From NCBI RefSeq assembly GCF_014651695.1, contig NZ_BMXJ01000004.1, positions 62,001-126,000 of the forward strand: a DNA stretch of 64,000 bases, written 5' to 3'. A program made the translations under genes and the position numbers. The DNA is from Nocardiopsis terrae (GTDB taxonomy: Bacteria; Actinomycetota; Actinomycetes; Streptosporangiales; Streptosporangiaceae). Shown piece by piece: positions 1-64,000 of this stretch. Position 1 is the stretch's first letter. Every line of letters starts with the position of its first letter. The notes under the pieces were generated by a model. It did not search any database and was not told the origin of the DNA. It was given only the letters and a program-made list of their open reading frames with translations.

Positions 1-32
1 TGCTCGACGACGTCCCGCCGTCCCCGTTCTGA
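1..32 (+). CDS. C-terminal end of a gene entering from the left (partial)
   Basis: One frame reads LDDVPPSPF followed by TGA at 30-32. It is the likely tail of a plus-strand gene that lies outside the window and converges on the LysR gene. Nine residues are too few to name it, and the reading frame is chosen only because it ends cleanly before a non-coding gap. Confidence 0.3.
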   Translation, partial: LDDVPPSPF

Positions 33-99
33 ACGGCGACCGCAACGGTGGTGGGAGAAGTCGCCCCCGACCGGGACGGCCCGGGCCCGGTGCCCGGGG

Positions 100-1029
100 T
101 CAGCCCGCGACGGCGAAGGGGCCCACGGAGGGGACCGGGACCTTGCTGGCGGCCTCGCGAACGGCGGTGAGCAGGGGCTCTGGGGTCGAACCCGCCCGGG
201 ACAGGGTGATGATGTGGCGCCGGGCGGTCTCCCGCACCCCGCGGACCACGATCTGGGGCTTGTTCAGCCCGGTCCAGGCCAGCCTCGGCATCAGGGCGAC
301 CCCCAGGCCCGCCTGCACCATGGAGAAGACGGCACTGAAGTCGTCGACGGTGTGCACCACCCGGGGCTGGAACCCCGCCTGGTTGGCGGCGGCGGTCACA
401 CAGGAGTGCCAGGCCGTACCCGGGGCGGACATGATCCAGTCCTGCGCGGCCAGGTCGTCGGCCAGGTGCAGGCTCGTACGGGTGGCCAGGGGGTGCTGGT
501 AGGGCAGGATCGCATCGAACAGCTCGACCATGACCGGGTCCGCGCGGAAGTCGGGGTCCCCGGTGGCGGGCATGTGCGCGGTGGACATGGTCAGGGCCAC
601 GTCCAGCTGGCCCGACCGCACCATCTCGGCGCTCTCCTCGGGCTCGGCCTGCACGACCTCGAAGGTCCAGCCGGGGTGGCTGGTGCGCAGGCGGGCCAGG
701 GCCGGGGCGAGGAGGTCGCTGATGCCGGTGGAGAAGGAACCGACCCGGACCACCCCCCGGTCGCCGTCCGCGTACTCGGCCAGGTCCGCGGTGGCGCGTT
801 CCATCTCCGCGAAGATGACGTGCGCGCGCTTGAGCAGGACCCGGGCGGCACCGGTCAGCAGGAATCGGCGGCCCTGGCGTTCGACGAGGGGGACCCCGGC
901 TTCCCTGGCCAGGGCGGCGAGCTGTTGGGAGACCGCCGACGGGGTGACGTTGAGCGCCTCCGCGGTGGCTGCCACCGTGCGGTGGTGGTCAAGGGCCTGA
1001 AGGAGCTGCAACCGCCGAACGTCGATCAT
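100..1029 (-). CDS. LysR family transcriptional regulator
   Basis: A 309-residue protein of normal LTTR length. The N-terminal winged helix-turn-helix lies at about residues 1-60, with the recognition part TPSAVSQQLAAL. It is followed by a linker helix and a periplasmic-binding-like effector domain from about residue 90 (VRVGSFSTGISDLLAPAL). LTTRs normally control a divergent gene, and here a GNAT gene starts 298 bp away on the other strand. I prefer the ATG at 1029 (MIDVRRLQLL); a TTG nine bases upstream would add only three residues. The effector is unknown. Confidence 0.9.
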   Translation of the reverse strand: MIDVRRLQLLQALDHHRTVAATAEALNVTPSAVSQQLAALAREAGVPLVERQGRRFLLTGAARVLLKRAHVIFAEMERATADLAEYADGDRGVVRVGSFSTGISDLLAPALARLRTSHPGWTFEVVQAEPEESAEMVRSGQLDVALTMSTAHMPATGDPDFRADPVMVELFDAILPYQHPLATRTSLHLADDLAAQDWIMSAPGTAWHSCVTAAANQAGFQPRVVHTVDDFSAVFSMVQAGLGVALMPRLAWTGLNKPQIVVRGVRETARRHIITLSRAGSTPEPLLTAVREAASKVPVPSVGPFAVAG

Positions 1030-1079
1030 GGATCCCAATTTATGGCAGAACGCCCAGGTTTCTAGATGGTTTCGGTCGG

Positions 1080-1102
1080 ATCACCCACTCTTTGTGAGTG
1101 AT
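1080..1102. promoter_or_regulatory. Inverted repeat in the LysR/GNAT divergent promoter region
   Basis: ATCACCCAC and GTGAGTGAT face each other around a 5-nt spacer, with one mismatch in nine. The site is about 50 bp upstream of the LysR start, where an LTTR recognition site is expected. The rest of the 1030-1326 gap is relatively AT-rich for this genome, contains a near-palindrome around TTCGAA at about 1160, and holds no gene I can support. Confidence 0.45.
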
Positions 1103-1326
1103 TCCGTGCACACCGTCCAGCCCCCCGCTACCCCCTCGGGAGAACCCCCGAGAGAAACATTCGAAGTTTTTCTCACTGAGAGATGTGGTGTGTGGTTTTT
1201 CCTCGTGTCGGACCTGTTCCCGCCGATACCGGCACGTACAGTCAGACTCACAGCTCAACCACGGGCCCGCAGAGTGCGGCCCGCAGGGGATCAGCACCCA
1301 ATGCTGGTGGAACGGGTGAGAAGAAA

Positions 1327-1884
1327 ATGCAAACTTCGCTGATGACCAAACCTCGTTCAACGAACGTCGGCGTCCTTGGCTTCCGCTACCTCGGAGCCCA
1401 CGAGGTGGAGGAGCTCGCTGACCTGTGGGGTGCGCTGCACCAGCAGCACACGGTGACCGCCCCGCACCTTGAGGAGATCATCAGCGCGGTGAGCCTGGAC
1501 GAGTCCTGGCGCCGGCGCCGCGCCCAGTACCTGGAGTGGCTCGCCGACCCCGACACCATGGCCATCCTCGCCGAGCACGAGGGCGACCTGGCCGGATATG
1601 CGATGGTCACCATCCGCGAGAACGCCCAGGGCAGCTGGGACCGCGGTGAACGGGTCGCCGTCGTGCAGACCTTCGCCATCGACCCGGAGTACACCGGCTC
1701 CGGTGTCGGCTCCAAGCTCCTGGAGGAGGTGCGCCGCCAGCTCGCCGCCATGGGCATCCGGGACATCGAGTTCTCCGCGCTGGCCACCGCCTCCGAGGAC
1801 ATCAGCTTCCTGGAGCAGGAGGGCTTCCGCCCCTTCGTCACCACCATGGTCTGCCGCGTCGACGGCTTCGGCGCCCACGACTGA
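1327..1884 (+). CDS. GNAT family N-acetyltransferase
   Basis: A 185-residue single-domain acetyltransferase. The acetyl-CoA pyrophosphate loop is visible as YTGSGVGSKL (residues 122-131) after beta strand VVQTFAIDP. The C-terminal part (FLEQEGFRPF) fits the last GNAT strands. The ATG at 1327 follows a purine-rich stretch (gtgagaagaaa); an ATG at 1342 is the alternative. The substrate cannot be told from sequence. It is divergent from the LysR gene, so that regulator is its likely controller. Confidence 0.85.
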   Translation: MQTSLMTKPRSTNVGVLGFRYLGAHEVEELADLWGALHQQHTVTAPHLEEIISAVSLDESWRRRRAQYLEWLADPDTMAILAEHEGDLAGYAMVTIRENAQGSWDRGERVAVVQTFAIDPEYTGSGVGSKLLEEVRRQLAAMGIRDIEFSALATASEDISFLEQEGFRPFVTTMVCRVDGFGAHD

Positions 1885-2022
1885 CGGCTGACACCCGGCC
1901 GGGAACCGGCTCGAGATCGACCAGGAACCAGCCCCCGTGCGGTCATACCCACGTCCCGCACGGGGGCTTCCCGCTGCCCGGCCCCGGGCGACACACCCCG
2001 GCGGCGACGGGCCCCGAGACGC

Positions 2023-2028
2023 TACGCT
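2023..2028 (+). promoter_or_regulatory. -10 element of a leaderless promoter
   Basis: TACGCT ends six bases before the GTG start at 2035, so transcription would begin at or next to the start codon. No Shine-Dalgarno sequence lies between them. No clear -35 is seen. Confidence 0.5.
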
Positions 2029-2034
2029 CGGCCC

Positions 2035-3234
2035 GTGGCCTCCTCCGACTCCAGCACCTGCATCTTCCCCGGCTGTACCCGACCCGTGCCCCGCGGCTCC
2101 TCCCCCGGGCGCCCTCCCCAGTACTGCGACCTGCCCGAGCACACACGCTGGCGGGCGTGGAAGGAACGCCAGCGGCTGGCCCAGGAGGCGGAGCACGCCG
2201 AGGAGGCGGCCCGCGCCGACAGGAACGAGAACACACCCTCCGCGACGACCGGCCGGGAGGCCGAACCCGTCACCACGGCCCGGCTGCGCGCGGACGACCT
2301 GCTCACCCGCTTCGCCGTCCAGGCAGAACAACTCAGCGCGACCCTGAACTCGGCCACCGAGGCCTTCACCACCATGACCGACCCGGCAGCCGCCGAGTCC
2401 CAGGTCGAGGCGGCCCGGCTCGCCGCCTCCCGCCAGGTCTCGGAGGCCGACTCCGCCCGGTTGGAGGCGGAGAACCGCCGCCGGGAGGCCGAGACGGCCC
2501 GCCGTGCGGCGGAGGAGACCACCGCCGCCGCCGTGACCGCGACCCAGGACGCCGAGCGCATGGCCGAGGAGGCCCTGCACCGCCGCGAGGCGGCCGAGGC
2601 AGAACGCGACCGGCAGGCGGAACTGGCCCGGGTCGCGGCCGAGGAGCGCGACGCGGCCACCGCCGAGGCCAACGCCGGGCTGGCCGCGGCCGAACGCAGA
2701 ATCACCGAGACCGCTGACCGTGCCCGCGCGGAACTGGAACGCGAGCGAGCCGAGGCCGAGCGGCGTCTGGAGCTGGCCCGGGCACAGACCGAACGCCTGC
2801 GCACGGAACTGGCCGAACAGTCACGCCGACGGGACGAGGCGGAACTGGCCGAACGCGGCGCCCTGGCCCGAGCCGAACGCGCCGAGGAGCAGGGCCGCCG
2901 CGACGCCGCGGCCCTGGAATCCGAGCGCTCCCGTCTGGGCACCGAACTGGAGCGCGCCCACCAGCGCCTGGAGTCCGACCGGGCGGCCGCCGAGTCCGAA
3001 CGCGCCCGTCTCACCGCGGAACTGGACCGTCTGACGGCGGACCGCGAACGCCTGACCGGTGAACTCGACGCCCAGCGCCGCAACGCGGAACTCACCCTGG
3101 CGGAGGCCCGCGAGGCCGCGTCCGCCCGCCTGTCGGTGGCCGAGGAGGCCCGGGACCGGGCTCTGGAGCGGGCCGCACGGGCGGAGGCGGCGCTGGAGGA
3201 GACATCCGCGCAGGCGGCCGCCGGGGGGTCCTGA
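2035..3234 (+). CDS. Coiled-coil protein with an N-terminal Cys/His knuckle
   Basis: A 399-residue protein not matched to a named family. Residues 9-36 hold C9, C14, C31 and H36 in a CxxxxC-x16-CxxxxH spacing within a Gly/Pro/Arg-rich loop (GRPPQYCDLPEH), which looks like a small zinc knuckle. From about residue 40 to the end it is almost continuous Ala/Glu/Arg-rich heptad coiled coil (EAERDRQAELARVAAEERDA). There is no signal peptide or membrane segment, so it should be cytoplasmic. The architecture suggests a DNA- or partner-binding head on a long rod, perhaps KfrA-like, but that is inference. Translation appears leaderless from GTG 2035. It ends 67 bp before the FUSC gene, which has its own promoter-like element. 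Confidence 0.8.
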   Translation: MASSDSSTCIFPGCTRPVPRGSSPGRPPQYCDLPEHTRWRAWKERQRLAQEAEHAEEAARADRNENTPSATTGREAEPVTTARLRADDLLTRFAVQAEQLSATLNSATEAFTTMTDPAAAESQVEAARLAASRQVSEADSARLEAENRRREAETARRAAEETTAAAVTATQDAERMAEEALHRREAAEAERDRQAELARVAAEERDAATAEANAGLAAAERRITETADRARAELERERAEAERRLELARAQTERLRTELAEQSRRRDEAELAERGALARAERAEEQGRRDAAALESERSRLGTELERAHQRLESDRAAAESERARLTAELDRLTADRERLTGELDAQRRNAELTLAEAREAASARLSVAEEARDRALERAARAEAALEETSAQAAAGGS

Positions 3235-3288
3235 CCGGAGACGGCCGCGCCCGCCCGGAGACCGACGTCCTGTTCGTCCCGTTCGGCT

Positions 3289-3294
3289 TAGGAT
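3289..3294 (+). promoter_or_regulatory. -10 element of a leaderless promoter
   Basis: TAGGAT lies seven bases before the GTG at 3302, the spacing expected when the start codon is the first transcribed codon. Confidence 0.45.
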
Positions 3295-3301
3295 GGGGCC
3301 C

Positions 3302-5425
3302 GTGCGAGATCTGGGAACCACTGGTGAGACCGGCCCGATGAACCTGGGCGAGGACGACTCCGCCAAGGGCCCGGAACGCGTCACCGTGGGTGAGCGGCCA
3401 CGGCCGCGGGTCGACCTCAGGGCCGTGTTCGGTCTGGAGGCGGGCGCCTGGGCCTGGACGACCGCCGTGCAGGCGACCGTCGCGATGACGGTGTCCTTCG
3501 CCCTGGCGGCGCTGGCCTTCGGCCCCCAGGTCGGCACTCTCGCCGCGTTGGGGTCCATGACCGTCCTGTACGAGAAGAAGACCCCCTACTCCTACCGTGC
3601 GGCGGCCCTGGCCCTGGTGGGTCTGGGCTTCGTCGCGGCGGTGGCCGTCAACTCCCTGGCCGCGTCCCTCTCCCCGTGGGCGGCGGTGGTCTCCATCGGC
3701 CTGACCGCCGGGCTGGCCACCTGGGTCTGTGCGGCCTGGCGGGTGGACAAACCCGGGACGATGTTCTTCGTCCTGGTCGCCAGCATCTCCACGATCGCCC
3801 CCGGAGGCCTGGCCGACGTGCCCCTGCACGCGCTGGTCGCCGCCACGGGCGCGGCTGTGGGGTGGGCGGTGTCGATGTCGGGCGCCCCGGTGCGCGCCCG
3901 TCACCCCGAGTACCGGGCGGTGGCCGGGGCCTACCGTGCTCTGGCCACACTGCTCCGGGCCGTGGGCAGCCCCGAACTCGACCACGCCCAGCACAGGGCG
4001 TCGGTGGCCGTCGCCGAGGCGTGGCGGATCGTGCTCCTGGGACAGACCCGCGGTTACCGCACCACCTCCGAGGCGGCCCGGCTGCGCGCCCTGCTGCGCT
4101 GGGTGTCCGACATCCACCTGGCCGCGACCCAGGTGTGCATGACACGGCCCACGGCGCTGCCCGAACAGGCTGCGGAGTTCGCCGACCGGATGGCCCTGGC
4201 GGTCGCCGAGCCGGACCGGGCGCCCGACCCGGACTCCCTGGACGAGCTGCGCCGGGGCATGCGCCCGCGGTCGCTGGAGGCACGCCTGTACAACCTGCTG
4301 TCGCGGGCCTCCCAGGCCGCGCACCGGAGCGCCCAGGACGACGGGGAGGAGGACGACAAGCGCAGCGCCGACCTGCACGACGACCGCTACCCCGCGCTGT
4401 GGGGCTCACTGCGTTCCAGTCTGAGCGCCGACTCCCTGATCCGCCCCACCGCGCTGCGCATGTGGTTGACCGTGACCCTCGCGGGCGCGTTCGGGCTGTG
4501 GCTGGGCCTGGAGCACTACTACTGGGTGGCGCTGACCACGACCGCCGTCCTGCAGGGCGGCAACGTGGTGCTGACCCTGAACCGTTCGGTGCAGCGGTCG
4601 CTGGGTACCCTGCTGGGTGTGCTGGTCGGGGTCGCACTGCTCACGACCGACCTGCCGCTGGCCGCGGTCATCGTCCTGGCCGGGCTGTTCCAGGGCGGCA
4701 CGCAACTGGTGGTGGGCCGTAACTTCTTCTACGCCTCAGTCCTGCTGACACCGATGGCGTTGCTGCTGTCCTACACCGCCAACCCCTACCCCGCCGCCGA
4801 GCTGGCGGGGTCGAGGATCATCGACACGCTGGTCGGTGCGGCCTTCGGCATGGCGGGGTCGCTGCTGCTCTGGCGCAGGGCGTCGGCGACCCGGCTTCCG
4901 CAGGCCATCGCGGGCGTGCTGGAGAGGACCCGCCAGTGCATGATGGCGGTGCTGGACCAGGACGTGGAGCTCACCGAGGAGCGCCGCTACCGGCTGCGCC
5001 GGGACATGCGGGCGGCTCTGGTGAGCCTGCGCGGCGTGTACGAGAGCGCGATCGGGGACGTGCCGCGGGCCGCTTCCACCCGCCCGCTGTGGCCGGTGGT
5101 GGTGGCCACCCAGCGCATCGGGTACCTCGCCCTGGCGGCGCTGTCCCAGGACCGCAGCCCCGATCCGGCGGGCACGATCACGCTCCAACGGGTGGACCTG
5201 GCCTTCCACGAGCTCATCCTGGCGATGGAGGAGCGGCGCACCCCCAGGCTGGGTGCTCTGCCCCGGTTGCCCGCCTACCCGCGGATCAACATGGAGCTGC
5301 GTGCGCTGGCCAACTCGATGACCAGCGCGGTGGCTCAGGACGAGCGCTCCGCCCAGCAGGAGGCCGAGCGCCGGGCCCAGCGCGAACGGCGCCGGGCCCA
5401 GAAGGACGTGGACGCCGACCTGTAG
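3302..5425 (+). CDS. FUSC family inner-membrane transporter-like protein
   Basis: A 707-residue integral membrane protein. It has two hydrophobic blocks, at about residues 45-195 and 385-525, each with several helices, separated and followed by soluble helical regions. This is the FUSC/AaeB-like aromatic acid exporter arrangement. The second block contains the characteristic Trp/Tyr-rich loop (GLEHYYWVALTT). The C-terminus is strongly basic and helical (QRERRRAQKD). Substrates of actinobacterial members are unknown; FUSC relatives export aromatic acids or are linked to cell-wall stress. GTG 3302 is chosen because of the -10-like element just upstream; ATG 3338 would drop 12 residues. It converges on the cyclase gene, with a long inverted repeat between them. 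Confidence 0.85.
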   Translation: MRDLGTTGETGPMNLGEDDSAKGPERVTVGERPRPRVDLRAVFGLEAGAWAWTTAVQATVAMTVSFALAALAFGPQVGTLAALGSMTVLYEKKTPYSYRAAALALVGLGFVAAVAVNSLAASLSPWAAVVSIGLTAGLATWVCAAWRVDKPGTMFFVLVASISTIAPGGLADVPLHALVAATGAAVGWAVSMSGAPVRARHPEYRAVAGAYRALATLLRAVGSPELDHAQHRASVAVAEAWRIVLLGQTRGYRTTSEAARLRALLRWVSDIHLAATQVCMTRPTALPEQAAEFADRMALAVAEPDRAPDPDSLDELRRGMRPRSLEARLYNLLSRASQAAHRSAQDDGEEDDKRSADLHDDRYPALWGSLRSSLSADSLIRPTALRMWLTVTLAGAFGLWLGLEHYYWVALTTTAVLQGGNVVLTLNRSVQRSLGTLLGVLVGVALLTTDLPLAAVIVLAGLFQGGTQLVVGRNFFYASVLLTPMALLLSYTANPYPAAELAGSRIIDTLVGAAFGMAGSLLLWRRASATRLPQAIAGVLERTRQCMMAVLDQDVELTEERRYRLRRDMRAALVSLRGVYESAIGDVPRAASTRPLWPVVVATQRIGYLALAALSQDRSPDPAGTITLQRVDLAFHELILAMEERRTPRLGALPRLPAYPRINMELRALANSMTSAVAQDERSAQQEAERRAQRERRRAQKDVDADL

Positions 5426-5436
5426 GCCCCCTTTTT

Positions 5437-5502
5437 CGCGGTGATCTTGCTACCAGGGGCGATTTCGGCGCCGAAGTTGCCCCTGGTAGCAAGATCACCG
5501 CG
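5437..5502. repeat. Perfect 24-bp inverted repeat between convergent genes
   Basis: Two 24-nt arms (5437-5460 and 5479-5502) are exact reverse complements. The 18-nt spacer itself contains a perfect 12-bp palindrome, TTCGGCGCCGAA. It sits between the stops of two convergent genes, so a bidirectional terminator is the simplest reading. No U tract follows on either strand, and the arms are longer and more AT-balanced than the other terminators here. Confidence 0.85.
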
Positions 5503-5517
5503 GTTGGGCCGGTGGTA

Positions 5518-6171
5518 CTAGGCGAGCACGGCGAAGGCCCGGACGGGGAAGGCCGCCATGCCGCGGACCTTGGCGGGGACCGCGTAGAACGAGAAGCCCT
5601 CGGCGGGGAGCTGGTCGAGCAGGCACAGGTGCGTGACGATCGGGATGCCCGCGGCGAGCAGGGCGGCCTGCGCCGGGCGGGCGCCCTCGGCCGCGGGAGA
5701 GGTGTCGTCGACGCTGACCGAGTCGATGCCGACCAGGGTGGCTCCGGACTCGACCAGGGCCTTGGCCGCCGTCTCGGTCAGGTGGGGGTGGTCGGACCGC
5801 CCGTAGGCCTCGGTGCGCCAGTGCCGGTCCCAGCCCGTGCGTACCAGGACGGCGCGCCCGCGCAGGTCCAGACCGGAGAAGGCTTCGGGGCCGATCTGAC
5901 GGCCCTCGGCCGCGTGGACCACGGCTCCGGGCAGGTCAGCGACCCTCTCCAGGTCCAGGTCGGCCGGGTCCGCCCCGTCCCGGTAACGGTGGGCGGGCAT
6001 TTCGACGTGGGTTCCGGTCGCCCCGACCATGGTGACCCGTCCGCTGCTGTTCCCGTGTCCGGGAACACCGCCCGCGACGGTGGTGCTCTCCTCGATCACC
6101 GGTTCCGGCAGGCCCGGCCAGGTGGTCATTCCGTCGGTGATCTGGTGGCTGACATCGACCAGTTTCGGCAT
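5518..6171 (-). CDS. Cyclase family protein (kynurenine formamidase-like hydrolase)
   Basis: A 217-residue metal-dependent hydrolase of the cyclase/formamidase superfamily. The metal-site region is GTHVEMPAH (residues 53-61). The usual family motif is HxTHxDxPxH, so here the first His is Gly and the Asp is Glu. VSHQI near residue 9 and TGWDRHW near residue 112 also fit the family. Reactions in this family include N-formylkynurenine or isatin hydrolysis; no tryptophan-catabolism neighbour supports either. The start has a good RBS (gaggaag). A 10-bp palindrome GGTCTAGACC at 6220-6229 lies next to a TATGGT-like -10 in its promoter and could be an operator. Confidence 0.85.
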   Translation of the reverse strand: MPKLVDVSHQITDGMTTWPGLPEPVIEESTTVAGGVPGHGNSSGRVTMVGATGTHVEMPAHRYRDGADPADLDLERVADLPGAVVHAAEGRQIGPEAFSGLDLRGRAVLVRTGWDRHWRTEAYGRSDHPHLTETAAKALVESGATLVGIDSVSVDDTSPAAEGARPAQAALLAAGIPIVTHLCLLDQLPAEGFSFYAVPAKVRGMAAFPVRAFAVLA

Positions 6172-6413
6172 GGCTGTCTTCCTCGCTCGCGTCCGGAGAA
6201 GCCTCTGACCCGGGCCAGAGGTCTAGACCATAACCCTAGCGCGTGTGGTGCACGTCACGGCAGGGGTCGGGGAGTTCTCTTCGGCCGCCTCGGCCAGACA
6301 GCCACCCGCCGGACCCCGCTAAGCTCGGAGGGCACACCCACGGGTCGAGGCCCCGTCCGGTGCGTGCGAACCCCGCGAGCATCAGCGACCCACCGAGAAG
6401 GGGCGACTTCATA

Positions 6414-7097
6414 GTGTCACTGTACGGAGCAGCCAAGGCCGTCGTCGCGCCCGCCAGCCGCGTGGCGTGGCCGCAGAAGGTGGAGGGCACGCACCACGTC
6501 CCCGCGCAGGGCCCGGTGATCCTGGCCGCCAACCACCTGGCGCTCATCGACCCCCTCTTCATCGGGGTGGCCTGCCCCAGACCGGTGCGTTTCATCGCCA
6601 AGCAGGAGCTCTTCGACGAGAGCACACTGCCCAGGAAGGCGCTCTCACGGGTGCTGCGGGCGCTGGGCCCGCTGTCGGTGGACCGCCGCCCGGGCCAGAG
6701 CTCCCAGGAGGCGATGAACAACAGCCTGGAGGTCATCACCGGCGGAGAGGTCTTCGGGATCTTCCCCGAGGGCACCCGCTCCCCCGACGGCCGCCTGTAC
6801 AAGGGGCAGACCGGCCTGGCCTGGCTGGCCCTGACGACGGGGGCGCCCGTGGTCCCGGTGGCGCTCGCCGGCACCGGGCGCATCCTGCCGCCCGGCCGCA
6901 GGATCCCCTCGCTCAACCGTGTCGGCGTGCGCTTCGGTGAGCCGGTCGACCTCTCCCCCTGGGCGGGGCAGGCCGGACGGGCCAAGCCGCGCCGGGAGGC
7001 GACCGACGCCATCATGAGTGCGATCGCCAAGCTGTCCGGCCAGGAGCAGGTGTCCCGGTACGCCGCCTCCGTCAAGGCCGAGCTCGAGCAGCAGTGA
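6414..7097 (+). CDS. plsC: 1-acyl-sn-glycerol-3-phosphate acyltransferase
   Basis: A 227-residue lysophosphatidate acyltransferase of the PlsC family, which transfers an acyl group to the sn-2 position in phospholipid synthesis at the inner membrane face. The catalytic HX4D box is NHLALID (H41, D46). The substrate-binding motif FPEGTRS is at about residues 117-123, and VPVALAG lies at its expected place. The GTG at 6414 has an RBS-like gagaagggg upstream. A TAAGCT -10 candidate is at 6320-6325. Actinobacteria usually have several paralogues, so its exact acceptor is uncertain. Confidence 0.88.
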   Translation: MSLYGAAKAVVAPASRVAWPQKVEGTHHVPAQGPVILAANHLALIDPLFIGVACPRPVRFIAKQELFDESTLPRKALSRVLRALGPLSVDRRPGQSSQEAMNNSLEVITGGEVFGIFPEGTRSPDGRLYKGQTGLAWLALTTGAPVVPVALAGTGRILPPGRRIPSLNRVGVRFGEPVDLSPWAGQAGRAKPRREATDAIMSAIAKLSGQEQVSRYAASVKAELEQQ

Positions 7098-7300
7098 CTT
7101 TCCCCACATTCATCTCGGGGCTGATTCTTCCTTGGCGGGGCGTTGACCCCACACTGAAGGCCCTTCCGGCGGACCCGGATCCGGCCCCCCACCTGGACTG
7201 TCGGCGCCGGGCGGACTTCGGGGCGTTTCCCCCCACCCGGCGGGGAGGGCAGAATTCCCTACCCTTATAGTGGGTTTTTCCGGTGGCGACATCGGATAGA

Positions 7301-7319
7301 TTAGGCAAGCCTTACCTAT
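7301..7319. promoter_or_regulatory. IdeR/DtxR-type iron box upstream of fprA
   Basis: TTAGGCAAGCCTTACCTAT shows the two arms AGGCAAG and CTTACCT, which are symmetric with one mismatch and close to the iron-box consensus TTAGGTTAGGCTAACCTAA. It overlaps the downstream end of a promoter-like TAGATT (7297-7302). A second -10-like TATAGT is at 7266-7271. Fe(II)-IdeR bound here would block transcription of fprA. Confidence 0.7.
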
Positions 7320-7356
7320 GGCGTCCGACCCTGGCGCGAAGACTTGGAGCTGTGCG

Positions 7357-8721
7357 ATGACGCGACCACTGCGAGTGGGAATCGTGGGTGCGGGCCCGGC
7401 GGGAATCTACGCCGCGGACCTGCTCACCAAGGACGAGACCCTGTCCGCGTGCGGCACGTCCGTCAGCATCGACATCCTCGACAAGCTGCCCTCCCCCTAC
7501 GGCCTGGTCCGCTACGGGGTGGCCCCGGACCACCCCCGGATCAAGCAGATCCAGGGGGCCCTGCACAAGATCCTCGACAAGCCGGAGATCACCTTCTACG
7601 GCAACGTCGAGTACGGCGTGGACCTCAAACTGGAGGACCTGCGCCGTCACTACGACGCGGTCATCTTCGCCACCGGCAGCGACCGCGACCGCCAGCTGGA
7701 CGTCCCCGGCGTCGACCTGCCCGGCAGTCACGGCGCCGCCGACTTCGTCTTCTGGTACGACTCCCACCCCGACGTCAACCCCTCCTGGCACGTCGACGGC
7801 ACCAGCGTCGCCGTCATCGGCGCGGGCAACGTGGCCGTGGACGTCGCGCGCATCCTGGCCAAGGACGCCGACGACCTGCTGGCCACCGACATCACCGACA
7901 ACGTCTACGAGGGCCTGCGCGCCAAGCAGATCACCGACGTGCACGTGTTCGCCCGGCGCGGCATCGCCCAGTGCAAGGCCACCCCGATGGAGCTGCGCGA
8001 GCTGGACAAGCAGCCCGGCGTCGAGGTCCTGGTCTACGCCGAGGACTTCGAGATGGACGAGGGCAGCCTCCGGGCCTGCGAGGAGTCCAACCAGGTCAAG
8101 ACCAACGTCAAGGTCCTGCAGAACTGGGCGATCCGGGACGAGCGCGGCGCCGAACGCCGCCTGCACCTGCACTTCCTGCACTCACCCGTGGAAATCCTGG
8201 GAGAGGACAGGGTCACCGGCCTGCGGACCGAGCGCATGGAGCTGACCGGCGACGGCAACGTCAGGGGCACCGGCGAGTACGTCGAGACCGAGGTGCAGGC
8301 CGTCTACCGCGCCATCGGCTACCTGGGTTCCCCCCTGGCCGACCTGCCCTTCGACGAGGAGCGGGGCGTGGTGCCCAACTCCGGGGGCCGGGTCCTGGAC
8401 CTGGACGAGGAGCACGTCGACGGGGTCTACGCCACCGGATGGATCAAGCGCGGCCCGGTCGGCCTCATCGGCCACACCAAGGGCGACGCACTGGAGACCG
8501 TGACCAACCTGGTCGCCGACCGTGAGTCCTTCACGCCGGCCGCCGAGCCCGACCCGGTCTCCTTCCGGGCCCTGCTCACCGAGCGCGGTGTCCAGTACAC
8601 CACCTGGGAGGGCTGGAAGCGGATCGAGGCCAAGGAGGAGGAGCTGGGCGCCGAGCGCGGACGCAAGCGCCTCAAGCTGCTCTCCCGCGCGGAACAGACC
8701 AGCGTCGCACGCCAGGCCTAG
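7357..8721 (+). CDS. fprA: Ferredoxin/adrenodoxin-type NADP+ reductase
   Basis: A 454-residue flavoprotein of the adrenodoxin reductase/FprA family, moving electrons between NADPH and ferredoxins. The FAD-binding glycine motif VGAGPAG is at residues 10-16. The NADP site VIGAGNVAVDVAR is at about 151-165, with the family's ARRG arginines after it. The C-terminal FAD motif around GWIKRGPVG is at about 358-366. ATG 7357 is chosen for its TTGGAG RBS seven bases upstream; an in-frame ATG at 7318 lies inside the iron box and has no RBS. The iron box suggests induction under iron limitation, perhaps feeding iron release from siderophores or P450 and Fe-S repair. Confidence 0.93.
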   Translation: MTRPLRVGIVGAGPAGIYAADLLTKDETLSACGTSVSIDILDKLPSPYGLVRYGVAPDHPRIKQIQGALHKILDKPEITFYGNVEYGVDLKLEDLRRHYDAVIFATGSDRDRQLDVPGVDLPGSHGAADFVFWYDSHPDVNPSWHVDGTSVAVIGAGNVAVDVARILAKDADDLLATDITDNVYEGLRAKQITDVHVFARRGIAQCKATPMELRELDKQPGVEVLVYAEDFEMDEGSLRACEESNQVKTNVKVLQNWAIRDERGAERRLHLHFLHSPVEILGEDRVTGLRTERMELTGDGNVRGTGEYVETEVQAVYRAIGYLGSPLADLPFDEERGVVPNSGGRVLDLDEEHVDGVYATGWIKRGPVGLIGHTKGDALETVTNLVADRESFTPAAEPDPVSFRALLTERGVQYTTWEGWKRIEAKEEELGAERGRKRLKLLSRAEQTSVARQA

Positions 8722-8740
8722 GCCTTCGTGTGAGCTTCCC

Positions 8741-8772
8741 GGCCGGTCCCGTACCCCTTTGCGGGACCGGCC
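8741..8772 (+). terminator. Hairpin terminator after fprA
   Basis: Arms GGCCGGTCCCG and CGGGACCGGCC (11 bp, perfect) with a 10-nt loop are followed by ccttgtcttta. Confidence 0.75.
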
Positions 8773-9105
8773 CCTTGTCTTTACCCGATCTGTGCCTTCT
8801 GTCACCGTGAGATTGCGCATGCGGCTGTCTCAGGGTTCGTGGAACAACTCCCCGGACTGATGGGTTAGAGTCACTGTTGGTCGGTGTGGTAGCAAGTGTC
8901 CCCCGGGCCTCAACTATTGCCTTCGCGGAATACCGCGTCCGGCACCCGCCCTCCGAGGCGGGCTGATCGGACGGCCAGGAGCCCCGTTGTGCCCCGCGCC
9001 GAGAGGCGACCGCCATGCCGACCATCATCCTCGTGCCCCGCTCCCACCGAGGTGGGAGCGGGGCATCGTGGTATCTCCTGAAAACGTAACGAAGGACGGT
9101 CAGGC
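8773..9105 (+). promoter_or_regulatory. Long structured leader of the PBP gene
   Basis: This stretch precedes the penicillin-binding protein gene. It has a TAGAGT -10 candidate at 8866-8871. Overlapping it is an ECF-like pair, GGAAC (8841-8845) and GTTA (8864-8867), spaced by 18 nt. Downstream is a CCCGCC/GGCGGG hairpin near 8950, then a short ORF with a second perfect hairpin. The leader is over 200 nt long if the TAGAGT element is used. Confidence 0.4.
9015..9089 (+). CDS. Possible 24-residue leader peptide overlapping a perfect hairpin
   Basis: ATG 9015 follows an RBS-like gagaggcgaccgcc and encodes 24 residues, starting MPTIILVPRSHRGG and ending WYLLKT before TAA. Its centre is formed by a perfect 14-bp inverted repeat (9035-9048 and 9051-9064, GA loop). 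The stop lies 16 nt upstream of the PBP start. It could be a leader peptide whose translation governs the hairpin, or a chance ORF. No family is recognised. Confidence 0.35.
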   Translation: MPTIILVPRSHRGGSGASWYLLKT

Positions 9106-11841
9106 GTGGACGAACGGTCCCCCCGGCAGCCGGATTCCTCCGGGCCGCCCGAGGATTCGGACGGCACAGAGGCACATCGGCCGCGCCCGGAGAACCCCTA
9201 CCGCATCCCCCAACGGCCTCCCGGGGCCCGCCCCGTGGACACCGGAGACTTCAGGTTCGATCACCCGCGCCCCGCGGACCCCGTGGCGCCCCCCGCTCCC
9301 GTACCCGAAGCCCCGCCCGCGGACCCGAACGAGGCACCACGGGGCCCCGGGCAGCAGTGGGGGCAGCCAGCACAGGGCGCCGACCGCGGCTGGGACGCCC
9401 CGGAGGGCACCCCGGCCGCAGGCACGCCCGAGCCCTCGGGCGCCTGGGACGCTCCCGGCCGGGGCGACCAGCCGTCCTGGGGCAGTCCCGTCGACCCCTC
9501 CGCCGCCCCTGCCCCCGCTGAGGAACCGTGGGGCACCCCCGTGCAGCCCCGGCCCCCGCAGGCCGAGGGCTGGAGCGCGCCCGCCGAGCCGCAGGGCCCG
9601 CAGGAGGCCTGGGGCGGCCCCGCCCGCTCCCCACAGGACTGGAGCGCCCCGCTGGAGCCCCAGCCCTCGCACGAGAGCTGGAGCGCACCGGCCGAACCGC
9701 AGGGCCCGCAGGAGGCCTGGGGCGGCCCCGCCCACTCCCAGCGCGACTGGAGCGCACCGGCCGAGCCGCAGGGCCCGCCGCCGGGCTGGAACGACCCCGC
9801 CGGCGCCCAACCCCCGCAGGAGGGCTGGAGCGCTCCGGGGACCGGCCCGCAGCCCGGCTGGGGGCAGGCCGCCCAGAACCAGGGGAACCCCGGGACCTCC
9901 CCCGAAGCTTGGGGCACCCCGTACGCGGGGCAACCCGCCTATGCGGGCGACACGCCCTACCCCGGTACCGCACCCGCGCCTTACGGCGGAACGGAGTCCG
10001 GCCCGTACGAACCCGGCCAGGGAGAACCCGGGCCGTCGGCCGGGGAGAACCAGAGCGACAGCTACGGGTTCCTCTACGGCGGCGGTGACCGGGGCGCTCC
10101 CTCAGGTCCGCAGGGCCCGGACGGGCCGGACGAGCCCTACGGATACGAGGACGACGCCTACGACCCCGGGCCCCCGCCGCCCCGGCGCAGATCCCGCCGC
10201 GGGCTGGTCATCGGCCTGGTCGCGAGCGTGGTCGTGCTGGCGCTGATCGGCGCCGGGGCGGGCTGGTACGTCTACACACTGCCCCAGCCCGAGGAGGCCA
10301 CGGCCGAGTACGAGGCCGCCTGGGAGGAGCAGGACTACGCACGTCTGGCCGCCGTCACCACCGGTGAGGACGCCGAGACGGTCATGGGAGGGATCGACAC
10401 CGGTCTGGGCGTCGAGGCCGTCGACGTCGAGGTCGGAACGCCCGTCACGGAGGGCGGCACCGGCAGCGCCCCCTACGAGGTGACCGTGTCCCTGACCAAC
10501 GCCGACGACTGGGGTTGGGAGGGCGAGCTTCCGCTGCTGCGCGAGGACGGGGAGTGGTGGGTCGAGTTCTCCCCCGAGGTCGCCTTCCCCGGGCTGGGCG
10601 AGGGCCAGGTGCTGGCCCGTACCGCGGTGTGGGGCGAGCGCGGCCGGATCCTGGCCGCTGACGGCACCCGGTTGGACACCCCGGACGTGGCCGGTTCCCT
10701 GCAGATGATCGTGGGCGCCCTGGGCGAGGCCGACGAGGAGGACGCCGAGCGACTGGGCCCGGCCTACGACGTCGGCGACACCGTCGGTGTGAGCGGGCTC
10801 CAGCGCACCTACGAGGAGCACCTGGCCGGCGAGGCCGCGACCACCATCCTGATGGTGGACGCCGCCGAGGCCGAGGACCTGGCGTCCGTGGAGGTCACCG
10901 AGGAGAACACGGTCGCGGCCCTGGACGGCTCCGACGGCGCGGACATCACCACCAGCATCGACATGGGCGTCCAGAACGCGGCCGCCAACGCCATCATCAA
11001 GGCCGACGACCCCGCCGGTCTGGTGGCGGTGCGCCCCTCCACCGGGGAGATCCTGGCTGCGGTGAACGTTCCCGGCGGGTTCAACCGGGCCTTCGAGGGC
11101 CAGTACCCGCCCGGGTCCGCCTTCAAGATCATCACCTACAGCTCGCTGTTGGACAACGGCCTCTCGGTGGACGCCACCATGGAGTGCCCCGAGGAGTACG
11201 ACCTGGGCGGTTGGCCGTTCCGCAACGCGGGCGGCGCCGAGTACGGCGCGCAGACGGTGACCGAGGCGTTCGCGACCTCCTGCAACACCTCCCTGGTACA
11301 GGAGGTCGACCAGTACCTGAATCCGGAGACCCTGCAGGCCAGCGCCGAGCAGTTCGGCATGAACGCCCCGCTGGACATCGGTGTGCCCACCCACGAGCCG
11401 AGCTTCCCGCCCGTGGACAGCTCCACCATGATGGGCGCCCAGGGCATCGGCCAGGGCCAGATCCTCACCTCGCCGCTGCACATGGCGACGGTGCCCGCAG
11501 CGGTCGCCGACGGTTCCTGGCGACACCCGGTGCTGGTCACCGAACCCGCCCAGGAGGACCTGCCCGGACCCAACCCGATCGGTAACGCCGAGGCGCTGCG
11601 TCCGATGATGCGCGCGGTGGTCACCGAGGGCACGGCCAAGGACGTCGCCTTCCAGGGCGAGGTGTACGGCAAGACCGGCAGCGCCGAGTTCGGCACCCCC
11701 GAGGAGGACGAGGAACTTCCCACCCACGCCTGGATGGTCGGTTACAAGGGCGATGTCGCCTTCGCCGTCGTGGTCGACGGCGGTGGCGGCGGCGGATCCG
11801 TGGCCGGACCGCTGGCAGCCGACTTCACGAACGCGCTCTAG
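9106..11841 (+). CDS. Class B penicillin-binding protein (MecA_N/PBP2a-type transpeptidase) with a long cytoplasmic tail
   Basis: A 911-residue peptidoglycan DD-transpeptidase. Residues 1-360 are a low-complexity cytoplasmic region rich in Pro, Gly and Trp, with imperfect repeats such as WSAPAEPQGPQEAWGG. One membrane helix follows at about 366-390 after RRRSRRG. An NTF2-like MecA_N domain begins near 400, then a short dimerisation region. The transpeptidase domain carries the three expected motifs: SAFK (S671-K674), SCN (725-727) and KTG (856-858). The fold therefore looks active. GTG 9106 has a GAAGGA RBS. The tail is far longer than usual for this family, which typically has a short cytoplasmic segment. 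The gene stands alone and ends at a strong terminator. Confidence 0.9.
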   Translation: MDERSPRQPDSSGPPEDSDGTEAHRPRPENPYRIPQRPPGARPVDTGDFRFDHPRPADPVAPPAPVPEAPPADPNEAPRGPGQQWGQPAQGADRGWDAPEGTPAAGTPEPSGAWDAPGRGDQPSWGSPVDPSAAPAPAEEPWGTPVQPRPPQAEGWSAPAEPQGPQEAWGGPARSPQDWSAPLEPQPSHESWSAPAEPQGPQEAWGGPAHSQRDWSAPAEPQGPPPGWNDPAGAQPPQEGWSAPGTGPQPGWGQAAQNQGNPGTSPEAWGTPYAGQPAYAGDTPYPGTAPAPYGGTESGPYEPGQGEPGPSAGENQSDSYGFLYGGGDRGAPSGPQGPDGPDEPYGYEDDAYDPGPPPPRRRSRRGLVIGLVASVVVLALIGAGAGWYVYTLPQPEEATAEYEAAWEEQDYARLAAVTTGEDAETVMGGIDTGLGVEAVDVEVGTPVTEGGTGSAPYEVTVSLTNADDWGWEGELPLLREDGEWWVEFSPEVAFPGLGEGQVLARTAVWGERGRILAADGTRLDTPDVAGSLQMIVGALGEADEEDAERLGPAYDVGDTVGVSGLQRTYEEHLAGEAATTILMVDAAEAEDLASVEVTEENTVAALDGSDGADITTSIDMGVQNAAANAIIKADDPAGLVAVRPSTGEILAAVNVPGGFNRAFEGQYPPGSAFKIITYSSLLDNGLSVDATMECPEEYDLGGWPFRNAGGAEYGAQTVTEAFATSCNTSLVQEVDQYLNPETLQASAEQFGMNAPLDIGVPTHEPSFPPVDSSTMMGAQGIGQGQILTSPLHMATVPAAVADGSWRHPVLVTEPAQEDLPGPNPIGNAEALRPMMRAVVTEGTAKDVAFQGEVYGKTGSAEFGTPEEDEELPTHAWMVGYKGDVAFAVVVDGGGGGGSVAGPLAADFTNAL

Positions 11842-11876
11842 CGGCACCCGGAGCGGTAGCGGCCGGACCGGCCGTC

Positions 11877-11915
11877 GGGCCCCGCCCGGGAGAGGTGATC
11901 TCCCGGGCGGGGCCC
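11877..11915. terminator. Strong bidirectional terminator hairpin
   Basis: Seventeen-base arms starting GGGCCCCGCCCGGG pair perfectly around a 5-nt GGTGA loop, between the convergent PBP and DUF3040 genes. TTGTCG follows on the plus strand. Confidence 0.85.
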
Positions 11916-11937
11916 TTGTCGTGGGGAAGCGCTCCGG

Positions 11938-12276
11938 CTATCCGACCGGTTCGGCGGGCTCGGGCGGTCCGTCCGCCGGCTCGCCCTCCGGTGCCGGCCC
12001 GGGGACGCTCTCCTGTGAGGTCTCGGCCGGGGCGGGCGCCTCGGGCTGCGGGGCGCTCGGGGTGAGGACGAACAGCATCACCAACAGTCCCGCGGTCACC
12101 GCGGCGATCAGGCCGCAGGCGACCCACGGCTTCCAGCTCCGCAGCCCCGGATCAACCGGGGCGTCGGGATCATCGCTCCCGAAGGCCTCAAGGCGGCCGG
12201 CAAGGTCCGGCGCGTCCTCGCTGAGCTGCCGCTCGATCTGCGCGAGGACTCTGCGCTCATGCTCTCTCAGGGACAT
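11938..12276 (-). CDS. DUF3040 domain small membrane protein
   Basis: A 112-residue protein starting MSLREHERRVLAQIERQL, the hallmark of the actinobacterial DUF3040 family. That helical motif is followed by one membrane helix (about residues 49-72) and a Pro/Glu-rich C-terminal tail. The ATG at 12276 has a near-perfect GGAGGG RBS; longer readings of the frame add sequence with no such support. Function is unknown. The family is widespread in actinobacteria, often near division and cell-envelope genes. Confidence 0.9.
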   Translation of the reverse strand: MSLREHERRVLAQIERQLSEDAPDLAGRLEAFGSDDPDAPVDPGLRSWKPWVACGLIAAVTAGLLVMLFVLTPSAPQPEAPAPAETSQESVPGPAPEGEPADGPPEPAEPVG

Positions 12277-12514
12277 GGAACCCTCCTCAGCCGCAGGGGC
12301 AAGGACTGTCGTCACCGGGTGTTCTACAGTCTCCCCCAGGTGGGGCCCGGATATCCAAGCGCGCACAGGATTTCCACTCGTTTTTCGCGAACGGCACCAA
12401 AAAGGCACATCTCGTTCCGACATGTGAGAGCCGTGTGTCACCACGATCCGGGCCCCCGGACCCGTAGCGGGGCGCACGGCCCACACCCTGCCCCGACCCG
12501 CGCGAGGCCCCGGC

Positions 12515-13630
12515 TCAACCCGGATAACACTCGACCTCGGAGGCCTTGACCCCCGCCCAGACCGTGTCCCCACGGGACAGACCGAGTTCGGCCAGGGCCG
12601 CGGGGGTGATGTCCGCGGCCAGGGAGGGCGGGCCGAGCAGATGCACACGGACCTGGTCGCCGAAGCGTTCGATCCCGTCCACGGTCAGCCGCCACACGTT
12701 GCGCGTGCTGCCGTGGGGGTGTTCCGGGTACAGGGCCACCGCACGCGGCGGGAAGGCCACCAGGGCCGGCCCCCGGCAGGGCTCGCGCACCGAAACCCGG
12801 ACCCGGCCCCCGGGGGCCGGGTCGGCGAGCTCCACCACCTCCCCGGCCCCCTCCCCCCGGAACAGGTTCAGACCCACCAGGCGCGCCACGTAGGAGGTGC
12901 GCGGCCGCCGCGCCACCTCGGCGGGTTCGCCCCGCTGCACCACCCGGCCCGACTCGACCACCGCGATGCGGTCGGCCAGCACCATCGCGTCCAGCGGGTC
13001 GTGGGTGACCAGCACCGTCACCCCGTCGAAGTCCTCCAACAGGCGGCGCAGGCGGGCCCGGACGTCGATGCGGGTGCTGGCGTCCAGCGCCGCCATCGGT
13101 TCGTCCAGCAGCAGCAGCCGGGGGCGTACCGCCAGGGCACGGGCCAGGGCGACCCGCTGGGCCTGGCCGCCGGAGAGCTCTCGCGGGCGCGCGCGGGCGT
13201 GGTCGGCCAGGTCCATGTGGTCGAGCAGCTCGGCCGCGCGGGAGCGCGCCTCGGCCCTGGCCGCACCCTGGCAGCGCGGTCCGAAGGCGACGTTGTCCAG
13301 GGCGCTCAGGTGCTCGAAGAGCAGATAGTCCTGGAAGACCATGCCGATGGGGCGGTGTTCGACGGCCGTGGTGGTCTCGTCCGATCCGTCCACGAACACG
13401 TGTCCCCCGGCGAGGGGTGCCAGCCCGGCCAGGGCGCGCAGTGCCGAGGACTTGCCCGCACCGTTGGGACCCAGCAGCGCGAGGACCTCCCCCGGTTCGG
13501 CGGTCAGCGCCACGTCGAGGGTGAAGTCGCCCCGGCGCAGGCGCAGCTCGGCGTCGAGCGCGGGGCCGGCCGTGGACGCGGGAACGGAGGCCCCGGATCG
13601 GGTCCCGGAGGCACGCTCCGGCGGCCTCAT
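12515..13630 (-). CDS. modC: Molybdate ABC transporter ATPase
   Basis: A 371-residue ATP-binding subunit that powers molybdate (or tungstate) import through ModB. Walker A GPNGAGKS is at 54-61, the signature LSGGQ at 152-156, and Walker B LLLLDEP at about 172-178. A C-terminal TOBE/Mop-like domain begins near residue 300, typical of ModC. Its ATG at 13630 overlaps the modB stop as ATGA, with a GTGAGGG RBS upstream, so it is translated as the last gene of the mod operon. Confidence 0.93.
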   Translation of the reverse strand: MRPPERASGTRSGASVPASTAGPALDAELRLRRGDFTLDVALTAEPGEVLALLGPNGAGKSSALRALAGLAPLAGGHVFVDGSDETTTAVEHRPIGMVFQDYLLFEHLSALDNVAFGPRCQGAARAEARSRAAELLDHMDLADHARARPRELSGGQAQRVALARALAVRPRLLLLDEPMAALDASTRIDVRARLRRLLEDFDGVTVLVTHDPLDAMVLADRIAVVESGRVVQRGEPAEVARRPRTSYVARLVGLNLFRGEGAGEVVELADPAPGGRVRVSVREPCRGPALVAFPPRAVALYPEHPHGSTRNVWRLTVDGIERFGDQVRVHLLGPPSLAADITPAALAELGLSRGDTVWAGVKASEVECYPG

Positions 13631-14454
13631 GCGGCCCTCACCCACCTCTCGCGCAGAGTGGCCAGGACGGCCAGGGACACCAGGAGCAGGACGAGGCTGA
13701 GCACGACTGCGGCCTCAGGGTCGCGCTGCATGGCCATGTACACCGCCAACGGCATGGTCTGGGTGGTACCGGGGAAGTTCCCGGCGAAGGTGATGGTCGC
13801 GCCGAACTCACCGAGGGCTCGCGCCCAGCACAGCACCGCCCCGGCGGCGATACCGGGAAGGACCATGGGCAGGGTGACCCGGGCGAAGATCGTGACGCGG
13901 CTGGCGCCGAGGGTGGCGGCGGCCTCCTCGTAGCGCCGGTCGGCCCCGCGCAGGGCCCCCTCCACACTGATGACCAGGAAGGGCATGGCCACGAAGACCT
14001 GGGCGATGACCACGGCGGCGGAGGTGAAGGGCAGGGTCAGGCCGAACCAGGCGTCCAGGTACCGGCCGATCACTCCGTTGCGGCCCAGGACCATCAGCAG
14101 GGCCACCCCGCCCACGACCGGCGGGATCACCAGGGGGACGGTGACCAGCGCCCGCACGAGTCGGCGGCCGGGGAACTCGGTGCGGGCCAGCAGCCAGGCC
14201 AGGGGGACGCCGAACAGCAGGGAGACGGCGGTGGCCGCGGTGGCGGTGGACAGTGACAGCCACAGGGCCGCCACCACGTCGGGATCGGTGACGCGGGCGC
14301 CCATGGCGGGCCAGGGCGCCCGGAGGAGCATCCCCGCGAAGGGGAGGACCAGGAAGAGGACGCCGGCCACTGCGGGGACGAGGAGGATCCAGGGCACCCG
14401 CCCCGAGCGGGGGCGCGGGGCGCGTCGGCTCGCGCGCGTCACGACGGCGGTCAC
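13627..14454 (-). CDS. modB: Molybdate ABC transporter permease
   Basis: A 275-residue inner-membrane permease with about five to six helices and the cytoplasmic EAA loop (YEEAAATLGASRVTIF) that docks on ModC. It starts at GTG 14454, overlapping the modA stop by 4 nt (GTGA). The length and the LGEFGATITFAGN segment are typical of ModB. Confidence 0.93.
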   Translation of the reverse strand: MTAVVTRASRRAPRPRSGRVPWILLVPAVAGVLFLVLPFAGMLLRAPWPAMGARVTDPDVVAALWLSLSTATAATAVSLLFGVPLAWLLARTEFPGRRLVRALVTVPLVIPPVVGGVALLMVLGRNGVIGRYLDAWFGLTLPFTSAAVVIAQVFVAMPFLVISVEGALRGADRRYEEAAATLGASRVTIFARVTLPMVLPGIAAGAVLCWARALGEFGATITFAGNFPGTTQTMPLAVYMAMQRDPEAAVVLSLVLLLVSLAVLATLRERWVRAA

Positions 14455-15290
14455 GGTGTACCGAACCCCGCCTCCCGCAGGACCGGGGCGCCCTCGGTGG
14501 CGACGAACCCGGCCCAGTCGGCGGCCAGGTCCGGGTCGGCGGCTCCGGCGAGGACAGCGATCGGGTAGTCGTTGGCGGCCTCCTCGGCCCCGGGGAACTC
14601 CAGGCCCTCGACGCGGCCCCCGGCGGAGGCGACGTCGGTGGCGTAGACCAGGCCCGCGTCGACCTCGTCGAGTTCGACCTTGGTGAGCACCGCCCGCACG
14701 TCCTCCTCCAGGGTGACCGGGGTGACCTCCAGACCCGCCGCTTCCAGGGCGGTCGCGGTGGCGGAGCCGCAGGGCACCTCCTGCGCGCAGAAGGCGACCG
14801 AGACGTCGTCCTCGGCCAGGTCGGCGAGCCCGCCGACCCCGGCCGGGTTGTCCGGAGGCACGGCGATCCGCAGGGTGTTGGTGGCGAAGACCAGCGCGTC
14901 CCCGCCGTGCTCGGCGGCCCAGTCGGCGTCCAGGCCCTCACCGTCGACGACCTGCCCCATGGTGGCGGTGTCGGCGGCGGCGAAGACATCGGCGGGGGCG
15001 CCGGAGTTGATCTGCTGGGCGAGTTCGCTGCTGCCCGCGAAGTTGAGGGTGACCGTGACCCCCGGCCGCTCCTGCTCGAAGGAGCCCGCGATCTCCTCGA
15101 AGACGTCGATCAGGGAGGCCGCGGCGAAAACGGTGAGCTCCCCGCCGGCCCCGGAACCGTCACCCCCTCCTCCGGCACCCGGGCCGGAGGCGCAGGCTGT
15201 CGCCCCCAGGACCAGGGCCGTCAGCGCGGCGGCCCGTCCGCGAAAGGGGCCGTCCGGGCGCGGGCGGCGGCCCCGGATGTGCTCACGCAT
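14451..15290 (-). CDS. modA: Molybdate-binding lipoprotein
   Basis: A 279-residue extracytoplasmic solute-binding protein. A basic N-terminus and hydrophobic stretch lead to a lipobox (LGATAC, lipidated Cys about residue 33), then a Gly/Ser linker. The mature fold starts with LTVFAAASLIDVFEEI, the conserved ModA opening that binds the oxyanion, and NFAGSSEL supplies the second binding loop. It overlaps the upstream regulator gene by 8 nt. Confidence 0.93.
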   Translation of the reverse strand: MREHIRGRRPRPDGPFRGRAAALTALVLGATACASGPGAGGGGDGSGAGGELTVFAAASLIDVFEEIAGSFEQERPGVTVTLNFAGSSELAQQINSGAPADVFAAADTATMGQVVDGEGLDADWAAEHGGDALVFATNTLRIAVPPDNPAGVGGLADLAEDDVSVAFCAQEVPCGSATATALEAAGLEVTPVTLEEDVRAVLTKVELDEVDAGLVYATDVASAGGRVEGLEFPGAEEAANDYPIAVLAGAADPDLAADWAGFVATEGAPVLREAGFGTP

Positions 15291-15684
15291 GCCGGCCTCC
15301 GGCGGTCTCGACGACGACGTTGGTGGACTTGACGACCGCCGTCGCCACGGTCCCGACCCGGAGTCCGAGCTCGTCGGCGGCCTCCCGGCTCATCAGGGAG
15401 ACCACCCGGTGCGGCCCGGCCTGGATCTCGACCCCGGCCATCACCCGGTCGCGGACGACGTTGGTGACCAGCCCCCGGAAGCGGTTGCGGGCGGAGGAGA
15501 CGCTGCGGCCGGGGTCCTCGTCCGCTCCGGCGCGCATGAAGGCGGCGAGTTCGGCGCCGTCGAGCCGACGGCGCCCGGAGGTGTCGCGCTCGGCGGGCAG
15601 CCGACCGGAGTCCACCCAGCGGCGCACGGTGTCGGCGCTGACGCCGAGCAGCTCGGCGGCCTCACTGATCTGAAAGGTCGGCAT
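15283..15684 (-). CDS. HTH plus Mop/TOBE-domain molybdate-responsive regulator
   Basis: A 133-residue protein that joins a MerR/excisionase-type helix-turn-helix (residues 4-30, ISEAAELLGVSADTVRRW) to a molybdopterin-binding Mop domain (about 65-130, NRFRGLVTNVVRD and STNVVVET). It is the first gene of the mod operon and is likely to sense molybdate and control its own promoter. It is not the long LysR-like ModE of enterobacteria; the HTH-Mop pair is a compact alternative found in actinobacteria. The ATG start is followed directly by the HTH. Confidence 0.88.
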   Translation of the reverse strand: MPTFQISEAAELLGVSADTVRRWVDSGRLPAERDTSGRRRLDGAELAAFMRAGADEDPGRSVSSARNRFRGLVTNVVRDRVMAGVEIQAGPHRVVSLMSREAADELGLRVGTVATAVVKSTNVVVETAGGRHA

Positions 15685-15711
15685 GGGACGAACCTACTAG
15701 TCTCATCTGCG

Positions 15712-15744
15712 ATGACGTCATGGACGTTCTGCTAGCAGATCATA
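15712..15744 (-). promoter_or_regulatory. mod operon promoter with two palindromes
   Basis: On the minus strand a TATGAT -10 (15744-15739) is followed by the 12-bp palindrome TCTGCTAGCAGA (15728-15739) and then the 10-bp palindrome ATGACGTCAT (15712-15721). The first covers the predicted transcription start and the second lies in the leader, so both are good candidate binding sites for the HTH-Mop regulator. Confidence 0.5.
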
Positions 15745-15793
15745 ACTTCCTCACGGATTTACTGTGGTTTTTGCCAGACCGCGGACATGCGAA

Positions 15794-15825
15794 CGGGCCC
15801 GCCCCCTTCGTGGGGGGCGGGCCCG
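15794..15825. terminator. Terminator hairpin
   Basis: Arms CGGGCCCGCCCCC and GGGGGCGGGCCCG (13 bp) with a 6-nt loop lie downstream of the glycosidase-like lipoprotein gene on the minus strand. Confidence 0.75.
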
Positions 15826-15882
15826 CAGGTCCCGCTGGAGCGGCGGCCCCGGCCGGACGCCGCCGCTCCGGTGCGGCCCGGG

Positions 15883-17514
15883 TCAGCTGCGCGGGTCCGC
15901 GATCTCGCTGACCGGTCCCTCCGCCCGGTAGTCGTCCAGAGCGGTGACCACGTAACCGGCACCGTCCTCCAGGGGCTCGGTGTCGGTCAGCGTGGAGCCG
16001 CCGGTCATCCCGACCAGGTTCTCCGGTGCCAGCGCGGCGCAGTAGGCCTGGTCGTCACCGTCCTCCAGGGCCTGGGCCGCGTCGGCCGGAAGACGGTAGA
16101 CCGCGTAGAAGCGGGCGTCCTCGATCTGCTGCCACTCGACCTCGACCGTGCCGTCGCCCTCCTGGGCGGAGACGCCGGTGGGCGCGTCGGTCAGGGGCCC
16201 CTCGTCCCCGGGCGAGTCGATCACCGGGGGCAGCGCGGGCCCGGCGTAGTGGGTTTCGATCAGGTGCTCGACCGCGCCGCCGTTCTCCCGCAGGCTCCTG
16301 ATGGAGAAGTAGATGTCTCCGGAGACCTGGTCGAGCTCACCCGAGAAGTCGAGTTGGCTGCTCAGCGCGTCGTCGTCGGTCCAGCCGTCATCACCGAGAC
16401 GGTAGGCGGCCTGGCCCACGTACAGGTCGACGCCGGTTCCCTCGACCTCGTTGGCCCACCACTCGGTCAGAGCTTCGTAGTCGGCCGTGGCGAAACCCCG
16501 CTCCCAGTACAGCTGCGGAGCGACGTAGTCGACGGTGCCCTCCTCGATCCAGGTACGGGTGTCCGCGTACTGGGCGTCGTAGGACTGCAGCCCCGAGCTG
16601 GGCGAACCGGTGGGGTCGGTGCTGTCGTTGCGCCAGATGCCGAACGGGGAGACACCGAAGCTCACCCAGGGCTTGGTCTCCTGGATCTGGCCGTGCACGT
16701 CACGCATGAGCTGGTTGACGTTCTCGCGCCGCCAGTCGCCGCGGTCGTCGAAGTCGCCGCCGTGCGCCTCCCAGCTGGCGTCGTCGTCGAAGGTAGCGCC
16801 GTCCTTCGGGTACGGGTAGAAGAAGTCGTCGAAGTGCATGCCGTCGATGTCGTAGCGCTCGACCACGTCCATGATGACGGAGGTGACCCACTCCCGGACC
16901 TCGGGGTTGCCGGGGTCGACGTAGGCCTCGGTGCCGAAGTCGACCAGCCACTCCGGGTTCTGTCTGACGGGGTGGTCGTCGGCGAGGTTCTCCACGTCGG
17001 GGTCCTGGAGCCCCACCCGGTAGGGGTTGAACCAGGCGTGCATCTCCAGGCCGCGCTCGTGCGCCTCCTCGACCGCGTACTCCAGCGGGTCGTAGCCCGG
17101 GTCGCCGCCCTGTTCCCCGGTGAGGTAGCGGGCCCAGGGTTCGAGATCGGACTCGTACACGGCGTCGGCGGTGGGCCGAGCGTGCAGGAAGACGGCGTTC
17201 AGCCCCATTTCGACCGACTCGTCGAGCCACGCGTCGAGTTCGGCCTTCTGCTCCTCGGCGGACAGGCCGGGTTCGGAGGGCCAGTCGATGTTGCGGACCG
17301 TGGTGAGCCAGGTGCCGCGCATCTGGCGCTTGTCGCCGTCGGCGGTGCAGGCGGCGGGGGCCGCCAGCCCCTCGCCTCCGGCCACGGGGTCCCCGGCCCC
17401 GGAGTCGCTCCCGTTCGCGGAACACCCGGCCAACAGCACCGTGGTCGCGGCGGCGGCCGCCGCCCACCGTGTTCCGGCGCGCGGCGTGGTCACGGCCCGT
17501 GCCATCGAACGCAT
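15883..17514 (-). CDS. Lipoprotein of the GH10-like (DUF187/YngK/DigH) glycosyl hydrolase family
   Basis: A 543-residue secreted lipoprotein: signal peptide with lipobox LLAGC (Cys about 31), then a TIM-barrel glycosidase-like domain at about 64-430 (MRGTWLTTVRNIDWP, HARPTADAVY, HAWFNPYRV, GMHFDDFFYPYP). A C-terminal fibronectin-III-like domain follows from about 445. In E. coli the relative DigH cleaves denuded peptidoglycan glycans at the septum, so a cell-wall role is reasonable. ATG 17514 is picked for its GGAGGGA RBS; an in-frame TTG lies two codons upstream. The gene is monocistronic and divergent from menF. Confidence 0.88.
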   Translation of the reverse strand: MRSMARAVTTPRAGTRWAAAAAATTVLLAGCSANGSDSGAGDPVAGGEGLAAPAACTADGDKRQMRGTWLTTVRNIDWPSEPGLSAEEQKAELDAWLDESVEMGLNAVFLHARPTADAVYESDLEPWARYLTGEQGGDPGYDPLEYAVEEAHERGLEMHAWFNPYRVGLQDPDVENLADDHPVRQNPEWLVDFGTEAYVDPGNPEVREWVTSVIMDVVERYDIDGMHFDDFFYPYPKDGATFDDDASWEAHGGDFDDRGDWRRENVNQLMRDVHGQIQETKPWVSFGVSPFGIWRNDSTDPTGSPSSGLQSYDAQYADTRTWIEEGTVDYVAPQLYWERGFATADYEALTEWWANEVEGTGVDLYVGQAAYRLGDDGWTDDDALSSQLDFSGELDQVSGDIYFSIRSLRENGGAVEHLIETHYAGPALPPVIDSPGDEGPLTDAPTGVSAQEGDGTVEVEWQQIEDARFYAVYRLPADAAQALEDGDDQAYCAALAPENLVGMTGGSTLTDTEPLEDGAGYVVTALDDYRAEGPVSEIADPRS

Positions 17515-17837
17515 CAACAATTCCCTCCGGCCTGTCCGCGCACCGCCGTCCCCCTGGCGTCGCGCCGCGACCCAGATTAAAGCAAGATGTCAATTTTTGG
17601 ACACGATCCGACCAATGTGTGGATAACATCGCACAGTGTGATCGCCGGGAATCTTGTCCCAGGTCAGCGAAACACCGCGGGGCGGGCGCCGGAAACGGCC
17701 GGGTGCCCCGGCCCTGCCGCCCGTCTCCGGCCCCCGGCGCAGCCCCCGGAGGAGGCGGGGACACGGATCTCCCGGGCCCGCCGTACGCGCCGGACCAGGG
17801 GCACGGCGTGCCGGACCGGGACCTAGACTTTCCTGCT
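17515..17837. other. Divergent intergenic region, glycosidase lipoprotein / menF
   Basis: No gene is seen. The half next to the lipoprotein gene is unusually AT-rich for this genome and includes a TTGACA on the minus strand (17593-17588). The half next to menF is GC-rich and ends in the TAGACT element. Confidence 0.5.
17824..17829 (+). promoter_or_regulatory. -10 element of a leaderless menF promoter
   Basis: TAGACT ends eight bases before the GTG at 17838; no Shine-Dalgarno lies between. Confidence 0.5.
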
Positions 17838-19121
17838 GTGAACGCCGTGCTGAGCCCACCGAAACTGTTCGTCCGCACCGTCCCCCTGCGCGACCGCGCC
17901 GGCAGCCTCGTCCGTCGGCTGCCCGAGGGAGCGGCCCTGGCCTGGTTGTCCGGGGACGACGGGATCGTGGGCTGGGGCGAGGCGGCACGGTTGGAGCCCG
18001 AAGCCGCCCCCGCCGGGACTCCGCCCACCGACAACTCCCGTATCGCCCAGGCGGCCCGCTGGTTCACCGGACTGCTGGAGCACGCCGAGGTCGAGGACGA
18101 GGTGGGCCTGCCCGGCACCGGCCTGGTCACCTTCGGCACGTTCACCTTCGCTCCCACCTCCCCGGGGTCGGCGCTCGTCGTGCCCCGGGTACTCGTGGGC
18201 CGCCGCGGCGACCGCGCCTGGCTGACCACCGTCACCGACGAGCCCGTCGAGCATCCCGAGGAGCTGCTGCGCCCCGCCACCGAGCCGCGCCCGGTCGGGC
18301 CCCTGGAGTGGCGGCCCGGTTCACTGACCCGTCAGGAGTGGATGGACGCGGTCGCCGGGACTGTCGGGCGCATCCGGGCGGGGGAACTGGAGAAGGCCGT
18401 ACTGGCCCGGGACGCCATCGCCCGGGCGCAGTCCCCCGTGGACGTGCGCGTCCTGCTGGAGCGGCTGCGCACCCGGTTCCCGTCCTGCTTCACCTTCTCC
18501 GTCGCCGGCATGGTCGGGGCCACCCCCGAGTTGCTGCTGCGCCGGGAGGGTGACCAGCTCACCTCGCTGGTGCTGGCCGGGACCCGCCCCCGCGGCGAGG
18601 ACGCCGAGTCCGACCGGCGCCTGGGCCAGGAGATGATGGCATCGGCCAAGGACGTCGAGGAACACGGGCTGGCGGTGGACTCGCTGCGCGCCGCGCTGGA
18701 ACCGCTCGCCGCGGAGCTGGCCGTCCCCGCCTGGCCGCACCTGCTCGGACTCGCCAACGTCCAGCACCTGGCCACCCGCGTCCACGCCCGCCTCGCCCCC
18801 GGGGTCTCGGCACTGGACGCGGTGGCGGCCCTGCACCCCACCGCGGCCGTGGGCGGGACCCCCACCGAAACGGCGATGCGGCTGATCGGTGAGGTCGAGG
18901 GGATGGACCGGGGCGGTTACACCGGGCCGGTCGGCTGGCTGGACGGCGCGGGCAACTCCGAATGGGGGATCGCGCTGCGCTGCGCCCGCGTGGACGGTTC
19001 AAGCGCGCGCCTGTACGCCGGCGGGGGGATCGTGGCCGGTTCGGACCCCGCCGCGGAGGCCGCCGAGACCGAGTCGAAGTTCCGGGTGATGCGCGAGGCC
19101 CTCGCCGACCCGCGGGGCTGA
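17838..19121 (+). CDS. menF: Isochorismate synthase
   Basis: A 427-residue chorismate-using enzyme that converts chorismate to isochorismate, the first step of the menaquinone branch completed by menD, menC, menB and menE later in this window. The family signatures are ELEKAVLARD, the loop LAGTRPRGEDAESDRRLG and HPTAAVGGTPTETA (about residues 335-348), followed by GYTGPVGWLDGAGNSEWGIA. An isochorismate synthase for siderophore catechols looks similar, but no catechol gene is nearby. GTG 17838 is supported by the adjacent -10. Confidence 0.9.
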   Translation: MNAVLSPPKLFVRTVPLRDRAGSLVRRLPEGAALAWLSGDDGIVGWGEAARLEPEAAPAGTPPTDNSRIAQAARWFTGLLEHAEVEDEVGLPGTGLVTFGTFTFAPTSPGSALVVPRVLVGRRGDRAWLTTVTDEPVEHPEELLRPATEPRPVGPLEWRPGSLTRQEWMDAVAGTVGRIRAGELEKAVLARDAIARAQSPVDVRVLLERLRTRFPSCFTFSVAGMVGATPELLLRREGDQLTSLVLAGTRPRGEDAESDRRLGQEMMASAKDVEEHGLAVDSLRAALEPLAAELAVPAWPHLLGLANVQHLATRVHARLAPGVSALDAVAALHPTAAVGGTPTETAMRLIGEVEGMDRGGYTGPVGWLDGAGNSEWGIALRCARVDGSSARLYAGGGIVAGSDPAAEAAETESKFRVMREALADPRG

Positions 19122-19192
19122 GTGCCCCGGAGACCCCCGGGGGCCGGGGCCGAGGTGGGGCGGACACGGGGTTCCGCGCCCGAAACGGGTTC

Positions 19193-19230
19193 TTGACATC
19201 CTGGAAACACCGCTGCGGCATCTTCGTGCC
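19193..19230 (+). promoter_or_regulatory. Promoter of the downstream GNAT gene
   Basis: A perfect TTGACA -35 at 19193-19198 precedes the GTG start at 19231 by 32 bp, so the transcript would begin close to the start codon. The -10 is weak (GCATCT, 19218-19223). Confidence 0.4.
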
Positions 19231-19680
19231 GTGAACGTCGAACTGGTCCCCTGGGACGACCCCGAGGCCGCCGCGCTGCGCTCCGGACAGCGGCGGGAGA
19301 TCGCCGAACGGTACGGCACTCCCGACTCCGAGCCCGGAACCCCGCCCTCCGCCGCCGACATCGCCGTGTTCGCGGTGGTGCGCGACGGCGCCGACAGGGC
19401 CGTGGGCTGTGGCGGCCTGCGCGACCTCGGTGAGGGAGCCGGTGAGGTCAAACGCATGTACGTGCTGCCCGAGCACCGAGGTTCGGGGGCGGCGGCGGTG
19501 TTGTTGAACGCCCTGGAGGAGTGGGCGCGCGATCGGGGGTGGAAGTGCCTGCGGCTGGAGACCGGTGACCGCCAGCCAGATGCGGTGCGCTTCTACACCC
19601 GTTCCGGCTACACGCCCGTGCCCGCCTTCGGCGCCTACGCGGACTCCCCCGGTTCCCTGTGCTTCGAGCGGACCCTCTAG
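19231..19680 (+). CDS. GNAT family N-acetyltransferase
   Basis: A 149-residue acetyltransferase. The acetyl-CoA loop is RMYVLPEHRGSGAAAVLLNA (Q/RxxGxG/A type), and VRFYTRSGYTPVPAFGAYA closes the fold. It resembles the small PA4866/YjaB-like GNATs; its substrate is unknown. GTG 19231 has no clear RBS. It converges on the phoX-like gene with a hairpin between. Confidence 0.85.
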   Translation: MNVELVPWDDPEAAALRSGQRREIAERYGTPDSEPGTPPSAADIAVFAVVRDGADRAVGCGGLRDLGEGAGEVKRMYVLPEHRGSGAAAVLLNALEEWARDRGWKCLRLETGDRQPDAVRFYTRSGYTPVPAFGAYADSPGSLCFERTL

Positions 19681-19717
19681 CGGCAACTGATTCTCGACTC
19701 CGGGGCCGGGAAGAGGA

Positions 19718-19760
19718 CCGGCCCCGGTCCCTCCCCCACGACGGAGAGGACCGGGGCCGG
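19718..19760. terminator. Terminator hairpin between convergent genes
   Basis: CCGGCCCCGGTCC (19718-19730) pairs with GGACCGGGGCCGG (19748-19760) around a 17-nt loop. Confidence 0.7.
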
Positions 19761-19817
19761 GGCCTGCGCCGGGCCCGTGGGGCCCGACCGGGTCAGGTCA
19801 CCGCTGTCGCGGCCGGT

Positions 19818-21839
19818 TCACTGGCCGACGTCGCGGCCGGCCTGGTGCCAGATGCACGCCACGGACGGGCGGGGGAAGTCGCCGTCGGGCCAGGTGCTGG
19901 TCGGCGACTCGAAGGTGCCGTTGTCGCCCGGGTGCTGCGGCGCGAGGAAGACGGTCTTGTTGTCCTCGCTGATGAAGGGGCCGCAGGCCTCCGCGCGCAC
20001 CGGCACCGTGGCGAAGGTCTTGAGCTCGCCGCGGAAGCGGCCCTCGACCGGCATGACGTGCAGGGCGTCGGCCGTGCCCAGCGAGCCGGGCTGGCCGTCG
20101 GTGGAGATCCACAGGTTGCCGTGCTTGTCGAAGGCCAGGTTGTCCGGCGACGAGATCGGCATCACCTTGGACTTGTCGAAGCCCGCGTAGTAGGTGTCGT
20201 CGTCCTCGGGGTCGCCGCACACCAGCGGCACGTTCCAGCCGAAGGACGTGGCGGCGTTGTCCTCGCCGTCCTCGATGATCTCCAGGATGTGGCCGTAGCG
20301 GTTGGGGCCGCGCGGGTTGGGCTCGTCGGCCTGGCCCGGCTCGCGGGCGGAGTTGTTGGTCAGGGCGCAGTAGACCTTGCCGGTGACCGGGCTGGGCTCG
20401 AAGTCCTCGGGGCGGTCCATCTTGGTGGCGCCCGCGGCGTCGGCCGCCAGCCGGGTGTGGACCAGCACCTCCTCGACGCTGAAGCCACGGACGAAGCTCT
20501 TGGTGGAGTTGCACAGGGCGATCCACTCGCCGGTGCCGTCGAACTCCCCGTCGGCGGGCAGGGCGCCGGAGCCGTCGATCTCCTCGGCCGGGCTGTTGCC
20601 GGTGAGCCTGGCGACGTAGAGCGTGCCCGAGTCCAGCAGCGTCAGGTTCTGGCGGCGCGACCCCTCGACGTACCGGCCGTCACTGACGAACTTGTACATG
20701 TAGTCGAAGCGCTCGTCGTCGCCCAGGTACACCACGACCCGCCCGTCGGCGGCCAGGATGGTGTTGGCGCCCTCGTGCTTGAAGCGGCCCAGCATGGTGC
20801 GCTTGACCGGCTTGGCCTGGGGGTCGAGGGGGTCGATCTCGACGACGTAGCCGAACCGGTTGGCCTCGTTGGGGTGCTTGGACAGGTCGAAGCGCTCGTC
20901 GACCCGGTCCCACCGGCGACCGGAGGCACGGGTGCTCAGGCCGTAGCGGTTGGTCTCGGCGGTGCCGGGCGCGTTGCTGAAGTACTGGTGGAAGTTCTCC
21001 TCCCCGCTGAGGAAGGTCCCCCAGGGGGTCATACCGCCCGCGCAGTTGTTGAGCATGCCCAGGACCTCGGTGCCCGTGGGGTCGGCCTCGGTCCTGAGCA
21101 GGTCGCTGCCGGCGGCGGGGCCCGAGAGGGTCACGGGGGTGGAGGTGTGGATGCGCCGGTTGAAGGAGCGCTCGCCCTCCGACAGCTTCCACTGGCCGGT
21201 CCCGCCGACGCGCTCCAGCTCGACCAGGGAGCCGCCGTGCGCGGCCATGACGACGCGGAGCTGCTCGGGGTCGGCGTTGGCTCCGCCGTTCCAGCCCGCG
21301 AACATGATGCTCTCGTTGGTGTACTCGTGGTTCACCCAGAGCAGGCCGTGGTCGTCGTCGAGCTGGTGGAAGCCGACGTAGTCGCAGTTGTAGCCGAACT
21401 GCTGGGCCTGGGCCTCGGCGGTCTGGGCGTTGACGTCGAACTCGGGGGCGCCGGGCAGGACGGGGTCGCCCCAGCGGATGATGACGTGCTGCTCGTAGTG
21501 CTTGGGCACGGTGAGCGCGTCGTCGTTGTTGGGCAGCACGCTCTTGAAGGTGAGGCGGGGCGCGGGGTGGGGGCGGTTCGGGCCGCGCTCGGCCGCCGCC
21601 GGGGTGAGGGAGGCCAGGCCGAAGGCGCTGGCCCCGGCGGTCACCGCGCCGGCGCGCAGCGCGGAGCGGCGGGAGAGGACGCCCTGGAAGATGTCGCCGA
21701 AGTAGGAGTTGGAGCTGGTGTTGGGCGCGGGGTGGAAACAGGCGTCGCCGCAGCGGTAGTGGCACGTCGCGCGGGATCTGCCGCCGCCCACGAGGTCGAG
21801 GAGGGGAAGCCGACGGCGCGGGGTCGCGGATTCGGGCAC
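19818..21839 (-). CDS. PhoX-like (DUF839) Tat-exported phosphatase
   Basis: A 673-residue protein of the PhoX/DUF839 family, Ca/Fe-dependent alkaline phosphatases exported folded. A twin-arginine signal is visible as SRRSALRAGAVTAG (RR at 57-58) with cleavage after about residue 83; the segment before it is long and holds CHYRCGDACFHP, a feature seen in family members. Family segments include GGMTPWGTFLSGEE, RFGYVVEIDP, ALTNNS and SPDNLAFDKHGNLWIS, covering the beta-propeller. GTG 21839 has an AAGGAG RBS at 6 nt. A PHO box lies upstream, so phosphate starvation through PhoP is the expected signal. Confidence 0.9.
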   Translation of the reverse strand: MPESATPRRRLPLLDLVGGGRSRATCHYRCGDACFHPAPNTSSNSYFGDIFQGVLSRRSALRAGAVTAGASAFGLASLTPAAAERGPNRPHPAPRLTFKSVLPNNDDALTVPKHYEQHVIIRWGDPVLPGAPEFDVNAQTAEAQAQQFGYNCDYVGFHQLDDDHGLLWVNHEYTNESIMFAGWNGGANADPEQLRVVMAAHGGSLVELERVGGTGQWKLSEGERSFNRRIHTSTPVTLSGPAAGSDLLRTEADPTGTEVLGMLNNCAGGMTPWGTFLSGEENFHQYFSNAPGTAETNRYGLSTRASGRRWDRVDERFDLSKHPNEANRFGYVVEIDPLDPQAKPVKRTMLGRFKHEGANTILAADGRVVVYLGDDERFDYMYKFVSDGRYVEGSRRQNLTLLDSGTLYVARLTGNSPAEEIDGSGALPADGEFDGTGEWIALCNSTKSFVRGFSVEEVLVHTRLAADAAGATKMDRPEDFEPSPVTGKVYCALTNNSAREPGQADEPNPRGPNRYGHILEIIEDGEDNAATSFGWNVPLVCGDPEDDDTYYAGFDKSKVMPISSPDNLAFDKHGNLWISTDGQPGSLGTADALHVMPVEGRFRGELKTFATVPVRAEACGPFISEDNKTVFLAPQHPGDNGTFESPTSTWPDGDFPRPSVACIWHQAGRDVGQ

Positions 21840-21971
21840 GCGTTACTCCTTGGGGATCGTGACCGCTCACACGCCCCGGGAGGAGCTGCGGGGCTCCGCC
21901 CGGGGTGCGGAGGCGATCGTGCAGGAGGTCTCCTGCCTGGTCGCTCACGACCTTGGCCGAGGTTTCACACG

Positions 21972-21993
21972 CTCCGGTGAAACCCGGGTGAAC
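21972..21993 (-). promoter_or_regulatory. PHO box (PhoP-binding direct repeats)
   Basis: Read on the minus strand, two adjacent 11-nt units, GTTCACCCGGG and TTTCACCGGAG, match the Streptomyces PHO-box direct-repeat pattern (GTTCAYYYRG-like). They lie about 133 nt upstream of the phosphatase start. The rest of the 21840-22144 gap shows no gene. Confidence 0.65.
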
Positions 21994-22144
21994 GCACCTA
22001 CAACTCCCCCCACATGTCGGGGGTGCTCACTCCGCACAGTCGTACGAACACTCAACGTGTGACCCTAGGCTGATCCTCGACTACCCCCGGGCTCCCGTCC
22101 ACCAGCCTCGCCCCGGCGGGTCGCGCTCCGAGCGGCCCCGGGCC

Positions 22145-22579
22145 TCAGTCGTACGTTCTGCCCAGCAGGGCTCCCTGACCGGACTGCAGCACGTGTGCGG
22201 ACTCCAGCGGGATCCAGAAGCACTCGAACCGGACCGGTTCCCCGGCCCCGTCGTCGTCCTCGGCGGAGAACCAGCGCCGGGGTACCGGTCCCTCCACCGC
22301 CAGCAGGAAGAAGTGTCGGCGCTGGAGCTCGAACCGGTACGGGGCGAGGTCGTGCTCGGCGGTCCCCAGCTCGCGCACCACGCGCAGGCCCGCCGGTCCG
22401 GTCTCCTCCCGGGCCTCCCGCAGGGCCGCCTCCTCCGGGGACTCGCCCGGGCGCACACCGCCGCCCGGGACCTGCAGCCCGACTTCCTCCGGCGGGTGGT
22501 CGACGTGGCGGAACACCAGCAGCCGTCCCGCACGGACGACGTAGCAGAGCGCCTTGTCGCGGACCGTCCGGACGGTCAC
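22145..22579 (-). CDS. Nudix hydrolase
   Basis: A 144-residue Nudix enzyme with an intact box at residues 40-62 (G40-x5-E46-x7-REAREETG), so Mg-dependent hydrolysis of a nucleoside diphosphate derivative is expected; the substrate is unknown. GTG 22579 overlaps the stop of the iron-transport ATPase gene as GTGA, making it the last gene of an iron-uptake operon and coupled to it. Nudix genes are not a usual part of FecBCDE-type systems. Confidence 0.88.
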   Translation of the reverse strand: MTVRTVRDKALCYVVRAGRLLVFRHVDHPPEEVGLQVPGGGVRPGESPEEAALREAREETGPAGLRVVRELGTAEHDLAPYRFELQRRHFFLLAVEGPVPRRWFSAEDDDGAGEPVRFECFWIPLESAHVLQSGQGALLGRTYD

Positions 22580-23427
22580 ACGGCTCCCGTGCTGCGGCCG
22601 ACGGGGACGATGAGCGGACCGCCGGTGACCGGGTCCTCGGTGACCACGGCCTCCAGGTCGAAGGCCTTCCGCAGGAGTTCGGGGGTGAGCACCTCGGCGG
22701 GGCTCCCGCTGGCCACCACCCGGCCCTCGCGCATGGTGATGACGGTGTCGGCGTAGCGCGCGGCCAGGTTCAGGTCGTGCAGCACCATCACGATCGTCCG
22801 CCCGCCCTGCCGGTGCAGTTCCTGGACCAGGTCCAGGACGTCGACCTGGTGCACCAGGTCCAGGAACGTGGTGGGTTCGTCCAGCAGCAGCAGGTCCGTG
22901 CCCTGGGCCAGCACCATCGAGATCCACGCGCGCTGGCGCTGGCCTCCGGACAGTTCCTGGATCGGGGTGTCGGCCAGCTCCAGCAGGCCGGTCTGTGCGA
23001 GGGCCCGGGAGACCGCCTGGTGGTCGTCGCCCGACCACTGCCGGTACCACCGCTGGGACGGGTGACGGCCCCGGGCGACCAGGTCGGCGACGGTGAGGCC
23101 GTCAGGGGCGACCGGCTGCTGCGGAAGGACCCCCAGCACCTGTGCCACCTCGCGGGTGGGCACCCGGTGGATGTCGCGGCCGTCGAGCTCGACCACGCCC
23201 GACTTCGGACGCATGAGGCGGCCCAGGGCGCGCAGCATAGTGGACTTCCCGCAACCGTTGGGCCCGATCACGCAGGTGATGGTGCCCTCGACGATGTCGG
23301 CGTCCAGGCCGTCGACGACGGTGTGGTCGTCGTAGGCCAGGGTGAGGCCGCGGGCGCTCAGCCGGGAGGGTGCGCGGTCGGTGGCGGGGCCCTCGGCCTG
23401 AGCGGCTGGACTGGGTGAAGTGGTCAC
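22576..23427 (-). CDS. Ferric-siderophore ABC transporter ATPase (FecE/FepC type)
   Basis: A 283-residue ATP-binding subunit for siderophore import. Walker A GPNGCGKST is at 55-63, LSGGQ at 159-163 and Walker B LLLLDEP at about 180-186. The segment HQVDVLDLVQELHRQGGRTI is typical of FepC/FhuC. It starts at GTG 23427, overlapping the permease stop (GTGA). It works with the two permeases upstream and the binding lipoprotein encoded divergently. Confidence 0.93.
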   Translation of the reverse strand: MTTSPSPAAQAEGPATDRAPSRLSARGLTLAYDDHTVVDGLDADIVEGTITCVIGPNGCGKSTMLRALGRLMRPKSGVVELDGRDIHRVPTREVAQVLGVLPQQPVAPDGLTVADLVARGRHPSQRWYRQWSGDDHQAVSRALAQTGLLELADTPIQELSGGQRQRAWISMVLAQGTDLLLLDEPTTFLDLVHQVDVLDLVQELHRQGGRTIVMVLHDLNLAARYADTVITMREGRVVASGSPAEVLTPELLRKAFDLEAVVTEDPVTGGPLIVPVGRSTGAV

Positions 23428-24533
23428 GCTTGGGCCTTTCGGTTGCCGCGGACGAGCAGGTAGATGAGGTAGAGGGCGCCCAGGCAGCCGGTGACCACAC
23501 CGACCGGGAGCTGGATGTTGGTCAGCAGGTTGCGGGCGATGAGGTCGGCGCCGCAGGTCAGTGTGGCCCCCACCAGGGCGGACAGCAGGACCGGCGGCCT
23601 GGGTGCGCGGGCCAGGCGCAGGGCGATCTGCGGGCAGGCCAGGGAGACGAACAGGATCGGCCCGGCGGCCGAGGTCCCGAAGGCGGCCAGCAGCACGGCC
23701 AGCACCAGCATCGAGGTGCGGGCCCGTTCCAGGGGCAGGCCCAGGCCCCGGGCCACGTCGTCGCTGTAGGAGAGCGTGTCCAGGGTGCGCGCGGCCACCA
23801 GGGCCAGCGGCAGCAGCACAGCCAGGGCCAGGGCGGTGGGCAGGGCGTTGGTCCAGGTCCGCATGGTCAGGCTGCCCGCGATCCACACCATGGCGCGGCC
23901 GGTGTCGGTGACCTCGCCGAGGGTGAGCATCCACAGGGTGATGTTCATCAGGACCGCCGACATGCCCACGCCCACCAGCAGCAGCCGGTAGCCGTCGATG
24001 CCGCCGCGACGGGCCAGGGCGTAGCAGAGCAGGCCGGAGGCCAGTCCGCTCACGAGGGCGACGGCGGGGATGCCGAAGGAGGCCGTGGTGCCGCTGACGA
24101 TGCCGTAGCTGCCGCCGAACGCCAGGACCGCGACCACGCCGGCGCTGGCTCCGTGGGTGACGCCGAGCAGGTCGGGGCTGGCCAGGGGGTTGCGCATGAT
24201 GGTCTGGGTGACGGCCCCGGCCGCGGCCAGGGCGGCTCCGGCCAGCAGACCGACCACCACGCGGGGCATTCGCACCCGCCAGAGCGTGAAGTAGTGCTCG
24301 TAGTCGGTGCCGATGATGTGCGCCCACACCTGGCCGGGGGTCAGGACGGTCTCCCCGATCATGAGGTTGAGCCACACCAGCACGGCCATGACCAGTGTCG
24401 TCACGGCGCCGGCCAGGACGAAGCGCGGCCGCCACGGGAGCGCCACGGGCCCCAGGCGCAGGACCCGGTACCGCAGTGCCAGGCGGGCCAGGGCGCGCTC
24501 GCGGCCGTCGGTGGGGGTGAGGGTGGAGGTCAT
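23424..24533 (-). CDS. Ferric-siderophore ABC transporter permease (FecCD family), second
   Basis: A 369-residue permease with about nine to ten helices. The FecCD motifs are present: RMPRVVVGLLAGAALAAAGA, QTIMRNPLASPDLLGVTHGA, and GPILFVSLACPQIALRLA. ATG 24533 overlaps the first permease's stop (ATGA). It is expected to form a heterodimer with the protein encoded just upstream. Confidence 0.93.
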   Translation of the reverse strand: MTSTLTPTDGRERALARLALRYRVLRLGPVALPWRPRFVLAGAVTTLVMAVLVWLNLMIGETVLTPGQVWAHIIGTDYEHYFTLWRVRMPRVVVGLLAGAALAAAGAVTQTIMRNPLASPDLLGVTHGASAGVVAVLAFGGSYGIVSGTTASFGIPAVALVSGLASGLLCYALARRGGIDGYRLLLVGVGMSAVLMNITLWMLTLGEVTDTGRAMVWIAGSLTMRTWTNALPTALALAVLLPLALVAARTLDTLSYSDDVARGLGLPLERARTSMLVLAVLLAAFGTSAAGPILFVSLACPQIALRLARAPRPPVLLSALVGATLTCGADLIARNLLTNIQLPVGVVTGCLGALYLIYLLVRGNRKAQA

Positions 24534-25612
24534 AGGGAGAGCAGCCTCCGGCGGCGGACGACGTAGATGAAGAACGGGGCACCGATCAGGGCGAGGACCA
24601 CACCGACCTGGAGTTCGCCCGGCGGGGCGAGGAAGCGGCCGAGCACGTCGGCGGTCAGGAGCAGGACCGCGCCCATCAGGGCCGAGTAGGGCAGCAGCCA
24701 CCGGTGGTCGGAGCCGGCGACGGCCCGGGCCACGTGCGGCACGATGAGGCCGACGAAGGCGATCGGCCCGCAGGCGGCCACGGTGGCGCCGGTGAGCAGG
24801 GTGATGGCGACCAGCCCCGTCAGGCGGGCCCGGCCCACCCGGTGTCCCAGGGCGCGTGCGGTGTCCTCGCCCAGGGCCAGGGCGTTGAGCGCGCCGGCGT
24901 TGGACAGGGCGAGGAGGATGCCCACGACCACGAAGGGCAGCAGCTGGGGGATGATGTCGGGGTCGCGGCCCACGAGGGAGCCCACCCGCCAGAACCGGAA
25001 GTTGTCCATGGTGGCCCGGTCCAGCAGGACCACCCCCGAGACCACGGAGTAGCACAGCCAGCTGACGGCGGTCCCGGCCAGGGCCAGGGTGATGGGTGTG
25101 GGTCCGCGTCCGGGGACGGAGCCGATGGCGTAGACGACGACGGCGGCGAGTGCGGCGCCGCCGAAGGCGAGCGCGGACTGGGCCTGGACTGCGGTGATGC
25201 CGGCCAGCGCGATGCCCAGGACGACCGCCAGGGCGGCCCCGAAGGTGACGCCGAGGATGCTGGGGTCGCCGAGGGGGTTGCGGGTGTGGCCCTGCATGAG
25301 TGCGCCGCCCAGTCCCAGGCTGATCCCGGCGAGCACGCCCAGGGCGGTGCGGGGCAGCCGGATCTGGTGGACGATGATGTCGGCCTCGCGGTCGGCGGTC
25401 CCGGCGAGCGCCTGCCACACGGTTACGGGGTCCAGGGCGCGGGCGCCCACGAGGACGCTCGCGGCCACGACCGCTCCCAGGGCGAGCGCCAGGGCCGCCA
25501 GCCCGGCGAGGCGACGTGCGCGTCGGGCCCCGAGTACGCCCCCGCGCAGGTCGGAGGCGTCCGGGGCGGGGGCCGACACGGGGCTCGGGGGCGGCCCGCT
25601 GGTGTCGTGCAC
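24530..25612 (-). CDS. Ferric-siderophore ABC transporter permease (FecCD family), first
   Basis: A 360-residue permease with multiple helices and the matching motifs RLPRTALGVLAGISLGLGGA, GHTRNPLGDPSILGVTFGA and GPIAFVGLIVPHVARA. The GTG at 25612 follows a GGGAGA RBS. It is the first gene of the minus-strand uptake operon and starts 40 bp from the iron box, so it should be repressed by IdeR when iron is sufficient. Confidence 0.92.
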   Translation of the reverse strand: MHDTSGPPPSPVSAPAPDASDLRGGVLGARRARRLAGLAALALALGAVVAASVLVGARALDPVTVWQALAGTADREADIIVHQIRLPRTALGVLAGISLGLGGALMQGHTRNPLGDPSILGVTFGAALAVVLGIALAGITAVQAQSALAFGGAALAAVVVYAIGSVPGRGPTPITLALAGTAVSWLCYSVVSGVVLLDRATMDNFRFWRVGSLVGRDPDIIPQLLPFVVVGILLALSNAGALNALALGEDTARALGHRVGRARLTGLVAITLLTGATVAACGPIAFVGLIVPHVARAVAGSDHRWLLPYSALMGAVLLLTADVLGRFLAPPGELQVGVVLALIGAPFFIYVVRRRRLLSL

Positions 25613-25651
25613 CGAGGTCTCCCATCATGACGAAGGCCAGGTCAACCTTAG

Positions 25652-25670
25652 TTAGGTTTGCCTAGCCACA
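25652..25670. promoter_or_regulatory. IdeR/DtxR-type iron box between divergent uptake operons
   Basis: TTAGGTTTGCCTAGCCACA matches the iron-box consensus in about 14 of 19 positions, with the left arm nearly complete. It lies between the permease operon (minus) and the binding-protein gene (plus), so one site may control both. Confidence 0.7.
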
Positions 25671-25779
25671 CTTTGATGATCTAAGTTTGCCACGTCCCAA
25701 CCAGGAACCACACATCCGGGGTATGTCCCCCGCTGCTCGCATGCCCCAGATCGTCCCCTAACCGATGGAGTACCTGAGA

Positions 25780-26805
25780 ATGAACGCCTGGACCCCGCTG
25801 CGCCGTGCGGGCCTGCCCACCGTCGCGACGGCCGCGGCCGTCGCCCTGCTCACCGCCTGCGGGGCGAGCGGCCCGGCCGAGGACACCTCCGACGGGACCG
25901 GAGGTGAGTCCGCCGAGGGCTACCCGATGACGGTCGAGCACCAGATGGGCGAGACCGAGGTCCCGGCGCCGCCGGAGCGCGTGCTGCCGCTGGACGCCGC
26001 CTTCGTGGACTCCACCCTGGCCCTGGGCGGCAACGTCGTGGGCTTCACCACGTTCTCCGAGGACGTCACCGAGCTGCCGGACTACCTCCGCAACAGCGAG
26101 TGGAACACCGGCACCGCCGACGACGCCGAGCCCGTGGGGCTGCTGTGGGACCTGGACCCGGAGCTGGTGGCCGCCACCGAACCCGACCTGATCCTGTCCG
26201 CCGAGGTCCGCCACGGCGACGGCTACGGCCAGTTCACCGAGATCGCGCCCACGGTCATGTCCGAGACCACCGGTGCGATCTGGAAGGACAACCTGCGCCT
26301 GACCGCCCAGGCCCTGAACGCCGAGGACCGGGCCGAGGAACTGCTCACCGAGTACGAGGAGCGCGCCGCCGCGATCGGCGAGGAGATCGTGGAGTCCAAC
26401 GGCGGTGAGGCCCCGACCGTGTCGGTGGCCCGCTTCGCCGGTGACGAGGAGGGTGTGCGCCTGTACACCCCCACGTCCTACGTCGGCGTGATCCTGGAGG
26501 ACGTGGGCCTGGAGCCCGGCCCCGGCGTGGACACCGGGACCGACGAGATCATCACCTACCACAGCCAGGAGCGCCTGCTCGACCTGGACGCCGACCACGT
26601 GTTCGTGGCCACCTACGACGACGGTGGCGCCGACGGTGTCCAGGAGTCCAAGGAGGAGTACCAGTCCAGCCCGCTGTGGAGCGAGCTGGAGGGTGAGATC
26701 ACCGAGGTCGACGACGGTTACTGGATCTCGGGCGTGGGCCTGATCGCCGCCCACGAGACCCTGGACGACATCGCCGAGATCTTCGGCGTCGACGCCCAGC
26801 GCTGA
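25780..26805 (+). CDS. Siderophore-binding lipoprotein (FepB/FecB type)
   Basis: A 341-residue solute-binding protein. The signal peptide ends in lipobox LLTAC (Cys about 27), followed by an acidic Gly/Ser linker. The mature part has the FecB pattern: APPERVLPLDAAFVDSTLALG at the start, then EPDLILSAEVRHGDGYGQFTEIAPTV. It captures a ferric siderophore outside the membrane and delivers it to the divergently encoded permeases. ATG 25780 is preferred (GGAG nine bases upstream); ATG 25765 would add five residues. It is followed by a decarboxylase gene, so uptake and biosynthesis share this transcript. Confidence 0.9.
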   Translation: MNAWTPLRRAGLPTVATAAAVALLTACGASGPAEDTSDGTGGESAEGYPMTVEHQMGETEVPAPPERVLPLDAAFVDSTLALGGNVVGFTTFSEDVTELPDYLRNSEWNTGTADDAEPVGLLWDLDPELVAATEPDLILSAEVRHGDGYGQFTEIAPTVMSETTGAIWKDNLRLTAQALNAEDRAEELLTEYEERAAAIGEEIVESNGGEAPTVSVARFAGDEEGVRLYTPTSYVGVILEDVGLEPGPGVDTGTDEIITYHSQERLLDLDADHVFVATYDDGGADGVQESKEEYQSSPLWSELEGEITEVDDGYWISGVGLIAAHETLDDIAEIFGVDAQR

Positions 26806-26949
26806 GGTCGGCCCCGCCCGCGTCGGGCCGTGACAGCGACCGGCCCCCAGCGGGCCGCCCCGGGCCCGTGCGGCAGCAGCCGCGCGGGCCCTCGCCCTGC
26901 CGTGCGCCGCGCAGGCGGCACGGCGGGCCCACCAACCCGGAGGGAACAC

Positions 26950-28221
26950 ATGGAACCGCCCCGCTCCTTCGACCACACCCCGGCCCTGACCCCCGAGCGG
27001 ATCCCCCGGGCCGTCCGCGAGGCGGCCCGGCGCCTGGCCGCCGACCCCGGGTCGGGCTACGTCTACGACCCCGCCCTGGCCGCGTCCCGGGCCCGTGAGC
27101 TGCGCGGTGCGCTGCCCGACTGGGCGCGGGTGTACTTCGCGGTCAAGTCCAACGGCTTCGGGGAGGTGCTGGCACACCTGGCCGAGGCGGTCGACGGCTT
27201 CGAGACCGCGTCCCTGCACGAGGCCCGCTCCGCCCTGACGCACCTGCGGGACAGCGCCGGCGGCCACCGCGGCCGTCCGATCGCCGTGAGCGGCCCGGGC
27301 AAGTCCCCCGAGATGCTCGCCGGCCTGACCCGCCTTCGGGCCGAGAGCGGCGCCGAGGTGGTCGTCAACGCCGAGAGCGAGCTGGAGCTGTACCGGGCCT
27401 CGGCGGCCGCCGAGGCCGCGGGCACGGTGCTGCCGGTGACGCTGCGCGTCAACCCCGAGCGGGTCCCGGTGCGCGGTGCGCTGGCCATGGGCGGCACGCC
27501 CTCCCCCTTCGGGCTGCCCGAGCCCCTCGTGGACGGGGCGGTGCGTACCGCCCTCTCCCTGCCCGGCCTGGACCTGATCGGCTTCCACGTGCACGCGGTG
27601 AGCGGCAACACCGACGCCGTCGCCCATGCCGCGTACGTGCGCTGGTGCCTGGAGTGGGCCCGGCGGACGGCTGACGCGCACGGGGTGGACCTGCGGGTGG
27701 TGGACGTGGGCGGCGGGCTCGGCGTCCCCTTCGAGGAGGAGGACGAGGCCTTCGACGTCAAGGGGTTCGGGGCGGCGCTGGCGGAGCTGCCCGACCCGGG
27801 TGTGGAGGTCGTCTTCGAGCCCGGGAGGTGGATCGCCGCCCCCGCCGGGTGGTACGCGGCGCGCGTGACCGACATCAAGTCCGCCTACGGCCTCGACTTC
27901 GCGGTCGTGCGTGGCGGGATCAACCACTTCCAGCTGCCGACCTCGTGGGAGATCCGACACAACTTCGCGGTGGTGGCGGAGCCGTCGTGGCCCGAGGGGA
28001 TGCCCCGGCCCCGGGTGGACGGAGCGTCGGTGACGATCTCGGGCGAGCTGTGCACCCCCGAGGACGTCCTGGCCCGGGACGTACGCGTGGAGGCGCTGCG
28101 CGCGGGCGACACCCTGGTCTTTCCCAACGCGGGCGCCTACGGGCACGAGTTCGCGATGCCCGCGTTCCTGGCCCATCCGTCGGCGCCGAGGGTGAGCGTC
28201 GATTCCTCCGAGCCGGTGTGA
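26950..28221 (+). CDS. Fold-type III PLP-dependent decarboxylase (ornithine/DAP decarboxylase-like, SbnH-like)
   Basis: A 423-residue alanine-racemase-fold decarboxylase. The PLP lysine is K66 in VYFAVKSNGFGE. GFHVHAVSGN at about 211-220, the glycine loop VVDVGGGLGVPF, EPGRW, and the catalytic cysteine C368 in GELCTPEDVLARD complete the site, and NAGAYG ends it. Relatives decarboxylate ornithine, lysine or diaminopimelate. SbnH, which decarboxylates an intermediate of staphyloferrin B, has the same fold. Its location in an iron-regulated unit argues for a siderophore role rather than lysine synthesis. GGAGGG precedes the ATG. A hairpin at 26899-26924 in the 144-nt gap after the binding-protein gene may reduce read-through. 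Confidence 0.88.
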   Translation: MEPPRSFDHTPALTPERIPRAVREAARRLAADPGSGYVYDPALAASRARELRGALPDWARVYFAVKSNGFGEVLAHLAEAVDGFETASLHEARSALTHLRDSAGGHRGRPIAVSGPGKSPEMLAGLTRLRAESGAEVVVNAESELELYRASAAAEAAGTVLPVTLRVNPERVPVRGALAMGGTPSPFGLPEPLVDGAVRTALSLPGLDLIGFHVHAVSGNTDAVAHAAYVRWCLEWARRTADAHGVDLRVVDVGGGLGVPFEEEDEAFDVKGFGAALAELPDPGVEVVFEPGRWIAAPAGWYAARVTDIKSAYGLDFAVVRGGINHFQLPTSWEIRHNFAVVAEPSWPEGMPRPRVDGASVTISGELCTPEDVLARDVRVEALRAGDTLVFPNAGAYGHEFAMPAFLAHPSAPRVSVDSSEPV

Positions 28222-28247
28222 TCCGGATCTCAGGCGACGCACCGACC

Positions 28248-28278
28248 TTGACATGGTTAGGTTAGCCTGGCCTAATTA
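28248..28278 (+). promoter_or_regulatory. Iron-regulated promoter of the siderophore operon
   Basis: A perfect -35 TTGACA (28248-28253) is followed by the iron box TTAGGTTAGCCTGGCCTAA (28257-28275), 16 of 19 identical to the consensus and the best of the three boxes in the window. A weak -10 (CTAATT, about 28272-28277) overlaps its end. IdeR bound here would occlude RNA polymerase. Confidence 0.85.
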
Positions 28279-28362
28279 ATTTGTCCCCGATGTTCCCCTC
28301 ACCCCACCCCGCCCCCACCCCCGGGCGCCCAGCGCGCCGACGACCGAGGAGGCCGCACCATC

Positions 28363-28953
28363 GTGCCCACCGCACCGACGAGCGCAGCGACCCGCCCCCA
28401 GGACACCACGGCCTGGCGCATCGACAACCTCACCGGCACAGACGTCCTGAGCGACCTCGACCCCTGGGTCGAGATCTACGAGGAGGTCTACGCGCACGCC
28501 CTGCACCTGCCCGACCACAACGACCCGCCCTTCCGCGAACGCCTGGCCTTCAGCGCGGCCCGCCCGGGTTTCCGCCTCACCTCCTGCCACGCCGACGGAG
28601 AGCCGGCCGCGTTCGTCTACGGCTACACGCTGCCCACGACCACGGGCTGGTGGGACGGCTTCACCCCGGCACCGGGCGTCGAGGACGACCTCGCACACGA
28701 GTGGCCCGGGCGCACCTTCGGCGTGTGCGAGGCCCTCATCCGCACCCCCTACCGGCGCAGCGGACTGGCCGAGCGCATGGCCCCCTTCCTGCTGAGCGGA
28801 CGCGACGAGGAACGCGCGGCCGGCCTGGTGGCCGAGACCAACACCCACGCGCTGGAGATCTTCCTGCGCAACGGCTGGCGACAGGTGGGCGACCTCGCCC
28901 CGCACGCCGGTTGGCGCCGCCACCACTGCCTGGTCCTGCCGCTGAACGTCTGA
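28363..28953 (+). CDS. GNAT family N-acetyltransferase of the siderophore operon
   Basis: A 196-residue GNAT, first gene of the operon. FGVCEALIRTPYRRSGLAERM gives the acetyl-CoA loop (RRSGLA), and ALEIFLRNGWRQVG the C-terminal strand. By position it should acylate the N-hydroxy-diamine made by the neighbouring hydroxylase. It is however a short, generic GNAT and not the longer IucB/DesC-type acyltransferase normally found in such clusters, so the assignment is contextual. GTG 28363 has a strong GAGGAGG RBS. Confidence 0.8.
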   Translation: MPTAPTSAATRPQDTTAWRIDNLTGTDVLSDLDPWVEIYEEVYAHALHLPDHNDPPFRERLAFSAARPGFRLTSCHADGEPAAFVYGYTLPTTTGWWDGFTPAPGVEDDLAHEWPGRTFGVCEALIRTPYRRSGLAERMAPFLLSGRDEERAAGLVAETNTHALEIFLRNGWRQVGDLAPHAGWRRHHCLVLPLNV

Positions 28954-28988
28954 GAAACCGACCCACGGAAACCAGGTACCACGCGCCC

Positions 28989-30527
28989 ATGCCGATCACC
29001 CCCAGTGCCGAACTGGCCACCCCCAGAGACACCCCGCTCTCTCCCGAAGGACCGCCCCCTCCCCCGCGCCTCGCCGGAGCACCCCGGGGCCCCGCCGCCG
29101 TGGCGGCGCTGGTCGACGACGCCATGCGGACGCTGGCCCTGGCCACCACCGAACGCGGCGGCCCCCTGCCCGCCAGCACCCCGCACGAGGTCGACGCGGC
29201 GGTCCGCGACGCCCTGGCCGCCACCGGCGCCGCCGCGCTGCCCCGCCTGACCGGGGCCCTCACCGCCGGGGCCGCCGACCCCGCCCACCCGCACTGCGCC
29301 GCCCACCTGCACTGCCCGCCCCTGGCCGTGGCCGTGGCCGCCGACACCGTCGCCTCGGTCCTCAACCAGTCCCTGGACTCCTGGGACCAGTCCCCGGCCG
29401 CGACGGCGATGGAGACCCAACTCGTCGCCGAACTCGCCGACCTCGTCGGCTACCACGGCGCGGGGGCCGGCGGTGTGATCACCTCCGGCGGCACCGAATC
29501 CAACCTCACCGCCCTGCTGCTGGCCCGCGACCACGCGCTGGGCGCCGCCGGCACCGACCCCGGACGCCACGGCGTCGCGCGCGCGGCGGGCACCGCGCGG
29601 CCCCGGATCCTGTGCGGCGCCGCCGCCCACTTCTCCGTCCAGCGTTCGGCCGCCCTGCTCGGCCTGGGCGAGGACGCCGTGGTCCCCGTCGAGGTCGACG
29701 CCGGGCACCGGATGCGGGTCGAGGACCTACGCGCGGCCCTGGAACGCGTACGCGCCGACGGCGACCTGCCCGTCGCGATCGTGGCCACCGCCGGGACCAC
29801 CGACCTGGGCGGTATCGACCCCCTGCCCGCGATCGTCCGCCTGGCCCGCGAGTTCGACGTGTGGCTGCACGTGGACGCCGCCTACGGAGGCGGCCTGCTC
29901 TTCTCCCGGCGCCTGCGCCACCTGCTCACCGGCATCGAGGGCGCCCAGTCGATCGGCATGGACCTGCACAAACTCGGCTGGCAACCGGTCGCCGCAGGTG
30001 TGCTACTCACCCGTGAGCGCGCCCTGTTCGCCCCGCTGTCCCGCTCGGTGGACTACCTCAACCCCACCGACGACGAGGAGTCCGGTTACCCGAGCCTGCT
30101 CGGCTACTCCCTGCGCACCACCCGCCGCGCCGACGTGTTCAAGATCGCCGTGACCCTGCGGACCCTGGGCGCGGACGGGCTGGGCGCCATGGTCGAGGCC
30201 TGCCACGACCTGGCCCGCTCCGCCGCGGCCCAGGTCACCGCCGACCCCCGGCTCGACCTGGCCCAGGAACCGTCCCTGACCACGGTGGTCTTCCGCTACC
30301 GGGCCGGGGGCGACGCCGAACACGGCGACCGGGTCAACGCCCGGCTCCGCCGCAGCCTGCTCGAGCAGGGCCGCGCCGTCGTGGGCCGCACCCGCATCGA
30401 GGGCCGGGTGTGGCTCAAACTCACCCTGCTCAACCCCGACACCACCCCCGACGACACCGCCGCGCTGCTCGCCCTGGTCGCCGACGCCGGCGACGCCGAG
30501 CAAGCCCGTCCCCAGGAGTCCCGTTGA
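28989..30527 (+). CDS. PLP-dependent (group II, fold-type I) amino acid decarboxylase, DesA/RhbB-like
   Basis: A 512-residue decarboxylase of the DABA/tyrosine/lysine (DesA) group. SGGTESNL binds the PLP phosphate, HVDAAYGGG carries the ring-contacting Asp, and K328 in MDLHKLGW forms the Schiff base. In hydroxamate siderophore loci such enzymes make cadaverine (DesA) or 1,3-diaminopropane with its partner (RhbB); the substrate cannot be read from sequence alone. The ATG has only a weak RBS and lies 35 nt after the GNAT stop. Its own stop overlaps the next start as TTGA. Confidence 0.9.
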   Translation: MPITPSAELATPRDTPLSPEGPPPPPRLAGAPRGPAAVAALVDDAMRTLALATTERGGPLPASTPHEVDAAVRDALAATGAAALPRLTGALTAGAADPAHPHCAAHLHCPPLAVAVAADTVASVLNQSLDSWDQSPAATAMETQLVAELADLVGYHGAGAGGVITSGGTESNLTALLLARDHALGAAGTDPGRHGVARAAGTARPRILCGAAAHFSVQRSAALLGLGEDAVVPVEVDAGHRMRVEDLRAALERVRADGDLPVAIVATAGTTDLGGIDPLPAIVRLAREFDVWLHVDAAYGGGLLFSRRLRHLLTGIEGAQSIGMDLHKLGWQPVAAGVLLTRERALFAPLSRSVDYLNPTDDEESGYPSLLGYSLRTTRRADVFKIAVTLRTLGADGLGAMVEACHDLARSAAAQVTADPRLDLAQEPSLTTVVFRYRAGGDAEHGDRVNARLRRSLLEQGRAVVGRTRIEGRVWLKLTLLNPDTTPDDTAALLALVADAGDAEQARPQESR

Positions 30528-31852
30528 CCAGTGCACCCTCCCCCGGCGACGGCCACGTGCACGACCTCGTGGGCGTGGGCCTGGGCCCGTTCAACCTGGC
30601 CCTGGCCGCCCTCGCCGACGCCGTCCCCGACCTGTCCGCACACTTCCTGGAGGCCCGGACCTCCTTCTCCTGGCACCCGGGCCTGCTCCTGGAGGGCGCC
30701 CGGCTCCAGGTCCCCTTCCTCGCCGACCTGGTGAGCCTGGTCGACCCCACCAGCCGCTGGTCGTTCCTGTCCTACCTGCGCGCACACGACCGGCTCTTCC
30801 CGTTCTACTTCTCCGAGAACTTCCACGTGCCCCGCCGCGAGTACGACGACTACTGCCGCTGGGTGGCCCACAGCCTGGACTCGTGCACCTTCGACGCCCG
30901 CGTCAGCGCCGTGCGCCACGACTCCGGCGTACTCACCGTGGACCACCTCGACGCGCACGGCCGGCGCTCCAGCGTGCGCACCCGCGCCCTGGTCCTGGGC
31001 ATCGGCACCGAGCCGGTCCTGCCCGGGCCCCTGCGCGCCCTGGAGGGCGACCGGGTCTTCCACGCCGCCCACTACCTGGACCGCGCCCCCGCACTGGCCG
31101 GGGCCGGCGACGTCACGGTGATCGGATCCGGCCAGTCCGGCGCCGAGGTCTTCCTCGACCTGCTGCGCTCGGCCGCGCACCGCGACACCGCCGTGCACTG
31201 GCTGACCCGCTCGCCCGCCTTCGCCCCGATGGAGTACTCCAAACTGGGCCTGGAGCACTTCACCCCGGACTACACCCGCTACTTCCACGCCCTGCCCCAA
31301 CCGGTCAAGGACCGGACCGTGCCCGAGCAGTGGCAGCTGTACAAGGGCATCAGCGCCGACACCATCTCCGAGATCCACGACGTGCTCTACGAACGCGGCA
31401 TCGCCGGCGCCCCCACCGGAGCCAGCCTGCGCGCCCACTGCGAACTGCGGGCGGCCCGGCGCGCGGCGGACGGCTACGAGCTCACCTTCGTCCACCGCGA
31501 GCAGGACCGCGAGTTCACCGTGCGCACCGACGCCGTCGTGGCCGCCTCCGGCTACGCCCAGCGCGACCCCGACTTCCTGGCGCCCGTCGCCGAGTTCCTG
31601 CACACCGACGACCGCGGCCGACCGGTCATCGGCGCCGACCTGCGCCTGTCGGCCGACCCGGCGCTGGAGGCCCCCATCCACGTGCAGAACGCCGAACTGC
31701 ACACGCACGGCGTCGGCGCACCGGACCTGGGGCTGGGCGCCTGGCGCGCGGCCACCATCCTCAACAGCGTCGCCGGACGCACCGTCCACCGACTGCCCGA
31801 ACGCACCGCCTTCACCTCCTTCGGCGCGCCCGCGCCCGGGGCCGGACGGTGA
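30524..31852 (+). CDS. Lysine/ornithine/diamine N-monooxygenase (IucD/RhbE/DesB family)
   Basis: A 442-residue FAD and NADPH-dependent N-hydroxylase that makes the hydroxylamine later acylated to a hydroxamate. The FAD motif GVGLGPFNLALA is at about 17-28, the NADPH motif VIGSGQSGAEV at about 199-209, and AASGY near 345 is the family ATGY-type motif. The start is TTG 30524, overlapping the decarboxylase stop and preceded by AGGAG. Cadaverine, putrescine or diaminopropane are possible substrates given the decarboxylase beside it. Confidence 0.92.
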   Translation: MTSAPSPGDGHVHDLVGVGLGPFNLALAALADAVPDLSAHFLEARTSFSWHPGLLLEGARLQVPFLADLVSLVDPTSRWSFLSYLRAHDRLFPFYFSENFHVPRREYDDYCRWVAHSLDSCTFDARVSAVRHDSGVLTVDHLDAHGRRSSVRTRALVLGIGTEPVLPGPLRALEGDRVFHAAHYLDRAPALAGAGDVTVIGSGQSGAEVFLDLLRSAAHRDTAVHWLTRSPAFAPMEYSKLGLEHFTPDYTRYFHALPQPVKDRTVPEQWQLYKGISADTISEIHDVLYERGIAGAPTGASLRAHCELRAARRAADGYELTFVHREQDREFTVRTDAVVAASGYAQRDPDFLAPVAEFLHTDDRGRPVIGADLRLSADPALEAPIHVQNAELHTHGVGAPDLGLGAWRAATILNSVAGRTVHRLPERTAFTSFGAPAPGAGR

Positions 31853-33144
31853 ACAACCCCTCCTTCCGCCGCCTGTACCTGCTCGTCGTCGTCATGCACG
31901 TGGTCTCGGACGTGGCGCTGAGCCCGTTCTACCCCCAGCTGTTCGAGCGCCTGTTCGGCGTCACGGACGTGGCCGCGACCGGTACCTACATCTGGGTGTG
32001 CCGGGTCACCGCCCTGACCGCGATGCCGTTGTGGGGGCTGGTTGCCCGCCGCCTGACCATGGCCTCGCTGGTCACCTGGGGGCTGGTGGCCGCCGCCGTG
32101 CTGGAGGTGGCGATCGCGCTCTCACCGACCTTCACCGCCTTCACCGCGCTCTCGGCCGTCCAGGTGGCGGTCACCATGTCCTTCGCCCTGGCCTACCCGG
32201 CCTTCGTGGGCAGCGGCGGCGACCGGCTGCGCGACGTGACGGTCTACGCCTACGTGATCAACGTCGGCATCGTGGGGGCCACGGTCCTGGGCGCGGCGAT
32301 CATCGCCCTGCCCGACCCCCGGTGGGGCATCGCCTCGTGCGCGCTGCTCTACCTGGCCCTGGCCGTGCTGTGCCACCGCCACCTGCCCCGGCGCGCCGCC
32401 CCCTCGGCCGAGGCCGGAACCCCGGCCGCTCCCGACACCCGGGCCGGCACCGGAGCCGCGCCCTCCACCCGACCGGGCGCACGGACGCTGGCCGCGCTCG
32501 CGGCGGTGTGCGCCGCCGTGCTGGCCGCCGAGACCGCCCGCCTGGTCGTGCGCCCCTTCTTCACCGTGTACGCCGAGGAGACGGGGGTCGACCCCGCCCT
32601 GTCCGCCGGGCTGTTCCTGCTCCCGCAGCTGACCGTCCTGGCGGTGCTCCCCCTGGCCGGCAGGGCCCACGCCCTGCTGGGGCGGGCGCTGCTCCCGGCA
32701 GCGTGCGCGCTGGCTGCGGCGGGCCTGCTCGTGCAGTTCCTGGCGCCGGGACTGGGCCTGCTCGCCCTGGGACGGGTGGTCTTCGGCGCGGGCCTGGGCC
32801 TGGGACACGTCGCCCTGGACCTGCGGGTGTTCGCGGTGACGCGGGCCCGCGGCCCGGCCTTCGCGGCCGTGGAAACCGTCCGCGTCAGCGCCACACTGCT
32901 CAGCCCGGTCCTGGCCACCGGGCTGGCCTCCGCCGGACTCGGGCTGCCGCTGGCGGCCGGCGCGGCGCTGTTCGCCGTACTCTCGCTGCTGCTCATCGCA
33001 CTTCCCTCGGCACCGGGCGCGCCCCGCACGAACGCCCCCGACCCCGCCCCGGCCCCGGCCGACCCGTCATCGCACCACCCGTCACACCCGACACCTCCCG
33101 CGCCGAGCGCGCGGGCCCGTGAGGAGAGGGACCAGCATGTCTGA
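31849..33144 (+). CDS. MFS transporter, probable siderophore exporter
   Basis: A 431-residue major facilitator with hydrophobic helices in two halves and a Pro/Ala-rich loop between them (around residues 180-205). It starts at GTG overlapping the hydroxylase stop (GTGA) and its end overlaps the next start by 8 nt. Its place between biosynthetic genes makes export of the finished siderophore the likely role. The last 50 residues are Pro/Ala-rich and non-membrane. Confidence 0.87.
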   Translation: MNNPSFRRLYLLVVVMHVVSDVALSPFYPQLFERLFGVTDVAATGTYIWVCRVTALTAMPLWGLVARRLTMASLVTWGLVAAAVLEVAIALSPTFTAFTALSAVQVAVTMSFALAYPAFVGSGGDRLRDVTVYAYVINVGIVGATVLGAAIIALPDPRWGIASCALLYLALAVLCHRHLPRRAAPSAEAGTPAAPDTRAGTGAAPSTRPGARTLAALAAVCAAVLAAETARLVVRPFFTVYAEETGVDPALSAGLFLLPQLTVLAVLPLAGRAHALLGRALLPAACALAAAGLLVQFLAPGLGLLALGRVVFGAGLGLGHVALDLRVFAVTRARGPAFAAVETVRVSATLLSPVLATGLASAGLGLPLAAGAALFAVLSLLLIALPSAPGAPRTNAPDPAPAPADPSSHHPSHPTPPAPSARAREERDQHV

Positions 33145-34912
33145 GACCGCAACGCCCCCCACCGCCGACGTCTGGCGCCGGGCGGGCCGCCGCCTGCTCG
33201 CCCACATGGTCGGCGAGATGGCCTACGAGGAGATGATCACGCCCCGGGGCGAGGGCGCCGACCGCTGGACCCTGGCCGTGGACGACGGGACCGCCTACGC
33301 CTTCACCGCGCGCCGGGGCGGGTTCGGTTCCTGGCACGTGGACCCCGACTCCTTCACCCGCACCACCGACCGGGGGGCGAAGGACGCCTGGGACCCCACC
33401 CTGTTCGTCACCGACGCCCAGAAGACCATCGGGCTGCCCGGTGACTCCCTGGCCGAGGTCGTCCGCGACCTGCTGGCCACGCACACCGCCGACGCCCGAC
33501 TGCTCCAGGCCGTCCCCGACGCGGAGGCCCTGGCCGACCTGCCCTACGAGGACCTGGAGGGCTACCAGACCGGCCACCCCTGCATCTTCGTCAACAAGGG
33601 CCGTCTGGGCTTCTCGGCCGCCGACGCCGAGCGCTACACCCCCGAGGCGCGCGGCGCCTTCCAGCTGGTGTGGATCGCCGTCCACCCCGACCTGGCCCGC
33701 TTCCAGTCCATGGCCGGCACCGACCGCCCGGGCCTGCTCCGGGAGGAACTCGACGACGACCAGCGCACCGGGTTCGCCCGGCGCGTGCGCGAGGCGGGCG
33801 GCGACCCCGACACCTACCAGTGGCTGCCCGTCCACCCCTTCCAGTGGGACGAGGTCATCGCCCCGCTCTTCGCCGCCGAACTCGCCCTGGGCCGCCTGGT
33901 ACGGCTCGGAACCAGCCGCGACCGGTACCGCCCCTTCCAGTCCATCCGCACCCTGATGAACCTGGACCGGCCCGACCGGCTCAACGTCAAGGTGCCGCTG
34001 ATGATCCGCAACACCCTGGTCTGGCGCGGCCTCTCTGGCACCCAGACCGGCTGCGCCCCGCACACCAGCACCTGGCTGCGGACCCTGGCCGAGCGCGACC
34101 CCTACTTCGCCGAGACCGGGGTGATCATGCTCGCCGAGCGGGCCTCGGCGACCGTGCCCCACCCGGTCCTGGACCGGCTGCCCCAGGCCCCCTACCGCTT
34201 CCACGAGCTGCTGGGCACCATCTGGCGCGAGCCGATCCACCGCCACCTGGCCCCCGGCGAGCGGGCCCGCACCATGGCCTGCCTGCTGCTGGAGGGCTCC
34301 GACGGGCGCGCCCTGGTGGCCGAGCTGGTCCAGCGGTCGGGGCTGGAGCCCGTGGAGTGGCTGCGCCGCTTCCTGGGCGCGCTGTTCCCGCCGGTGCTGC
34401 ACTACCTCTACCGCTACGGCGCCTCCTTCACCCCGCACGGGGAGAACGTCGTCCTGGTCTTCGACGAGCACGAGCGGCCCGCCCGCATCGCGCTGAAGGA
34501 CTTCGGGTCCGACGTCGAACTCCTGCCCTTCGACCTGCCCGAGTACGCCGAGATCCCCGACCGCGTGCGCGCCCAGCTGCACCGTTGGGAGCCGGGCGAG
34601 CTGGCCCACTCGGTACTCTCGGCGATCTGCGCCGGTCACCTGCGCTTCCTCGCCGACATCGTCCGGTGCCAGCTCGGCGTGGACCCCGACCAGCTGTGGG
34701 CGCTGGCCCGCGAGCAGGTGCTGGCCTACCAGGAGCGCTTCCCCGAACTGGCCGAGCGCTTCGCCTGGTTCGACCTGCTGGCGCCGCGCGTGGGCCGGGT
34801 CGCGTTGAACCGGGAGCAGCTCATGGGCGGCGGCTTCCACGAGCGCGCCGAACGCGACGCCGAGTTCGACGTCATGCACGGCCAGGTCGACAACCCGCTG
34901 GCCCCGCGATGA
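33137..34912 (+). CDS. NIS siderophore synthetase, IucA/IucC family (first)
   Basis: A 591-residue ATP-dependent synthetase that adenylates a carboxylate and joins it to an amine or hydroxylamine without an NRPS. Conserved motifs are GHPCIFVNKGRLGF (about 146-159), HPFQWD (233-238), the SIRTLMN and KVPLMIRNT segments, and HGEN (434-437), with a FhuF-like C-terminal thumb. All ATP-binding residues appear intact. ATG 33137 is preferred, with GAGGAGAGGG upstream. With the second copy it could perform the two successive condensations on citrate or a similar backbone. Confidence 0.93.
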   Translation: MSETATPPTADVWRRAGRRLLAHMVGEMAYEEMITPRGEGADRWTLAVDDGTAYAFTARRGGFGSWHVDPDSFTRTTDRGAKDAWDPTLFVTDAQKTIGLPGDSLAEVVRDLLATHTADARLLQAVPDAEALADLPYEDLEGYQTGHPCIFVNKGRLGFSAADAERYTPEARGAFQLVWIAVHPDLARFQSMAGTDRPGLLREELDDDQRTGFARRVREAGGDPDTYQWLPVHPFQWDEVIAPLFAAELALGRLVRLGTSRDRYRPFQSIRTLMNLDRPDRLNVKVPLMIRNTLVWRGLSGTQTGCAPHTSTWLRTLAERDPYFAETGVIMLAERASATVPHPVLDRLPQAPYRFHELLGTIWREPIHRHLAPGERARTMACLLLEGSDGRALVAELVQRSGLEPVEWLRRFLGALFPPVLHYLYRYGASFTPHGENVVLVFDEHERPARIALKDFGSDVELLPFDLPEYAEIPDRVRAQLHRWEPGELAHSVLSAICAGHLRFLADIVRCQLGVDPDQLWALAREQVLAYQERFPELAERFAWFDLLAPRVGRVALNREQLMGGGFHERAERDAEFDVMHGQVDNPLAPR

Positions 34913-36792
34913 CCACCACGCCCCTTTCCCCGGAGACACCACCCATGCCCACCACCGTCCCCGCCGAGCTCACCGCCGAGCACTTCGGCCGCGCCAGTGA
35001 CCGCCTGGTCGCCAAGATGCTGGCCGAACTGTGCTTCGAGTACGCGCTGCGCCCCGTCCCCGACGGCCCGGGAGGGGCCGCGCCGCAGGCGCCCGTCGAG
35101 GGCGGGGGGCACCGGTGGCGCGCCCCCGTCGCCCCCGGAGCCGTCTACCTCTTCGAGGGCCGACGCACCACCATGGACGGCTGGCTCGTGCACCCCGGCA
35201 CGGCCCGGCGCGAGGCCGCCGACGGCTCCGTCACCCCCGCCGCGCCCTTCACACTCCTGCGCGACCTGGGTTCGGCCGGGCTCATCGACCCGGCGGTGGA
35301 GGCCTTCACCGTGGGGGAGCTGACCGCCACCCTCAGCGCCGACTGCCGACTGGCCCAGAGCCGCACCGGCGCCGCCGAGCTGGCCGAACTCCCCCACGCC
35401 GAGCTGGAGGGCCACCAGAGCGGGCACCCGTGGATCTTCGCCAACAAGGGCCGGGTCGGTTTCTCCGGCCGCGACCGGGCACAGTTCCCGCCCGAGGCCC
35501 GCCGTCCCCTGCGCCTGCCGTGGATCGCCGTGCACCGCTCCCTCGCCGAGCACCACGGCGTCCCCGGCCTGGACCAGGACGCCCTGATCGCACGGGAGCT
35601 GGACCCCGCCGAGGTACGGCGGTTCACCGGGAGCCTCGACCGGGGCCGCCCCCAGGGCACACCCGCCGCGGAGTACGTGTGGCTGCCGGTCCACCCCTGG
35701 CAGTGGGACGAGGTGGTCGTGCCGCTGTTCGCCGCCGAACTCGCCGCCGGGCTCATCGTGCCCCTGGGCGAGGCCGGCGACGACTACCTGCCCCAGCAGT
35801 CCATCCGCACCTTCACCAACCTCTCCCGACCCGACCGGCACAACGTCAAGGTGTCGCTGGCCATCCTCAACACGATGGTCTACCGGGGCATCCCCACCGA
35901 GCTGTGCCGGGCCGCGCCCGCCAGCACCCGGTGGGTACGCGCCCTGCACGCGGGTGACGCCTTCCTGTCCGAACGCTGCCGGGTCATCCTGCCGGGCGAG
36001 GTCGCCGCCGTGGCCGTGCGCCACCCGGTCCTGGAGGACATCCCCGACGCCCCCTACCGGCACCGGCAGCTGCTCGGCGCGCTGTGGCGCGAACCCGTCA
36101 CCGCCCAGCTGGACGAAGGGGAGCGGGCCCGCACCCTGGCGGCGCTGCTGCACGTGGACGGCCAGGGGCGGGCCTTCACCGCCGAACTCGTCCAGCGCTC
36201 CGGGTTGGCGGCCGAGGAGTGGCTGCGCGCCCTCCTCGCAGCGGTCCTGCCGCCCGTACTGCACCTGCTCTACCGCTACGGGCTGGCGTTCAACCCGCAC
36301 GGCGAGAACGCCATCGTGGTCTTCGACGGCCGCGACCGGCCCGCGCGGCTGGCGGTCAAGGACTTCGTCGACGACATGAAACTGCTGGACACCGACCTGC
36401 CCGAGTACGCCTCCCTGCCCCGCGAGGCGCTGGGTGTGCTCATGCGCTTCGACGCCGCCGAGCTGACCTCCTCGGTCGCCAAGTCCCTGCTGGTCGGGCA
36501 CTTCCGATACCTGGCGCCGCTGCTCCAGGACCACCTGGGGGTGGCCGAGGAGCGCTTCTGGGAACTGGTCCGCGCCGAGGTGCTGCGCTACCAGGAGGAG
36601 TTCCCGGAGCTGGCCGAGCGCTTCACGCTGTTCGACCTGCTCGCGCCCGAGTTCGAGCGGGTCTGCCTGAACCGGGAGCGGCTGCTGGGCGGCGGCTACC
36701 ACGACCGCGCCGAACGCGACGCCGAGTTCCACCTGGACGCGCCGGCGATCCCCAACCCCCTGCACCGACCCGCCCGGGAGGCCGCCGCGTGA
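34909..36792 (+). CDS. NIS siderophore synthetase, IucA/IucC family (second)
   Basis: A 627-residue paralogue of the preceding gene product, with GHPWIFANKGRVGF (172-185), HPWQWD (262-267) and HGEN (464-467). The ATG overlaps the previous stop as ATGA; ATG 34945, with GGAG nine bases upstream, is an equally possible start and would remove 12 low-complexity residues. The two proteins differ enough in their N-terminal 130 residues that they probably act on different intermediates, as IucA and IucC do in aerobactin. Confidence 0.93.
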   Translation: MTTTPLSPETPPMPTTVPAELTAEHFGRASDRLVAKMLAELCFEYALRPVPDGPGGAAPQAPVEGGGHRWRAPVAPGAVYLFEGRRTTMDGWLVHPGTARREAADGSVTPAAPFTLLRDLGSAGLIDPAVEAFTVGELTATLSADCRLAQSRTGAAELAELPHAELEGHQSGHPWIFANKGRVGFSGRDRAQFPPEARRPLRLPWIAVHRSLAEHHGVPGLDQDALIARELDPAEVRRFTGSLDRGRPQGTPAAEYVWLPVHPWQWDEVVVPLFAAELAAGLIVPLGEAGDDYLPQQSIRTFTNLSRPDRHNVKVSLAILNTMVYRGIPTELCRAAPASTRWVRALHAGDAFLSERCRVILPGEVAAVAVRHPVLEDIPDAPYRHRQLLGALWREPVTAQLDEGERARTLAALLHVDGQGRAFTAELVQRSGLAAEEWLRALLAAVLPPVLHLLYRYGLAFNPHGENAIVVFDGRDRPARLAVKDFVDDMKLLDTDLPEYASLPREALGVLMRFDAAELTSSVAKSLLVGHFRYLAPLLQDHLGVAEERFWELVRAEVLRYQEEFPELAERFTLFDLLAPEFERVCLNRERLLGGGYHDRAERDAEFHLDAPAIPNPLHRPAREAAA

Positions 36793-38216
36793 GTGACCTG
36801 ATCGGCGACGGCCTGCCGCCCCTGACCGAGACCCTGCCGCCCTCCCCTCCTCCGCCGCCCTTCCCGGTCCCCCTGGACCGGCTGGGCGCCGACGCCGCCT
36901 CGGGCGCGATCACCGACGTGATCGTCGCCCTGCCCGACGTGCAGGGACGGGTCCAGGGCAGCAGGGTGCGCCCGGGCGACTTCACCGACCGGATCATCCG
37001 GGACGGCTTCGGGGCCTGCCTGTACCTGCTGGCCACCGACGTGGAGATGGAGGCGCGGCCGGGGTACGCCACCGACCCGTGGGGCGGGGGTCTGGGCGAC
37101 TTCGACATCGTGCCCGACCTGTCCACCCTGCGTTACCTGCCCTGGGACCCGGGGACGGCACTCGTCCTGGGCGACGCGCACGGCGCCGACGGGGCGCCCG
37201 TGGCCGTCGCGCCCCGCCAGGTGCTGCGGACCCAGCTGGACCGGCTCGCCGAACGCGGATGGCGGGCCCTGGCCGGAACTGAACTGGAGTTCCTGGTGTT
37301 CCGGGACGACTACCAGAGCGCGTTCGAGTCGCACTACCGCGGTCTGACCCCGGCCACGCGGTTCAACTCCGACTACGCGGTGCCCGAGGTCACCGAGATC
37401 GACCCGCTCATGCGGCGCATCCGCACCGCGATGGAACGCACCGGCATGACGGTGGAGTCGGCGCGCGGGGAGTGCCACCCGGGCCAGTACGAGATCGTGT
37501 TCCGCTACGACGACGCGCTGCGCGCCTGCGACAACCACGTCGTGTACAAGGCGGGTGCCCGTGCGCTGGCCGCCCAGGCCGGGGTGGCGCTGACCTTCAT
37601 GGCCAAGTACGACGAGGGCGAGGGCAACTCCTGCCACGTGCACCTGTCCCTGCGCGACGAGGACGGCGACCCGGTCTTCGCCGACGACGGGACGGGCCGG
37701 TACGGGATGTCGAAGTACATGGAGCACTTCGTGGCGGGCCAGCTCGCCTGCATGCGGGACTTCGCGCTGGTGTACGCCCCGAACGTGAACTCGTTCAAGC
37801 GGCTGTCCCCGCAGGCCTACGCGCCCAGCGGCATCGCCTGGGGGCTGGACAACCGGACCTGCCCGGTGCGGGTGGTGGGCTCGGGGGAGTCGGCGCGGAT
37901 CGAGTTCCGGGTGCCGGGCGGCGACGCCAACCCCTATCTGGCGGTGGCGGCGATCATCGCCTCGGGGCTGTACGGCGTCGAGCAGGCGCTGCCGCTGCCC
38001 GAGCCGACGGCGGGCAACGCCTTCGACCAGGAGACGCCCCGGCTCCCGGCCTCCCTGGAGGAGGCGGTGCTGGCGTGGGAGGGCAGTGAGATCGCCCGCG
38101 CCTGCTTCGGACCGGACGTGGTGCGGCACTACGCCGCCGCGGGTCGCGCCGAGTTGGCGGCGTTCTCGGCCACGGTCACCGACTTCGAGCGCCGCCGACA
38201 CTTCGAACGGGGCTGA
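36789..38216 (+). CDS. Glutamine synthetase-like ligase (PuuA/FluG type) in the siderophore operon
   Basis: A 475-residue GS-superfamily ligase. Metal and substrate residues are present: E165 and E167 in ELEFLVF, E228 and E235 in ECHPGQYE, H283 in CHVHLSL, NSFKRL, and E372/R374 in EFRVPGGDANPYL. The C-terminus (HYAAAGRAELAAF, VTDFERRRHFE) is that of the gamma-glutamyl-amine synthetase branch. No NLYxLPP adenylylation site is seen. The N-terminal 35 residues are proline-rich. GTG 36789 overlaps the synthetase stop (GTGA), so it is the operon's last gene. It could glutamylate a diamine or a siderophore precursor; this is inference, and no such step is part of the known NIS pathways named here. 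Confidence 0.88.
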   Translation: MSDLIGDGLPPLTETLPPSPPPPPFPVPLDRLGADAASGAITDVIVALPDVQGRVQGSRVRPGDFTDRIIRDGFGACLYLLATDVEMEARPGYATDPWGGGLGDFDIVPDLSTLRYLPWDPGTALVLGDAHGADGAPVAVAPRQVLRTQLDRLAERGWRALAGTELEFLVFRDDYQSAFESHYRGLTPATRFNSDYAVPEVTEIDPLMRRIRTAMERTGMTVESARGECHPGQYEIVFRYDDALRACDNHVVYKAGARALAAQAGVALTFMAKYDEGEGNSCHVHLSLRDEDGDPVFADDGTGRYGMSKYMEHFVAGQLACMRDFALVYAPNVNSFKRLSPQAYAPSGIAWGLDNRTCPVRVVGSGESARIEFRVPGGDANPYLAVAAIIASGLYGVEQALPLPEPTAGNAFDQETPRLPASLEEAVLAWEGSEIARACFGPDVVRHYAAAGRAELAAFSATVTDFERRRHFERG

Positions 38217-38225
38217 GGAGCCCGC

Positions 38226-38261
38226 CCGTCTCCCGCCGGAAGCCGTCCCGGCGGGAGACGG
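38226..38261. terminator. Bidirectional terminator
   Basis: CCGTCTCCCGCCGG pairs with CCGGCGGGAGACGG (14 bp) around an 8-nt loop, between the ends of the siderophore operon and menD. Confidence 0.8.
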
Positions 38262-38265
38262 TGCC

Positions 38266-39975
38266 TCACGCGACCGCCGCGTCCACCGCCCCCTGGATAC
38301 GGCGGCGCAGGATCGCGCTGTCGGCCCGCGTCGTGCACACCTCCACGAGGCGCAGGCCCTCGCCCAGAAGCGCCTTGGGCAGGTCGGTGGCCCACTCCAC
38401 GCGGGTGTAGGGCAGGTCCGCCACGGCGGCCACCCGCTCCATCGACACCCCGTGCGGGGTCCCGAAGACCCGCTCGAAGTCGGGGTGGCCCGCCTGCTCC
38501 AGCCCCGAGAAGATCCCGCCCCCGTCGTTGTTGACCACGACCACCGCCAGGTCCGGGCGCGGCTCACCGGGACCGATGATCAGGCCGTTCTGGTCGTGCA
38601 GCACCGCCAGGTCGCCGAGCAGGGCGTAGGAGCGCCCCCCGCCCTCGGCCTGGTGGGCCAGGGCCGCCCCGACCGCCGTCGACACCGTCCCGTCGATCCC
38701 GCTCACACCCCGGTTGCCCAACAGGCGCACCCCGCAGCGGGCCCCCATCGTGGCGTCGAGGTCCCGGATAGGCATGCTGGACCCGGCGAACAGCAGCGAA
38801 CCGGCACCCAGCTGGGAAACCAGGTCACGGGCCAGACGTGGTTCGGAGAGCGCCTCGTCGGCGTCCAGCACCCCGTCGACCGCGGCCCGGGCGGCGGCCT
38901 CCGCGCGCGCCCACTCCCGGGACCACCCGGTACGCCGCGGGCCGTCCGGGTCCGCCCCGGCCGGCGGCGCCACCGACGCCACCACGTCGGTGGCGGTCCG
39001 TGCGGGGTCGGAGAAGTCGTTGGCCAGACTCGCCGCGGGGTCGCCCACCGCGCCCGCGGTCACCACCACGTGCCGTTCGGCGCTGCGCAGGAAGGCCAGG
39101 ATCTGCCGGGAGAGGTTGGGGCGGCCCACGCTCACGACCAGTTCGGGGGCGTGCGCGGCGGTGAATCCGGGCGAGGCCAGCAGCTGGCGGTAGGCGGAGA
39201 CCGCTCCGGCCCGGCGGGCGTTGGAGGTGGGTTCGGCGAGCAGGGGCCAGCCGGTCAGCTCGGCCAGGGCCAGGAAGGGCACCGGGTCGTAGTCGCCGTC
39301 ACCGCACACGATGACGCCCCGCTCCACGTCGGGCAGGGTGAGAGGGGCCGGTTCGGTGGCGGGCCCGGAGCGGGAGATCCACGGTCGGCCGTCCGGCCGA
39401 CCGTCCAGGGGGGCCGTCCAGGTCGGTGCGTCCGTGGTCTCGTCCGGGGTGAGCGGCTCGCGGAAGGCCACGTTGAGGTGGACCGGGCCTGGGCGGCCGC
39501 CGATGGCCGCCGCCCAGGCGCGGCAGCTCAGGGAACGCCAGTACGCCACCATCCCCGGGGCGGGGTCGGGGGTGCCGACCTCGGTGAACATGCGCACCGC
39601 GGCGCCGTACAGACCGATCTGGTCCGCGGTCTGGTTGGCCCCGGTGCCGCGCAGCTCCGGCGGCCGGTCCGCGGTGAGCACCAGCAGCGGGACCGCGCTC
39701 TCGTCAGCTTCCATCACCGCCGGGTGGAAGTTGGCGGCCGCAGTCCCGGAGGTGCACACCACCGCCACCGGCCGGCGCGAGGCCCGGGCCAGCCCCAGGG
39801 CGAGGAAGGAGGCGGAACGCTCGTCCACCCGAACGTGGACCCGGATCCCGGGGTGGGCGACCAGGGCCAGCGCCAGTGGGGTCGAGCGCGACCCGGGCGC
39901 GACGACGGCCTCGGCCAGCCCGCAGCGGGCCAGTTCGTCGACGAGGACCCGCGCCAGGGCGGTAGACGGATTCAT
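38266..39975 (-). CDS. menD: SEPHCHC synthase (2-succinyl-5-enolpyruvyl-6-hydroxy-3-cyclohexene-1-carboxylate synthase)
   Basis: A 569-residue ThDP-dependent enzyme joining isochorismate to the succinic semialdehyde unit from 2-oxoglutarate. The N-terminal part carries VVAPGSRSTPLALAL and VVCTSGTAAANFHPAV, including the catalytic Glu region before it (VRVDERSASF). The ThDP-binding domain has GNRGVSGIDGTVSTAVGAA and NNDGGGIFSGL. It lies 149 nt after menC on the same strand; a GATACT-like -10 upstream suggests a separate promoter as well. Confidence 0.94.
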   Translation of the reverse strand: MNPSTALARVLVDELARCGLAEAVVAPGSRSTPLALALVAHPGIRVHVRVDERSASFLALGLARASRRPVAVVCTSGTAAANFHPAVMEADESAVPLLVLTADRPPELRGTGANQTADQIGLYGAAVRMFTEVGTPDPAPGMVAYWRSLSCRAWAAAIGGRPGPVHLNVAFREPLTPDETTDAPTWTAPLDGRPDGRPWISRSGPATEPAPLTLPDVERGVIVCGDGDYDPVPFLALAELTGWPLLAEPTSNARRAGAVSAYRQLLASPGFTAAHAPELVVSVGRPNLSRQILAFLRSAERHVVVTAGAVGDPAASLANDFSDPARTATDVVASVAPPAGADPDGPRRTGWSREWARAEAAARAAVDGVLDADEALSEPRLARDLVSQLGAGSLLFAGSSMPIRDLDATMGARCGVRLLGNRGVSGIDGTVSTAVGAALAHQAEGGGRSYALLGDLAVLHDQNGLIIGPGEPRPDLAVVVVNNDGGGIFSGLEQAGHPDFERVFGTPHGVSMERVAAVADLPYTRVEWATDLPKALLGEGLRLVEVCTTRADSAILRRRIQGAVDAAVA

Positions 39976-40124
39976 CTAAGTCTTTCGTTCGTCAGGGTAT
40001 GTACCAGTATCACCATGCGATCCGACCCGACCGCACGGCCCCGGGACCTTCCAGTGAACCCCGTTCGGCGCTGAACAGCGAACGAACCCGGCTGTGATCT
40101 CCTGCCCATCCGCCCGGTCGCACG

Positions 40125-41111
40125 TCACCGCGGCCCGGGCGGCTCCGCTCCCGCGGCCCGGGCCTGCTCGGCCCGCGCACGCCAGGATCCCGGGTCGACC
40201 TCGACCGACCGCAGCGCCCCCTCGTCCACGACCGCCGGGCGGACCGGCAGGAAGCCGCCCTCGGGCAGCAGCGGCTCGGCCGTGACATCAGCGGTCAGCA
40301 TCTGCATGGTCGCCAGGCCGCAGGCGTAGGGGAGCTCGGGCAGGGCGGCCGCCAGGGCCACACCCGCGGCCAGCCCCACCGACGTCTCCACGGCGCTGGA
40401 GACCACCACCGGCAGACCGCAGGCCTCGGCGACCCGCAGCGCGGCGCGCACACCCCCCAGCGGCTGGACCTTGAGCACCACGATGTCAGCGGCCCCGGAG
40501 GCGCGTACCCGCAGGGGGTCCTCCGCCCGCCGGACGGACTCGTCAGCGGCGACCGGAACGTCCACCCGGCGGCGGACCGCGGCCAGCTCGTCCAGGGTCG
40601 CGCAGGGCTGCTCCACGTACTCCAGCCCGAACCGGTCCAGCTCGCGGGTCATCCGCACGGCGGTGTCCACGTCCCAGGCGCCGTTGGCGTCCACCCGCAC
40701 CCGGCCCGAGGGGCCGATCGCGGCGCGGACCGCCTCGACACGGGCGACGTCCGCACGCCAGTCCTGCCCCCGCTCGGCCACCTTGACCTTGGCCGTGGCG
40801 CAACCGCCGTCGGCCACGATCCGCGCGGCGCGCTCGGGGTCCACCGCGGGCACGGTCACGTTGACCGGGACACGGTCGCGCAGCGGCTCGGGCCAGCCCA
40901 GGTGGGCCGCCTCATGGCAGGCCGCCCACCAGCGGGAGGCCTCGCGCGGCCCGTACTCGGCGAAGGGCGAGAACTCGCCCCACCCGGCGGGGCCGCGCAC
41001 CAGCATGCCCTCACGGACCGTGACGCCCCGGAAGCGGTTGCGCAGGCCGATCGCGAAGGCCCGCCCCCCGGCGGGTGCCCCCGCCGGGTCGGGCTCCGAG
41101 GTCCCGGTCAC
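40125..41111 (-). CDS. menC: o-succinylbenzoate synthase
   Basis: A 328-residue enolase-superfamily dehydratase that aromatises SHCHC to o-succinylbenzoate. The catalytic pair is the Lys in AKVKVAE (K108/K110) and a Lys in [11 protein letters not shown]; Mg ligands are in VDANGAWD (D141), YVEQP and ADES. GTG 41111 overlaps the menB stop (GTGA), so the two are translated together. Confidence 0.93.
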
Positions 41112-41947
41112 GGGCGGCGCGGGAACTTGTCGAACTCGGGGCTGCGCTTCTCCTTGAAGGCGTCCCGGCCCTCCTGGGCCTCCTCGCTCATGTAGTAGAG
41201 CATCGTGGCGTCACCGGCGAACTGCTGCATCCCGGCGGCTCCGTCGCTCACCGCGTTGATCGCGCCCTTGACCATGCGCAGTGCCAGCGGGGACTTCTCC
41301 AGCATCTCCCGGGCCCACTGCACGGTCTCCTTCTCCAGGTCCGCCAGCGGCACGACGGTGTTGACCATGCCCATGTCCAGCGCCTCCTGGGCGCTGTACT
41401 GGCGGCACAGGTACCAGATCTCGCGGGCCTTCTTCAGACCCACGGTCTCGGCCAGCAGCCAGGAACCGTAGCCGCCGTCGAAGGAGCCGACCTTGGGGCC
41501 GGTCTGCCCGAACTTGGCGTTGTCGGCCGCGATGGTCAGGTCGCAGCAGACCTGGAGCACGTTGCCGCCGCCGATGGACCAGCCCGCGACCATGCAGATC
41601 ACCGGCTTGGGCAGACGGCGGATCTGCACCTGGAGGTCCAGCACGTTGAGGCGGCCGATGCCCTGCTGGGCGACGGCGTCGTCACCGATGTAGCCGTCGT
41701 CGCCGCGGATCTTCTGGTCACCGCCGGAGCAGAAGGCCTGGTCGCCGGCTCCGGTGAAGATGATCACACCGACACCCGAGTCGTCCCGGGCGATGTTGAA
41801 CGCCGTCTGGAGCTCGAACAGCGTCTGGGGACGGAAGGCGTTGTGCCGCTCTGGGCGGTTGATCGTGATCTTGGCGATGCCCTCCGCGGTCTCGTAGATG
41901 ATGTCGGAATACTCGCCCGACCGCTGCCAGTCGATCACGCTGCTCAC
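41108..41947 (-). CDS. menB: 1,4-dihydroxy-2-naphthoyl-CoA synthase
   Basis: A 279-residue crotonase-fold enzyme closing the second naphthoate ring. [15 protein letters not shown] and [13 protein letters not shown] form the oxyanion hole and CoA site, and [10 protein letters not shown] carries the MenB-specific Asp. The GTG at 41947 has an AGGAGA RBS. It is the first gene of menB-menC(-menD) and is divergent from menE. Confidence 0.94.
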
Positions 41948-42108
41948 GGCTTCTACTTCTCCTCACGGGGATGGGGACGGTGCGGACGCCCGCGGGCGTT
42001 GTGACCGCCGCGTCCAAGCGTCAACCCTACGCATTCTGCCAGGCGAGCCGGGACGGACGGGCACACCCCCGCCCCGGCCCCGCGGAACCGCCCGCTTCCC
42101 GCCCGGCG

Positions 42109-42114
42109 TACGCT
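42109..42114 (+). promoter_or_regulatory. -10 element of a leaderless menE promoter
   Basis: TACGCT ends eight bases before GTG 42123, with no Shine-Dalgarno between; the same hexamer precedes the leaderless gene at 2035. Confidence 0.5.
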
Positions 42115-42122
42115 GGGGCACC

Positions 42123-43397
42123 GTGGCACAAGCGAGCGAACACCGGTCCCAGGCCCCCTCCCCCGAGGACGGGCGCGCCCTCCAGGCAGTACGCGGCCTG
42201 GCCCCCGAACACCTGAACCGGCTGCTCGCGGCCGCGTTGGAGGGCACCGGCCCCGCCCTGCTGCCCGTCCCGGACGGCACCCCCGACTCCCGGACGGCCG
42301 AACTCCTCACCGCCATGCGCCCCTCCTCGTTGCGCACACCCGAGGGGGTCACCGCCCTCGACGGCGGTGTTGCGGCGGACCCCGGTACGGCGCTGGTCGT
42401 CACCACCTCCGGCTCCACCGGCCGACCCAAGGGCGTGGAGCTGTCCGCGGACGCCCTGCGGGCCTCCGCCCTCGCCTCCGTGGCCCGGATCGGCGCCCGC
42501 CCCGGTGACACCTGGCTGTGCGTCCTGCCCGCCGGGCACATCTCCGGCATCCAGGTGATGATGCGCGCGCTGGTCACCGGGACCGGGGCCGTGCACGCGG
42601 CCTTCGACACGGACTCCCTCATGGAGTCGGCGCGCCGGCTGCGCCCGCACGTGTCCCTGGTCCCCACCCAGTTGCGCCGTCTGCTGGCCGCGGGCGCCGA
42701 CCTGTCGGTGTTCGGCACGATCCTGCTCGGGGGCGCGGCGGCCGAACCCGCGCTGCTGGCGGCCGCCCGGGCCGCGGGCGGCCGTGTCGTGACCACCTAC
42801 GGGATGAGCGAGACCTGCGGCGGGTGCGTGTACGACGGTTTCCCCCTGGACGGGACCCGGGTCCGAATCGCCGGTTCCGCCACCGGCGGGTCCGGGCGGG
42901 TCCTGCTCAGCGGCCCGACACTGCTCACCGGCTACCGGCTGCCCCCGGGCGCGGCGGTGGAGGACACCTGGGCCGCGGACGGCGACGAGGCGGGACTGGC
43001 CCTGGACGGTGCAGGACGACGCTGGCTGCACACCAACGACCTGGGCCGGGTGGACGCCGAGGGCCGCCTGCACATCCTCGGCAGGATGGACGAGGTGGTC
43101 AACACCGGCGGCCACAAGGTAGTACCCGGCCAGGTGAACGCCATCGTCTCCGAACACCCCGCCGTGGCGGAGTCCGTGGTGGTGGGCCGCCCGGACACCG
43201 AGTGGGGCGAGCGGGTGACCGCGGTCGTGGTCCCCGTCGACCCGGAGGATCCGCCGACGCTGGAGGGGTTGCGCGACCGGGTGCGCGACCGGCTGCCGTC
43301 CTACGCCGCTCCCCGGGAGCTGGACCTGCGTCCCGCCCTGCCGATGCTGGCCTCCGGCAAGCCGGACCTGGTGGCACTGCGCCGACCGGCCGGTTGA
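42123..43397 (+). CDS. menE: o-succinylbenzoate-CoA ligase
   Basis: A 424-residue ANL-family adenylating enzyme activating o-succinylbenzoate with ATP and CoA. The P-loop VTTSGSTGRPKGVE is at about 89-102, the TTYGMSETCGG motif follows, and NTGGHKVVPGQV with ALPMLASGKPDL supplies the hinge and catalytic Lys region. It is shorter than usual because of a reduced N-terminal domain, as in other actinobacterial MenE proteins. It is divergent from menB across a short promoter region. Confidence 0.93.
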   Translation: MAQASEHRSQAPSPEDGRALQAVRGLAPEHLNRLLAAALEGTGPALLPVPDGTPDSRTAELLTAMRPSSLRTPEGVTALDGGVAADPGTALVVTTSGSTGRPKGVELSADALRASALASVARIGARPGDTWLCVLPAGHISGIQVMMRALVTGTGAVHAAFDTDSLMESARRLRPHVSLVPTQLRRLLAAGADLSVFGTILLGGAAAEPALLAAARAAGGRVVTTYGMSETCGGCVYDGFPLDGTRVRIAGSATGGSGRVLLSGPTLLTGYRLPPGAAVEDTWAADGDEAGLALDGAGRRWLHTNDLGRVDAEGRLHILGRMDEVVNTGGHKVVPGQVNAIVSEHPAVAESVVVGRPDTEWGERVTAVVVPVDPEDPPTLEGLRDRVRDRLPSYAAPRELDLRPALPMLASGKPDLVALRRPAG

Positions 43398-43873
43398 GGG
43401 CCCGCGGCCCGGTCCCGCCCCCGCACCGCCCCTGGGGCAGAACCGCCCCTGGGGCAAAGCGGCGTTTACCGGTGCGGTCCGCACACGTGGGACCCTGACC
43501 GCAGCGGGTGCCGTTCCCAGAGCCGTCGGCACCTGTCGGTACCGGCGAGGCCCGGGGGCACCCCCCGTTCTCCGGCGGGCCCGCGGGCACAGCCCCGGGT
43601 GGGTCTGTCCGGAAGGCGGGGAACTTACCGAACCTCCCTGGCGTCTACCTGAGTATCCGGTTTCTTCGGCCCCTCTCCCAAGGAGGTCCGCGGTTGGCGG
43701 CAGCCATCGGTCCACGCGTCCGCTCCCCTGCGCCCTCCCCCGTGTCCGGAACGCCTGCCGCGCAGCGGTCCGAGCACCGAAGCCGAGCGCTTTCCTTTAC
43801 CCGCACGGGTCAGCATTCCGCTACTCATGGAACAGTGATCTATGCCACCCTCGCCGATATCCAATCGAGACGG
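43398..43873. other. Long leader/intergenic region before the sigma factor gene
   Basis: No convincing gene is seen. Just after menE are two 15-bp direct repeats ACCGCCCCTGGGGCA (43425-43439 and 43442-43456), each with an internal GCCCC/GGGGC hairpin that could help end menE transcription. The rest is ordinary GC-rich sequence; an open frame across it has no RBS or coding character. Confidence 0.45.
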
Positions 43874-43899
43874 GGAACATTTGACTCTCCGACACGTTG
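43874..43899 (+). promoter_or_regulatory. ECF (SigR/SigH/SigE-type) promoter of the sigma factor gene
   Basis: GGAAC (43874-43878), a 16-nt spacer and CGTTG (43895-43899) match the GGAAC-N16-SGTTG consensus of actinobacterial stress ECF sigma factors. A housekeeping-like TTGACT (43881-43886) with TATTGG (43904-43909) overlaps it. Confidence 0.6.
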
Positions 43900-43974
43900 G
43901 ACATATTGGCGCGTCCAGTCGGCGGTAACCCTCCGCCACGTGCCACATGTCCTGGAAGGGAGGGAGGTGCCCAC

Positions 43975-45384
43975 ATGACGAGCACTGCCCTGGCCGCTTC
44001 GAGCCACGAGGCCGACGCCCCCGTCGGCGGCGCTCCGGACGAGGACCGCACCGCCAACGTGGCCCTGGCCGACCTGATCGCCCAGGGGCGCGCTCAGGGA
44101 CACCTGTCCCTCTCCGAACTACGTACCGCTTTCTCCGCGGCCGGAGTCACCTCCAGTGACGGCCGCTCCATCCTGCGTGAACTCACCGAGAACGGGGTCC
44201 GACTCGCCAACGGGGGCGAGGACTCCGCGATGGTGGCCGACTCTGACGCCGAGGACGACGTGCTGGAAAACACTCTGATCGCGACGGTGCCCGACACCGA
44301 CGAGGTACCCCAGGCCACATCCGGCAAGGTCGCACCGCGCAAGGGCCCCTCCACCCGGAGGAAGGCCCGCTCGACGCGGCGCACCAAGAAGGCCGAGACC
44401 GCCCAGGCCACCACCGATCCGGAAACCGGTGAGGCCGACCTCGACGACCAGTCACCCGCCATGGGCGACTCGGTCCACACCTACCTCAAGGCCATCGGGC
44501 GGCGTCAGCTGCTCACCGCCGAGCAGGAGGTCGACCTGGCCAAGCGGGTCGAGGCCGGGCTCTACGCCGAGTACCGGCTCGGGCTGCACGGCGAGGTCGA
44601 CGAGACCGTCGATATGGCCGACGTCGAGCGCGATGAGCTCGAATGGGTGGCCGAGGACGGCCGCAAGGCCAAGTCGCACATGCTCGAGGCCAACCTCCGC
44701 CTGGTCGTGTCCGTGGCCAAGAAGTACAGCGACCGCGGCATGTCGCTGCTGGACGTGGTCCAGGAGGGCAACCTCGGCCTGATCCGCGCCGTGGAGAAGT
44801 TCGACTACACCAAGGGCTTCAAGTTCTCCACCTACGCCATGTGGTGGATCCGCCAGGCCATCCAGCGCGGGTTCGCCGACTCCGCGCGCACCATCCGCCT
44901 GCCCGTGCACGTGCTTGAGCTGCTCAGCAAGGTGAGCCGCCTGGAGCGCGACATGCACCAGGCCCTGGGGCGTGAGCCCACGCCCGAGGAGCTGGCGCTG
45001 GAACTGGACAAGACCCCGACCCAGATCGAGGAGCTGCTACGGGTCACCCGCCAGCCGATCAGCCTGGACTCGACCATCGGTGAGGACGGCGAGACCCGCA
45101 TCGGCGACCTGATCGAGGACGTGGACGCCTCGGAGGCCTCCGAGGTGGTCGACCGCCAGCTCATGGCCGACCAGCTGCGCAACGCGCTGTCGGACCTGGA
45201 GCCGCGCGAGGCGACCATCATGTCCCTCCGGTTCGGGCTGATGGACGGACGGCCGCGGACCCTCGACGAGATCGGCAAGCACCTGGGGCTCACCCGGGAG
45301 CGGATCCGGCAGCTGGAGAAGCAGTCGCTGTCCAAGCTGCGCCACCCCAGCCGCGCCCAGCAACTGCTGGACTTCGCCAGCTAG
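43975..45384 (+). CDS. Sigma-70 family RNA polymerase sigma factor (RpoD/HrdB-like, group 1/2)
   Basis: A 469-residue sigma factor. An N-terminal region 1.1-like segment (LADLIAQGRAQGHLSLSEL) and a basic linker rich in Arg/Lys precede region 1.2 (VHTYLKAIGRRQLLTAEQE). Region 2 (about 240-300) contains FDYTKGFKFSTYAMWWIRQA, and region 4 (about 425-465) LDEIGKHLGLTRERIRQLE. The core (GFADSARTIRLPVHVLELL) departs from HrdB at several positions, so this looks like an alternative primary-like factor, comparable to mycobacterial SigB, rather than the housekeeping one. A very strong RBS (gggagggagg) precedes the ATG. Confidence 0.9.
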   Translation: MTSTALAASSHEADAPVGGAPDEDRTANVALADLIAQGRAQGHLSLSELRTAFSAAGVTSSDGRSILRELTENGVRLANGGEDSAMVADSDAEDDVLENTLIATVPDTDEVPQATSGKVAPRKGPSTRRKARSTRRTKKAETAQATTDPETGEADLDDQSPAMGDSVHTYLKAIGRRQLLTAEQEVDLAKRVEAGLYAEYRLGLHGEVDETVDMADVERDELEWVAEDGRKAKSHMLEANLRLVVSVAKKYSDRGMSLLDVVQEGNLGLIRAVEKFDYTKGFKFSTYAMWWIRQAIQRGFADSARTIRLPVHVLELLSKVSRLERDMHQALGREPTPEELALELDKTPTQIEELLRVTRQPISLDSTIGEDGETRIGDLIEDVDASEASEVVDRQLMADQLRNALSDLEPREATIMSLRFGLMDGRPRTLDEIGKHLGLTRERIRQLEKQSLSKLRHPSRAQQLLDFAS

Positions 45385-45410
45385 GGTCCGCCGGACGCGA
45401 GCCACGGTAG

Positions 45411-45438
45411 GGAGCCGTTCCCCGCGGGGAGCGGCTCC
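45411..45438 (+). terminator. Terminator hairpin after the sigma factor gene
   Basis: GGAGCCGTTCCCC pairs with GGGGAGCGGCTCC (one G-U pair) around a 2-nt turn. Confidence 0.65.
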
Positions 45439-45542
45439 ACCGCTGTCCGGGGGCGGGCCCGGGATCAGGGAGAACCCCGGTTCTCCCCTGGTATCGCCCG
45501 CCGTCGCTGTCCCCTCTCCGCCGCCGGTGCGACCATGGGCAG

Positions 45543-45899
45543 ATGACGAACAACCCCCCGCGGCAACAGGAAGAGATCGCCGCAGCCCTGCGGGCCAGCC
45601 GTGAACTGGGCCCCGAGTACGACGAGGCGATGGCCGCCTCCCTCGTCGAACGCGTCGACGACACCATCGAGGAACGCGTCAAACACCACGTGGCGCGCCA
45701 GGCGGGCGCCAACGACACCGGAAGCAGCCGGGGGCTGCCCGCCAACAACGTGCGGATGGTGCTGTCCCTGGTCTGCCTCGGCATCAGCATCCCCTCGACC
45801 GCGATCGGCGCCGCGATGGCGGGCGCGGGCGGGATGTTCATCGTCTGGGCGGGGCTGATCGCCTTCTACCTGATCTCCGTGAGCGGCCTGCGCCGTTGA
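45543..45899 (+). CDS. Small conserved actinobacterial membrane protein
   Basis: A 118-residue protein with an acidic, helical cytoplasmic N-terminus (residues 1-60, LGPEYDEAMAASLVERVDD) and two membrane helices at about 70-90 and 94-115. The first half resembles uncharacterised membrane proteins common in streptomycetes. No catalytic motif is seen. The ATG has no clear RBS. Confidence 0.75.
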   Translation: MTNNPPRQQEEIAAALRASRELGPEYDEAMAASLVERVDDTIEERVKHHVARQAGANDTGSSRGLPANNVRMVLSLVCLGISIPSTAIGAAMAGAGGMFIVWAGLIAFYLISVSGLRR

Positions 45900-46014
45900 G
45901 CCGGGGACGGCCGGTACGGGGCTGACGGGACACCGCCGGGGCTCCGGGAGCACCGCCGAACGGCCGCCCCCGGAAGCCGGACGGAACCGCGGGGTCCGCC
46001 CCTCCCCGCCCGGC

Positions 46015-46377
46015 TCAGCCCTCCAGCGCGGCGCGCAGGATCTCCACGGCCTCCTCGTGATCCAGCCCCACCCGGGTGATGACCTCGGCGTAGGCCCTGG
46101 CCGCGGCCAGGGCCTCGGCGCGCTGGTCGTCCCCGGCAGCGGCCACAAAGGTGCCGGAACGGCCCCGTGTCTCCACCACCCCGGCCTGTTCGAGTTCCCG
46201 GTAGGCGCGGGCGACGGTGTTCACCGCGACCGAGAGCTGGCCCGCCAGCGCACGGACCGTGGGAAGCCGATACCCGACCGGCAGGTCCCCGTTGGCCGCC
46301 GCGATCGCGACGACGGCCCTGATCTGTTCGTAGGGCGGTACCTTCGACGTTGGATCAATGCGGATGAAATCCGCCAT
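46015..46377 (-). CDS. GntR family transcriptional regulator, YtrA type
   Basis: A 120-residue regulator: winged HTH at about 10-75 (PTVRALAGQLSVAVNTVARAY, GTFVAA) and a short helical C-terminal dimerisation tail, which defines the YtrA subgroup. Such regulators usually control a neighbouring ABC transporter or membrane protein; here the only small membrane gene nearby is the convergent one at 45543. No operator is obvious. Confidence 0.88.
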   Translation of the reverse strand: MADFIRIDPTSKVPPYEQIRAVVAIAAANGDLPVGYRLPTVRALAGQLSVAVNTVARAYRELEQAGVVETRGRSGTFVAAAGDDQRAEALAAARAYAEVITRVGLDHEEAVEILRAALEG

Positions 46378-46447
46378 GTCCTTCTTCGCTCCCCACGTGA
46401 CTTGCCGGTTCTCCGCCCGGAGTCCGGGCAGGTACCAAACCTACGCC

Positions 46448-46594
46448 CACCCGTCGCCCACCACCAACCCTCAACCGACACGCTCACGCGCGCAGCATCC
46501 CCACACCCGTCGCCCACCACCAACCCTCAACCGACACGCTCACGCGCGCAGCATCCCCACACCCGTCGCCCACCACCAACCTCCAACCGACACG
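46448..46594. repeat. 56-bp tandem repeat, about 2.6 copies
   Basis: Copies begin at 46448, 46504 and 46560, each with CACCCGTCGCCCACCACC. The first two are identical over their length; the third diverges after 21 bases and is truncated. It lies in the non-coding gap between two minus-strand genes, 5' of the GntR gene. Confidence 0.9.
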
Positions 46595-46610
46595 ACCAGG
46601 CACACGGAGA

Positions 46611-46637
46611 AGCCCCACGGGGCGGACCCGTGGGGCT
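46611..46637 (-). terminator. Terminator hairpin for the 128-residue protein gene
   Basis: AGCCCCACGGG pairs with CCCGTGGGGCT (11 bp, GCGGA loop), just downstream of the minus-strand gene ending at 46654. Confidence 0.7.
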
Positions 46638-46653
46638 CAGGAGGGGCCGGTGC

Positions 46654-47040
46654 TCACCCGACCGGGCGGGGCACCCCCGGAATACCGTGCAACCGGTGAG
46701 TCTCCCGGGCGGTGAGCAGCCGCTCGGCGACCTGGGTGGCCTGCTTGACCTCGGGCCGGGCCAGGCGCTTACGGCGCTGGATACGGTCACCGTAGCCCTT
46801 GACCCCGACCAGGACGCGCTCCTGCGCGTAGGCGGCGCGCATCGCCTCGGTCAGCGCCTCGTCCAGCTCCACGCCGCGGTCGTGGACCTCCTCGACCGGG
46901 GCGCCCCTGTCCCGCGCCTCGTCCAGGGCCCGCTCGGCCTCGGCCACCGACCTCAGGAACAGGGGCAGGCGCTCGGCCAGCTCCCGGTCCCGGGCGAGGT
47001 GTGTCCGCGCCTTCGTCCTGTCCTGCTTGGCAAGTCGCAT
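46654..47040 (-). CDS. Hypothetical small basic helical protein
   Basis: A 128-residue protein, highly charged and mostly helical (RTHLARDRELAERLPLFLRS, EALTEAMRAAYAQERVLVG), with a basic C-terminal part (GDRIQRRKRLARP). No signal peptide, membrane segment or known domain is visible. The ATG has a GGAGAG RBS seven bases upstream and a terminator follows, so it is likely to be a real gene. I do not recognise its family. Confidence 0.7.
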   Translation of the reverse strand: MRLAKQDRTKARTHLARDRELAERLPLFLRSVAEAERALDEARDRGAPVEEVHDRGVELDEALTEAMRAAYAQERVLVGVKGYGDRIQRRKRLARPEVKQATQVAERLLTARETHRLHGIPGVPRPVG

Positions 47041-47198
47041 GTGCGCTCTCCGTGGGGAGTACCGTCAGCCGTGTCGAGGCAACCCTATGGGTGACGTAGA
47101 TCATCTGGCGAGCCGGGCCGTGAGTCGGTGCTGGCGTCGCGCCGACGCAACTGCCAGCTTTACACCGTCGGCCCCCACGTCCCCCGGAAGGCAGCAGA

Positions 47199-47822
47199 GT
47201 GAGCAGGAACTACGCCGGTCTCAGCCGTGAACGCATCATCATCGAGGCCCTCCACATCATCGCCGGGCGAGGGCTGGGCGGGCTGTCCATGCGCCGCCTG
47301 GGCGACGCCCTGGACGTGGAGGCCATGGCGATCTACCACCACTTCCCCAGGGGCAAGGAGCAGCTGTTCAACGCGATCGCCGCCTACGTCACCACGGCGC
47401 GTGTGGTCAGCGGACTGACCGAGGGGCAGGGCCCGCCCGAGGAGGAGCCGGGTTCGGAGGAGGCCCCCGCGGAGGCGGCCGAAGCCGACGACCGCCCGTG
47501 GGACGAGCGCCTGACCACCTGGGCCGAGGCCTACCGCGCCCGCCTGCTCACCTACTCCGGCGCGCTGTCCCTGCTGATGCACCGTGCGCCGCACACCCTG
47601 GGCGAAGAGGACACGCGGGCGCTCCTGCACACGGCCTTCACCGAAGCCGGTCTGGCCGGGACGGACGTGCCCCGGGCCTGCGACGCCCTGCACTCCTACT
47701 GCCTGGGGTCGGTGGCCCACCAGGTCCGGCACCGGGGGCAGGAGGACTCACCCGAAGAGGCCGAAGCCCTGGCCCGGTTCCGCTTCGGCCTGCGCGCCCT
47801 CCTCGGCGGACTCTCCGGCTGA
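47199..47822 (+). CDS. TetR family transcriptional regulator
   Basis: A 207-residue regulator. The N-terminal HTH (about 9-55: IIIEALHIIAGRGLGGLSMRR and ALDVEAMAIYHHFPRGKEQL) is typical of TetR. The C-terminal ligand domain is helical and contains an acidic Glu/Pro/Ala insert (about 75-100), resembling the TetR_C class. GTG 47199 has a GGAAGG RBS. It converges on the peptide transporter ATPase, and its target is unknown. Confidence 0.88.
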   Translation: MSRNYAGLSRERIIIEALHIIAGRGLGGLSMRRLGDALDVEAMAIYHHFPRGKEQLFNAIAAYVTTARVVSGLTEGQGPPEEEPGSEEAPAEAAEADDRPWDERLTTWAEAYRARLLTYSGALSLLMHRAPHTLGEEDTRALLHTAFTEAGLAGTDVPRACDALHSYCLGSVAHQVRHRGQEDSPEEAEALARFRFGLRALLGGLSG

Positions 47823-47888
47823 CCGGGCCGGGGCACCACGGGGACGCCGTCGGACCGCGGCCCGGCGGCCGACCCGTCCTCCGTCCGG

Positions 47889-49742
47889 TCAGGCGATCCC
47901 CCCGGCCTGCATCCGCACCCGTTCGGCGCGTAGTTGGCGGGCCTCGTCCGGGTCCAGCACCGGAGCCGCGGTCAACAACTGCCGCGTGTACTCACTGCGC
48001 GGACTCTCGTACACCGAGTCACTGTCCCCCATCTCCACCACCTCACCCTTACGCATGACCGCCACCCGATCACTCACCTGACGCACCACCGCCAGATCAT
48101 GAGCCACGAAGATGTACGTCAACCCGAAGTCATCCTGCAACTCCGACAACAACCGCAACACCTGATCCTGCGTGGACACATCCAACGCCGACACCGGCTC
48201 ATCACAGATAATCAACTTCGGCTTGAGAATCAACGCCCGCGCGATCGCGATCCGCTGACGCTGACCCCCCGAGAAAGCGTGCGGGAACCGGTTGTAGTGG
48301 TGCGGCTCCAACCCCACCCGCTCCAACAACTCCTGCACCCGGGCCCGAACCTTCCTCCCGTCCCGCTCCCCCTGCACCTTCAACGCCGTACCGATGCTCT
48401 CCCCGATCGTCAACCGCGGATTCAACGACGAGTACGGGTTCTGGAACACCATCTGCACGTGCTGACGCAACGGACGCAACTCCCGCTCCGCCATATGCGT
48501 GATGTCACGACCCTCGAACTCCACCGACCCCTCGGTGGGCTCCAACAACCGCATGATCATCCGCGACAGGGTGCTCTTACCCGACCCGGACTCACCCACC
48601 ACACCCAGGGTCTCCCCCTTGTGCAGATCGAAACTGACCCCGCGCACCGCCCAGAAATCAGACGACCGGCCCCACGTACCACCGCGGACCCGGAACCGCT
48701 GCGCCACATCCCGCACACGCAACAACGGCTCACCCAGCCCCTCCCCCGGCTCCGCACCGGAGACGGCGGAGGTCCTCGCCTCGTCAGCGCGCTCCCGGCC
48801 GGCCTGGGCGGCCTCCGTCGCCCCCGCGGGCTCCGCCGAGCCGCCCGGGACCCCACCGGAAACCCGCCGGTCCCGTTCGGCCCGGTCGGCGCGGTCCTGG
48901 GCGCGGCGCTCGGCCCGGGAGACCTCCACCCGCGGCACCGCCGCCAAAAGGGCCTGGGTGTAGGGGTGCTCGGGCTCGGAGAGCACCCTGCGCACCCCGC
49001 CCCGCTCCACGGCCTGGCCCTGCTTCATCACGATGACCTCGTCCACCGAACCGGCCACCACGGCCAGGTCGTGCGAGACCAGGATCAGCGCCATGTCCAG
49101 CTCGCGGCGCAACTCGTCCAACAGATCCAGGATCTGGGCCTGCACGGTGACGTCCAGGGCCGTGGTCGGCTCGTCCGCCAGCAGCACCTTGGGATCGCAC
49201 ATCAGACCCATCGCGATCAGCACGCGCTGGCGCATACCGCCGGAGAACTCGTGCGGATAGGAGTTGATCCGGGTGGCGGGCTCGGGGATACCCACCCGCT
49301 CCAGGGACTCCACCGCCCTCTGCCGGGCACGGGCCCGGGACACCTGCGGTCGGTGCACCCGCAGCGCCTCGACCAGCTGGTTGCCGATCGTGTACTGCGG
49401 GTGCAGCGACTGCATGGGGTCCTGGAAGACCATCGCGATGTCGTTGCCGCGCATCGAACGCAGCTTCTTGTCGCTGGCGGCCACCACATCGGTGTCCACG
49501 ACCTCGATGGCGCCGGTGATCCGGGCACGGCTCCCCCGGTGCAGACCCATCAGGGCCAACGAGGTCACACTCTTACCCGAACCCGACTCACCCACGATGC
49601 CCAGGGCACCGCCGGCGGGCACCTCGAAGGAGAGGCCCTTCACCGCGTGGACGTCACCGTCCATCGTCGGGAAGGTCACCCGCAGGTTCTCCACGCGCAC
49701 GACCGCGCCGGAGGCGGCCGGGGGCGAAGGGGATTCGGTCAT
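47889..49742 (-). CDS. Peptide/oligopeptide ABC transporter, fused double ATPase (DppD-DppF type)
   Basis: A 617-residue protein with two complete ATPase domains. The first has Walker A GESGSGKSV (51-59); the second begins after a charged linker (about 280-345) and has GESGSGKST near 383. Both have FSGG signatures (PHEFSGGMRQR, PHAFSGGQRQR) and DEP Walker B motifs. It energises the permeases encoded upstream. The second domain, roughly 47990-48730, uses many TTG, GAT, GGT and CGT codons, unlike the first domain and neighbouring genes, which prefer CTG and GAC; this suggests recombination with another copy. Confidence 0.92.
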   Translation of the reverse strand: MTESPSPPAASGAVVRVENLRVTFPTMDGDVHAVKGLSFEVPAGGALGIVGESGSGKSVTSLALMGLHRGSRARITGAIEVVDTDVVAASDKKLRSMRGNDIAMVFQDPMQSLHPQYTIGNQLVEALRVHRPQVSRARARQRAVESLERVGIPEPATRINSYPHEFSGGMRQRVLIAMGLMCDPKVLLADEPTTALDVTVQAQILDLLDELRRELDMALILVSHDLAVVAGSVDEVIVMKQGQAVERGGVRRVLSEPEHPYTQALLAAVPRVEVSRAERRAQDRADRAERDRRVSGGVPGGSAEPAGATEAAQAGRERADEARTSAVSGAEPGEGLGEPLLRVRDVAQRFRVRGGTWGRSSDFWAVRGVSFDLHKGETLGVVGESGSGKSTLSRMIMRLLEPTEGSVEFEGRDITHMAERELRPLRQHVQMVFQNPYSSLNPRLTIGESIGTALKVQGERDGRKVRARVQELLERVGLEPHHYNRFPHAFSGGQRQRIAIARALILKPKLIICDEPVSALDVSTQDQVLRLLSELQDDFGLTYIFVAHDLAVVRQVSDRVAVMRKGEVVEMGDSDSVYESPRSEYTRQLLTAAPVLDPDEARQLRAERVRMQAGGIA

Positions 49743-49756
49743 CGGGGACGCCTCTC

Positions 49757-50770
49757 TCAGTTGTGGATGCGCACACGCGGGTCGATGAGCGGGTACACCA
49801 GGTCCACGATCAGGTTGCAGATGACGATGAAGAACGCGCCGAACAGGGTCACGCCCAGAATCACCGGCAGGTCGCTCTGGGTGATGGCCTGGACCGCGTA
49901 CCGGCCGATCCCGTTGAGGGAGAACACCTGTTCCGTCAGGACTGCGCCGCCCAGCACCAGGCCCAGGTCCAGACCGAAGATCGTGACGATGGGGGTCAGG
50001 GTGGGGCGCAGCGCGTGCTTGAGCACGACCTTGTACTCGCTCAGGCCCTTGGCCCGCGCGGTGCGGATGTAGTCCTCGTTCAGGGTCTCCAGCATCCCCG
50101 CCCGGGTCTGCCGCGCGTACATGGCCGCGTGCAGGAACGCCAGGGTCAGCCACGGCAGGATCAGCCCCTGCGCCCAACCGAACGGATCCTCGGTGAAGGG
50201 CACGTAGCGCGGGGTGGTGAACAGCCCCCAGGCGTGGACCAGGAAGGCCAGGGTCAGCAGTCCGGTGAAGAAGATCGGCAGGGAGACCCCCGCCAGGGCC
50301 ACCGCCATAGCCAGGCGGTCGAAGACGCTGCCCTTCCACACCGCGGAGACCACCCCCACCGCGATACCGCCGACCAGCCAGATGATCCCCGCTCCCAGGG
50401 CCAGCGAGGCCGTCACCGGCAGCCGGGCGACGATCTCGGGGAAGACCTCCTGGTAGGTCTGGAAGGAGTACCCGAAGCAGGGGGCGGAGCACTCGATCGT
50501 GTCCCGGCCGAACTGGTACTGGGCGCCGAGGAAGATGCCCCGGACGAACTCCCAGAACTGCACGGCGATCGGCTGGTCCAGGCCCAGCCGCGTGATGGTG
50601 GCCTGGATCGCCTCCGGGGTGGGGGCCCGGCCCACGTACATCGTGGCGAGCTGCTCGGTGGTCCGGCCCGCCCACCTGGGCACCACGTAGAAGATGGCGA
50701 AGGTGACCATGGTGACCACGGCCAGGAGCAGCAGACCGGCGCCCAGGCGGCGCAGGATGTAGGTCAGCAA
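49757..50770 (-). CDS. Peptide ABC transporter permease (DppB type)
   Basis: A 337-residue permease with about six helices, starting LTYILRRLGAGLLLLAVVTM. The EAA-type loop is EDYIRTARAKGLSEYKVVLKH. The start is TTG 50770, supported by AGGAAG eight bases upstream and by placing the family's conserved first helix directly after the start. It precedes the double ATPase by 14 nt. Its partner permease and binding protein lie beyond the PI-PLC gene. Confidence 0.9.
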   Translation of the reverse strand: MLTYILRRLGAGLLLLAVVTMVTFAIFYVVPRWAGRTTEQLATMYVGRAPTPEAIQATITRLGLDQPIAVQFWEFVRGIFLGAQYQFGRDTIECSAPCFGYSFQTYQEVFPEIVARLPVTASLALGAGIIWLVGGIAVGVVSAVWKGSVFDRLAMAVALAGVSLPIFFTGLLTLAFLVHAWGLFTTPRYVPFTEDPFGWAQGLILPWLTLAFLHAAMYARQTRAGMLETLNEDYIRTARAKGLSEYKVVLKHALRPTLTPIVTIFGLDLGLVLGGAVLTEQVFSLNGIGRYAVQAITQSDLPVILGVTLFGAFFIVICNLIVDLVYPLIDPRVRIHN

Positions 50771-51075
50771 GGCGCGTGCTTCCTGTCTTCGGTCGCACCT
50801 CGCGTGGCGCCGGTACGCCACGCCCGGCGGCGGGATGGGTGATCCGACGGGTACCGCAACGGCGAACACCCGCCCGGGACGCACACAGTAACGCAGAGTA
50901 CTGAGACGATCACGTATGTGGGCGGTATGCGCGTCGGACCACGCACCGCCGGGAGCCCGTTCCCGGGGCCCGGCCCCGACCGGAGCCGGCAGCCGGCACG
51001 GGGATGACAGTGCCCTCGACCCGTGGCATGGTGATCGGCAGTCCAGGCACGACCGTTCCGAACGAAGGCCCCCTC
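50771..51075. other. Divergent intergenic region, DppB / PI-PLC-like
   Basis: No gene is seen. It must contain the promoters of both the permease-ATPase pair (minus) and the PI-PLC-like gene (plus). I see no clear -10/-35 pair or operator. Confidence 0.4.
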
Positions 51076-52029
51076 TTGCTCCCCTCCTTTGTCCGTGTGC
51101 CCCTGCTGGGCGCGGCCCTGTCCGCCCTTCTCCTGCTCCCCGTACCGGCGGCCGCCGCCGGACCGGCCCCCGCCGCACCCGTGCCCTCGCACGCCGCGTG
51201 GATGGCCGGGGTGCCCGACGGCACCGGCCTGTCGGCCCTGTCCGTTCCCGGCACGCACGACAGCGGCGCCTGGCGCGGCACGGTGTGGTCACGCACCCAG
51301 GACCTGACGATCTCCGGGCAACTCGACTCCGGAGTGCGCTTCCTCGACGTGCGCACGCGCCACTACCGCGACTCCTTCCCCATCCACCACGGTTCGGAGT
51401 ACCTGCACCTCAACTTCACCGACGTGGTCCGCGACGTCAGCGCCTTCCTGGCGCAGAACCCGACCGAGACCGTGCTGGTGCGGATGAAGAAGGAGCACAC
51501 CGAGGAGGAGAACACCCGAAGCTACGAACAGACCCTGAACCACTACATCGAGGAGAACCCCGACACCCGGGACCTCCTGGCCGAGCACCTGTGGGTGCCG
51601 CCGCGGCAGGGCGGCTCCTACGTGCCCGACCTGGGCGAGGTCCGGGGCCGCATCGTCATCGTCCAGGACTTCTCCGCCGCACGCGACTACGGGATCCGCT
51701 GGAACGGCCCCTCGGTCGACCTCCAGGACGACTACCGGGTGCCCACGCTCTTCGACATCCCCGCCAAGTGGGAGAAGGTCCGCGACCACCTGGACGCGGC
51801 CGCCGCGGGCCCGGACGAGGTCCTGTACGTCAACCACCTGAGCGGCAGCGGAGCGCCGTGGGCCAACCCGCGCGAGGTCGCCTGGGGCGCACTGGGCATC
51901 AGCGGCGTCAACGACCGGGCCGCCGGCCACCTGCGCGGCTCCCGGGCGCCCCGCACGGGAGTCGTGGTCATGGACTTCCCCAGCCAGGAGCTGACCGACC
52001 TGGTCCTGGCGCACAACCCGGGGGTGTAG
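51076..52029 (+). CDS. Secreted phosphatidylinositol-specific phospholipase C-like protein
   Basis: A secreted PI-PLC X-domain protein of about 317 residues. From TTG 51076 (GAAGG RBS) it begins with a short basic segment, a hydrophobic core (LLGAALSALLLLP) and cleavage near PAAAAG. The longer frame from ATG 51004 would add 24 residues before the signal and is less likely. Catalytic histidines are H61 in GTHDSGAW and H104/H105 in PIHHGSE; SGVRFLDVRTR is the substrate-binding strand. It may cleave PI or host GPI anchors, or a related lipid. It stands on the strand opposite to the peptide-transporter genes around it. Confidence 0.85.
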   Translation: MLPSFVRVPLLGAALSALLLLPVPAAAAGPAPAAPVPSHAAWMAGVPDGTGLSALSVPGTHDSGAWRGTVWSRTQDLTISGQLDSGVRFLDVRTRHYRDSFPIHHGSEYLHLNFTDVVRDVSAFLAQNPTETVLVRMKKEHTEEENTRSYEQTLNHYIEENPDTRDLLAEHLWVPPRQGGSYVPDLGEVRGRIVIVQDFSAARDYGIRWNGPSVDLQDDYRVPTLFDIPAKWEKVRDHLDAAAAGPDEVLYVNHLSGSGAPWANPREVAWGALGISGVNDRAAGHLRGSRAPRTGVVVMDFPSQELTDLVLAHNPGV

Positions 52030-52088
52030 GTACCGCACCGGTGGACTCCTGCCCGGTGCCCCGGGTCAGGTGCCCGGGGCACGGGAGA

Positions 52089-52141
52089 GGGCAGTGACCG
52101 GGGAACGCGCCCCGCCCCGAGGGGGAACCCGGTCACTGCCC
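52089..52141. terminator. Hairpin between PI-PLC and the peptide-binding protein gene
   Basis: GGGCAGTGACCGGG (52089-52102) pairs with CCCGGTCACTGCCC (52128-52141), 14 bp with a 25-nt loop, between convergent genes. Confidence 0.7.
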
Positions 52142-52171
52142 CGCGGCAGACGCCGCTCTGCCCGCTGTCCC

Positions 52172-53983
52172 CTAGTCCTCCGTGGTTCCCAGGGCCATGT
52201 AGTCGTACATCGAGTAACCCGCGTGGTAGTAGACGTTGGTCAGGTTCGCGGGCCGGTAGAGGACCGTCCGTTCGAACACGGCCGGCAGGATCGCGGCCTG
52301 CTCCATCGCCCGCTGGTCGATCTGGGTGTAGATCGAGGCGCGCTCGTCCGCGTCATCCACGGAGACGACCTCGTCGAACCACTCGTTGATCTGCTCGTCG
52401 TCCAACTCGGAGATGTTGGAGTTCCCGGCGTCCTGGATGGCGTCGCCGTCCAGGATCTTGCTCATGAACCCGTAACCGCTGGCCCAGTCCGGCGCCCAGC
52501 CGTACACGGTCAGACCCAGGTCGTTCTCGTGCACGAAGGCGGGTGAACCGGCCTGGGTGTTGGTGTAGGTGTCCGAGGGGTACTGCTTGATCTCCGTCTC
52601 GATGCCCACCCGGGCCAGGGCCTGCTGGACCGCCTCGGCGGTGCTCACGTCGGCGGGACGGTCGGCGCGTGCGCCGATGGAGGTGGAGAAGCCGTCCGGC
52701 TCGCCGCACTCCTCCAGCTTCTCCCGGGCCATGTCCAGGTCGCCATTGTTGTCCTCGGAGGGGTACAGGTCGATGCTCGGGTCCGCGCCGGGCAGCGAGC
52801 CGGGCATGATCTGGGTGGCGATGTCACCACCGGTGTCACCGCCCCAGGCGCGTTGGAGCGCGTCCCGGTCGGCCGCGTACATGACGGCCTGGCGGCAGGC
52901 CAGGTCGTCGAGCGGCTCGATGACGGTGTTGACGTTGAGGTAGCGCAGGGTACTGGTCTGCGGGTTGTCGACGTTGTGGCGCTGGCCCTCGTCGGTGATC
53001 AGGGTGCCCTTCATCGCCGGTCCGACACCGGTACCGCCGAGGTCGACGTCGAGTTCGCCGTTGACGAGCCGCTGGTCGATCTCGTTCTGGTCGACGCCCA
53101 GCTGCACCTCGATGCGGTCCGGCAGGGCCCTGCGGGTGGGGTCGGTGGAGGCGTCCCACTCCTCGTTGCGCTCCAGGTTCAGCGAGACCCCGGGACGGTA
53201 CTCGCCGTCGAACTTGTAGGGCCCCGAGGAGACCACGTCGCTCTGGTACTGCTCGCCCCGGTCGGCGTCGGGGGGCACCGGCGCGGTCTGCGGCTGGATG
53301 AGCACGTACGGGAACTCCGAGAAGCTCTTGTTCAGGTGGAAGACCAGCGTGTGGTCGTCGGGTGTCTCGATACCGCCGAACCCGGCCAGCGGGTCCTCCC
53401 CCTCCCCGTAGGGCCCTTCGTAGTCCTCGCTGTCGGCCAGCAGGTCCTGGAAGTACTTGGGGCCGTTGGGCAGCGCCTGGTCGCCGAAGTTGCTGCGCGC
53501 GATGGCGTACTTGATGTCCTGCGCGGTGATCTCCGAGCCGTCCTCGTAACGCAGCCCCTGCTTGATGCGGACGGTCCACTCGGTGGAGTCCTCGTTGGCC
53601 TCGGGCATGTCCTCGGCCAGGTCGGGCTGGATTTCGATGCCCTGTTCGCCGGGGGCCTGCGTGTAGGTGAGCAGGGTGCGCGCGTAGTAGCGGGAGAAGT
53701 TCCAGCTGAACGCGTAGTAGGTGTTGCCCGGGTCGGGTGAGTCGAAGTCGGCCGAGATGGCGTAGCGCAGGGTGCCGCCGGTCTCGTCGGAGGGGTTGAC
53801 GACCGTCGTCTCCCCCTCGTTGAACTCGGCGTCGGACTCCCCGCCGCCGCCTCCGCCGCCGTCGCCGCCGCAGGCGGCCAGCAGCAGCACCATGGCGGTT
53901 CCGACGGCTGCCGGAGCTGTGCGGCGGTGGAGTGCGCCGCGCCACCGGGACGGCTCCTGACGCGTGAAGTGATGGGTGGTCAC
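52172..53983 (-). CDS. Peptide-binding lipoprotein (SBP family 5, DppA/OppA type)
   Basis: A 603-residue solute-binding protein. The signal peptide ends in lipobox LLLAAC (Cys about 38) and a Gly-rich linker follows. The family 5 fold is shown by GGTLRYAISADFDSPDPGN, WTVRIKQGLRYEDGSEITAQD and a C-terminal NVYYHAGYSMYDYMALG. GTG 53983 is chosen for its AGGAGG RBS; the longer frame has no better signal. It lies 115 nt downstream of the dppC gene on the same strand and should feed that transporter. Confidence 0.9.
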   Translation of the reverse strand: MTTHHFTRQEPSRWRGALHRRTAPAAVGTAMVLLLAACGGDGGGGGGGESDAEFNEGETTVVNPSDETGGTLRYAISADFDSPDPGNTYYAFSWNFSRYYARTLLTYTQAPGEQGIEIQPDLAEDMPEANEDSTEWTVRIKQGLRYEDGSEITAQDIKYAIARSNFGDQALPNGPKYFQDLLADSEDYEGPYGEGEDPLAGFGGIETPDDHTLVFHLNKSFSEFPYVLIQPQTAPVPPDADRGEQYQSDVVSSGPYKFDGEYRPGVSLNLERNEEWDASTDPTRRALPDRIEVQLGVDQNEIDQRLVNGELDVDLGGTGVGPAMKGTLITDEGQRHNVDNPQTSTLRYLNVNTVIEPLDDLACRQAVMYAADRDALQRAWGGDTGGDIATQIMPGSLPGADPSIDLYPSEDNNGDLDMAREKLEECGEPDGFSTSIGARADRPADVSTAEAVQQALARVGIETEIKQYPSDTYTNTQAGSPAFVHENDLGLTVYGWAPDWASGYGFMSKILDGDAIQDAGNSNISELDDEQINEWFDEVVSVDDADERASIYTQIDQRAMEQAAILPAVFERTVLYRPANLTNVYYHAGYSMYDYMALGTTED

Positions 53984-54098
53984 CTTGGCCTCCTGGTCGG
54001 TTTCGCTGGTGGGGACGTGCGGCGCACGGCCCGGCGGGTGGCTGATCGGGGCGGCGGGGCAGGGAAGGAATGCCGAACGGGCCGGACGGGCTGCGCCC

Positions 54099-55124
54099 TC
54101 AGTCGGAGGAACGCGGGTCGAAGGCGTCACGGAGCCCGTCGCCGAAGAGGTTGAAGGCGAGGACGGTGACGAAGATGGCCAGGCCGGGGATGATCACGAA
54201 GTGCGGAGAGGTGGTGTAGAAGCGCAACGCGCTCTCCAACATGCCGCCCCAGGTAGCCATGGGCGGGTTGATGCCCACACCGAGGAAGCTCAGCGCCGCC
54301 TCGAAGAGGATGTTCGTGGGGATGAGCAGGGTGGAGTAGACGAGGATCGGGGTGATCAGGTTGGGCAGGATCTCGCGGAAGACGATGTGGGCGCTGCCCG
54401 CGCCGAGGCTGCGTGCGGCCTCGACGAACTCGCGTTCCTTGAGGGTGAGGGTCTGGCCCCGCACGATGCGTCCGATGTAGGGCCAGTTGAAGAAGCCGAT
54501 GATGAACACCAGGACGCCGATGCGCAGGTTGTTCCCGGACAGGCCGAAGGCCCCGTCGGGGATGACGCCGACCAGGGCGATGGCGAAGAGCAGCAGGGGG
54601 AAGGCCAGGAAGATGTCCATGGCCCGGCTGATGGCCACGTCGACCCAGCCGCCGAAGTAACCGGCGAGGATGCCCAGGACGGTGCCGATGACCACGCACA
54701 CCACGGTGGCGACGGTGGCGACGAGCAGCGAGGTCTGGGCGCCGTGGACGATTCGGCTGAACAGGTCGCGGCCGTTGACCGGTTCGACGCCCAGGAGGTG
54801 TTGTGTGCTGATGCCGCCCCAGGGGTCCAGGCCCTGGCCCGGGTCGTCGGGGTCGCGCAGGACCCCGCCGGTGAGCGGGTCGATCAGTGCCTGGTTGAAC
54901 TGGTTGGGCGGGTAACCGAACCAGGACGTGAGCAGGGGCGCCAGGAACGCGACCAGGATGAGCAGGATGACCACGATCCCGCCGGTCATCCCGACCTTGT
55001 CCTTACGGAAGCGCTGCCAGGCGATCTGACGGAGGGACCTGTTGGCGGCGCCCCTGGCCCCCGCGGCGACCGCTTCCGGCTCGGCGTGCTGGGACGACTC
55101 GGGAACGTCCATCGGCGTGGTCAT
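54099..55124 (-). CDS. Peptide ABC transporter permease (DppC type)
   Basis: A 341-residue permease: a first helix (VVILLILVAFLAPLL) followed by five more, with the EAA loop EREFVEAARSLGAGSAHIVF. The extended N-terminal cytoplasmic region is typical of DppC/OppC. ATG 55124 has AGGGG upstream. It is the first gene of this transporter locus, but its DppB partner and ATPase are separated from it by the PI-PLC gene. Confidence 0.9.
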   Translation of the reverse strand: MTTPMDVPESSQHAEPEAVAAGARGAANRSLRQIAWQRFRKDKVGMTGGIVVILLILVAFLAPLLTSWFGYPPNQFNQALIDPLTGGVLRDPDDPGQGLDPWGGISTQHLLGVEPVNGRDLFSRIVHGAQTSLLVATVATVVCVVIGTVLGILAGYFGGWVDVAISRAMDIFLAFPLLLFAIALVGVIPDGAFGLSGNNLRIGVLVFIIGFFNWPYIGRIVRGQTLTLKEREFVEAARSLGAGSAHIVFREILPNLITPILVYSTLLIPTNILFEAALSFLGVGINPPMATWGGMLESALRFYTTSPHFVIIPGLAIFVTVLAFNLFGDGLRDAFDPRSSD

Positions 55125-55447
55125 ATGCCCCTGCACCCCGCCCTCTCTGCCTGTGACTACTTCACTACGCAGAGTTTGCATGAGGGGGGAGGGGGTTTCC
55201 AGCGTCCGCGCCGACCGGCGACGGCCGAAGCCCGGCGCCGCAACCGGCGGGGCGGGCCCGTGTGTCGCGGCCCGTCAGCCGGGGGTGGCCCGGAACCGTC
55301 CCGGGCCGGGCTCAGGGTTGCGGAGTTCTCACGGTCGGCCAACCTTCACCGAATGGGTCCGTCCTTCCGTTCGGTTTCACCGCCCCGCCCGGACCAGGTG
55401 TCCCGGACGGGGCGGTGAAACCACTGCGGGGCCGGGGTCCGGTCCCG
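55125..55447. other. Intergenic region between dppC-type gene and pgi
   Basis: No gene is seen. The right part holds the pgi terminator: 15-bp arms GGTTTCACCGCCCCG (55373-55387) and CGGGGCGGTGAAACC (55408-55422). The left part should hold the dppC promoter; a relatively AT-rich patch near 55150-55185 is the best candidate. Confidence 0.5.
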
Positions 55448-57142
55448 TCAGCGACCGCGCAGCGTACGGTAGCGGCGCACCAGGCCGCCAGTGGAGGGGT
55501 CCAGCCCGGGAACCTCGGCGCCCTCGGTCAGGGCGGGCTCCAACCGCTTGGCCAGGACCTTGCCGAGCTGTACGCCCCACTGGTCGAAGGAGTTGATGTT
55601 CCACACCGCGCCCTGGACGAAGACCTTGTGCTCGTAGAGGGCGACGAGCTGGCCGAGCACCGAGGGGTCGAGCCGCTCGGCCAGGACCGTGGTGGTGGGC
55701 CGGTTGCCCGGGAAGGTCCGGTGCGGGACCAGGTCGGCGGGCACCCCCTCCGCGGCGACCTCGGCGGAGGTGCGGCCGAAGGCCAGCGCCTGCCCCTGGG
55801 CGAACAGGTTGGCCATCAACAGGTCGTGTTGGGGGACCAGGCCCGGGTCCAGGTCCGGGGCGGGGTTCGCGAAGCCGATCAGGTCGGCGGGGACGAACCT
55901 GGTGCCCTGGTGCAGCAGCTGGAAGTAGGCGTGCTGGCCGTTGGTCCCGGGGGTGCCCCACACCACCGGCCCGGTCTGCCAGTTGACGGGGCGGCCGTCG
56001 CGCTGGACCGACTTGCCGTTGGACTCCATGTCGAGCTGCTGGAGGTAGGCGGGGAACTTCGACATGTGGTGGCTGTAGGGCAGCACGGCGTGCGACTGCG
56101 CGTCGAAGAAGCCGCCGTACCAGACGCCGAGCAGACCGAGCAGGAACGGCAGGTTGCGTTCGGGCGGGGCCGTGGCGAAGTGGGTGTCCATGAGGTGGAA
56201 ACCCGCCAGCATCTCCCGGAACCGTTCCGGGCCCAGGGCCACCATGAGGGAAAGGCCGATGGCCGAGTCGTAGGAGTAGCGGCCGCCCACCCAGTCCCAG
56301 AACTCGAACATGTTGGCGGTGTCGATGCCGAACTCGACGACCTTCTCGGCGTTGGTGGAGACCGCGACGAAGTGCTCGGCGACCGCGTCGGAACCCGCGC
56401 CCAGCCCGGCCAGGAGCCAGTCCCGGGCCGCCGAGGCGTTGGTGATGGTCTCGACGGTGGTGAAGGTCTTGGAGGCGACCACGAACAGGGTGCGCTCGGG
56501 ATCGGCGTCGACCAGGGCCTCGTTCAGGTCGGTGCCGTCGACGTTGGAGACGAAGCGGAACTCCAGCCCGCGGTCGGTGTAGGGGCGCAGCGCCTCGTAG
56601 GCCATGGCCGGCCCCAGGTCCGAACCGCCGATACCGATGTTGACCACCCTGGTCACGGCTTTGCCGGTGTGGCCCAGCCAGGCGCGGGAGCGGACCCGCT
56701 CGGCGAAGGCGCCCATCCGCTCCAGGACCCGGTGCACCTCGGGGACCACGTCGTGTCCGTCCGCCCTGACCACCTCGCCGTGCGGGGCGCGCAGGGCGGT
56801 GTGCAGGACGGCCCGGTTCTCGGTGAGGTTGATGTGGTCCCCGCGCAGCATGGCGTCGCGCAGCGAGGCGACCCCCGTGGCCGCGGCCAGGTCGTTGAGC
56901 AGGCGCAGCGTCTCGTCGGTGACGAGGTTCTTGGAGTAGTCGACGTGCAGGCCGCCGACGCCGAGGGTGTAGCGGTCAGCGCGCGCGGGGTCGTCGGCGA
57001 ACAGGTCGCGCAGGTGGGTCGAGCCGAAGCGGTCGCGGTGCTCGGCGAGCCCGGACCACTCCTTTCGCCGGTCCAGGGGGGTGGTCACGCCGGACCGGTT
57101 CCCGGTGTCCTCGGTCCGAGGGAGGGGTGTACTCGCAGACAT
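55448..57142 (-). CDS. pgi: Glucose-6-phosphate isomerase
   Basis: A 564-residue cytosolic isomerase converting glucose-6-phosphate and fructose-6-phosphate. Signature segments are [40 protein letters not shown] with HQGT after it, and [16 protein letters not shown]. The length matches the family's standard bacterial form. ATG 57142 has GAGGAG eight bases upstream; ATG 57160 has none. The gene is monocistronic, with a terminator. Confidence 0.95.
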
Positions 57143-57288
57143 CCGGTCGCTCCTCGTCATCCATGGTCTCAGTGGTGCCCGCGGCGCGCGGGTGCTCGGT
57201 CCGCGCGACGTGTGCGCCGTTTGCAGCTGTACCCCTTACCCTCCCACGAAAGCCGCCAACCACGGGCCCTTCCGCGCACGTCAGAGCG

Positions 57289-58113
57289 TCAGGAGGCGGA
57301 AGTACCGCTGGTCTGGCGCTCACGGTCCCCGCGCAGGGACGCGACCTCCGCGCGCAGGGCGCGCAGTTCGGCGAGAACCTGCTCCTGCCCTCCGCCGCCC
57401 TCCGGTCCGGGCGCCGGATCGCGTTTCGCGCCGCGCTCGGCCCCGCCGTCACCGGAGTCCTTCTCCAGGGCCTCCACCGCCACCGCAACGAACAGGTTCA
57501 GTGCCACGAACGTGGAGACCAGGACGAAGACCACGAAGAAGACCCAGGCGAGGGGCTGATGCGCCATCACGTCCTTGGCGATCGTGGACCAGCTGTCGGC
57601 GGTGGAGATCTGGAAGAGAGTGAAGAGGGAGGTCGGCAGGTCTCCGAAGTACTCGGGGGACACGTCCTGGAAGAGCTTGGTGGCCATCACACCCGAGACG
57701 TAGAGCAGCAGGATGACCAGGAAGAGGATGGCCACCATCCCGGGCAGCGCCCGGAACAGCCCCGCCACCACGTGGCGCAGGGTCGGTATCACCGACAGCA
57801 GCCGCAGGACCCGGAGCACCGCGAAGGGGCCCGAGGAGGGCATCAGGGCGAGCCCGACGATCACCATGTCGAACCAGCTCCACGGGTCGCGCAGGAAGGT
57901 GCCCCGGTGAGCGTAGGCCCGCAGGGACAGTTCGACCACGAAGAGCGCCAGGATCACCATGTCGATCCCGCGCAGCAGGTAGCCGTGTTCGGCCATGATC
58001 CGGGGGGAGGTCTCGGCGCCCAGGGTCACGGCGTTGACGAGGATGAGGGTGACGACCACGCTCTGGAACCAGAAGGAGTCAACGAGTCCGAGGACCCGTT
58101 CGCGCACGGTCAC
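57289..58113 (-). CDS. One-domain voltage-gated cation channel (NaChBac family)
   Basis: A 274-residue six-helix channel subunit expected to form a tetramer. S4 is visible at about 97-122 with R101, R104, R113 and R121. The pore loop is TLFQISTADSWS, so the filter reads T171-A-D-S-W-S176 where NaChBac has TLESWA, with Asp replacing the key Glu. S6 (VFFVVFVLVSTFVALNLFV) is followed by a Gly-rich linker and a C-terminal coiled coil (VLAELRALRAEVASLRGD), as in NaChBac. The start is GTG 58113. It has no obvious operon partner. Confidence 0.9.
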   Translation of the reverse strand: MTVRERVLGLVDSFWFQSVVVTLILVNAVTLGAETSPRIMAEHGYLLRGIDMVILALFVVELSLRAYAHRGTFLRDPWSWFDMVIVGLALMPSSGPFAVLRVLRLLSVIPTLRHVVAGLFRALPGMVAILFLVILLLYVSGVMATKLFQDVSPEYFGDLPTSLFTLFQISTADSWSTIAKDVMAHQPLAWVFFVVFVLVSTFVALNLFVAVAVEALEKDSGDGGAERGAKRDPAPGPEGGGGQEQVLAELRALRAEVASLRGDRERQTSGTSAS

Positions 58114-58277
58114 GGTGGGAGGGACTCCGTTCGTTGTGTCGGGCGAGCGCGCAAAAGCCTACCGCTGGGGGCTTCCCGCTGTTCCTCCCCCGTCCCCCGC
58201 CGTGCCCGCCCTACTGGCGTCTGCCGCCCCGACCAGGCATGATCGGAAACAGGGGAACCGAGGCGAGGGGGCCGCCG

Positions 58278-58589
58278 GTGACGGAATCCGCAGACTTCGA
58301 CCGCGACGCGGCGGACATCGACGACGTGGACGCCGAGATGGACGTGGGTGCCCCGGACCAGGACACCGCTGTGGCGGAGTACCTGGAGGAGCACCCGGAC
58401 GACTACCGGATCGAGGAGATCGAGGACCACGAGGCGCTCGGTATCGACGCCGAACTCGACCAGGAGGACCCGGAACAGGGGCCCGGACCGGAGGAGGCCC
58501 GGGCGCCCGCTCCGGGGCGGGGCGAGCTGTCCCGGTTGCTCAGGGCCGAGGAGTTCGCCGAGCGGGTGGACCGTCGGCGCGGTCACTGA
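58278..58589 (+). CDS. Small very acidic hypothetical protein
   Basis: A 103-residue, strongly acidic protein (VAEYLEEHPDDYRIEEIEDH), with a C-terminal helix that turns basic (LSRLLRAEEFAERVDRRRG). No membrane segment, signal or known domain is seen. GTG 58278 has an AGGGG-type RBS; ATG 58239 is an in-frame alternative. Function is unknown. Confidence 0.65.
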   Translation: MTESADFDRDAADIDDVDAEMDVGAPDQDTAVAEYLEEHPDDYRIEEIEDHEALGIDAELDQEDPEQGPGPEEARAPAPGRGELSRLLRAEEFAERVDRRRGH

Positions 58590-58619
58590 GCCCTCGCGCA
58601 CCGGGCGCCCGGGCTCCGC

Positions 58620-59357
58620 TCACCGGGGGCGTTCCCGCTCCGCGGGGTCTGGCCCGGGCCGGGTCTGGGCGCCGAGCCAGCGCTCCACCCGCAGCACGTG
58701 GGCGGCCGCGGCCGCCCTGGCCGCCTCGGGGTCGCGGGCCAGGAGGGCCTCGTGGATGCGCCGGTGGTCCTCGTGCAGGGCGGCGGTGAAGCCGGCCTCG
58801 TCGTGTCCGGCCCAGACCCGCTCGTTGAAGGTGCGCGAGGACAGCCCGGCGTGGACCGCGGAGAGCGTGGCGTTGCCGGCGCAGGCCACGATGGCCTGGT
58901 GGAACCCGAGGTCGGCGGCCCCGTGTTCGGCGGGCTCGCGGGGGGCCGCCCCGTCCTCCATCCGGTCGAGCAGGGCACCGATGCGTTCGAGGTCCTCGGG
59001 GGCCGCCCGGGCGGCGGCGATGGCGGTGGCCGCCGGTTCGATCATCCGCCGGACCTGGAGGACCTCCAGCAGGGTCTCGTCCCGGGAGACCTCGGCCAGG
59101 ACCGAGAAGGCCTCCAGCAGGTCGGCCGGGCGCAGCGCGGTGACGTAGACACCCGCCCCGTGGCGAGCCTCCAGCACCCCGAGGGTGGTGAGGGAGCGGA
59201 TCGCCTCGCGCACGGACCCCCGTGAGACCCCCAGCCGGGTGGAGAGTTCACGTTCGGTGGGAAGCCGCTGCCCTGGTCCTACCTCTCCATCGGAGATCAT
59301 GGCCTTGATCTGCTCGACGGTCCGCTGGGCAACCGGGGTTCGCACGCCGTCAACCAC
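58620..59357 (-). CDS. FadR-subfamily GntR regulator, probable lactate-operon repressor
   Basis: A 245-residue GntR/FadR regulator: winged HTH at about 10-70 (LPTERELSTRLGVSRGSVRE) and a helical FCD ligand domain at about 85-225 with metal-site histidines (FHQAIVACAGN, HEDHRRIHEALL). GTG 59357 has an AGGA RBS. It is divergent from lutABC, with a perfect FadR-type palindrome between. It therefore resembles LutR/LldR, which release DNA in the presence of lactate. Confidence 0.88.
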   Translation of the reverse strand: MVDGVRTPVAQRTVEQIKAMISDGEVGPGQRLPTERELSTRLGVSRGSVREAIRSLTTLGVLEARHGAGVYVTALRPADLLEAFSVLAEVSRDETLLEVLQVRRMIEPAATAIAAARAAPEDLERIGALLDRMEDGAAPREPAEHGAADLGFHQAIVACAGNATLSAVHAGLSSRTFNERVWAGHDEAGFTAALHEDHRRIHEALLARDPEAARAAAAAHVLRVERWLGAQTRPGPDPAERERPR

Positions 59358-59448
59358 CTTTGTTTCCTGGATTTTTACCGTTCATGCGGAGATTCTACCT
59401 GCCCGCCCCGGCCGGGCCCCGCTTGCCTCCACCCCAGCGACCATGCAA

Positions 59449-59465
59449 AAGTGGTCGGACCACTT
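59449..59465. promoter_or_regulatory. Operator for the FadR-type regulator upstream of lutA
   Basis: AAGTGGTCGGACCACTT is a perfect 8+8 palindrome with a central G, containing the TGGTC-N-GACCA core typical of FadR-family sites. It is 34 bp before the lutA start. Confidence 0.75.
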
Positions 59466-59499
59466 GGCCTGTGTTGAGCCGGGGGCACGAAGGAGGCAC

Positions 59500-60240
59500 A
59501 TGCGAATCGCGCTGTTCATCACCTGCGTCAACGACACACTCTTCCCCGACACCGGGCGTGCGGTGGTGCGGCTCCTGGAGCGGTTGGGCCACGAGGTGGT
59601 CTTCCCCGCCGAGCAGACCTGCTGCGGCCAGATGCACTACAACACGGGCTACCGGCGCCCCGCGGCCAAGCTCGCGGTGCGCTTCGTCAAAACCTTCGAC
59701 AACGCCGACGCGGTCGTGGTCCCCTCCGCCTCGTGCGCCGCGATGGTGCGCGACAACTACCCGAGGCTGGGAGCGACGGGCAGCCGGCTCTCACGCAAGA
59801 TGGCCGACCTGGGCCCGCGGGTGTACGACCTCACCGAGTTCCTCGTGGACGTACTGAAGGTGACCGACGTGGGCGCCTACTTCCCGCACAAGGTCGTCTA
59901 CCACCCCACCTGCCACGGGCTGCGCTTCCTCGGCCTGGAGGACCGCCCCTACCAACTGCTGCGCGCCGTACGCGGCCTGGAACTGCTCGAACTGCCCGGA
60001 GCCACCGAGTGCTGCGGTTTCGGCGGCACGTTCTCGGTCAAGAACGGCGACGTCTCCGCGGCGATGGGCTTCGACAAGGCCCGCCATGTGACCGGGACCG
60101 GAGCCGAGGTCCTGTGCGCGGTGGACAACTCCTGCCTGATGCACATCGGCGGCACCCTGTCCCGCCAGCGCTCCGGCATCCGAATCGCGCACATCGCCGA
60201 GATCCTGGCCAGCACCGAGAAGGAGTACGCGCACACATGA
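59500..60240 (+). CDS. lutA: Lactate utilisation protein A (Fe-S oxidoreductase subunit)
   Basis: A 246-residue subunit with two CCG (cysteine-rich) domains: TCCGQMHYNTGYRRP and ECCGFGGTFSVKNGDVS, which ligate Fe-S clusters or act as in heterodisulfide-type enzymes. In Bacillus and others LutABC oxidises L-lactate to pyruvate at the membrane or in the cytosol. ATG 59500 has an AAGGAGG RBS. It overlaps lutB as ATGA. Confidence 0.92.
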   Translation: MRIALFITCVNDTLFPDTGRAVVRLLERLGHEVVFPAEQTCCGQMHYNTGYRRPAAKLAVRFVKTFDNADAVVVPSASCAAMVRDNYPRLGATGSRLSRKMADLGPRVYDLTEFLVDVLKVTDVGAYFPHKVVYHPTCHGLRFLGLEDRPYQLLRAVRGLELLELPGATECCGFGGTFSVKNGDVSAAMGFDKARHVTGTGAEVLCAVDNSCLMHIGGTLSRQRSGIRIAHIAEILASTEKEYAHT

Positions 60241-61661
60241 GCGCCACGTTCCTGGGCCTTCCGCCCTTTCCCGAAGCCGCCCGTGAAGCGGTCGGCGACT
60301 CGCAGACCCGGCACAACCTGCACAAGGCCACCCACACCATCCGGGGCAAACGGGACGCCGTCGTCGGTGAACTGGGCGACGACTGGCAACGCCTGCGCTC
60401 AGCGGGCGAGCAGGTCAAAACCCACACGCTGCGCCACCTGGACCACTACCTGGAACAACTGGAGGAGTCGGTCCGGCGGGCGGGCGGCACGGTCCACTGG
60501 GCCGCCGACGCGGCCGAGGCCAACGAGATCGTCACCCGCCTGGTGCGCGAGACCGGCGAGCAGGAGGTGGTCAAGGTCAAGTCGATGGCCACCCAGGAGA
60601 TCGAGCTGAACAACGCGCTCGAAGCCGCCGGGATCACCGCCTACGAGACCGACCTGGCCGAGCTGATCGTCCAACTGGGCGAGGACCTGCCCTCCCACAT
60701 CCTGGTACCCGCCATCCACCTGGCCCGCTCCCAGATCCGCGAGATCTTCCTGGACCAGATGTCGGAGTGGGGGGTGCCGGCCCCGCCGGGACTCACCGAC
60801 GACCCCAAGGCACTGGCCGAGGCGGCCCGCGTCCACCTGCGCGAACTGTTCCTGCGCGCCAAGGTGGCCGTCTCTGGGGCCAACTTCGCGGTGGCCGACT
60901 CCGGAACGCTCGTGGTCCTGGAGTCCGAGGGCAACGGACGCATGTGCCTGACCCTGCCCGAAACGCTCATCTCGGTGGTGGGCATCGAGAAGATCGTGCC
61001 CACGTGGTCCGACCTCGAAGTGTTCATGCAGCTGCTGCCGCGGTCCTCGACCGGTGAGCGGATGAACCCGTACACGTCCACCTGGACCGGGGTGACCCCG
61101 GGGGACGGACCGCAGAACTTCCACCTCGTCCTGCTCGACAACGGCCGCACCGACGTGCTCGCCGACACCGTGGGCCGCCAGGCGCTGCGCTGCATCCGCT
61201 GCTCGGCCTGCCTGAACATCTGCCCCGTCTACGAGCGCACCGGCGGCCACGCCTACGGCTCGGTCTACCCGGGGCCGATCGGCGCGATCCTCACACCCCA
61301 GCTCCAGGGCATGTCCTCGGAGGCGGACCGGACGCTGCCGTACGCGTCCTCACTGTGCGGAGCCTGCTACGACGTCTGCCCGGTCGCCATCGACATCCCC
61401 GAGGTCCTGGTCCACCTGCGCGAGCAGGTCGCCTCCTCCCCCGGGCACCTGGGCGAGAAGGCCGTGATGGCCGGGGCCGACGCGGTGTTCGGCTCGCCGA
61501 AGGCACTCGACGCCGTGCAGCGCGCGGCCGGGCTGGCGGGCGGGAACGTCCCCCGGCACCTGCCCGGCATGGCCGGGAAGTGGACCGACACCCGGGACGT
61601 ACCCGACGTCCCCGGGGAGTCCTTCCGCCGGTGGTGGAACGAGCGCGAGGAGGAGCGTTGA
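60237..61661 (+). CDS. lutB: Lactate utilisation protein B (iron-sulfur subunit)
   Basis: A 474-residue protein with a large N-terminal LutB/LUD-type domain (GANFAVADSGTLVVLESEGN at about 215-235) and two 4Fe-4S motifs at the C-terminal third: CIRCSACLNICP (C319, C322, C325, C329) and CGACYDVCP (C374, C377, C381). It is the electron-transfer core of the lactate dehydrogenase complex. Its stop overlaps lutC as TTGA. Confidence 0.93.
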   Translation: MSATFLGLPPFPEAAREAVGDSQTRHNLHKATHTIRGKRDAVVGELGDDWQRLRSAGEQVKTHTLRHLDHYLEQLEESVRRAGGTVHWAADAAEANEIVTRLVRETGEQEVVKVKSMATQEIELNNALEAAGITAYETDLAELIVQLGEDLPSHILVPAIHLARSQIREIFLDQMSEWGVPAPPGLTDDPKALAEAARVHLRELFLRAKVAVSGANFAVADSGTLVVLESEGNGRMCLTLPETLISVVGIEKIVPTWSDLEVFMQLLPRSSTGERMNPYTSTWTGVTPGDGPQNFHLVLLDNGRTDVLADTVGRQALRCIRCSACLNICPVYERTGGHAYGSVYPGPIGAILTPQLQGMSSEADRTLPYASSLCGACYDVCPVAIDIPEVLVHLREQVASSPGHLGEKAVMAGADAVFGSPKALDAVQRAAGLAGGNVPRHLPGMAGKWTDTRDVPDVPGESFRRWWNEREEER

Positions 61662-62302
61662 GCGGATCACGCGAACGGGTCCTGGCCCGGGTGCGGGCGG
61701 CGCTGGCCGACGTACCCGACAACGAGCCGGTGGAGCGGCCCGCGGAGCACGGCCACGACGAGCACCACTTCACGGGGCGGACCCTGGACGTGCTGGTGGA
61801 CCGGCTGCTGGACTACAAGGCACTGGTGGAGCGGATGAGCGCCGCCGACCTGCCCGGTCGGATCGCCGCGGCACTGGAGCGGCGCGGCGCCGCCCGGGTG
61901 GCGGTGCCCTCGGGCGCGCCCGGGGAGTGGTTCGCCGACGCCACCGCGCGGCGGATCGCCGACTCCCCCGAGGCCCCGCTGTCGGTGGCCGAACTCGACG
62001 CCTGTGACGGGGTGGTGACGGGGTGCGCGGTCGCGATCGCCGAGACCGGCACCATCGTCCTGGACGCCGGGCCCGACCAGGGCCGACGGGCGGTCACGCT
62101 GGTCCCCGACTACCACCTGTGCGTGGTACGCGCCGACCAGGTGGTGGACGGGGTGCCCCGGGCCGTGCGGCTACTGGACCCCGTGCGCCCGCTCACCTGG
62201 ATCAGCGGGCCCTCGGCCACCAGCGACATCGAACTCAACCGGGTGGAGGGCGTACACGGCCCCCGAACCCTGGAGGTACTGATCGTGGAACCGGCCGTCT
62301 GA
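61658..62302 (+). CDS. lutC: Lactate utilisation protein C
   Basis: A 214-residue LUD-domain subunit, the third component of the LutABC lactate oxidase. The LUD core includes CAVAIAETGTIVLDAGPDQG, VPDYHLCVVRADQVV and GPSATSDIELNRVEGVHGP. The start is TTG 61658, overlapping the lutB stop and preceded by GAGGAGGAG. Confidence 0.9.
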   Translation: MSGSRERVLARVRAALADVPDNEPVERPAEHGHDEHHFTGRTLDVLVDRLLDYKALVERMSAADLPGRIAAALERRGAARVAVPSGAPGEWFADATARRIADSPEAPLSVAELDACDGVVTGCAVAIAETGTIVLDAGPDQGRRAVTLVPDYHLCVVRADQVVDGVPRAVRLLDPVRPLTWISGPSATSDIELNRVEGVHGPRTLEVLIVEPAV

Positions 62303-62368
62303 GGGGCCGGGGCCGCACGGAGGCGGATCCGGGGCGGGGCCGGGACCGCCGGAAGTGGTGAAGGCACA

Positions 62369-62401
62369 GGTGGGGCGGGCCCTGGTGGGGCCTGCCCCAC
62401 C
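62369..62401 (+). terminator. Putative terminator hairpin after lutABC
   Basis: GGTGGGGC (62369-62376) pairs with GCCCCACC (62394-62401); a second GGTGGGGC copy in the loop could pair alternatively. Confidence 0.45.
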
Positions 62402-62515
62402 GTCCGGGTCGGGGCTGCCCGCAGCGGGGCTGACGGTGTACACCCTCGCGTCGGCCGGGCCCGGATCCCTAGCGTTTCGGGGAAGGCAGGACGACCACGA
62501 CGGGAAGGCTCCCCG

Positions 62516-63715
62516 ATGCACCACCCCACCCACCGGAGACCACCCGCCCCCTCTCCCGGACGAGGGCGCGCCACGACCCTGGCCCTGGCCTGTGCGATGG
62601 CCCTGGGCACCGCTCTGGCCGGTGGCCCGGCCGCCGCCGGAACCGCCGGGAGCTCCCCTCCGGCGGCAGCGCTGCCCGAACCCACCGGCCCCTCCACCGT
62701 CGGCACCACCGACCTGCACCTGGTCGACACCGACCGCGAGGACCTCTGGTTCGGCGGTGACCGGGAGCTGATGGTGACCCTGTGGTACCCGGCCCGCGGC
62801 GAGGTCGGGCGCCCCTCCCCCTACATGACCGGGGCCGAGTCCGAGGCGGTCCTGGCCCAGACGGGATACGACCACCTGCCCGCCGACACCCTGACCCGGG
62901 TGGTCACCAACGCCCGCGCGAACGTCCCGCCCGCCCACGCCGACGGCGGTTTGCCGCTGGTGGTGTTCTCCCCCGGCGCGGGCGTGTCCCGGACCATGAT
63001 GTCCTCGCTCGGTGAGGAACTGGCCAGCCACGGCTTCGCGGTGGCCGGGGTCGACCACCGCCACGAGGCCGCCCCGGTGGAGTTCCCCGACGGACTCGTG
63101 ACGGAGTGCGGGGGCTGCGCGACCGGGCGGTGGGAGGACGGCGCCGTCAACCGGGCCGAGGACGTCGCCTTCCTCCTGGACGAGCTGGAACGGGGCGAAG
63201 CCTGGCGGTGGTCCCGCCTGGTCGACACCGGCCGTACCGGGATGGTCGGCCACTCCTGGGGCGGGGCCGCCACCGCCCAGACCCTGCTCACCGAGGACCG
63301 GGTGCGCGCCGGACTGAACCTGGACGGCCCCTACTACCCCGCGCAGCTCCAAGGCGAGATCGACAGACCGCTGGCACTGCTCGCCAACGACCAGGCACGG
63401 CCCTGGGAGGGCTGGGACGAGCGCTGGGCGGGCCTGACCGGCTGGCGCCAGTGGATCCGGATCACCGGCTCCGGCCACTCCACCGGCCTGGACCGGGGTG
63501 TGCTCATGGAACAGCTCGGGCTGCGGGACACACTGACGCCGCAGCAGTGGCGGGCGCAGTTCGGCGACCTTCCGGTCGAGCGCGGTGTGCACCTGGTCCG
63601 GACCTACGCCGCCGCCTACTTCGACCACCACCTGCGCGGCGGTGAGCAGCCGGTCCTGGAGGATCCGGCCGGCGTCCACCCCGAGCTGGTCGTGGTGGAC
63701 CCCGAGGCCGGTTGA
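62516..63715 (+). CDS. Secreted alpha/beta hydrolase (PAF acetylhydrolase-like)
   Basis: A 399-residue secreted hydrolase. A basic N-terminus and Ala-rich signal (LALACAMALGTALAGGPAAAG) precede a mature alpha/beta-hydrolase resembling the dienelactone/platelet-activating-factor acetylhydrolase group. The nucleophile elbow is GHSWGG with S247; LPLVVFSPGAG provides the oxyanion region, and the distal His is probably in GSGHSTGLDR. ATG 62516 follows GGGAAGG; TAGCGT at 62470 is a -10 candidate. It is not part of lutABC. Confidence 0.88.
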   Translation: MHHPTHRRPPAPSPGRGRATTLALACAMALGTALAGGPAAAGTAGSSPPAAALPEPTGPSTVGTTDLHLVDTDREDLWFGGDRELMVTLWYPARGEVGRPSPYMTGAESEAVLAQTGYDHLPADTLTRVVTNARANVPPAHADGGLPLVVFSPGAGVSRTMMSSLGEELASHGFAVAGVDHRHEAAPVEFPDGLVTECGGCATGRWEDGAVNRAEDVAFLLDELERGEAWRWSRLVDTGRTGMVGHSWGGAATAQTLLTEDRVRAGLNLDGPYYPAQLQGEIDRPLALLANDQARPWEGWDERWAGLTGWRQWIRITGSGHSTGLDRGVLMEQLGLRDTLTPQQWRAQFGDLPVERGVHLVRTYAAAYFDHHLRGGEQPVLEDPAGVHPELVVVDPEAG

Positions 63716-63743
63716 TTCTTCGGGCTCGGCCCCCGTACCGCGC

Positions 63744-64000
63744 TCAGGCCCGGGGACTCCCGGTTTCTGCGCGCCAGGTCTGCAGAAGCCGCTCCAGGGG
63801 GTCGGGGGTGTGCTCCTCCTGCGCGAACGGCGCCTGGTAACGCGCACCCGCCCCCCGGGGCGCGGCCCTACGGGGCTTGGTGCCCGCGGCCCGCAAGGGA
63901 CGCTCCCGTGCGGGCCGCTCCCCCCGCTCGTCCTCCTTGCCCAGGGGCGCCTGGTAACGGGCCCCCTGGGCGGTCGGCCTGCGCTTCCTGCGGCGCACCC
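63744..64000 (-). CDS. Hypothetical protein, partial at the window edge
   Basis: The frame runs from the window edge to TGA at 63744-63746, at least 84 residues. It is very basic and proline-rich, with a GARYQAP motif that occurs twice (each followed by a charged segment), and ends in LERLLQTWRAETGSPRA. A GTG at 63998 could be the start, but the gene may extend past the window. Family unknown. Confidence 0.5.
   Translation of the reverse strand, partial: VRRRKRRPTAQGARYQAPLGKEDERGERPARERPLRAAGTKPRRAAPRGAGARYQAPFAQEEHTPDPLERLLQTWRAETGSPRA

Follow-up and report, generated by a model that had tools for sequence, protein, structure and literature searches.

Why does a siderophore operon of Nocardiopsis terrae end in a gene related to glutamine synthetase (GS)? 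NIS siderophore pathways are drawn from a small kit of decarboxylase, hydroxylase, acetyltransferase, and synthetases, and the initial annotation of this locus found no counterpart for such a ligase in the classical siderophore pathways. It proposed that the enzyme glutamylates the diamine or the siderophore itself, or that it serves self-protection or precursor storage. We analyzed the locus in a 64,000-nucleotide window (the whole stretch of DNA under study) and compared it with related loci across actinobacteria.

All seven coupled genes that had been placed behind one strong iron box are present, running on the + strand from 28363 to 38216 (Table 1), and the NIS operon is predicted from this box to be under iron control. 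Its gene junctions are either 4–8 base overlaps or 32–35 base gaps, and the GTGA described as joining the ligase to the second synthetase lies at 36789–36792, where it is common to the end of NIS-B and the start of the GS. The beginning of the cluster had been missed, however: immediately 5′ of these genes, in the same orientation, are an uptake protein and a second, SbnH-like decarboxylase. The binding protein, this decarboxylase, and a second iron box, which had also escaped notice, is weaker than the main one, and faces the FecCD permease, are parts of the same conserved cluster. The main box is kept in every genus relative examined, the second occupies the same position in 11 of 12 relatives scanned, and an iron box also precedes several clusters of other genera. 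Homology of the SbnH-like decarboxylase begins at about residue 70, so its true start may be further 3′. The hairpin beyond the GS is a probable terminator.

Table 1. Features of the siderophore cluster and its surroundings, in window coordinates
Feature	Position	Strand	Evidence
FecCD-type ferric-siderophore permease, divergent from the cluster	24530..25612	-	Pfam FecCD, 301 bits; syntenic in 12 genus loci
Second iron box TTAGGTTTGCCTAGCCACA, between the divergent uptake genes	25652..25670	+	4 mismatches to consensus
Ferric-siderophore substrate-binding lipoprotein (FecB/Peripla_BP_2)	25765..26805	+	Pfam, 61 bits; NCBIfam ferric dicitrate SBP
Alanine-racemase-fold PLP decarboxylase, SbnH-like, citrate-binding residues altered	26830..28221	+	PDB 6KNH (SbnH), 318 bits
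Main iron box TTAGGTTAGCCTGGCCTAA	28257..28275	+	2 mismatches to consensus (DmdR/IdeR-type); 0 expected in shuffles
GNAT acetyltransferase, not of IucB/DesC type	28363..28953	+	Pfam PF13480, 23 bits
Group II PLP decarboxylase, putative diamine former (L-2,4-diaminobutyrate- or lysine-type)	28989..30527	+	Pfam PF00282, 202 bits
Flavin N-monooxygenase (NMO), diamine as putative substrate	30524..31852	+	Pfam PF13434, 381 bits
MFS exporter	31849..33144	+	Pfam MFS_1, 36 bits
NIS synthetase A (NIS-A; IucA/IucC and FhuF-like domains)	33137..34912	+	Pfam PF04183, 239 bits
NIS synthetase B (NIS-B; IucA/IucC and FhuF-like domains)	34945..36792	+	Pfam PF04183, 240 bits
GS-like gamma-glutamyl ligase, last gene of the operon	36789..38216	+	Pfam PF00120, 329 bits; motifs; tree
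Hairpin 3′ of the GS, ahead of convergent menD	38214..38268	+	−38.6 kcal/mol, z −5.2

The protein folds are clear by sequence. Matches to pathway-specific models are weaker: the group II decarboxylase reaches 393 bits with the RhbB model (cut-off 900) and the monooxygenase 445 bits with TIGR04439, also under the model cut-off, and a PDB search with the GNAT returned no relative. The two IucA/IucC synthetases of the cluster are the only two in the whole genome.

The association of the GS with this gene set is strict. NIS-B is carried by 17 of 40 Nocardiopsis genomes and adjoins the GS in all 17. In a class-wide sample of 395 genomes, 30 had a strong match to the SbnH-like decarboxylase; every one of these also had the GS (30/30), which adjoined a NIS gene wherever the locus was read. 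Among 80 named decarboxylase loci, GS, NIS, and NMO genes occurred together in 60. The GS-less exceptions that were followed up coincided with the end of the locus or contig, and the GS was then located either at this end or in another part of the genome; seven clusters that had seemed to be counter-examples were all of this kind, and the GS was found in each of three genomes absent from the class-wide GS list. The cluster occurs in at least Nocardiopsis, Nonomuraea, Actinomadura, Streptomyces, Frankia, Tsukamurella, Crossiella, Kineococcus, Blastococcus, and Geodermatophilus. As judged from gene content, the GS is not a passenger but an obligate, co-inherited member of a cluster that is widespread in actinobacteria and predicted to be under iron control, and by the same measure GS and decarboxylase are gained and lost together.

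The catalytic motifs of the GS are kept, as had been reported, and Glu327 of the ammonium site is replaced by an aromatic residue (Y or F), as in GlnA4 of Streptomyces coelicolor, a gamma-glutamylethanolamide synthetase (PMC6529630). The core motifs and the loss of the ammonium site predict a genuine gamma-glutamyl-amine-type ligase. We rejected a true glutamine synthetase because the enzyme lacks the ammonium-site glutamate and two further GS genes are encoded in the genome. The earlier label of PuuA/FluG type was imprecise: Escherichia coli PuuA is only 29% identical, and the closest characterized relative is GlnA4. Membership of the GlnA4 subfamily is indicated by the neighborhood of GS paralogues 52–56% identical to the siderophore GS, which is catabolic (ALDH, SDR, permease, and PuuD-like amidohydrolase). 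Unlike GlnA4, the siderophore GS lies in a siderophore operon rather than in ethanolamine catabolism; it falls outside the clade of catabolic GlnA4 genes (support 100/100), far from GlnA and PuuA, and has fixed substitutions around the active site (e.g. HPGQYE versus NLGQHE and D.GEGNSCH versus N.REGNSCH in GlnA4). The catabolic partner genes are absent from the siderophore clusters, and several genomes keep both the siderophore GS and the catabolic paralogue. On the strength of strict linkage, tree position, and neighborhood, we rejected a stray housekeeping or polyamine-catabolism gene. The two genomic outcomes that the initial annotation had named as refuting its proposal, a GS missing or unlinked in most relatives with the operon and a tight grouping with housekeeping polyamine-catabolism GS genes, were not observed.

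Clusters with and without the GS also differ in their acetyltransferases. All eight NIS operons without GS that were examined lacked the decarboxylase as well, and all had an IucB-type acetyltransferase. By comparison, of 64 complete GS, decarboxylase, and NMO clusters, 24 had the Nocardiopsis-type GNAT, 2 had IucB, and 38 had neither. Absence was judged with two profiles built for the cluster and a single Pfam family; an acyltransferase of another family encoded elsewhere in the genome could serve. Among GS clusters, the IucB/RhbD type was confined to Crossiella. Acyltransferases of this type (PF13523) were found neither in the N. terrae cluster nor anywhere in its genome, and they were missing genome-wide from four of six Frankia-type genomes tested. 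The view that the locus matches none of the classical pathways is supported. In most clusters, the GS and decarboxylase pair appears to replace the acetyltransferase, an exchange that the initial annotation did not recognize. Where a GNAT is present, as in Nocardiopsis and roughly one in three GS clusters, the GS is not the sole acylating enzyme.

The decarboxylase companion and the acetyltransferase swap favor a role in building an acyl unit over a plain +129 Da tag. Of the glutamylation role first proposed, the dedicated gamma-glutamyl-amine-type ligase step is supported and the simple added glutamyl unit is considered less likely. The reading we prefer, while stopping short of calling it probable, is a dedicated NIS pathway whose hydroxamate arm receives its acyl part from the combined action of the GlnA4-family ligase and the SbnH-derived decarboxylase. 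The group II decarboxylase would supply a diamine, which the monooxygenase would N-hydroxylate. Using ATP, the GS would activate the gamma-carboxyl of glutamate and move it to the N-hydroxy-diamine, giving a gamma-glutamyl hydroxamate or gamma-glutamyl amide, and the second decarboxylase would strip the free alpha-carboxyl to leave a 4-aminobutyryl (GABA) unit, a step for which BtrK of butirosin biosynthesis is the model. Both IucA/IucC synthetases would then join the resulting amine(s) to citrate, the MFS protein would export the product, and the FecB/FecCD system would take up the iron complex; in Nocardiopsis the GNAT may still acetylate one arm, yielding a mixed siderophore. A more specific proposal, which we put forward with greater reserve, is that the hydroxamate itself forms by GS-family gamma-glutamylation of the N-hydroxy-diamine and then becomes a GABA-hydroxamate, a second route to siderophore hydroxamates. 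The nitrogen acylated by the GS could be a hydroxylamine or a primary amine, both being compatible with the sequence.

The best PDB match of the SbnH-like decarboxylase is SbnH (318 bits versus 222 for BtrK), and the SbnH pocket residues S308 and W309 are kept in most GS-linked copies. The siderophore enzymes described for the SbnH clade (SbnH, AcsE, and FigC) all act on citryl-amino acids (PMC7857480). These observations suit a scheme in which the gamma-glutamyl residue (+129 Da) is retained on a siderophore amine and the decarboxylase acts separately on a citryl-amino acid. We consider this scheme unlikely, though a serious contender, because in all full-length GS-linked copies R304 and K347, whose basic side chains grip the carboxylates of the citryl group in SbnH, and also H379, are replaced by Q or A, E, and M or L, respectively (Q/E/M in N. 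terrae), whereas the decarboxylases of GS-less three-NIS clusters, our internal control, keep the pocket residues (RSWKH). This residue test disfavors an ordinary citryl-diaminopropionate decarboxylase, and the joint gain and loss of GS and decarboxylase also argues against separate functions. The retention of S308 and W309, with SbnH as the nearest solved relative, makes a modified citryl substrate possible, which counts against the acyl-building pathway.

The invariant Glu at the K347 position, beside the catalytic Cys loop, can also be read as a determinant for basic substrates, since related decarboxylases use an acidic residue there for basic side chains. The second decarboxylase would then act directly on a free basic amino acid to yield another diamine or amine, and citrate would bear two unlike arms, of which the GS modifies one. 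This seems rather improbable: the nearest relative of the clade uses an acylated amino acid, a diamine-forming decarboxylase is already present in the cluster, and the constant pairing of the GS with the SbnH-like protein would be left unexplained. That the GS is a polyamine or amine detoxification or precursor-storage enzyme that became operon-linked, as the catabolic role of GlnA4 and of the genes beside it might suggest, is highly improbable given the missing catabolic partners, its place outside the GlnA4 clade with fixed active-site-region substitutions, its placement within a NIS operon among all relatives examined, and the coexistence of both paralogues in several genomes; a PuuD-like hydrolase never accompanies the GS and the decarboxylase always does, which likewise disfavors the self-protection and storage roles first suggested.

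For the acyl-building pathway, BtrK offers a precedent for gamma-glutamyl decarboxylation and SbnH one within NIS pathways (PMC7857480). BtrK belongs to the same decarboxylase clade and has Glu at the SbnH K347 position (CTPED), as do the GS-linked enzymes. Its substrate, however, is a thioester on a carrier protein that a different ligase produces, whereas the partner proposed here is the GS; no carrier protein was seen in the GS cluster. Staphyloferrin B biosynthesis shares an alanine-racemase-fold PLP decarboxylase within a NIS cluster, but in the GS clusters the citrate contacts of SbnH are lost, a hydroxylase and the GS are present, and there are two NIS enzymes instead of three.

We found no description of this gene set or its product in the literature on NIS/IucA clusters with glutamine synthetase, Nocardiopsis or Frankia siderophores, fradiamine, or amidoligases; kineochelins, Streptomonospora desferrioxamines, and triabactin were considered and are all different. 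In a cluster that many actinobacteria share, nitrogen-fixing Frankia among them, the acetyltransferase seems to have given way to a ligase from nitrogen metabolism and an SbnH-like decarboxylase put to a new use. If the proposed pathway is correct, a whole group of environmental siderophores would contain an unrecognized acyl unit (GABA- or glutamyl-hydroxamate), genome miners could predict that unit from GS and decarboxylase signatures, and GS-family enzymes would gain a part in making metal-binding groups.

The schizokinen, arthrobactin, and rhizobactin 1021 pathways resemble the GS clusters in having a diaminobutyrate- or lysine-type decarboxylase, a diamine N-monooxygenase, two IucA/IucC synthetases, an exporter, and an iron box, but the GS clusters, Crossiella excepted, have the GS and the alanine-racemase-fold decarboxylase instead of an IucB/RhbD-type acetyltransferase. 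A further likeness, in the Frankia-type clusters, is a diaminobutyrate transaminase.

All seven genes of the initial annotation, an iron-regulated operon ending in a glutamine-synthetase-like ligase (GS), were recovered in the order it described. Adjacent genes overlap by 4–8 bases or are separated by gaps of ∼35 bases, and GTGA is common to the end of the last synthetase, NIS-B, and the start of GS. The main iron box has two mismatches to the consensus, a quality for which chance expectation is none, and a strong hairpin lies between GS and the convergent menD. NIS-A and NIS-B are the only IucA/IucC genes in the entire genome. The block FecCD/binding protein/SbnH-like decarboxylase/GNAT/decarboxylase/monooxygenase/MFS/NIS-A/NIS-B/GS keeps its order in 12/12 genus loci read at length (the MFS match being too weak for listing in some), with the main iron box in 12/12 and the second in 11/12. 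The cluster in the window therefore extends from about 24530 to 38216. The second decarboxylase has SbnH, of staphyloferrin B biosynthesis, as its best solved relative; its ORF begins ∼70 residues ahead of the homology (window 26830–27030), and the GTG start used is probably too early.

Features of the siderophore cluster
Feature	Position	Remarks
FecCD permease		divergent from binding protein and SbnH-like decarboxylase
Second, weaker iron box	25652-25670	between FecCD permease and binding protein
Ferric-siderophore binding protein	25765-26805	upstream, operon strand; not in initial annotation
Second PLP decarboxylase, alanine-racemase fold (SbnH-like)	26830-28221	upstream, operon strand; not in initial annotation
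Main iron box	28257-28275	
GNAT	28363-28953	
Group II PLP decarboxylase	28989-30527	
Flavin N-monooxygenase	30524-31852	
MFS	31849-33144	
IucA/IucC synthetase NIS-A	33137-34912	
IucA/IucC synthetase NIS-B	34945-36792	
GS ligase	36789-38216	

Linkage of GS to the cluster, on which the initial annotation depended, holds in relatives. NIS-B was present at 77–92% identity in 17/40 genus genomes, and GS directly adjoins it in all 17 (83–94% identity); at family level, the next-best GS genes (62–73%) also adjoin an NIS synthetase. Across the class, 30 of 395 sampled genomes had a strong SbnH-like decarboxylase match (all >500 bits), and all 30 carry GS, which adjoins a synthetase wherever the neighbourhood was read; in six draft assemblies, GS and the decarboxylase lie on separate contigs. 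Among 80 named loci found via the decarboxylase (Nocardiopsis, Streptomyces, Nonomuraea, Actinomadura, Streptosporangium, Frankia and relatives, Tsukamurella, Crossiella, Kineococcus, Blastococcus, Geodermatophilus, and others), GS, NIS, and monooxygenase occur together in 60. Of the loci without GS, those that were followed break off where the locus or contig ends, and GS lies either at this boundary or elsewhere in the same genome.

Clustering of GS with housekeeping polyamine-catabolism genes is not borne out by the tree: the nearest paralogues (52–56% identical) separate from the siderophore-linked GS as a single clade with 100/100 support, and GlnA and PuuA lie at a great distance. That the siderophore-linked GS make up one group is uncontradicted, yet not firmly shown. 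Twenty positions, several beside the active site, differ between siderophore GS and paralogues and are invariant inside each sampled group. The paralogues neighbour SDR, aldehyde dehydrogenase, permease, FadR-type regulator, and gamma-Glu-GABA hydrolase genes (named by eye from translated sequences and family resemblance), matching the published ethanolamine cluster of GlnA4, the gamma-glutamylethanolamide synthetase of Streptomyces coelicolor (PMC6529630). The window's genome has two other GS genes and lacks the GlnA4 paralogue. GS retains intact catalytic and glutamate-site motifs, and at the ammonium site an aromatic residue takes the place of Glu327, a change also reported for GlnA4 (PMC6529630). 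Because of these motifs, this replacement, and the paralogue kinship, a gamma-glutamyl amide or hydroxamate is a product well supported by family evidence.

Conversion of an N-hydroxylated amine to a hydroxamate requires acylation. All eight NIS operons examined without GS also lack the decarboxylase and have an IucB-type acetyltransferase, which occurs in only 2/64 complete GS, decarboxylase, and monooxygenase clusters (Crossiella L193 and L209, with rearranged gene order). A different GNAT is found in 24/64 (Nocardiopsis and one Streptomyces/Actinomadura architecture), and 38/64 have neither. No PF13523 acyltransferase was found genome-wide in four of six Frankia-type genomes tested, nor in the window's genome. 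The Frankia-type locus L109 comprises a diaminobutyrate transaminase, a decarboxylase, two NIS, a monooxygenase, GS, and an SbnH-like decarboxylase in divergent orientation; this covers all of its genes and includes no acyltransferase. GS is therefore the obvious remaining candidate for the acylating enzyme in clusters of this type.

From the enzyme families, the pathway would proceed by diamine formation and N-hydroxylation, a gamma-glutamyl transfer likely catalysed by GS, and decarboxylation to a 4-aminobutyryl unit (suggested by the GS/decarboxylase pairing and the residues below), after which the two synthetases would carry out the condensation with citrate. The Nocardiopsis window cluster lacks a diaminobutyrate transaminase. 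No product of a GS-type cluster was found in the literature searched, which was mainly open-access for chemistry; this absence does not prove novelty.

For the second decarboxylase, a citryl substrate is the alternative. A published comparison of FigC and SbnH names R304, S308, W309, K347, and H379 as the SbnH residues that bind the citryl group or sit close to it (PMC7857480), and exact R-S-W-K-H recurs in GS-less clusters L244–L246 and in the second decarboxylase copy of Tsukamurella L175. GS-linked copies instead have Q-S-W-E-M (n = 79), A-S-W-E-L (n = 13), or A-T-E-E-L (n = 3; Kineococcus, Blastococcus, and Geodermatophilus), with some genomes entered twice and one copy cut short. Both basic residues and the histidine are thus gone, and the Lys position holds an invariant Glu, likewise in BtrK, a same-clade enzyme that converts a gamma-glutamyl group to GABA (PMC7857480). 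These changes speak against a citryl substrate and favour one whose far end is neutral or cationic, e.g. a gamma-glutamyl-diamine.

L244–L246 (actinobacterial loci of G047, G530, and G632) show several NIS synthetase matches alongside an SbnH-like decarboxylase; they lack GS and hydroxylase and probably encode pathways resembling that of staphyloferrin B. In Tsukamurella ocularis, L175 (1694–17462) holds two adjoining clusters: one combines an SbnH decarboxylase of the citryl type with divergently oriented NIS genes, and the other is GS-type. Together they offer a natural case for how the decarboxylase changed substrate. In Frankia-type L108–L111 and L114, an RND/MmpL-type exporter gene follows GS in place of the MFS exporter, in most with a TetR-type regulator. 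L101–L106, Streptomyces-type NIS clusters with IucB and mostly without a monooxygenase in the locus (one in L104), may be the rhizobactin-like orphan cluster of PMC3848822, apparently still lacking a product.
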